Shown one piece after another: positions 1 through 24,602 of a stretch of 24,602 nucleotides of DNA (positions are counted from its first letter, which is position 1; each line of letters begins with the position of its first letter). The translations under genes were made by a program, and so were the position numbers. This stretch comes from a virus. Under the pieces are notes generated by a model, which saw only the letters and a list, made by a program, of their open reading frames with translations, did no database searches and had not been told where the DNA came from. The stretch is taken from IMG/VR virus record IMGVR_UViG_3300032092_003314, positions 1-24,602 of that record. One strand, 5' to 3'.

Positions 1-500
1 CCCGCTTTAATGCGCTCTAGGAAGACACGGCCCTGCTCATCTTTGCGGTAAGTTAGATACAGATGATGGGCAATATCTCGCAGCTCTGCGTCAATCTTCT
101 TAAAACGCGGGGTAATACCGACGGAGGCTTTATGAAAGACTGAGCCTGAGGCAAGGTACCCAAGTGCACGTAACTCGTGCCACGACAGCGTATCGTAAGT
201 GCAGTGGTCTGTAGGTAACTTACCGGCGGCCGCCACTAGGTCACCAATTACTAAATCCCCCATAAGGATAAATCCTTTGGGGGTAAGAATAGGATGCAGG
301 TCAGTCGCTTTTATTTGGTTACCGCTCGAGGTCATCAACGTCCACACCGGTTTCCACTGATCTCTTCGAATAAATCCCCGACGAAGTGTGAACTCTCCGG
401 ATGTGGAGTATCCGTAGGTCACGAAAGACTTTCTTTTTAAAAGTTTGGTTATTGTCTCATAACCCCTGTCGGTAAGAATACGCGCCGAGGCTGGTTGACA
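1..500 (-). other. Intein (N-terminal splicing domain and start of a probably decayed LAGLIDADG-type endonuclease domain)
   Basis: The intein would start at Cys73 of the terminase reading frame (codon 500-498). Seen directly: the Cys nucleophile; a block A-like segment; then, 65-68 residues later, the T-x-x-H of block B followed by PILTPKGFILMGDLVIGD. That run is typical of the Hint fold, with HP, LT..G and GD.V in order. Further on, LRALGYLASGSVF (terminase residues 182-194) resembles the first LAGLIDADG helix of a homing endonuclease, but the position where the catalytic acid should fall reads Gly or Ser. The second LAGLIDADG helix, block F, the final His-Asn pair and the C-extein junction are beyond the left edge, so splicing competence cannot be judged. 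A Hint-like domain in a P-loop is hard to explain other than as an intein. Confidence 0.85.
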
Positions 501-716
501 CTTTCCGATTGCACGTCCACCGGTTACTACAATGTGTGCCGATTGATCGCTGAGGATTTCTCGTTGAAACGGGCGGAAAAAGAATTCCTCGGCGGGCCAG
601 TTGGATTTGTTCATGTCAGCTGTGTTAGTAGAGCGAAGAAACTCATTCAACCAAACGGGATCCTCTATTATCTCAAGTAGTGCGAGATCCGCGTCATCTA
701 GCTTAGTTTTCAGCAT
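1..716 (-). CDS. terL: Large terminase subunit, N-terminal part, interrupted by an intein (partial, runs off left edge)
   Basis: The frame reads leftward from an ATG at 716-714 and stays open to the window edge, giving 238 residues. AGGAGG (723-728 on the plus strand) sits 6 bases upstream of that ATG, and the ATG overlaps the end of the preceding gene by 14 bases, suggesting coupled translation. Residues 48-51 (RPFQ) followed by IVVTGGRAIGK (62-72) match the start of a phage packaging ATPase: an adenine-binding-type motif, then a Walker A loop with an early arginine. After Lys72 the ATPase sequence stops. Cys73 begins an intein-like stretch with a block A-type start (CQPASARILT) and a block B motif, ATDLHPILTPKG, carrying Thr138-x-x-His141. 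The rest of the intein and the C-terminal extein lie outside the window. The terminase assignment is family inference from the P-loop and the packaging/capsid context; another P-loop ATPase such as a helicase is possible but less likely. Confidence 0.8.
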   Translation of the reverse strand, partial: MLKTKLDDADLALLEIIEDPVWLNEFLRSTNTADMNKSNWPAEEFFFRPFQREILSDQSAHIVVTGGRAIGKCQPASARILTDRGYETITKLLKRKSFVTYGYSTSGEFTLRRGFIRRDQWKPVWTLMTSSGNQIKATDLHPILTPKGFILMGDLVIGDLVAAAGKLPTDHCTYDTLSWHELRALGYLASGSVFHKASVGITPRFKKIDAELRDIAHHLYLTYRKDEQGRVFLERIKA

Positions 717-1347
717 CGAATGCCTCCTGACTGAAATCATCTGACAGCACTAAGTCATCTTCCTCTACATCAGCCGAACTGCCGGATTGTTTAGAGTTAA
801 CTACAGTATATCGATGTTTTTTACGCCAGCTGGAATCAGCAATGTCGAAGAAAATATCCTTCTCCTCGCGAGAAGCTGAAACTGCTTTGTTACACTGATT
901 ACAGTTAACTTTTAGTGTAAATCGAGAATGATCGTGCATAATAGAAAACCGTCCCAAGAGAATTTTACAATCTGGGCAGTAGAGTTTAACTAGGCGGCGT
1001 TCAAGAAAGTCTTGGGCAGTAGCCTTGAGATTAACGATATACTCAGCTATTGAATCTGACTTGTCGTTCGTTCTGGTTTTTCTATCTAGTGCGAGTGCCC
1101 GCTCCAACTGTAGATTACGTTCAATGATGTCTTTAAGAGACGATCCCAAACGTTGAATCATATCAATATTATCTACGGGGTCGTCAGCGGTTAAGTCCTG
1201 AAGCTTTGCTTGAAGAGTTTCAATAATAACTTGATTATTAATGAGCATTTCAAGGTTCGCTCGGTCGTTCGGAGAAGATAACGTAACTAAGTCGTATTTG
1301 TCCGAATAGTCTTTTAAAATCTCACTAAACCTACGATTCTTTGTCAT
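703..1347 (-). CDS. Zinc-ribbon protein, probable small terminase subunit
   Basis: A 214-residue protein encoded immediately upstream of the large terminase and overlapping its start, the usual place of the small terminase subunit. Residues 32-120 are mostly helical by composition and include LGSSLKDIIERNLQLERALALDRKTR. That amphipathic segment ends in a DRxTR stretch, which I associate with phage small terminase-type proteins. A zinc ribbon follows: C124-x2-C127, then C149-x2-C152. The tail is acidic and probably disordered (VEEDDLVLSDDFSQEAFDAEN begins near residue 194). Start: ATG at 1347-1345 with GGGG about 5 bases upstream. If it is a small terminase it would recognise phage DNA and regulate the large-subunit ATPase. 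The role rests on position and general look; I cannot place it in a named family, and a zinc-binding regulatory protein is the alternative. Confidence 0.5.
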   Translation of the reverse strand: MTKNRRFSEILKDYSDKYDLVTLSSPNDRANLEMLINNQVIIETLQAKLQDLTADDPVDNIDMIQRLGSSLKDIIERNLQLERALALDRKTRTNDKSDSIAEYIVNLKATAQDFLERRLVKLYCPDCKILLGRFSIMHDHSRFTLKVNCNQCNKAVSASREEKDIFFDIADSSWRKKHRYTVVNSKQSGSSADVEEDDLVLSDDFSQEAFDAEN

Positions 1348-1360
1348 TTATTCCCCTTAC

Positions 1361-1400
1361 GATAAAGGATACACAACGAAACTCGTTGGTATCCTTTATC
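1361..1400 (-). promoter_or_regulatory. Strong hairpin between the reductase and the small-terminase-like gene
   Basis: A 12-bp perfect outer stem (GATAAAGGATAC / GTATCCTTTATC) continues past a single-base bulge into a 6-bp inner stem (CAACGA / TCGTTG) with a three-base loop. In the leftward transcript it follows the reductase stop codon and ends about 8 bases before the GGGG ribosome-binding site of the next gene. No run of U follows it on that strand, so it is not a standard intrinsic terminator. An mRNA processing or stabilising hairpin, or an operator, fits better. Confidence 0.6.
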
Positions 1401-1421
1401 AATGTCATTATTATCTTGTCA

Positions 1422-3587
1422 CTAGCGAATTGGGCAGGCCCCACCTTCGCAGTCACTACCGAGGTCATCGTCTACTTCTATGTTCTCATACTGAGTTAAC
1501 AACGCAATAATTGAATCGCCCGTGATTGCCGAGACAGCCGCTGAACGCCGCAAGTACTCTTCTTCCGTAATCTCCTCGTAGGGCATTAAGGGGTAAGCTG
1601 ACGTAAATTTCGGAAGGAATGACACCCCGATGTAATCGTCCCAACGTTCGAGCAAGAGCGCAATAATTGCCGCTATTTCTGAAGGCTCGAACGAGATTGT
1701 GATAGACGTATTATGATCACTCCAGTTCTCTTGCAAAATGAAGTACCGATGTAATTGATCAACGGCGGATTCAGCAGAAGCCGAGCGTTTTGCCGAGGTT
1801 TTAATCGGAAACTCAACAACCCACGTATGAGCATCGCGCAACGTGTTCTCGCGTTCCTCAGGAGACTGCGCTCGATACGCATCAGGCATGCAAGACGTGG
1901 CTTCCGGATAGATTGGGTACCCCGCTGCTTTCATGGCCATAGCCAAGGGATCTTGGCTAGAGATACGCACACGACGCACGTAGAGAGGCGCATACGAGGC
2001 ATGGGCACCACTAGACACGGTAGGGAGCTGTGCGAGCGTCCCAGAGGGCTTGACGCAGGTAACCAGCAATGGCGGCGGGATTCTCAAAAGTTCTGCATAG
2101 CCGTGAGCGGAATTCTGAGCAACACGGTTAAGTGCAAAAAGCAGTCGTCTGACTGTCCAAAACTCAGCTTCTTCGGCACCGCCTACACGAATTGGATCTG
2201 CAGCTGATTTAGTTGTGTCGACACCAAGTGCATCCATAGCCTCGACGTACCCCGTAATCGACACACCGGTGAGACGGTCTCGGGCCTGTACTCTGTTCCA
2301 GTGCGGGAGTTCCAACTCCAACGTGGCCATACGCACACCAATAGAAGTGGCAAGCTCAACTGCTGTAGAAAGACCCTCGTAATCTAACCAAGGTTTTGCC
2401 GTTTCGGCATCACGCACGAACGCCCGCATATTTACTTCTGAAAGATTGCAAACCCCGTTATCCGCGAGTAGAATCTCCGCACACGGATTAGTGCCTGCAT
2501 AGTTAGGCCGTCTTTCAGCAGCAGCAGTTGCATTGATAAATCCCGGCTCCCCATTAGTCACAATCCGTGAGAAAATGTTTTTTAGTTGCTCCTCAGTTGG
2601 TTTTTCAGTAAAAAACACTGAGTTGTTACTCATTGAGCGGAATCGCTTATCTGCTTTTGCGGGATCCGTCCAAAGATCTAGTTTGGCATCAAGAATTGAA
2701 GTATCGTTAATATCAAAAAGAGTAATCTCGCTAGAGCGGCGTACACCACCGACAACTACAGCCTCTCCGATTAGATTCATAATGTCCATAGCCTGCACAG
2801 TAGTAATGTTCCAATCGCGTGTTTGGCCTACTACATAACCTTCGTTAAGAACATCTACAATCTTTGAATACATGTTGGATAGTGCACTTGGACCTGAGGC
2901 ACGACCGCCAAAAGTCTTAAGCTGCTCTCCCGCAGGACGAACCCAGTTGTACACAACATTAAGTTTTGTAGTACCTGCGGAGAAGGCGTCAAGCAAATAG
3001 CGTAACCCGTCAACCCAGCCCTCTTTACTGTCCCCAATCCAAAGAGTTGCTTCTCCGTATGAATCGTGCTCAACCATGAGTTCTGTACGATCCTGTCGAC
3101 CAATTGCCGGTACCGGTACGTAATCAACATTGTTAATTGAAAGACCGCGTTTAATTCTTGGAAGACTTTTTACATCCTCAGGAAGAACACGAAATCCTAC
3201 ACCGGTACCAAGCATCATCAAGTAAAACGCGTCATAGAATGCTTGAAAGTCATCAACAATCATAAAAGAGCAGTTAAAGTTACTAAGCGGATATTTCTTA
3301 GCGGCCTCAGTACCACCCGTCCACAAAGTACGACCAGCGGGGAATACCTTGAGGTTGAACATGTAATCAAAAAGAAGTTCCGCTTGTTCTTTAAGATCGG
3401 TAACACCTGACTTGTCGAGTGAAATACTATACTCGACAACACGCTTAACCGTGTCCTTCCAAGTCTCACGGCGTTTAAGATGGGGAATGAATCGACTGTA
3501 AGTACGGAGATAAACAAACTGACCCATTAGACTGGGCCAGTTTGGATTTTCATTGTACTGCGCTAAAAATTCTGGGGTGAGGTACAT
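1422..3587 (-). CDS. nrdJ: Adenosylcobalamin-dependent (class II) ribonucleoside-triphosphate reductase
   Basis: A 721-residue monomeric class II ribonucleotide reductase resembling the Lactobacillus leichmannii enzyme (739 residues), which reduces NTPs to dNTPs using a cobalamin-generated thiyl radical. Active-site residues are in place and correctly spaced. Cys106 (NFNCSF) and Cys380 (GVCNL) form the reducible pair. NPCAE gives Asn367, radical Cys369 and Glu371, and the 11-residue gap between Cys369 and Cys380 matches the family. A KPSGT loop is at 513-517. The C-terminus CEGGAC (Cys713, Cys718) is the swinging redox pair with the x4 spacing known for this enzyme. The gene looks intact. Start: ATG at 3587-3585 with GGAG 6 bases upstream, at the end of the previous gene. 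It sits with a MazG-like gene, so a nucleotide-supply role during phage replication is likely. No cobalamin riboswitch was recognised upstream. Confidence 0.96.
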   Translation of the reverse strand: MYLTPEFLAQYNENPNWPSLMGQFVYLRTYSRFIPHLKRRETWKDTVKRVVEYSISLDKSGVTDLKEQAELLFDYMFNLKVFPAGRTLWTGGTEAAKKYPLSNFNCSFMIVDDFQAFYDAFYLMMLGTGVGFRVLPEDVKSLPRIKRGLSINNVDYVPVPAIGRQDRTELMVEHDSYGEATLWIGDSKEGWVDGLRYLLDAFSAGTTKLNVVYNWVRPAGEQLKTFGGRASGPSALSNMYSKIVDVLNEGYVVGQTRDWNITTVQAMDIMNLIGEAVVVGGVRRSSEITLFDINDTSILDAKLDLWTDPAKADKRFRSMSNNSVFFTEKPTEEQLKNIFSRIVTNGEPGFINATAAAERRPNYAGTNPCAEILLADNGVCNLSEVNMRAFVRDAETAKPWLDYEGLSTAVELATSIGVRMATLELELPHWNRVQARDRLTGVSITGYVEAMDALGVDTTKSAADPIRVGGAEEAEFWTVRRLLFALNRVAQNSAHGYAELLRIPPPLLVTCVKPSGTLAQLPTVSSGAHASYAPLYVRRVRISSQDPLAMAMKAAGYPIYPEATSCMPDAYRAQSPEERENTLRDAHTWVVEFPIKTSAKRSASAESAVDQLHRYFILQENWSDHNTSITISFEPSEIAAIIALLLERWDDYIGVSFLPKFTSAYPLMPYEEITEEEYLRRSAAVSAITGDSIIALLTQYENIEVDDDLGSDCEGGACPIR

Positions 3588-3589
3588 CG

Positions 3590-3862
3590 TTAATCTCCTA
3601 AAGTAAAATTAATAGTTGGGTCAGTAAACGAAAAGTTTTGCATACACTTCAAAATACTTCGTTTATTCCGTTCAAATGCAACCTGAGCAACCATAAAATT
3701 ACGAAGCTTGCTCAAAAATACCTGTGACTCTTCACCACTGTAGGGTATGTATACTTGATGAAATTCAAGACTTTCTTCGGATCCTGTAACTGTATAGCGT
3801 ACACAGATTGTGCCGTCTCCAATCTCTGTGTACTCTACAACTGCGTATCTTGCCATTGTCAA
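3590..3862 (-). CDS. Unknown small protein between the MazG-like and reductase genes
   Basis: About 90 residues, no family recognised. The N-terminal half looks beta-rich (RYAVVEYTEIGDGTICVRYT), and residues 45-70 form a probable amphipathic helix ending in KRSILKCM. No signal peptide or membrane segment is visible. Two starts compete. A TTG at 3862-3860 overlaps the TGA of the MazG-like gene and lies 7 bases after a GGAG. An in-frame ATG at 3856-3854, two codons later, is 13 bases from that GGAG. Spacing favours the TTG and codon preference the ATG; the product differs by two residues. The gene is co-directional and almost contiguous with both neighbours, so it is probably co-transcribed with the nucleotide-metabolism genes, but a function cannot be inferred. 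Confidence 0.72.
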   Translation of the reverse strand: MTMARYAVVEYTEIGDGTICVRYTVTGSEESLEFHQVYIPYSGEESQVFLSKLRNFMVAQVAFERNKRSILKCMQNFSFTDPTINFTLGD

Positions 3863-4179
3863 CGCTCATCTCCGCTACCTTGAATAGTGTTTCGTTCTAC
3901 GCGGCCTAACAACTTTGCTTGATTGCGTTCAAGGACCTCTTCGAGAGTAAATCCAAGATCATCCACAATACAAGTCGCATACCAGATAACATCACCCAGT
4001 TCATCAATAATTTTGTTTGCTTGCTCAAGATCCAACTTACCGGCGGTATCTCTCAAGACTTTCTTTACTTTACCTGCTACCTCTCCTGCTTCTGATGCTA
4101 AACCTAGAGCGGGGTAAATTACTGCGAACTGACGGTCGTAGCGCTTAGTAGACACTACAAATTTTTGATACTCGTTCAT
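3859..4179 (-). CDS. MazG-like nucleotide pyrophosphohydrolase
   Basis: A 106-residue single-domain all-alpha NTP pyrophosphohydrolase of the MazG type. The metal-binding pattern is visible: Glu30-x2-Glu33 in GLASEAGEVAGKVKK, and Glu60-x2-Asp63 in IIDELGDVIWY, separated by a charged linker. Such enzymes cleave NTPs or dNTPs to the monophosphate and pyrophosphate. In phages they are proposed to clean up aberrant nucleotides or alter host nucleotide signalling; the substrate here is unknown. Start: ATG at 4179-4177 behind a GGAGG with only 4 bases between. It is the first gene of the leftward block, directly after the AT-rich control region and upstream of the ribonucleotide reductase, which fits a shared role in the dNTP pool. 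Length is normal for phage MazG-like proteins. Confidence 0.9.
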   Translation of the reverse strand: MNEYQKFVVSTKRYDRQFAVIYPALGLASEAGEVAGKVKKVLRDTAGKLDLEQANKIIDELGDVIWYATCIVDDLGFTLEEVLERNQAKLLGRVERNTIQGSGDER

Positions 4180-4209
4180 ACATCCTCCAAAAATTTGAAA
4201 AAAAAATCG

Positions 4210-4241
4210 CTAACTTATTAATAATAATATTAATAAGTTAG
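4210..4241. repeat. Perfect 13-bp inverted repeat upstream of the MazG-like gene
   Basis: CTAACTTATTAAT (4210-4222) is the exact reverse complement of ATTAATAAGTTAG (4229-4241), with a 6-base spacer. It abuts a second palindrome, GTTATTATAATAAC (4241-4254). Lying between the likely leftward promoter and the MazG-like start, it could be an operator or a 5'-leader hairpin. There is no adjoining U tract in the right place for termination of leftward transcripts. Confidence 0.65.
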
Positions 4242-4385
4242 TTATTATAATAACATATATAAGTATAATAAACAAGTTAGTATATATCTCTTTTATTTAT
4301 ATACTAGTATTTTTTTTTATTTTTGATCTGTTAGTAGTTTCCTATTCCCCACACAATTATAACAATCGTGTCAAATAGTTTTATT

Positions 4386-4406
4386 AGAATTAGATAAGAA
4401 TTAGAT
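4386..4406. repeat. Tandem direct repeat AGAATTAGAT x2
   Basis: AGAATTAGAT occurs at 4386-4395 and again at 4397-4406, separated by one A, giving an 11-base period. Two short copies could be an iteron-like or activator-binding pair on one helical face, or chance in AT-rich DNA. Confidence 0.45.
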
Positions 4407-4453
4407 GAGTGTTGTATGAGTAGAGAATGCCGCTTAGTAAATGATCAGACTAA

Positions 4454-4493
4454 TTAGCAAATTTGTGCTAAACTTAAGTAGGTGTATATACAC
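4454..4493 (+). promoter_or_regulatory. Putative rightward late promoter with nested palindromes
   Basis: A TTGTGC (4463-4468) and a TATATA (4485-4490) are 16 bases apart and would place the start of transcription just before the gene at 4517. The same 40 bases hold three symmetrical elements: TTAGCA/TGCTAA with a 6-base spacer (4454-4471), ACTTAAGT (4472-4479) and GTGTATATACAC (4482-4493). Overlap of palindromes with the promoter is what a repressor or activator site looks like. The hexamers are only partial matches to the sigma-70 consensus. Confidence 0.4.
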
Positions 4494-4516
4494 TAAATTT
4501 TTGGTCAGGTGGTTTT

Positions 4517-4918
4517 ATGAGATACATTCGGTGCCTTTTTTGTGATAACGGTAAACAAAGATTTGATTTTTTATGTAGGGACTGCCGCTTACTATATGGT
4601 CCATACGAGAAAGAACTTTGGTTTACCGAGCTAGTAGCCATGGAAAGAAAGCAGACTAAAATTACTCGACAAGAGTCGACTAATTACGATGTCTCTTATC
4701 TGTCAAAAGAAATTCGCCCTCACTTGGGTTCATCCCGTGCTAGAGGAAGACCTAAAACAACAAGTTTAGTTGAGTCCTACGTACGCTCGACATACGAACC
4801 TACGGCTTCTGTACGTCAAGTAACAGCCCGTTGTTTAGAGGCTGGTTTAGTTGTCTCTCGTGAAAGTATACGAACAATTCTAAACAAAATCAAGGTGACA
4901 AAAAATAAACATGATTAA
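4517..4918 (+). CDS. Small zinc-finger / AT-hook-like / helix-turn-helix DNA-binding protein
   Basis: A 133-residue protein, first gene of the rightward operon. It has an N-terminal treble-clef or ribbon-like zinc finger with Cys6-x2-Cys9 and Cys20-x2-Cys23. RGRPK at residues 76-80 resembles an AT-hook core. The C-terminal segment reads as a helix-turn-helix (residues 96-125, SVRQVTARCLEAGLVVSRES then IRTILNKIK), where the second helix would be the recognition helix. No catalytic motif is visible, which argues against a nuclease. Start: ATG with AGGTGG upstream. Its place next to a palindrome-rich AT region suggests it binds there and controls the late or both operons; this is inference. I do not recognise a named family. 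Confidence 0.75.
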   Translation: MRYIRCLFCDNGKQRFDFLCRDCRLLYGPYEKELWFTELVAMERKQTKITRQESTNYDVSYLSKEIRPHLGSSRARGRPKTTSLVESYVRSTYEPTASVRQVTARCLEAGLVVSRESIRTILNKIKVTKNKHD

Positions 4919-4933
4919 TAGACAGGAGGATTT

Positions 4934-5698
4934 ATGCCATTAAACGTTCCTTCGGCAGTTACAGTAACTGTCGGCACTATAGAGATAGTAGAGAATGCCG
5001 CTACTACCCACTACCAACAATTTGTACTAACCTCACCTGAGGGAGTTGCGCTCGGTAGTACCGCTAACCCAATTCCCATGTACACCGCTGTTTCAGGGAA
5101 CTACGTATCAAATTTCAATATAGGAGAGACAGTAGTCCCCGTAGGCGGGGCATTTTACGAGGAATCCTTAAACAATACTCTCCTTGAATTACAGACTAGC
5201 GAACTCTCCGTTAATCGACTGACGGTTCGCGGTAGTTTAAAGACTGCGGGCGATGGTCGCGTTAACGAACTTGTCGGATCTTCTAACAGCGGTTACGACG
5301 ACATTTACGTTGCGTCCGGAGTATACGCCGCAAATAACTTAAACATACTTAATGCAAACGGTTCGTTCTTCACTCTTAACTCAACAACGTCTCGTCACTT
5401 TTATATACCAATGATACGATCTGGCTGGCGTGCACTTAGCTTTAGCTTTTTGGCCCCTGTGTCAGGGAGCCTTTCAATTCACGCTGACTTTGGGTCGCTT
5501 ACACGAGATATACTGGTTACCGGACTTTTAGTTCTTCCTAATATTCGTTACGGCCTGCTTGGTTCTAATGTTACTACGTCAGGATCGTTGATTGGTATTC
5601 CCGCATTATCGGCACCTGTCAATGGGTTTATTATCTCCTTTGACCCAGCTGCAACAGACGTGGGTTCTTTTGAAATTCACATTACACGAGGTGCTTAA
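4934..5698 (+). CDS. Unknown beta-rich virion protein candidate
   Basis: A 254-residue protein with no recognised family. It is rich in Ser, Thr, Asn, Gly and alternating hydrophobics, with few charged residues and no Cys, which suggests an all-beta extracellular or virion protein. Examples are VTVTVGTIEIVENA near the start and FSFLAPVSGSLSIHADFGS near residues 170-188. No signal peptide or transmembrane helix is evident. Start: ATG at 4934 with an ideal AGGAGG 4 bases upstream. Its stop overlaps the start of the prohead protease gene as TAATG, so the two are probably translationally coupled. Given its position just before the protease and capsid genes, a head decoration or fibre role is the best guess. 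It is too small and too unlike portal proteins to be the missing portal. Confidence 0.7.
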   Translation: MPLNVPSAVTVTVGTIEIVENAATTHYQQFVLTSPEGVALGSTANPIPMYTAVSGNYVSNFNIGETVVPVGGAFYEESLNNTLLELQTSELSVNRLTVRGSLKTAGDGRVNELVGSSNSGYDDIYVASGVYAANNLNILNANGSFFTLNSTTSRHFYIPMIRSGWRALSFSFLAPVSGSLSIHADFGSLTRDILVTGLLVLPNIRYGLLGSNVTTSGSLIGIPALSAPVNGFIISFDPAATDVGSFEIHITRGA

Positions 5699-7248
5699 TG
5701 ACAGATGTTTATAAAGAAGAAGAGCTCTCCCCTAGGCAAGAAGAACTGGTCACTGACTTAATAGAACTTACTGATCGATTTGGTAAGTTTGGCCAAGGCG
5801 TTGACAGCGAGGGATCACACTACACTCCCGCAGAAAACAACCCATTTAAATCAGAGGGTTTAATCTGTGCTAACTGTGCGTTCTTTAGTCCAGATAGTAA
5901 TGCTTGCTCAATTGTTATGGGTGTCATTGAACCAGAGGCAATTTGTAAGTTTTGGGTTATTGAAAATGCCGAGCTAGGTTCAGAACCGGAGGACATGCTT
6001 CAAGAAGAGGAATCGGCTATGGCCGCTCGTTACAGCGGTATTGACTTCTCGCCCCCAGCGGGTGTAAAAGCCGCCGCTAAACGCGGTCTTGCTTTGCACG
6101 ACAAAGGGCTCAGCGGGGACGGTCTTGAATCGGCTACTGTACTGTGGGCACGGAAGTACACGCAGGGTAAAGCAGTAAGTCCGGAGCGCGCTCGAATGGG
6201 TAACCGATTCTACGGAAGAAACGCTCGATTTGCGACCGCACCAAAAGACTCGCCTGCGTGGGTTTCGTGGTTGTTGTGGGGTGGGAGTTCTGGTCAAGGC
6301 TGGTTTGCAAAATTGGTCAAACAGATGGATGCAGCTGACAAAAAAAGTTCGGCATCAGTGAGCGGTGCAATTTGTCTTGCAGAGGAGGCAATTGCAAACC
6401 CCTTCCTTAAGGAAATTTTTCTTATTCTTACGGATTTTGAGCCGAACGCAAATGGGGAAGGAATTCCACGTAGCGAGGCTGAAAATATTATAAAAACTTC
6501 TCGGTTGACGCCGATTAAGATAGCCGCAGACGAGAAGTCTTACGGTGGCCATACGGGAGCACACCCTGTAGGTGCGATCATCGAGTCATTTATGGATAAC
6601 CATAATGGTAAAGATGTTATAAAAGCTCGCGCTTTTATTTGGAAAGACGAGTATCCCGCTATTTATGACCTTGTAAAGAGTCAAGCGTCCGAAGGTAATT
6701 TTATCGGTACTTCTTGGGAAGTTTACTACACTCATGCTGAGGAGGAGAAAGGTGTCCGCTGGCTTCGGGATGTAACGTTTGCAGGTACTTGTATTGTTGA
6801 CAACCCTGCGTATGGAGATCGCACCCCGCTGCTTAGTGTCGCTGAAAAACAAACTATGGATTTAAAAGAATTAGAAGACAAAGTAACAGAGCTGACTGCA
6901 CTGATTACAACAAAGGAGATTACAATTAATGAGCTCGAGTCGAAAATCAATGTATACCAAGAAACCGACCGGCAAGCCCAAGCCGAGCGGCGGAAAGCGC
7001 AAGTAGCACAACAGTTAAGTGCTGTTTTTTCAGAAGCTGAAGTTTTGGAAAAACTTGCGTTTTACCTTGCCCTTGACGATGCTGTTATTCAGCAAGTACT
7101 TACCGATCTTACTAAGACGGTAAAGTCGACGTCGTCTGAAAAGAAAGAACCGGTCTTTGTTCCTGAGCCCACCGGTGCCCCGTCAAATCCGACTGATCCG
7201 AAAACTCTTGCGGCGGCAATCAAACAGAGCCTTAAGGATTCAAAGTAG
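5698..7248 (+). CDS. Prohead protease with N-terminal cysteine-cluster domain and C-terminal scaffold-like tail
   Basis: A 516-residue multidomain protein. Residues 54-90 hold a compact Cys cluster (Cys57-x2-Cys60-x9-Cys70-x12-Cys83) suited to an iron-sulfur or zinc site. Residues 118-212 (PPAGVKAAAKRGLAL to WLLWGGSSGQGWFAKL) are a module I have seen attached to phage maturation proteases. Residues 222-384 look like the protease: a conserved His region (GGHTGAHPVGAI, His285/His289) and a later GTSWEV with Ser339 as candidate nucleophile, closing with GTCIVDNPAYGDRTP. Residues 386-440 form a Glu/Lys/Gln-rich coiled coil, with a Pro/Ser-rich linker and a short C-terminal helix, like a delta/scaffold domain. 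Inferred role: assemble then mature the procapsid by cleaving scaffold and capsid delta peptides. Met387 could begin a separate scaffold product, but no Shine-Dalgarno precedes it. The start overlaps the previous stop. Confidence 0.82.
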   Translation: MTDVYKEEELSPRQEELVTDLIELTDRFGKFGQGVDSEGSHYTPAENNPFKSEGLICANCAFFSPDSNACSIVMGVIEPEAICKFWVIENAELGSEPEDMLQEEESAMAARYSGIDFSPPAGVKAAAKRGLALHDKGLSGDGLESATVLWARKYTQGKAVSPERARMGNRFYGRNARFATAPKDSPAWVSWLLWGGSSGQGWFAKLVKQMDAADKKSSASVSGAICLAEEAIANPFLKEIFLILTDFEPNANGEGIPRSEAENIIKTSRLTPIKIAADEKSYGGHTGAHPVGAIIESFMDNHNGKDVIKARAFIWKDEYPAIYDLVKSQASEGNFIGTSWEVYYTHAEEEKGVRWLRDVTFAGTCIVDNPAYGDRTPLLSVAEKQTMDLKELEDKVTELTALITTKEITINELESKINVYQETDRQAQAERRKAQVAQQLSAVFSEAEVLEKLAFYLALDDAVIQQVLTDLTKTVKSTSSEKKEPVFVPEPTGAPSNPTDPKTLAAAIKQSLKDSK

Positions 7249-7463
7249 TGTCGTATGACATTCGTGAAGAACAACGAGTGTTCAATTTCTGTGTCTATCG
7301 TCAAGGAGACGAAAAGCCAATGCAGTGCTTTGAAACCGCCGATGAAGCACAGGCATATTGGATGGCTTTGAACGTGGCCGATGTAACTGAGGCGTCAGCT
7401 GAGTCTAAATCAGCTGTTTCGACTTTAGCTACAGAGTTCAAAAAATTACTAAAAAGAGGTTAA
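7248..7463 (+). CDS. Small unknown protein
   Basis: A 71-residue protein starting with GTG. The stop of the protease gene and this start share a base (TAGTG), and AAGGA lies 9 bases upstream, so translation is probably coupled. It looks like a short beta-hairpin followed by helices, with ETADEAQAYWMALNVADVTE in the middle and a basic end (FKKLLKRG). No family, cysteine motif or membrane segment is recognised. Its position between the protease and decoration-like genes suggests a head-related role, but nothing in the sequence shows it. Confidence 0.65.
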   Translation: MSYDIREEQRVFNFCVYRQGDEKPMQCFETADEAQAYWMALNVADVTEASAESKSAVSTLATEFKKLLKRG

Positions 7464-7467
7464 ATAA

Positions 7468-8001
7468 ATGGCTGTAATTGTAACTACTCAAAACAGCACT
7501 CAAGGTGTGGCCGCTACTACCATTATGGAAGGTCGAGCCGTCACCCTGACTGCTTCGGGCGTCAGAAATGACTTGCCCAATGTCACTTACGCGTCTGTGA
7601 ATCAGGAACGCGGCGTATTTATTGCGTTTTTCCCACCTGATAATTTCCCACGCCCCACTTACGAGGATCTGTACACGGTGCCGTCAACGCGCGTTTATGA
7701 TCTTACTGACAGCACTTTGTATGGCGATCCAACGTTCTACAAGAAGCAATATCTTATTCCTCGTAGCATGTGGGCTGAACCGCTTGCATACAGCGGTGAG
7801 TTAGTTGCACTGCATCGAGGTCGAATTGGTATTACCGCCAGTTGTTTCGTCGACGACGCGAACATTCGCGTTCCCGGTGCCCGTGTGGCAGTCGGTGGTT
7901 CTGGTTTGCTGGTCTACACTACTAATAACTTGTACACAATTGCAGTTGTTGAGCGTTTCGCTCCTGACACTGGCGTTTTGTACATTAGCATGGGAGTATA
8001 A
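7468..8001 (+). CDS. Probable capsid decoration or head-stabilisation protein
   Basis: A 177-residue beta-rich protein directly before the major capsid gene, the common place of decoration or stabilisation proteins (lambda gpD position). It is rich in Val, Thr, Gly and Tyr, with no membrane segment. The C-terminal half has a run of likely strands (ITASCFVDDANIRVPGARVA, then YTIAVVERFAPDTGVLYISM). Codons are visibly biased to C-ending forms as in the capsid gene, unlike the minus-strand genes, as expected for an abundant product. Start: ATG with AGAGG upstream. The call is from position and composition; I do not recognise the family with certainty. Confidence 0.6.
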   Translation: MAVIVTTQNSTQGVAATTIMEGRAVTLTASGVRNDLPNVTYASVNQERGVFIAFFPPDNFPRPTYEDLYTVPSTRVYDLTDSTLYGDPTFYKKQYLIPRSMWAEPLAYSGELVALHRGRIGITASCFVDDANIRVPGARVAVGGSGLLVYTTNNLYTIAVVERFAPDTGVLYISMGV

Positions 8002-8004
8002 CGA

Positions 8005-8949
8005 ATGAATAGAGAAGCTTTAATGAAGTCTGTTGCCGAAGTGGCAAAGACGGCCGGTACCTCACAGTCAGGTAAATCGGCATTTGCCGAGTTGCTTATT
8101 CAACTTGTAGAGCCCAATCACTTGTCTCTTGACTTGTTCTCGACTTTTATGCCGAGCCGACAAGCGAGCCTGAACGACGTCGCTATCAAGCGCGTACGTC
8201 GCGGTAAATACTCGGTTCAATCAATGGTACCGGGTACTTCCCATCTTGTGTCACAGCCAACGACTGTGCACGACTACCACAGCTACGTCTTCGATCGTTT
8301 GATTGGTGGTGTGCGTGAAAGTCTTTGGAATGTGCAAAACGGTGCAGTTCAAACTGTAGATCAAATGCGTCAGCAACTGCAATTCGATCTGACCGACAAC
8401 CTTGTTGCCCGTGTGTTTAACTTGTTGACCTCAACTTGGAATTCGACGGACACCCCCAGTCACTACGCCCAAACCGCCGCAATCACTGCTGCCGGTATGG
8501 ACACGATGATTGAAAACGTTATGTACACGGCCGGTACTGTCAAAGCTATTATCGGTACCCGTCGATCGCTTTTGCCTATGTACAAGTTTGCGGGTTTTAA
8601 AGAATACGCCTACGCTGACGGCAACGGTCGTATTGCTTACCCAATAAACGACAAGTTGATGGAATACCTCAACACCAGCCGTGTGGCTGTGTACATGGGT
8701 GTACCCATTATTGAACTGCCGCAAGTATTCCGCAATCAATTGCCTAACCTGCGTGAGCCACTCATCCCCGAAGATAAGATTATCGTGGTGGGTGACAACG
8801 CCGGTGAAATTTTGATGTACGGTGGTACTGAATACTACGAATCAACTGATGCATCAATCCAACCACCCGACTACGTGCTCCATGCGTGGATGCAGTACGG
8901 TATGGTTGTGGACATGCCCGAAAATATCGGTGTAATTAAGATCGTCTAA
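8005..8949 (+). CDS. Major capsid protein
   Basis: A 314-residue protein with the size, position and feel of an HK97-fold major capsid protein. After a short N-terminal helix come an extended region (DVAIKRVRRGKYSVQSMVPG), a long helix (LWNVQNGAVQTVDQMRQQLQ) like the spine helix, and an A-domain-like stretch (VKAIIGTRRSLLPMYKFAGF). Near the C-terminus a conserved-looking segment runs KIIVVGDNAGEILMYGG, then ends with hydrophobic strands (YGMVVDMPENIGVIKIV). GGGAG lies 8 bases before the ATG. Synonymous codon use is strongly C-biased (AAC, TAC, GTC), consistent with the most abundant virion protein. Only 3 bases separate it from the decoration-like gene. Alternatives are few; the confidence is limited because no single diagnostic motif exists for the fold. 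Confidence 0.82.
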   Translation: MNREALMKSVAEVAKTAGTSQSGKSAFAELLIQLVEPNHLSLDLFSTFMPSRQASLNDVAIKRVRRGKYSVQSMVPGTSHLVSQPTTVHDYHSYVFDRLIGGVRESLWNVQNGAVQTVDQMRQQLQFDLTDNLVARVFNLLTSTWNSTDTPSHYAQTAAITAAGMDTMIENVMYTAGTVKAIIGTRRSLLPMYKFAGFKEYAYADGNGRIAYPINDKLMEYLNTSRVAVYMGVPIIELPQVFRNQLPNLREPLIPEDKIIVVGDNAGEILMYGGTEYYESTDASIQPPDYVLHAWMQYGMVVDMPENIGVIKIV

Positions 8950-8960
8950 GGAGCATAACA

Positions 8961-9473
8961 ATGGCAATGAACAACATATATCACATGATGCAGGATAGCG
9001 CTTACAAGCGATACACTAAAGTTCCCATCAACTTGGTTGGCGGCCTTCGTGTTGACCCGACTGACACTCGATTGCAGATTGGATGGATACTACACACGGA
9101 TGAAACTGACTTTGATTTCGCCACCAAGAAACGTATGCGGTTCGTGTATGAAAATGAGGTTATTGAAATTTACTCAGAATCTGAAGATAAGTTATTTCGA
9201 AAATTAAACTCGGGGTTGTTTCGTGCAGGTTTGTTAAAAGAATTTTTCGAAACTGATGAAATAGTTAATTCTCCAAATTTTGTAGATGATTCTGAAATTA
9301 GTCGAATAGTAGAGATTCGGTCACTGACTGAATTTCAGGCAGCGGTCGCCAAGTTTGACGCTCTCGCCACTCTTGAACGAATCAAACAACAACTTATAGA
9401 TCAAGGTAAATCCGTTAAAAAAGTACAGCTTTTAGAAAATAGAATAAAAGAGGTAAGTGATGTCGTGGACTGA
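8961..9473 (+). CDS. Unknown head or neck protein candidate
   Basis: A 170-residue protein directly after the major capsid gene, with GGAG 8 bases before the ATG. The N-terminal 75 residues mix charged and strand-forming stretches (LQIGWILHTDETDFDFATKK). Residues 78-110 are Phe/Glu-rich and helical. The last 50 residues form a long, probably coiled-coil helix (LERIKQQLIDQGKSVKKVQL). Position suggests a head-completion or connector-adaptor protein, as found between capsid and tail genes, but no family is recognised. The end overlaps the next gene by 14 bases when that gene starts at 9460. Confidence 0.65.
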   Translation: MAMNNIYHMMQDSAYKRYTKVPINLVGGLRVDPTDTRLQIGWILHTDETDFDFATKKRMRFVYENEVIEIYSESEDKLFRKLNSGLFRAGLLKEFFETDEIVNSPNFVDDSEISRIVEIRSLTEFQAAVAKFDALATLERIKQQLIDQGKSVKKVQLLENRIKEVSDVVD

Positions 9474-9834
9474 TCAAGCCCTTACAGTACGGGCAGCTTC
9501 TGAGTCTTTTTTAGTTGACACTTGCACCGTTCGTACGTTTAATGGCTACAGTACTATTGACGGTGAATACACAGAATCCTTTACAAATGTAAACAACATT
9601 CCCTGCCGGTTAATAAATCGGCAGGGAAGTGTTGTACAACAACCTGATTCGCAGGAACGTGCTATGCAACTTTTGACGTCAGTAAATACTATTAGAATAC
9701 AACTTCCATATGCAGTGGCTCTTACCGAAAAAGATAAAATTATTTATAACAACGTTACCTACGATGTAACGTATGTACCAGTAAAGCACAGTCTTATGGG
9801 AGCGTTTGTAGTACAAATTGAAAAAAGAAAATGA
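9460..9834 (+). CDS. Head-tail joining / head-closure protein candidate
   Basis: A 124-residue protein from the ATG at 9460. An in-frame GTG one codon earlier is possible, but AGAGG is better placed for the ATG. The middle reads as a compact beta-barrel: CTVRTFNGYSTIDGEYTESF, then IPCRLINRQG, then IRIQLPYAVALTEKDKIIYN and YDVTYVPVKHS. This pattern (a TVxR strand, an IPCR-type strand, a DK-I--N turn and a final V strand) is typical of small head-closure or adaptor proteins of siphoviruses (HK97/SPP1 connector type). It would seal the portal channel and dock the tail. It overlaps the previous gene by 14 bases and the next by 4 (ATGA), indicating coupled translation. Confidence 0.65.
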   Translation: MSWTDQALTVRAASESFLVDTCTVRTFNGYSTIDGEYTESFTNVNNIPCRLINRQGSVVQQPDSQERAMQLLTSVNTIRIQLPYAVALTEKDKIIYNNVTYDVTYVPVKHSLMGAFVVQIEKRK

Positions 9835-10358
9835 ACTCCGCCGAAAAAATAGAAAGATTTATTGCCTATTACGAGCGTCTTCCAGAGAACGTAACGTTAG
9901 TCATAAAAAGACAATTAGAGTCAAGTATCGTTGAGTATTTAAACTCACTAACTCCTGATGAAACGTATCGAGCATTGGCAGACCTTAACGGCGGTGTAGT
10001 TCCGGACACGTTACCTGCGCTACCATCGCACCGGGTTCACGTTTCTGAACGAGTGCCTGACGAGATAGTTGACCGATTAGAGTCGCACATATATACAAAC
10101 GCTATTATGGACTTATATAAACTCGGCCACGAACTCACGTTAGCAATCACTAGTGAAAGAATAAACGTAAATTCAATCAGTAAAATGGTAGATCAGGCGG
10201 TGGCTACTGCCGCGGAAGATAGCAACCCAGTACTAAACGCGAGCTTAAATAGCTTTATTGCTTCTATTTGTACCCCGATCTACGATAAGTTTGCCGCGGA
10301 TATTGTAGTAGATGTTAATAAAGAAGTAGCAGCTCGCGTTAATTCACTATTCAAGTAG
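9831..10358 (+). CDS. Unknown neck/tail-completion candidate
   Basis: A 175-residue, mainly helical protein that starts in an ATGA overlap with the head-closure candidate. It begins with SAEKIERFIAYYERLPENVT and ends in a helix (DVNKEVAARVNSLF). It has no cysteines apart from one near residue 147 and no membrane segment. In the canonical siphovirus order the gene between head closure and tail terminator is a tail-completion protein of the HK97 gp10 type. Position is the only support for that role; the helix-rich look is not a good match to that fold, so function stays open. Confidence 0.62.
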   Translation: MNSAEKIERFIAYYERLPENVTLVIKRQLESSIVEYLNSLTPDETYRALADLNGGVVPDTLPALPSHRVHVSERVPDEIVDRLESHIYTNAIMDLYKLGHELTLAITSERINVNSISKMVDQAVATAAEDSNPVLNASLNSFIASICTPIYDKFAADIVVDVNKEVAARVNSLFK

Positions 10359-10365
10359 GAAACAC

Positions 10366-10800
10366 ATGATAGTAAATGCTCTTTTTCCCAATGTCTGGCG
10401 TATAGTAGCCCGTGCAATCACGCAAATCTCCGGCCAGTATGGAGGGAGGGTTTACTATAATGTCGCACCTCCTGATACTTTATACCCATATCTAATATAC
10501 CAACATGACTCAAGTCTCGGCGGTATTTATGGGATGTTGAACACAACCGCGTGGAAGGGGATTATAACATTTCGATCGTTATCTTCCAGCCTTGCGGGTG
10601 CGTCGGATAGTTTAGGGGATCTGCTTAATAAGCTTGATCGCCCACTTGTGGTGAGCGGGATCCCTAATATTACGATTCCATTTGACGTGCAGTTTCATCC
10701 ATACAAAAGTTATTCGTTCCCTGTGGAACGTTTAAATAACTCGGCAGTCTACACGTCTGCCGTTGGAGTTGAGACATACATCACTCCAAAATTAACGTGA
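10366..10800 (+). CDS. Tail terminator / tail completion protein candidate
   Basis: A 144-residue protein with AGGAA upstream of its ATG. The segment GGRVYYNVAPPDTLYPYLIY (residues 26-45) is the recognisable part: siphovirus tail terminator and completion proteins of the DUF3168/gpU-like type carry a 'yPYvvy'-type strand after a Pro-rich turn. An LNKLDRP stretch and a closing strand pair follow (YTSAVGVETYI). The predicted role is to cap the tail tube at its upper end and connect it to the neck. Its place directly before the tail tube gene fits. Confidence 0.65.
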   Translation: MIVNALFPNVWRIVARAITQISGQYGGRVYYNVAPPDTLYPYLIYQHDSSLGGIYGMLNTTAWKGIITFRSLSSSLAGASDSLGDLLNKLDRPLVVSGIPNITIPFDVQFHPYKSYSFPVERLNNSAVYTSAVGVETYITPKLT

Positions 10801-10822
10801 TACTAATTAGGAGAAAATACAA

Positions 10823-11254
10823 ATGTCACTTGTAAGAGGAATCGAGGGTTTTTTAAAGATCTACAACTCCACCACGTCCAGTTACGATAACGTTGACTTT
10901 GTTTCGCAATGGCAGGCTTCACTTCGTACTAACCAAGTTGATGCGGGTCCTTTCTTGAACGACGGCGGTAAAATGTACACGTTCACTACGACCAAGCGTA
11001 TTAATGGTAGCTTCCAAATCACGCTGCCACTTGACAATCGTGCAACTCACACGCGCTTGATCAACGTCTCAAACTCGGGGGAGTATCTTGCAATTAAGCT
11101 GGTAGCTAAAGCAGGTTACACGATGACCGTTCCTTCGGCCATCCTGACCGGTTATCAAATTACTAACGCCGCAAACAATGAAGTCACTATGAGTTTTGAC
11201 TTCATGGATAACGGTGGGTTCTCAGTGGCACCCGCAATTAACGGGGATTACTAA
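10823..11254 (+). CDS. Major tail tube protein
   Basis: A 143-residue protein following the tail terminator candidate, with AGGAG upstream of the ATG. It shows the layout of a tail tube subunit: an N-terminal GxxGFLKIY strand, a central loop with DGGKMYTFTTTKRINGSFQI, and a C-terminal ILTGYQITNAANNEVTMSFD strand pair typical of polymerising tube proteins. Codon use shifts to C-ending codons as in the capsid gene, suggesting high expression. A strong intrinsic terminator directly follows, which would keep this abundant product high relative to the downstream tape measure. No sheath gene accompanies it, so the tail is probably non-contractile. Confidence 0.78.
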   Translation: MSLVRGIEGFLKIYNSTTSSYDNVDFVSQWQASLRTNQVDAGPFLNDGGKMYTFTTTKRINGSFQITLPLDNRATHTRLINVSNSGEYLAIKLVAKAGYTMTVPSAILTGYQITNAANNEVTMSFDFMDNGGFSVAPAINGDY

Positions 11255-11260
11255 ATAGTA

Positions 11261-11304
11261 AACAGCCTCCTCCAAATAAAAACTGGAGGGGGCTGTTTTT
11301 TTTT
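11261..11304 (+). terminator. Intrinsic terminator after the tail tube gene
   Basis: AACAGCCTCCTCCA (11261-11274) pairs with TGGAGGGGGCTGTT (11284-11297) as a 14-bp stem with a single G-U, around a 9-base A-rich loop. A run of T continues to 11304. It lies 6 bases after the tail tube stop codon. With no new obvious promoter before 11324, read-through is the likely source of downstream transcripts, so it should act as an attenuator inside the late operon. Confidence 0.93.
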
Positions 11305-11323
11305 ATATTAAAAGGAGTATTAC

Positions 11324-11725
11324 ATGATTGATTATGCATTTGGTTCGGGAGAGTACTACGAAAGCGTAGATGATTTATTACGAGATGACTCGATTCTCGA
11401 GGTCGATATTACTATAAAAGGTTTATCGAAGCGAGTGCGTATTCGCGCACTGTCGTTCTTGCAGATGGAAAAGATTAATCAACAGTCGTCAAAAAACGGC
11501 GAGATTGATAACATTGAATTTACGGTTAACACTTTGGCAGAGGGCCTCGTTCGCCCTAAGATGAACCCAGCACAGGCGCGTAAGCTTTTAGAGGCTAATG
11601 GGGAGGTCGTACGTGAAGTCGCAGAAAATATTTGGACGCTTGGAAAAATTAGCAAAGACATGTTCGACAAGTACATCCAGACACTACAAAAAGACGCCGA
11701 CTTATCGACCGACAAGTCGGAATAA
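11324..11725 (+). CDS. Tail assembly chaperone, upstream frame (gpG-like)
   Basis: A 133-residue protein between the tail tube and tape measure genes, where siphoviruses encode the tail assembly chaperone. It has AAAGGAG upstream of the ATG. The protein starts with a flexible acidic part, then VDITIKGLSKRVRIRALSFLQMEKINQ, a beta pair and helix often seen in chaperones of this class, then helices ending in DMFDKYIQTLQKDADLSTDK. Its role would be to coat the tape measure protein and recruit tail tube subunits. It overlaps an open frame shifted by +1 that continues to 11987, consistent with a programmed frameshift to a longer gpGT-type product. Confidence 0.72.
   Translation: MIDYAFGSGEYYESVDDLLRDDSILEVDITIKGLSKRVRIRALSFLQMEKINQQSSKNGEIDNIEFTVNTLAEGLVRPKMNPAQARKLLEANGEVVREVAENIWTLGKISKDMFDKYIQTLQKDADLSTDKSE
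11687..11725 (+). other. Candidate programmed frameshift zone in the chaperone pair
   Basis: The downstream frame is offset +1 (equivalently -2) from the upstream frame, not the -1 used by lambda G/T. It is open across the end of the upstream gene, up to the TAA at 11723-11725. A run CAAAAAG at 11687-11693 lies in this zone: frame-0 codons are CAA AAA, and a Lys-tRNA on AAA could re-pair either one base forward on AAG or two back on AAA, both leading into the downstream frame. No classical -1 heptamer in the correct phase was found. This is inference from frame geometry. Confidence 0.45.
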
Positions 11726-11777
11726 CGGTATACACTTATTTCTTCGTACTGCCGAATCGACTCGAGAGGAACTGGGC

Positions 11778-11987
11778 ATGTGGGTAGATCATTTTCTTCT
11801 ACCTACTCAGTTCAATGCGTTACACGCTAAGAGTCTATCAGCGCTTACCTACGCACATTTGGCAGTCGTTATTGTAGCAAGACTGAGGTCACTCGAAGGT
11901 AGTGTGAGACGAAAGGAGAAACAGGCTATTGAGAAAGAAAGAATTGAATTACGGAAAGAAGCCGATCTATTAGAACAATTTTTATAG
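11778..11987 (+). CDS. Tail assembly chaperone, downstream frame (gpT-like)
   Basis: From the ATG at 11778 this frame gives 69 residues; the frame itself is open from before 11598, so a frameshift fusion would carry extra residues from about 11690. The content is FLLPTQFNALHAKSLSALTY, a helix, then a strongly charged coiled-coil end (EKQAIEKERIELRKEADLLE). This is typical of the second half of a tail chaperone pair. The ATG has GAGAGGAA about 7 bases upstream, so independent initiation is a real alternative to frameshifting. The stop lies 10 bases before the tape measure ATG. Confidence 0.6.
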   Translation: MWVDHFLLPTQFNALHAKSLSALTYAHLAVVIVARLRSLEGSVRRKEKQAIEKERIELRKEADLLEQFL

Positions 11988-11997
11988 GAGGTAAATA

Positions 11998-14900
11998 ATG
12001 GCCGATGAGATACAGAAAGCAACAGAAGATTTAAAAGTACTGTTGCAGGCTATAGAGGCTGTAAACGCAACTACAGCGGGAGCAGCCCAAATAAAACCTG
12101 TCATGCAGGAGATAGGCGGTAAAGAGGGCATGGCTGCGTATGCTATGGGAATAGACACTCAAAATGCTGGTTTTTATGTGGATCAATTAAACGAAATGAT
12201 TGAAAAACATGAAAAAGTGAATGAGCTTATTCGAGAACAAATTCAATTGACACAATCTGCAACAAAAGCATCTTCAAATTTTAACGGAGATTCTGAGCCA
12301 ACAAGTGGCGGGGGTGCTTCATTAAGAAGTACCGTTGCAAGTCGTCCTCCCAATGTAACCTCAGTAGACAGGTTTGTTCGATATGTTCAACGAAACCCGA
12401 CCGCACTTGATATTCCCGCAGATACTTACGACGAAGAGACAATTAAAAAATTACTAAGACTTCAACAAGGAGTCATGGAGTATTCGCAGGGAAGAACTGA
12501 TAGAAGTCAACAGGCGCAAATGGGCCTTGACTTTAGAAGTCTATTCCCTATTCCCACAGATAATCGTCAAGATTCGCAAAATTTTGGTTTAATGAGTGGA
12601 GGAAGTTTACCATTAAGACGCAGTGTCGGAAATCGTCCGCGCGGGGTATCTGACGTAGACTCATTTGTTAAATATGTCTTAGAAAATCCGCACTCACTCG
12701 ATGTTCCTGAAGATACTTATGACGAAGAAACAACTAAAAAATTATTAAGACTTCAACGGGGGGTTGCAGAATATTCACAAGGAAGATCGAACAGACGCGA
12801 ACAAGCGCAAATGGGCCGTGATTTTAGAAGTGTATTTCCTGTTCCCTCAACTGCTCTACCGCAGGACACACGCAGCTCTATCTCAACCATGGTTAGTGCT
12901 GCTCTTAATCACATAGGTATGGGAGATAGACCGGCTGCAAGAAATTTAGATACGGCAAATGATCAGTACTTGTTAGATGTTCTAGACAATGTTCTGGACC
13001 GTATTACTGTGCTGGATCCTGACACCGGCGTTCCTCAACAAACAGCTGTACCTAAAGACTTAATTCGTTCGCAGATTAACAGGGCTGTAAGCGGTATAAA
13101 TAAAGTTGTCGAAAACGCGCTCAAACGTAGATCTTACGACCCGTCGGAAACGGATCCCGTGGATTCAGATGCTCCTGACTGGTTGCAAGCACTCAATGCA
13201 GATTTTGAAGATTCTGGATTAGGAGTAAACGCGACCGCTGTTAATCTTGGAATGAACGTTTACAAAACGCCGGGTGCTACGGGTAATTTTAGACAAGCAC
13301 CGCGTGGGGCTGACGGCGGTACAGTTTACAGCAAAAAGCAAAAATTTGGTAAGTCGAGTAACGACGAGGCTCGAAGTTCGTTTCGAAAATCAATTCGCGG
13401 TGACTGGAAAGCTCGAGAAGAGACCGGAGACACAGACGAATACTCAGCGGGTAGTCAAGTGTCCGGCTATGAGGCTACGTCAGTATTCCCAATATCAAGC
13501 AGTCAAAAAATATCTGAGGACATTAAAGCTCAGCGAAGGCAAGTAAATGAGGAGATTGTTGCCGGTGACATGGAGCCAGTTGAAATTGGCGGCAAAATAG
13601 TCCAAGTACCTCGTTCTTTAGCTAAGAAAAAAGATGTACTTGTTCGTGCAGTACGCGCAATGAGCAAGGATACTACTCTAGTTGGCCGACGTGCACAGGA
13701 GGGCGGCACCAAGGAAGAAACCGGGATTTATGGGAGCGGTTCCTTAGAACAAGAAACAGTGAATTTACATGCCGCTGCAATGTTGGAGCACTATCTGAGC
13801 AATCCTATGGAAAGGATAGAATCCGGTTTTGACTCCGATTTTATGCAGCGGGTGGTTATTCAAGAAACAGAGGATACCCCAAACGCTGAAACTCAAAATG
13901 CTGGAAGACTTTACGCGCAACGTTCTATAGAGTCTCTGCAAGAAAAGGCAAACTCTGCAAATAAAAAGCGTCAAACAAGCACCAACCCGTCTGACCGTGA
14001 TAAGCAAGAACGAATAATGACCGATGCGATACATCAAAAAGAATTTATAGAAGACATTCTTTTCGATGAAATCCCAGAAGTCCCAGCTGGCGCATCGGAA
14101 GAGGAAGCCGAAGCGCATGTTAAGTATTACCAAAATAGGCTAGCTGAAAACCGCGGTGAAATGTTAAAAGTTTCGGCACGCGGTCTAAGTGCAAAACAAA
14201 AAGCACGAAGAGAATCTGTAAAAAGGAAAATGACTGACGACTTAATAAGTCAGGGTTATAGCAAAGAAGAAGTACTAGCGATAGGAAAACGTTATAAGGC
14301 TGGCAACACACTTAGTGACAAAGAGCGAGAGTTATTTAAACCAATAATTGAATTTGACAGAGATGAGCCCAGAACCACAGAAATTAAAGGTAAGTATGAG
14401 CCATTCACTGTAGATCAAGCACTGGCCTACATATACGGTAGTGACCTTACTCAAGTACCTGATTTTAAAGATGCTTCTATAGGAATACGAAGGTATGCCA
14501 CTGAAGTGAGCGAAAGGCTTGCCGCACAAGGCGAAGTTGAATCACCTCCTTTACCAAGAGTTAAAAAAGACACTACGCCAGCAAGGACAAAAGATGCGGT
14601 GCTGGAACTTGGCAGAACCACCGCTTTAGAAGAAGCGGGTACAGGAACGGGTACCGGAGTCATGCGCCGTAGTCTAAGATTCGGCGAGGAGTACGGCCCT
14701 AACGAAAGGTATGCGGAGCGTCTAATACAACTATCGAACAGCAAAGACGAGGTTGAACGTAGAGAAGCTTTAGAGACTATTGCACTGCACCGAGCAGTCG
14801 CCGAGGCAAGAGGCTATAATCCGGATGATTATGCACAGGGCGGTATAGTTGGGGAGAATGAGGGATTTACCGGGGACAACGTAGCAAGAGCCAACCAGTT

Positions 14901-17900
14901 TTTAAATTATGTTGCGTTGAAAAGACGAGCTGACAATGGAGACGAAAGTGCTCAAGAAGATATAATTAAAATTGATAAGCAACGTAAGCGTGTTCAAGAA
15001 CTTGATGCGGGTACTCGGGATATTCCTGATTTTCAATATCAACCAATGCTAGGCGAAGGGGCTTTTAGCCGAGTAAGCAAAACCGGCCGAAGCCTGTTTC
15101 AAAATACACCTTATTCGGGTCAGATTAAAAAAGCGCTAATGCAGGATAAGTACGGGGAAGATGTGTACGAGTCAGGGGTAGACCTGATGGGGTTAGCCGA
15201 CGCAGTAGAGGCTGCAGAGATTCCTGATGATATTTCGTTAAGCGACGAAGCGGCTCGGAGAGAGGCAATTATTGCCCGTAACCCTGATTTACGAATGCAA
15301 ATTGCAAAAGCTAATCGAGACATAAATCGCATAGGGCGGGAGGATCAAGACTCGATTCTACTCCCTCATGATTTAAGTGATGTCACTCCGGGAGGCGAAG
15401 CAGATCAAATAGACGACATACTAATGCAATTAATTGAGCAAAGGGAATATGTCGACTCAGAAGGCGTAGTAGCAGTACCAGAAACTAGACGTTCCTATGA
15501 AGCAGAAAATATGGTTGAGGCGCAGTTAAAACAGATGGCTGAGGGTGCGTCAAAGCGTTTGACTAATACTAAGGCCGCAGTATCTGAATCAGAGTTAAGC
15601 GACGAGGAAAGAACATTATTAGCACGTGCATTCGTAATTGATCTTCAAAAGCCTGTTGATTTGTCTTCTACACAAACGCAACCAAAAACTGCTGCACCGC
15701 CAAGAGAGACTTTAACTTCGAACGAAACACGGCGAGTATTTGAGATAAGAAAACGGCTAGTAAAGAATGCTACTAGAAAGATGGCGGTGGACCCGGAGTA
15801 TGCTACGGTAGGTGGCAGAGGGTTACCTCAACTCTTGGAGATTGCGTCACTAATGGCAGATGATCGGACTCAAAATGCATCAGCATACAAGCTAACTAAT
15901 TCGTTGGAAAATTTAGAGCCTGAAGACAGACAGTTTCTTAATCAGTATGATCTTAGTAAGGAAAAACAACGCAGGGAAGCTGTCGAAAAGGGGTCTGCAC
16001 GGGTTAGGCGGGTACTGGGATTTATTAATTTTGACGATAGAGCGATTGAGAATCTTTTATCTTATAATCCAGTAGTCGGTCTTGGCGAGGAGAACACGCG
16101 GCGAGGAAACGACGATTCAACAAGAGTAGAACGAGAAGCTAAGACAGGTTTACGTCAGATAGCTAGTGATGCCGCCTCAGTAAGAGAGGCCTCTCAACTA
16201 AATCTATCATTTCGACCTGAACCAACAAAAACGGAAAGAATTGAACGTACCATTGCAAAAATCTCTAAGTTAAACTTAGACGAGGAAGAGGATTTGCTGG
16301 AGGCCGAGCGCATAGCTGGGATTAAGCCTAAAGATCGTAGACGTACTACAAGGGCAAGAAAGCAAGCAGTGCAGCAGTTTGTAGACAAGCAGAATGAAAT
16401 ACTTATCGCAGATCTTACACCAGAAGTAGCACTTGAGGATGCAGCCGAAAAGCGACGTAATCTTTTACAATCTGACTATCAAGAACCTATTGTAGAGCCG
16501 GTAGCACTTCCTGAACCAGAACCGGCACTAGTTGCACCAGAACCTAAAGCAGAAAAACCAAAAAGAACAAGAACAAAACGGGAGAAACCAGTTAAAGAAG
16601 TTACTCCTGAAACTACAGCTTTAGCTAGAGTTCCTAGTACGGCATTAGCTACAATTCCTGTTCCTCCAACTCCAAGAGAACCACTTATTACTCCATCGTA
16701 TTCGGAAACTACAGCATTGGCTAGAGTTCCTAGTACGGCATTAGCTAGAGTATTGACTGCCGCCCTAGCTACAGTTCCGCCCTCTACAGCATTAGCTACA
16801 GTCCCAAGCTCTACAGCATTGGCTAGAGTAGTAACTACAGCGCTGGCTACGGTTCCAGCTTCTACGGCATTAGCTACAGTTCCGAGTTCCACAGCGTTAG
16901 CTAAAGTTATAACTACAGCGTTAGCTACAGTTCCTAGAGTTGCAACTCCCCCACCCACAACTGTCACAGCTCCTACAACGCCACTTCTTACCGGGCCTAC
17001 AACTACAGCGTTAGCTACAGTTCCTAAAAGTGCGACTCCACCTCCTACAACAACTGTAGCTCCTACGACTCCGCTTCTTACTGGTCCGACAACTACAGCA
17101 TTAGCCACAGTGCCTAAAACTCCAGCTCCTGCAACACCTGCAACCACAGCTCCACCGGCAACAACTACAGCCTTAGCTGTGGTTCCTAAGACTCCGGCCC
17201 CTTCAACTGCGGCAACACCTGCAACTCCGACTGTACCTCCTGCAACTACAGCATTAGCAGTTGTTCCTAAAACTCCGACTCCTGCAACTCCTGCTCCGGT
17301 TGCTCCTGCTCCTAAAGCTCCAATTATAACTCCACCTCCTGCAGCTGCTACGGCTTCGACAGTACCACTTCTTACTGGCCCTACAGCACCTACAACTCCA
17401 AGAGCTCCAAGAGCTCCAAGAGCTCCTAAACCTACTACACCTATTGCACCTACTGCACCAGCACCTCTAATTACCTTTAGTGGAGCTCCGACTGCTCCAA
17501 TTGTTTTACCGACTGTTCCGCCTGTAACTGTAACTCCAAGAGCTCCAAGAGCTCCAAGAGCTCCTAAACCAGCACCGGCACCGGTTGTTCCTTTTAGTGG
17601 AGCTCCGACTGCTCCATTACCAACTATCACTGTTCCACCTGTAGCTCCTGCAACTGGACCTGCTGGGACTTCACCGTCCACGGCTCCGTCTGGTGGTGGT
17701 ATTACTGCACCCGGTGCAACTATTACAGTTACCGGCGGTACAGTTACTATTACCGGATCAACAGTCACTGGTGGAACCGGTGGTGCTGGTGGTGCGGGCG
17801 GAAGCGGAACGGGTGGCACCGGCGGCACTGGTGGTGGCGGTGGCGGTGGCGGTGGATTCCGCAGAAGTAACCTAACTGACATGATTTTTGGTCAGATGGA

Positions 17901-20900
17901 CGTACTAAGTGATCGAACTAAAGATGTTATACGTGAGGCTCCAGATGAACCAGCTCGAATAGCGCTTGTACAGGCAGCACGGGATCGATATGCAAAGTTA
18001 CAACAAAAAGCATTGCAAACTCAAATAGACTACGGATCGCCGAGCATGATACTTAATCCTACGGTGCCCGGGCTTGTAGCAGGTTTAGATACTAGCAAAA
18101 ATCCGTTGCAAGACTTAAATACTATGACGGAGGCTGTACTTCAGGATCAAATAGCTAGTGCTGTAGAAAGAGATCGAATTGAAAATGATCCAACTTTATC
18201 AGCCGCGGACAGAAAACTTGAACTCGCCGCCTTAGACGCATCCGATCGAGAACTTAATGATTTTGCGGCCGTACTAAAAAAAGTTACAGAAGATCTCAAT
18301 CGATTTCAACAAGCGGTCCGAGTACCCAATACGGCATTCGGTAATACTTCTGGTAGGAGTGGTGGTGGTGGTGGCGGTCCAACAATTCGTACAGCTTCAG
18401 GTAAAGTATTGTCAGAGGCCGACGTACTGGCATTATCTGATTTAGAAAGTAAACGAAATTTATACGCCTCCTTTCAAGGAAACCTGCCAAACTTAGGTTC
18501 TCGTTTTGATTCACAATTAGATTTGACACGGAGAACTCGTAGATTTGCTGATGCAACACTTTCACAACTACCCGCCGTTGATTTAACAGGCGTTGATTTT
18601 ATGGGCGACGTCGCAAAAGAGACTGCAGCAAATGCAGCAGCTGCTGAACTGCAAGATGCAATAGCACAGATAAAACCGAACACACTTGAAACTAGGCCTA
18701 TTGAGGAACTTGCAGTTGATCTGTCGAGAGTTAACGAAGCGGCAATAAAACTTAACGACGTTATAGAAGGTGCTGGTAATGTAGATGCTGCACAAAGTGG
18801 CATACAAAACGTAGTAACAGCAACTGGATTTGCAGAAAGACAGCAAGCAAGATCCGGTGCCGAGATTGATAAACAATCGGCATCAAATGCAAGAAACTTG
18901 GAAGAGAATATGCAGGCAATTGTTAGTCAGCCCGGATTGATTCGCCGTCTAACCGGTGGTGTACAAAGAGAGGGCGCCGAGCATGTGCGTGAATATCTCA
19001 AGGGAATTTTTGGTGACTCTAAGGAAGGACGCAAGGCAACTGACACTATGTTTTACAAAGATCAGATGGTTGCGTACGATGATCAAGGACGACGCCGTAA
19101 CATTGTAGGCGCCAGTACAAAAGAATTGCAAAACCTACAGGCGCGAGTAAAGGCAGAAAGTGGCATGGACGTATCAATGGATGATCTCCAGCGTACTCAA
19201 CGAGCAATGGCCCGTGTTCAACAAGCTCGCAATCAATCGCCGTTCAATGATATACTTTCTTACAGCATGTCCAAAATGCGGGATCTTGACTCACTTGGCC
19301 AAACGGTAATGGGTGCTATGAATGCACCGCAAACAATTGCATCTACAATTAGTCAAATTGGCGACCCTCAACTTCGTACGGATCGCATAATGACCACAGC
19401 CAGAGCGTTGTCATTAAGTCCAGAAACGTACACTAAAGCGCTCGCCGCCGCTACCCAACAACAATCAAGATTTGGTGGTACACTGTCAAAAAATTTGGAG
19501 GACATGACTTCATTTATTCCTATATCGAATACGTATGGAGTGGATGTCGGCAAGTCAGTTCAAGTGGCAAGAAAACTCGCCGCGTTTGACCCAGCACAAG
19601 GAATGCAGGGTGCAAGTATTGCACTTAAAGAATTTTTATCGGGTAACGTGTCTTCATTGAGCCGTCGTTTCGAAATTAATCGTAGCGATTTGTCAAAGAT
19701 AAATACGGGTGATGCGAATGAAATGTTAGATTCACTCGACACTCTTCTGGGTAAAATGGGTGTTACCGACAAACTTATCGACGATCAAGCAAACTCGTTA
19801 GCGACTAAGTATGACCGTATGACAGGTCGTCTTGAAACAATGCAAGTGAGCTTCAGTGCGTTTGCTGTTAGTGCTATGACACCAGTACTCGAGCCAATAC
19901 TCGGAGACAAGTCTTTTCTTGCAAAAGGCGCATTAGATCAAAATTTGCAGAAAGTTGTTACGGAGCGGTTAAAGTCTTATGGGGACTCGGTACTAAGTGA
20001 TCCAGAGACCGGATTAAAAACAGTTGATGTTTTTTCCTCAAAATTTGCTGAGCAACTAGATCCAATATTAGCTAAAGCAAATGACTCAACTTCCACGGCC
20101 GCGCTAGATTTTACCGGTATAACTGGGAATGTGTCTAACGTTGAGTTGTACAGACGTCTGGGTAATATGAGCGCGGACGACCGACGACGTATTCAGCAAA
20201 GTGCTCAATCGAGTGTGCTGATGGGTATGAATCAAGAACCCGCAATACTTAAAGCTATGCGCGATGTAGGCGGAGACTTTTTTAGCGGCGAGGAATTTCA
20301 AGCACAAAGAAGACCGTTAGGATTCTACGGACCTGCTATGAGCCCGATGGAGCGAAGGGACTTAAGCGAACGAGCCGGAGAGGCACTGAAATTTGGACAA
20401 CGGGGCCAGCAAGTGCAGCTTCTTCGCAAACTCGATGCGGACACGTACGACGTTAGGTTACCTAGTGGTAAAATTGACCGAGTCCGTCTTGCGGGTGTGG
20501 ATGCTCCCGAGAAAAATACGGATGAAGGTAAACAAGCCTCTGAGTTTGCTGGCAGAGTAATCGGTACAGATCTTACTAATCCAGAAAGTCCAAAAAAGTT
20601 TGTTACTCTCTATTCAAAAGGAAACCGAGACGAAAACGATAGACTTGTGGGTAGTCTAAACGTTAATGGTAATGATCTTGCTACTACGCTTATTGCAAGC
20701 GGTAATGCAGCAGCGTTCAATTTTGAGGGCAGTTACGGTCAAGATGTTATGGCACCGCTGAGCGCACTTGAAAGAAATGCCGCAAACATTGGAATCGGCC
20801 CAGTAAACGCGCGAGCAGCCGGGTTAGGTTTAGGTGCTAACTCAGAAATCTCAGAGGCAGTTAAGACTAAGTACTTTTACGATAAGTATGTAAGTTTGGC

Positions 20901-23900
20901 GGCTCTATACGGGGGTGTCGGTGGTGCCACCGCGGGTACTCTTGTCGGCGGTTATAACGCTCTTGCAGCACTCGGTTCAGCAGGTGGTTTAGCCGCAGGT
21001 GGCGGTGCAGCGACCGGGATAGCTGCGGCACCAATACTTCCAATAGCGGGGGCCGTGGCTACTCTTGTTGCTGGCGGTTATCTTGGTGTATCTGCGTACA
21101 ATGATAGCAAAGATACTAGTGCTCCAAAAATGCGTGAATTGAACAGATTGCAAAGTGAAGAAGATTTACTAAAAGCGGCGGGAAACATTGGTGATCAATT
21201 ATACCCACAAGCGGCCAAACAAACTCAAGAGGATGAAGCTAGAATAAAAGATCTAGTCGCTAATGGCAAGAGTGACTCCGCAAATGCATTTATGCTTTAT
21301 CGATCTTTTTTTGCATCTGACCTACAAAAACCACGTGAGGAATTTGTAACTCAATTCGTTGACTCAGGGAAAGAATTATCTAAATACTACAATGGTCTGG
21401 CCGAAGAACAGAAGGAAGTTTACGGATTAGTCGTTACGGATCCCGCCACAAAACAACGCACTAGTGTATTTAGAGCAATGCAAATGTTCCAAACACTGCA
21501 AAAACGAGATGAAACCAAAACCGACCCAACTGCGAAGAAAATTCTTGAGGAAAACTTTGATGCGTATACCGACCTTAATCGCCGGATTGACATTACAACA
21601 AAGACGTCAAAGTTAATCGAAACTGCACAAGCATACGGAATTCAAACTACTTATAAGGGATCATACGAGGGTCAAGGGCCGCCTAGAGCAAGTCGTTACG
21701 TTGGCCCCGTGACTAAGGTAATGGATCGTGAAACGTTCTTTAATCTAAACGAGGATCAGCAGATTGATGTAGCAAAACAACTGAACGATGCAATTAATAC
21801 TCCAAGTTGGAAACGATTTGCAAAAGAATATGCAGACCAAGCAATGGAAAAACAAGCAGCAATGTCACAACAGCGGTTTACAACGTATGTCGACAATACT
21901 GCATTGAACTCGTTGGCGGGTATGAATCCGGGTCAATTAAGTTCCTCTGTTTTTGGTTTTCGATCGACTGGTACTGGGAGAGCACTTGAGGATCCGTTAG
22001 ACGGTGATGGAAACCCTATAAGTCCTTTGGTCGCACCCTCAATTCGTGCGTTGACCCGTACTAAATTTGCAGAAGGTGTAAACTACGATGAATCCGGTAA
22101 GGAAAACTTAAAGAATGCACAAGCAGAAGCAGTCAAATCGCTTGAGCAACAGATAGTAGCGTATAGAGAGCAGGAAGAACTAACAAGGCCGTTTAATTTA
22201 GCACTTAAAAGTACGTACAGCAATTTTATACAAACACTGCAAAAATCGGGTACTCAGTACGGCAATATTATGACGTATTTATCTCAAGGCAACCCACGCG
22301 GATTTCTTGATGTCAGTCAGCAAATGAGTGGTTTTAACGTGCAATCAATTATGCAAAACCGAATTACTACACAAAATAGCGCAGTAATGGGTATTGGTAG
22401 CGTTGCTGCAGGAACATCGGGGCCAGTTCCAACAGGCAGATCATTTAACTATGGGTACACAACTGGTCCTCAGGGTACAATCCAGTATGCTCGAGACTTT
22501 ATGAGGGCACCTGAGCGATCGTTGTTTAACCCGGCCGCAATTGAATCAGTTATAATGCAGGGAGTTCAGGCCAATACAGAAATCGTACAACGCAATCTTG
22601 ACTTTGGCCGCAAACTGCGAGATGCTGAGATAGCTAACAGACGCGCTCTTGAAGATATTAATCGAAATGGTATGCGTAGTTTGGAGGATATTCACCGCAA
22701 CTATACAAGAAATATGATACAATTAGCACAGCAATCCGAAACGTCAAAACGTTTAGGAACAGCGCAGTTTTACACCGGTGCAGTAGCAGCAAACATCGAT
22801 CCAAATGAAAAAGCAAGAATCACCGCTTCGCGCGAACAAGGTCAACAAAAAGCGTCGCACATTGAGCAGGCAGATGTAGGCACGTATCTTAAATCAAGTG
22901 ACGGTATGCAAGATACAGAATTACAGAAAGCTTATGCAGAATACCAAGCGACCCCCTTTACAAATGCTACCGTAAAAGAAGAGTCTTGGAAAAAAGTAAT
23001 GGATATAGTGCAGGTTCGAAGAAGTCAGACCAAGGCCAGAATGGAGAACGCCACTGAAGTTCCGGAGCGATCTGCTGCAGAAGCGCAATTCGGTTTACTT
23101 TCTGATAATTATGATCGTGGTCAACAATATCGAAAATACGTAGATGATATGTATAACCAACAGATGGAATTTGCAGGAAGAAGAAAGCAGTTGGGGATCA
23201 ATCGCGTTGACTTAGAACGTGAGGGGGGACGTCTTCGAGAAAAAACTCCCGAGTTAGCAATGCAGCTAGGTAAGGCACGGACTCCTGAAGAAATTAGGGC
23301 TGCTAGAAATGCAATAGAGGACAACAATGTTGCTATTGAAAAGAATAGTGAAGCACTAGCGCAAAATGCTCGTGAACTCGAGTCAGTAACTATCACTGCC
23401 CCACTCTGGGCTGATAATTGGCGTGAGGCTGGGAAACAAATTTTAGAAAGTTCTACAAGCACTATTTCAGGTTTGTTAAACAACTTAGAAGATTTTAATA
23501 TAAATTATGCGCGGCAATTAGAAGATGCATACCTAGGTTTTAAAAATGCAAAGAAAGATATGATCAAGCAATTTACAGATGCCGCAATTGAAATTTCTCA
23601 AGCGGTTCCTGCTGAGTTTGCCGGAGCATTGAGTGCTATCACGTCCTACCAACGGATGTCACTTAAAGCCGAGTCATACTATAACGCGGGTAAAGTTGAG
23701 TCCGCTCAAACAGTGCAGAGGCTGGCAAATGTTCAATTAGCTAGTTCGCTGTATCCCAAAGGCAGTGACGAATATAACTCAATGGTAAGTCAACTGGATT
23801 CAAACGTGACAAGCATGACGGCGCAAGGAATGCAACAGAACGATCTTACTATGGGGCCATCTGGCTTAGGTGCGTATGGTGAAAAAGACTCTGACGGTAA

Positions 23901-23970
23901 ATTCTCTTTGCGGGTTGTAATGAAAGACAAAGCCAGAGATCCTTTAAGGGGCAAAGACGACGGCCCCTAA
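11998..23970 (+). CDS. Giant tape measure protein (3,990 residues) with an internal SNase-like domain
   Basis: Position after the chaperone pair, extreme length and a Gly/Ala-rich hydrophobic segment mark this as the tape measure protein, which sets tail length and enters the envelope at DNA ejection. Layout: helical start (1-100); imperfect tandem duplication (105-283); charged, probably disordered region to about 1500; linker of Thr-Ala-Leu-Ala, Pro and Gly repeats (about 1500-1953); helical core with a tape-measure-like stretch around 2230-2660 (FDPAQGMQGASIALKEFLSG); SNase-like domain (about 2804-2930) with Asp2815, Arg2830, Asp2835, Glu2838, Arg2882; hydrophobic segment (about 2966-3035); helical C-terminal third. 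By the rule of about 0.15 nm per residue of helix, a full-length tape would be near 600 nm, but linker and globular parts should shorten this. GGAGG lies 6 bases before the ATG. No frameshift interrupts it. Confidence 0.92.
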   Translation: MADEIQKATEDLKVLLQAIEAVNATTAGAAQIKPVMQEIGGKEGMAAYAMGIDTQNAGFYVDQLNEMIEKHEKVNELIREQIQLTQSATKASSNFNGDSEPTSGGGASLRSTVASRPPNVTSVDRFVRYVQRNPTALDIPADTYDEETIKKLLRLQQGVMEYSQGRTDRSQQAQMGLDFRSLFPIPTDNRQDSQNFGLMSGGSLPLRRSVGNRPRGVSDVDSFVKYVLENPHSLDVPEDTYDEETTKKLLRLQRGVAEYSQGRSNRREQAQMGRDFRSVFPVPSTALPQDTRSSISTMVSAALNHIGMGDRPAARNLDTANDQYLLDVLDNVLDRITVLDPDTGVPQQTAVPKDLIRSQINRAVSGINKVVENALKRRSYDPSETDPVDSDAPDWLQALNADFEDSGLGVNATAVNLGMNVYKTPGATGNFRQAPRGADGGTVYSKKQKFGKSSNDEARSSFRKSIRGDWKAREETGDTDEYSAGSQVSGYEATSVFPISSSQKISEDIKAQRRQVNEEIVAGDMEPVEIGGKIVQVPRSLAKKKDVLVRAVRAMSKDTTLVGRRAQEGGTKEETGIYGSGSLEQETVNLHAAAMLEHYLSNPMERIESGFDSDFMQRVVIQETEDTPNAETQNAGRLYAQRSIESLQEKANSANKKRQTSTNPSDRDKQERIMTDAIHQKEFIEDILFDEIPEVPAGASEEEAEAHVKYYQNRLAENRGEMLKVSARGLSAKQKARRESVKRKMTDDLISQGYSKEEVLAIGKRYKAGNTLSDKERELFKPIIEFDRDEPRTTEIKGKYEPFTVDQALAYIYGSDLTQVPDFKDASIGIRRYATEVSERLAAQGEVESPPLPRVKKDTTPARTKDAVLELGRTTALEEAGTGTGTGVMRRSLRFGEEYGPNERYAERLIQLSNSKDEVERREALETIALHRAVAEARGYNPDDYAQGGIVGENEGFTGDNVARANQFLNYVALKRRADNGDESAQEDIIKIDKQRKRVQELDAGTRDIPDFQYQPMLGEGAFSRVSKTGRSLFQNTPYSGQIKKALMQDKYGEDVYESGVDLMGLADAVEAAEIPDDISLSDEAARREAIIARNPDLRMQIAKANRDINRIGREDQDSILLPHDLSDVTPGGEADQIDDILMQLIEQREYVDSEGVVAVPETRRSYEAENMVEAQLKQMAEGASKRLTNTKAAVSESELSDEERTLLARAFVIDLQKPVDLSSTQTQPKTAAPPRETLTSNETRRVFEIRKRLVKNATRKMAVDPEYATVGGRGLPQLLEIASLMADDRTQNASAYKLTNSLENLEPEDRQFLNQYDLSKEKQRREAVEKGSARVRRVLGFINFDDRAIENLLSYNPVVGLGEENTRRGNDDSTRVEREAKTGLRQIASDAASVREASQLNLSFRPEPTKTERIERTIAKISKLNLDEEEDLLEAERIAGIKPKDRRRTTRARKQAVQQFVDKQNEILIADLTPEVALEDAAEKRRNLLQSDYQEPIVEPVALPEPEPALVAPEPKAEKPKRTRTKREKPVKEVTPETTALARVPSTALATIPVPPTPREPLITPSYSETTALARVPSTALARVLTAALATVPPSTALATVPSSTALARVVTTALATVPASTALATVPSSTALAKVITTALATVPRVATPPPTTVTAPTTPLLTGPTTTALATVPKSATPPPTTTVAPTTPLLTGPTTTALATVPKTPAPATPATTAPPATTTALAVVPKTPAPSTAATPATPTVPPATTALAVVPKTPTPATPAPVAPAPKAPIITPPPAAATASTVPLLTGPTAPTTPRAPRAPRAPKPTTPIAPTAPAPLITFSGAPTAPIVLPTVPPVTVTPRAPRAPRAPKPAPAPVVPFSGAPTAPLPTITVPPVAPATGPAGTSPSTAPSGGGITAPGATITVTGGTVTITGSTVTGGTGGAGGAGGSGTGGTGGTGGGGGGGGGFRRSNLTDMIFGQMDVLSDRTKDVIREAPDEPARIALVQAARDRYAKLQQKALQTQIDYGSPSMILNPTVPGLVAGLDTSKNPLQDLNTMTEAVLQDQIASAVERDRIENDPTLSAADRKLELAALDASDRELNDFAAVLKKVTEDLNRFQQAVRVPNTAFGNTSGRSGGGGGGPTIRTASGKVLSEADVLALSDLESKRNLYASFQGNLPNLGSRFDSQLDLTRRTRRFADATLSQLPAVDLTGVDFMGDVAKETAANAAAAELQDAIAQIKPNTLETRPIEELAVDLSRVNEAAIKLNDVIEGAGNVDAAQSGIQNVVTATGFAERQQARSGAEIDKQSASNARNLEENMQAIVSQPGLIRRLTGGVQREGAEHVREYLKGIFGDSKEGRKATDTMFYKDQMVAYDDQGRRRNIVGASTKELQNLQARVKAESGMDVSMDDLQRTQRAMARVQQARNQSPFNDILSYSMSKMRDLDSLGQTVMGAMNAPQTIASTISQIGDPQLRTDRIMTTARALSLSPETYTKALAAATQQQSRFGGTLSKNLEDMTSFIPISNTYGVDVGKSVQVARKLAAFDPAQGMQGASIALKEFLSGNVSSLSRRFEINRSDLSKINTGDANEMLDSLDTLLGKMGVTDKLIDDQANSLATKYDRMTGRLETMQVSFSAFAVSAMTPVLEPILGDKSFLAKGALDQNLQKVVTERLKSYGDSVLSDPETGLKTVDVFSSKFAEQLDPILAKANDSTSTAALDFTGITGNVSNVELYRRLGNMSADDRRRIQQSAQSSVLMGMNQEPAILKAMRDVGGDFFSGEEFQAQRRPLGFYGPAMSPMERRDLSERAGEALKFGQRGQQVQLLRKLDADTYDVRLPSGKIDRVRLAGVDAPEKNTDEGKQASEFAGRVIGTDLTNPESPKKFVTLYSKGNRDENDRLVGSLNVNGNDLATTLIASGNAAAFNFEGSYGQDVMAPLSALERNAANIGIGPVNARAAGLGLGANSEISEAVKTKYFYDKYVSLAALYGGVGGATAGTLVGGYNALAALGSAGGLAAGGGAATGIAAAPILPIAGAVATLVAGGYLGVSAYNDSKDTSAPKMRELNRLQSEEDLLKAAGNIGDQLYPQAAKQTQEDEARIKDLVANGKSDSANAFMLYRSFFASDLQKPREEFVTQFVDSGKELSKYYNGLAEEQKEVYGLVVTDPATKQRTSVFRAMQMFQTLQKRDETKTDPTAKKILEENFDAYTDLNRRIDITTKTSKLIETAQAYGIQTTYKGSYEGQGPPRASRYVGPVTKVMDRETFFNLNEDQQIDVAKQLNDAINTPSWKRFAKEYADQAMEKQAAMSQQRFTTYVDNTALNSLAGMNPGQLSSSVFGFRSTGTGRALEDPLDGDGNPISPLVAPSIRALTRTKFAEGVNYDESGKENLKNAQAEAVKSLEQQIVAYREQEELTRPFNLALKSTYSNFIQTLQKSGTQYGNIMTYLSQGNPRGFLDVSQQMSGFNVQSIMQNRITTQNSAVMGIGSVAAGTSGPVPTGRSFNYGYTTGPQGTIQYARDFMRAPERSLFNPAAIESVIMQGVQANTEIVQRNLDFGRKLRDAEIANRRALEDINRNGMRSLEDIHRNYTRNMIQLAQQSETSKRLGTAQFYTGAVAANIDPNEKARITASREQGQQKASHIEQADVGTYLKSSDGMQDTELQKAYAEYQATPFTNATVKEESWKKVMDIVQVRRSQTKARMENATEVPERSAAEAQFGLLSDNYDRGQQYRKYVDDMYNQQMEFAGRRKQLGINRVDLEREGGRLREKTPELAMQLGKARTPEEIRAARNAIEDNNVAIEKNSEALAQNARELESVTITAPLWADNWREAGKQILESSTSTISGLLNNLEDFNINYARQLEDAYLGFKNAKKDMIKQFTDAAIEISQAVPAEFAGALSAITSYQRMSLKAESYYNAGKVESAQTVQRLANVQLASSLYPKGSDEYNSMVSQLDSNVTSMTAQGMQQNDLTMGPSGLGAYGEKDSDGKFSLRVVMKDKARDPLRGKDDGP
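12310..12846 (+). repeat. Imperfect tandem duplication within the tape measure N-terminus
   Basis: Residues 105-186 and 201-283 (about 12310-12555 and 12598-12846) are two copies of one module: a GG-S-LR start, then VDxFVxYV, DTYDEET, KKLLRLQ, GVxEYSQGR, QAQMG and DFRSxFPxP. Over the 64 best-aligned residues I count 46 identities. DNA divergence between copies shows the duplication is not recent. Confidence 0.9.
16612..17271 (+). repeat. Thr-Ala-Leu-Ala repeats in the tape measure linker
   Basis: Fifteen copies of a heptad-to-nonamer S/T-T-A-L-A-x-V-P (one starting AALA) occur over residues 1539-1758, first nearly back to back, then spaced by Pro/Thr spacers. Inside lies a 90-base tandem unit encoding 30 residues, at 16939-17028 and 17029-17118, both containing TPLLTGPTTTALATVPK. 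The DNA copies differ mostly at third positions, so the protein repeat seems to be under selection rather than freshly slipped. Confidence 0.9.
17395..17571 (+). repeat. Duplicated Pro-Arg-Ala-Pro block
   Basis: The peptide TPRAPRAPRAPKP is encoded at 17395-17433 and again at 17533-17571, and the first 38 bases are identical. Each copy is followed by FSGAPTAP (17476-17499 and 17593-17616), so this is a duplicated segment with variable spacers. The RAP triplets resemble the basic Ala/Pro repeats of DNA-binding tails. Confidence 0.85.
17770..17856 (+). repeat. Glycine-rich hinge ending the tape measure linker
   Basis: Residues from about 1925 to 1953 are almost all Gly with Thr, Ala and Ser, ending in nine consecutive Gly codons before Phe1954. 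It forms a flexible border between the repetitive linker and the helical core. A second, shorter Gly run (GRSGGGGGG) lies near 18351-18377. Confidence 0.85.
20404..20800 (+). other. Staphylococcal-nuclease-like domain inside the tape measure
   Basis: Tape measure residues about 2804-2930 follow the thermonuclease (SNase, OB-fold) pattern. DADT (2813-2816) stands for DGDT; VRLAGVDAPE (2829-2838) for the R-L-L-L-V-D-T-P-E block; DENDRLVGSL (2878-2887) for the D-K-Y-G-R block; then a NGNDLATTLIASGNA strand-helix and an ALERNAANIGIG end. Residues equivalent to SNase Asp21, Arg35, Asp40, Glu43 and Arg87 are all present (Asp2815, Arg2830, Asp2835, Glu2838, Arg2882), so calcium-dependent nuclease activity is plausible. 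Confidence 0.85.
20893..21100 (+). other. Glycine/alanine-rich hydrophobic segment of the tape measure
   Basis: Residues about 2966-3035 are uncharged and rich in Gly, Ala, Leu and Val (for example GAVATLVAGGYLGVSAY), long enough for two or three membrane passes. Tape measure proteins often carry such segments, thought to insert into the host membrane and form the DNA channel. Confidence 0.7.
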
Positions 23971-23994
23971 TCAACGAGTAAATTAAAAGAAAAT

Positions 23995-24022
23995 GCTGCG
24001 AGGTTGTACATAACCTCGCAGC
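23995..24022 (+). promoter_or_regulatory. Hairpin directly upstream of a ribosome-binding site
   Basis: GCTGCGAGGTT (23995-24005) and AACCTCGCAGC (24012-24022) are exact reverse complements with a 6-base loop. The stem ends right before AAAGGAGG of the next gene and no T run follows, so it is not a standard terminator. A processing or stabilising element at an mRNA 5' end, or a weak terminator after the tape measure gene, is more plausible. Confidence 0.7.
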
Positions 24023-24033
24023 AAAGGAGGAAA

Positions 24034-24450
24034 ATGACGTACGAACTTAGTCCTATATATTTTAGTGGGTACATCGGTACCAGTGGTTTTTACATGGACG
24101 CGAAAGCTAGTAATATTTCTAAAAACACCGTAACGTTTGGGGATAAAATTGAGGCAGTGGACGGTTCTGTGCATTACTTGCACAGAGCATTTAAAGATCA
24201 GTGGACTGTTTCATGGACGTTGATTCGTTATAACGCGCCGTCTAATTACCCTTTAGCTACAGTAGAAAAACTTAAGAATCTGTACCGTTCTGTAGCATTG
24301 TCAGGAACGAGTATTGTAATGGGGATTGAAGGTCAGCAGTATGATGTTATCCCCGACCCTAATACATGGACTGAACAACTATCCGCCAACGAGGTATCTA
24401 TGACAAGCATTCCATACTACACGGTTAGTTTTAAGTTGGTGCAGGTATGA
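24034..24450 (+). CDS. Tail-tip protein candidate (distal tail / baseplate region)
   Basis: A 138-residue protein directly downstream of the tape measure, where distal tail and baseplate genes sit. Start: ATG at 24034 with a strong AGGAGG 4 bases upstream. A longer frame from a TTG at 24004 would begin inside the hairpin and is unlikely. The segment VDGSVHYLHRAFKDQWTVSW (residues 42-61) resembles a 'DGSvHR...K..W.f.W' pattern found in small tail proteins encoded after the tape measure. A C-terminal strand pair (TSIPYYTVSFKLVQV) closes the fold. Alternatively, it may be an unrelated minor tail protein. Confidence 0.6.
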   Translation: MTYELSPIYFSGYIGTSGFYMDAKASNISKNTVTFGDKIEAVDGSVHYLHRAFKDQWTVSWTLIRYNAPSNYPLATVEKLKNLYRSVALSGTSIVMGIEGQQYDVIPDPNTWTEQLSANEVSMTSIPYYTVSFKLVQV

Positions 24451-24602
24451 ACTATCGACTTGACTATCGCGTATATATATCTGCGGTGGGTACTAAAGTA
24501 GACATGCCCGCAAACTTAGTACCCAATCGTTACGTACAGGACGTGTCAATCTCGCACTCAATGGAGACAAACTCTACATCGGGTGTCACACTTGGGAGAA
24601 TT
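24447..24602 (+). CDS. Start of the next tail gene (partial, runs off right edge)
   Basis: The ATG at 24447 overlaps the previous stop as ATGA, and the frame stays open for 52 codons to the window end (MNYRLDYRVYISAVGTKVDM at the start, then NRYVQDVSISHSMETNSTSG). Overlap-coupled initiation, phase and codon use support a real gene. A minor tail or baseplate hub protein is expected at this position, but too little is visible to assign one. Confidence 0.72.
   Translation, partial: MNYRLDYRVYISAVGTKVDMPANLVPNRYVQDVSISHSMETNSTSGVTLGRI

Follow-up and report, generated by a model that had tools for sequence, protein, structure and literature searches.

Muralytic tape measure proteins (TMPs) carry lytic transglycosylase or peptidase domains, and the phage DNA analysed here raises the question as to whether a tape measure may likewise house an enzyme domain that is directed not at peptidoglycan but at nucleic acid. 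The stretch under study (hereafter the window; 24,602 bases) is the complete IMG/VR virus record IMGVR_UViG_3300032092_003314 and is probably a genome fragment, whose genes between positions 4517 and 24450 can be read as a siphovirus structural module (Table 1).

Homology and position both identify the ORF at 11998-23970 as a phage tail TMP. Residues 2516-2652, within its conserved core, match the annotated tape measures of phages D6E (E 1e-11) and Abouo (E 5e-7), and annotated TMPs of Brevibacillus phages are among the matches to this core. The gene order is that expected of a TMP, the ORF lying after tube and chaperone genes and before tail-tip genes and containing a hydrophobic segment, with the functions of the neighbours remaining putative. 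The tail-tip genes can be followed in a close relative, represented by a single contig (loci L022 and L003) with 98.4% identity to the window over 12 kb, in which Dit-like, Tal-like and fibre-like genes, so named by position and appearance, succeed the TMP gene.

Table 1. Positions of the features discussed in the text; coordinates refer to the window unless a relative's locus is named.
Feature	Position	Strand	Remarks
HK97-like major capsid protein	8005-8949		
Neck or tail-completion-position protein	9831..10358	+	175 aa; window copy without SNase
Tube-like gene	starts 10823		upstream of the chaperone-like pair
Tail assembly chaperone-like pair	11324..11987	+	overlapping ORFs 11324-11725 and 11598-11987; assigned by synteny, from position and overlap ahead of the TMP
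TMP	11998..23970	+	3990 aa; single uninterrupted frame; largest ORF of the window
Conserved TMP core (aa 2455-2740)	19360..20217	+	motif LAAFDPAQGM...FEINRS; 51-94% identity across 15 viral loci
Exchangeable cassette (aa 2781 to about 3260)	20338..21777	+	SNase, hydrophobic segment and about 220 aa; defined against L022
Staphylococcal-nuclease-like (SNase) domain (aa 2803-2934 of the TMP)	20404..20799	+	PF00565; by model and profile
D2813-A-D2815-T2816	20434..20445	+	equivalent to D19, D21 and T22 of S. aureus nuclease; D21 a metal ligand; D, D and T invariant
R2830	20485..20487	+	equivalent to R35; invariant in 12 divergent copies
D2835-A-P-E2838	20500..20511	+	D40 a metal ligand, E43 the general base; D, A and E invariant
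R2882	20641..20643	+	equivalent to R87; invariant in 12 divergent copies
Hydrophobic segments (aa 2965-2983 and 2998-3034)	20890..21099	+	putative membrane-inserting part; Kyte-Doolittle scan
DEDDh domains in cousin TMPs	L024:6152-6901, L023:6830-7579, L025:727-1422, L118:4831-5526, L116:5293-5880, L117:3058-3600, L109:180-647		upstream of SNase
SNase insertions in neck proteins	L016:1146-2072, L007:3686-4612, L009:5267-6193, L013:11788-12687		

A number of further features were observed in the window and its relatives. On the minus strand, a likely terminase large subunit (3-740) is broken by an intein N-terminal region straight after the Walker-A-like motif GGRAIGK, and a ribonucleotide reductase is encoded at 1422-3587 (phrog_367, E 7e-170). 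The TMP itself contains long Ala/Thr/Pro/Gly-rich repeats with TTALATVP-type units at about aa 1535-1970 (window 16600-17900), the copy numbers of which appear to differ in L022. Furthermore, the L022 TMP (ORF 707-14704) possesses an extra segment at about aa 1925-2020 (GVGDAHYGNPF...) that is missing from the window TMP; this segment weakly matches phrog_464 (E 0.0017) and, we presume, resembles a DUF4326-type domain. The TMP open frame of contig L025 (around 15951-16106, minus strand) reaches 6477 aa, which would predict an extremely long tail, while the closest relative has a glycosyltransferase-like gene amid those for its tail and replication (L123:4862-6058).

The original prediction placed a thermonuclease-like domain at 20404-20800 of the window. 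The corresponding in-frame segment (20404-20799) scores 33.1 bits against the Pfam SNase family PF00565 (cut-off 21; E 8.3e-8), and the family is also detected when the whole 3990-aa TMP is used (E 3.3e-7). The equivalent domains of the relatives score 21-44 bits, with those of L025 falling under the cut-off at 16.7-18.9. The PHROG endonuclease family phrog_452 also matches the domain, as does phrog_8809 (2317 positions), a match which extends past the SNase in L115; phrog_8809 may represent another SNase-bearing large protein family. When the single window domain was compared to PDB sequences using phmmer, no match was obtained; the family profile matched PDB thermonucleases with an E value of 3.5e-15, aligning D21, R35, D40, E43 and R87 of S. 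aureus nuclease with the five catalytic residues of the TMP.

An AlphaFold2 model of the domain, for which the window sequence was aligned with those of eight relatives, has a core pLDDT of about 82-93 and a poorly predicted C-terminal tail. Foldseek and VIA-align rank S. aureus nuclease first for this model, with a Z-score of about 15 and an rmsd of 1.9-2.0 Å over about 109 residues. Hence, both the profile search and the structural superposition that had been proposed as checks of the prediction bear it out. Considering fold and alignment together, the five catalytic residues would converge in the folded domain, and residues 2803-2934 of the TMP are, by profile and predicted fold, a true SNase (PF00565) domain. 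Within its family, the domain is an unremarkable SNase, and BFVD contains a few further large viral proteins in which SNase folds are seen.

The residues originally named as catalytic, Asp2815, Arg2830, Asp2835, Glu2838 and Arg2882, are all present. In an alignment of 12 divergent SNase copies, two of them from the neck protein, eight of the 85 ungapped columns are invariant (D2813, D2815, T2816, R2830, D2835, A2836, E2838 and R2882) in sequences that are otherwise about 25-30% identical. All five catalytic residues are among these eight, which excludes chance retention on this family alignment (P = 1.7e-6, a rough value that treats columns as exchangeable). Two further positions of S. aureus nuclease, Y85 and T41, are not kept, being replaced by N2880 and A2836, respectively. 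Between the window and L022, the domain exhibits a dN/dS of about 0.25 at a dS of about 1 and is under purifying selection; several codons of the D2835-A-P-E2838 motif differ by synonymous change alone. Because the invariant positions essentially represent the SNase active site, this site appears to be under selection for catalysis, and we are highly confident in assigning the domain as catalytically intact on the basis of its sequence.

This leads to the question as to how widely such a domain is distributed. Relatives were recruited using the SNase region, the capsid protein and the TMP core as queries, and the SNase was found about 330-420 aa past the TMP core in all 15 related loci with an intact downstream region; these include overlapping re-fetches and near-identical strains, and correspond to about ten distinct versions. 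A recent insertion unique to the phage of the window is thereby ruled out, as is a separate gene or frameshift artefact, the frame being single and open in the window and the ORFs large in all relatives. Three distant TMPs, those of L120 (core 40% identical), D6E and Abouo, lack the SNase, while of 80 SNase matches in viral contigs, 79 correspond to ORFs of 113-187 aa that stand alone and only one to a TMP. On these data, an SNase common to tape measures at large can be rejected. Since the domain is present throughout the clade, absent from distant TMPs and elsewhere stand-alone, it is, as judged from these loci, fixed in a single clade whose tape measures are long. Among isolate phages, no DNA match was found, and the protein matches were stand-alone endonucleases or weak chance matches. 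Scans of bacterial genomes gave no relative, and no host could therefore be assigned.

The predicted position of the domain just before a membrane segment also holds, as two hydrophobic stretches lie directly downstream of it. Indeed, such a segment follows the SNase within about 10-70 residues in each of the nine TMPs scanned. Comparison of the window with L022 indicates that both elements belong to a larger unit: the adjoining TMP is mostly 80-100% identical, whereas residues 2781 to about 3260 retain only 37-75% amino-acid identity. At codon 2780, nucleotide identity drops from 96% to 52-72% and dS rises sharply from 0.15 to 1-1.6, to recover past aa 3260. Fast amino-acid change alone would not suffice to explain this jump in synonymous divergence, which points to exchange of the SNase-plus-membrane-segment cassette by recombination. 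The same pair of TMPs also varies at aa 3861-3990 and in the N-terminal 1500 aa.

A second SNase copy was encountered outside the TMP. Homologues of the window's neck-position protein carry a mid-protein SNase insertion in L007, L009, L013 and L016, while those of L003, L006, L010, L011, L012 and L014, as well as the window protein itself, are without it. Because L016 and L019 overlap by 6121 bases at 99.7% identity, one phage lineage has an SNase in both its TMP and its neck protein. Maximum-likelihood analysis splits the TMP and neck SNases from 23 stand-alone viral SNases (support 96/90) and nests the neck SNases among the TMP copies (support 85/71), their exact placement being uncertain owing to long branches and to flanking columns present only in TMPs. 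This topology is consistent with an origin of the neck SNase by intragenomic transfer.

Several cousin TMPs carry, in addition, a DnaQ-like DEDDh domain upstream of the core (L023, L024, L025 and L118, and more distantly L116, L117 and L109), which the window TMP does not possess. The motifs FDLET, GHNxxxFDL and HxAxxD are kept, the alignment of L109 starting beyond the first of these. The PHROG exonuclease family phrog_192 matches four of the cousin TMPs (E 1.8e-13 to 8e-11), while a Pfam search of these proteins gave no DEDDh match. A model of the L117 domain (pLDDT 86) resembles DNA polymerase III epsilon (Z 13.3) and exonuclease I (Z 13.2). With its motifs and its predicted RNase H-like fold, the domain is assigned as a DEDDh exonuclease.

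No earlier report of a nuclease domain in a tape measure was found in the open-access literature, where one may have been missed, and an SNase in a tape measure is apparently undescribed so far. The TMP domain shares with the S. aureus nucleases Nuc and Nuc2 the OB-fold SNase core and the equivalents of D21, R35, D40, E43 and R87, and in Nuc2, too, the enzyme is anchored next to a membrane segment (PMC3994088). However, these are small secreted or anchored enzymes rather than part of a 3990-aa TMP, and the activity of the TMP domain, which does not keep Y85 and T41, is a predicted one. The sole comparable SNase fusion that we found in the literature is BtI1, a phage-like element of B. thuringiensis israelensis, in which an SNase is fused to a phage tail structural protein, at the N-terminus of the baseplate hub (PMC2147016). 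That hub is a gp27-like protein of a myovirus-type element and a single case, in contrast to the TMP of a long-tailed clade represented by 15 loci; this comparison, which also involves 0305phi8-36, rests on the description in PMC2147016. Its authors could not explain the fusion and suspected intragenomic transfer from stand-alone genes (PMC2147016).

Other systems show partial parallels. The DNase gp4 of T4 is likewise a nuclease built into a tailed-phage virion (PMC7824862), but it has a restriction-endonuclease-like fold and a role in head completion and packaging. Polyvalent proteins are also large and injected, combine several domains and include nucleases that have been proposed to attack the DNA of hosts or rivals (PMC5512222), but they are not tape measures; the comparison was made by text, and PMC5512222 names neither SNase nor tape measure. 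In the case of SNIPE (PMC13190303), a nuclease is stationed next to the tape measure on the membrane while injection proceeds; SNIPE, however, is a host-encoded GIY-YIG enzyme that cuts phage DNA, whereas here the phage itself would carry the nuclease.

Concerning function, we lean towards the reading that the domain is an active, probably Ca2+-dependent nuclease that is carried in the tail, released at the envelope upon ejection and attacks nucleic acid there. In this scheme, the TMP would carry a folded, catalytically competent SNase as cargo beside its membrane-inserting segment; the domain would ride inside the tail tube, be expelled with the tape once the tail opens, and be held at the envelope through the hydrophobic segment next to it. 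A Ca2+-rich compartment may then allow it to cut host or competing DNA or RNA near the entry site, with the phage's own incoming genome presumably shielded within the channel, and the low Ca2+ of the cytoplasm could protect progeny genomes from freshly synthesised tape measures. In the cousin phages, the DnaQ-type exonuclease of the same polypeptide could digest the ends made by the SNase. In published work (PMC13190303), labelling during injection places the lambda TMP at a protein complex of the inner membrane, and tape measures come into contact there with SNIPE, the host nuclease, from the cytoplasmic side. Calcium is required by S. aureus Nuc and Nuc2 (PMC3994088), and only this analogy suggests that the TMP domain uses Ca2+. 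Several points run counter to the scheme: a nuclease sitting at the pore puts the genome of the phage itself at risk, and no immunity factor was found; Y85 and T41 are replaced; RNA or extracellular DNA could be the substrate instead; and the paralogue in the neck protein of relatives would be more in keeping with a task performed on phage DNA.

Such a task, in end trimming, head-tail joining or genome release at ejection in the manner of T4 gp4, is one alternative. It is favoured by the lineage with a second SNase in the neck-position protein, and the non-specific DNase activity of gp4 has been reported to be needed for packaging (PMC7824862). However, about 1050 aa separate the TMP domain from the C-terminus, and it sits on the side of the presumed tail tip, a long way from the packaged DNA; moreover, the neck copy is not essential, being missing from the window, L003 and several other relatives; we regard a role on the phage's own DNA as unlikely. 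Barrier-degrading enzymes are frequent in tape measures, and the nuclease might accordingly clear extracellular or envelope nucleic acid (biofilm DNA, vesicles or periplasmic DNA) so that the tail tip or channel reaches the membrane, a proposal to which we give little weight. SNase-type enzymes are typically secreted and Ca2+-dependent (PMC3994088), but a domain enclosed in the tube prior to ejection would have the outside beyond its reach.

The original prediction had also allowed for a structural OB fold, that is, a non-catalytic domain serving folding, spacing or binding. OB folds are common binding modules, but invariance limited to the active-site set, across copies so divergent, strongly disfavours this option and makes it highly improbable. 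Equally slight is the chance that the SNase is a selfish or mobile cassette, one that furthers its own transfer from phage to phage and plays no part in infection. The sharp recombination edge at codon 2780, adjoining the domain start, and the second SNase copy elsewhere in one lineage would fit such an element; against this, SNases are, to our knowledge, neither homing endonucleases nor sequence-specific, and the domain occupies a single fixed site in all copies of the TMP clade.

Returning to release of an active nuclease at entry, a broader reading may be offered, tentatively and with somewhat less than even confidence: the clade as a whole may use its TMP as a nuclease delivery vehicle, with the SNase beside the membrane segment and, in several members, a DnaQ-type exonuclease, destroying host or competitor nucleic acid in the envelope while its own DNA passes via a protected channel. 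If the domain is active, the enzyme repertoire of tape measures would widen from cell-wall cutting to nucleic-acid cutting, and a phage nuclease deployed at the entry pore would be the mirror image of the host defence SNIPE. Given that the SNase-membrane cassette is exchangeable, adaptation to hosts or rivals may take place in this part of the tape. Finally, the finding raises a self-versus-other question, namely how a genome escapes a nuclease at its own entry site, for which calcium compartments may provide a simple hypothesis.
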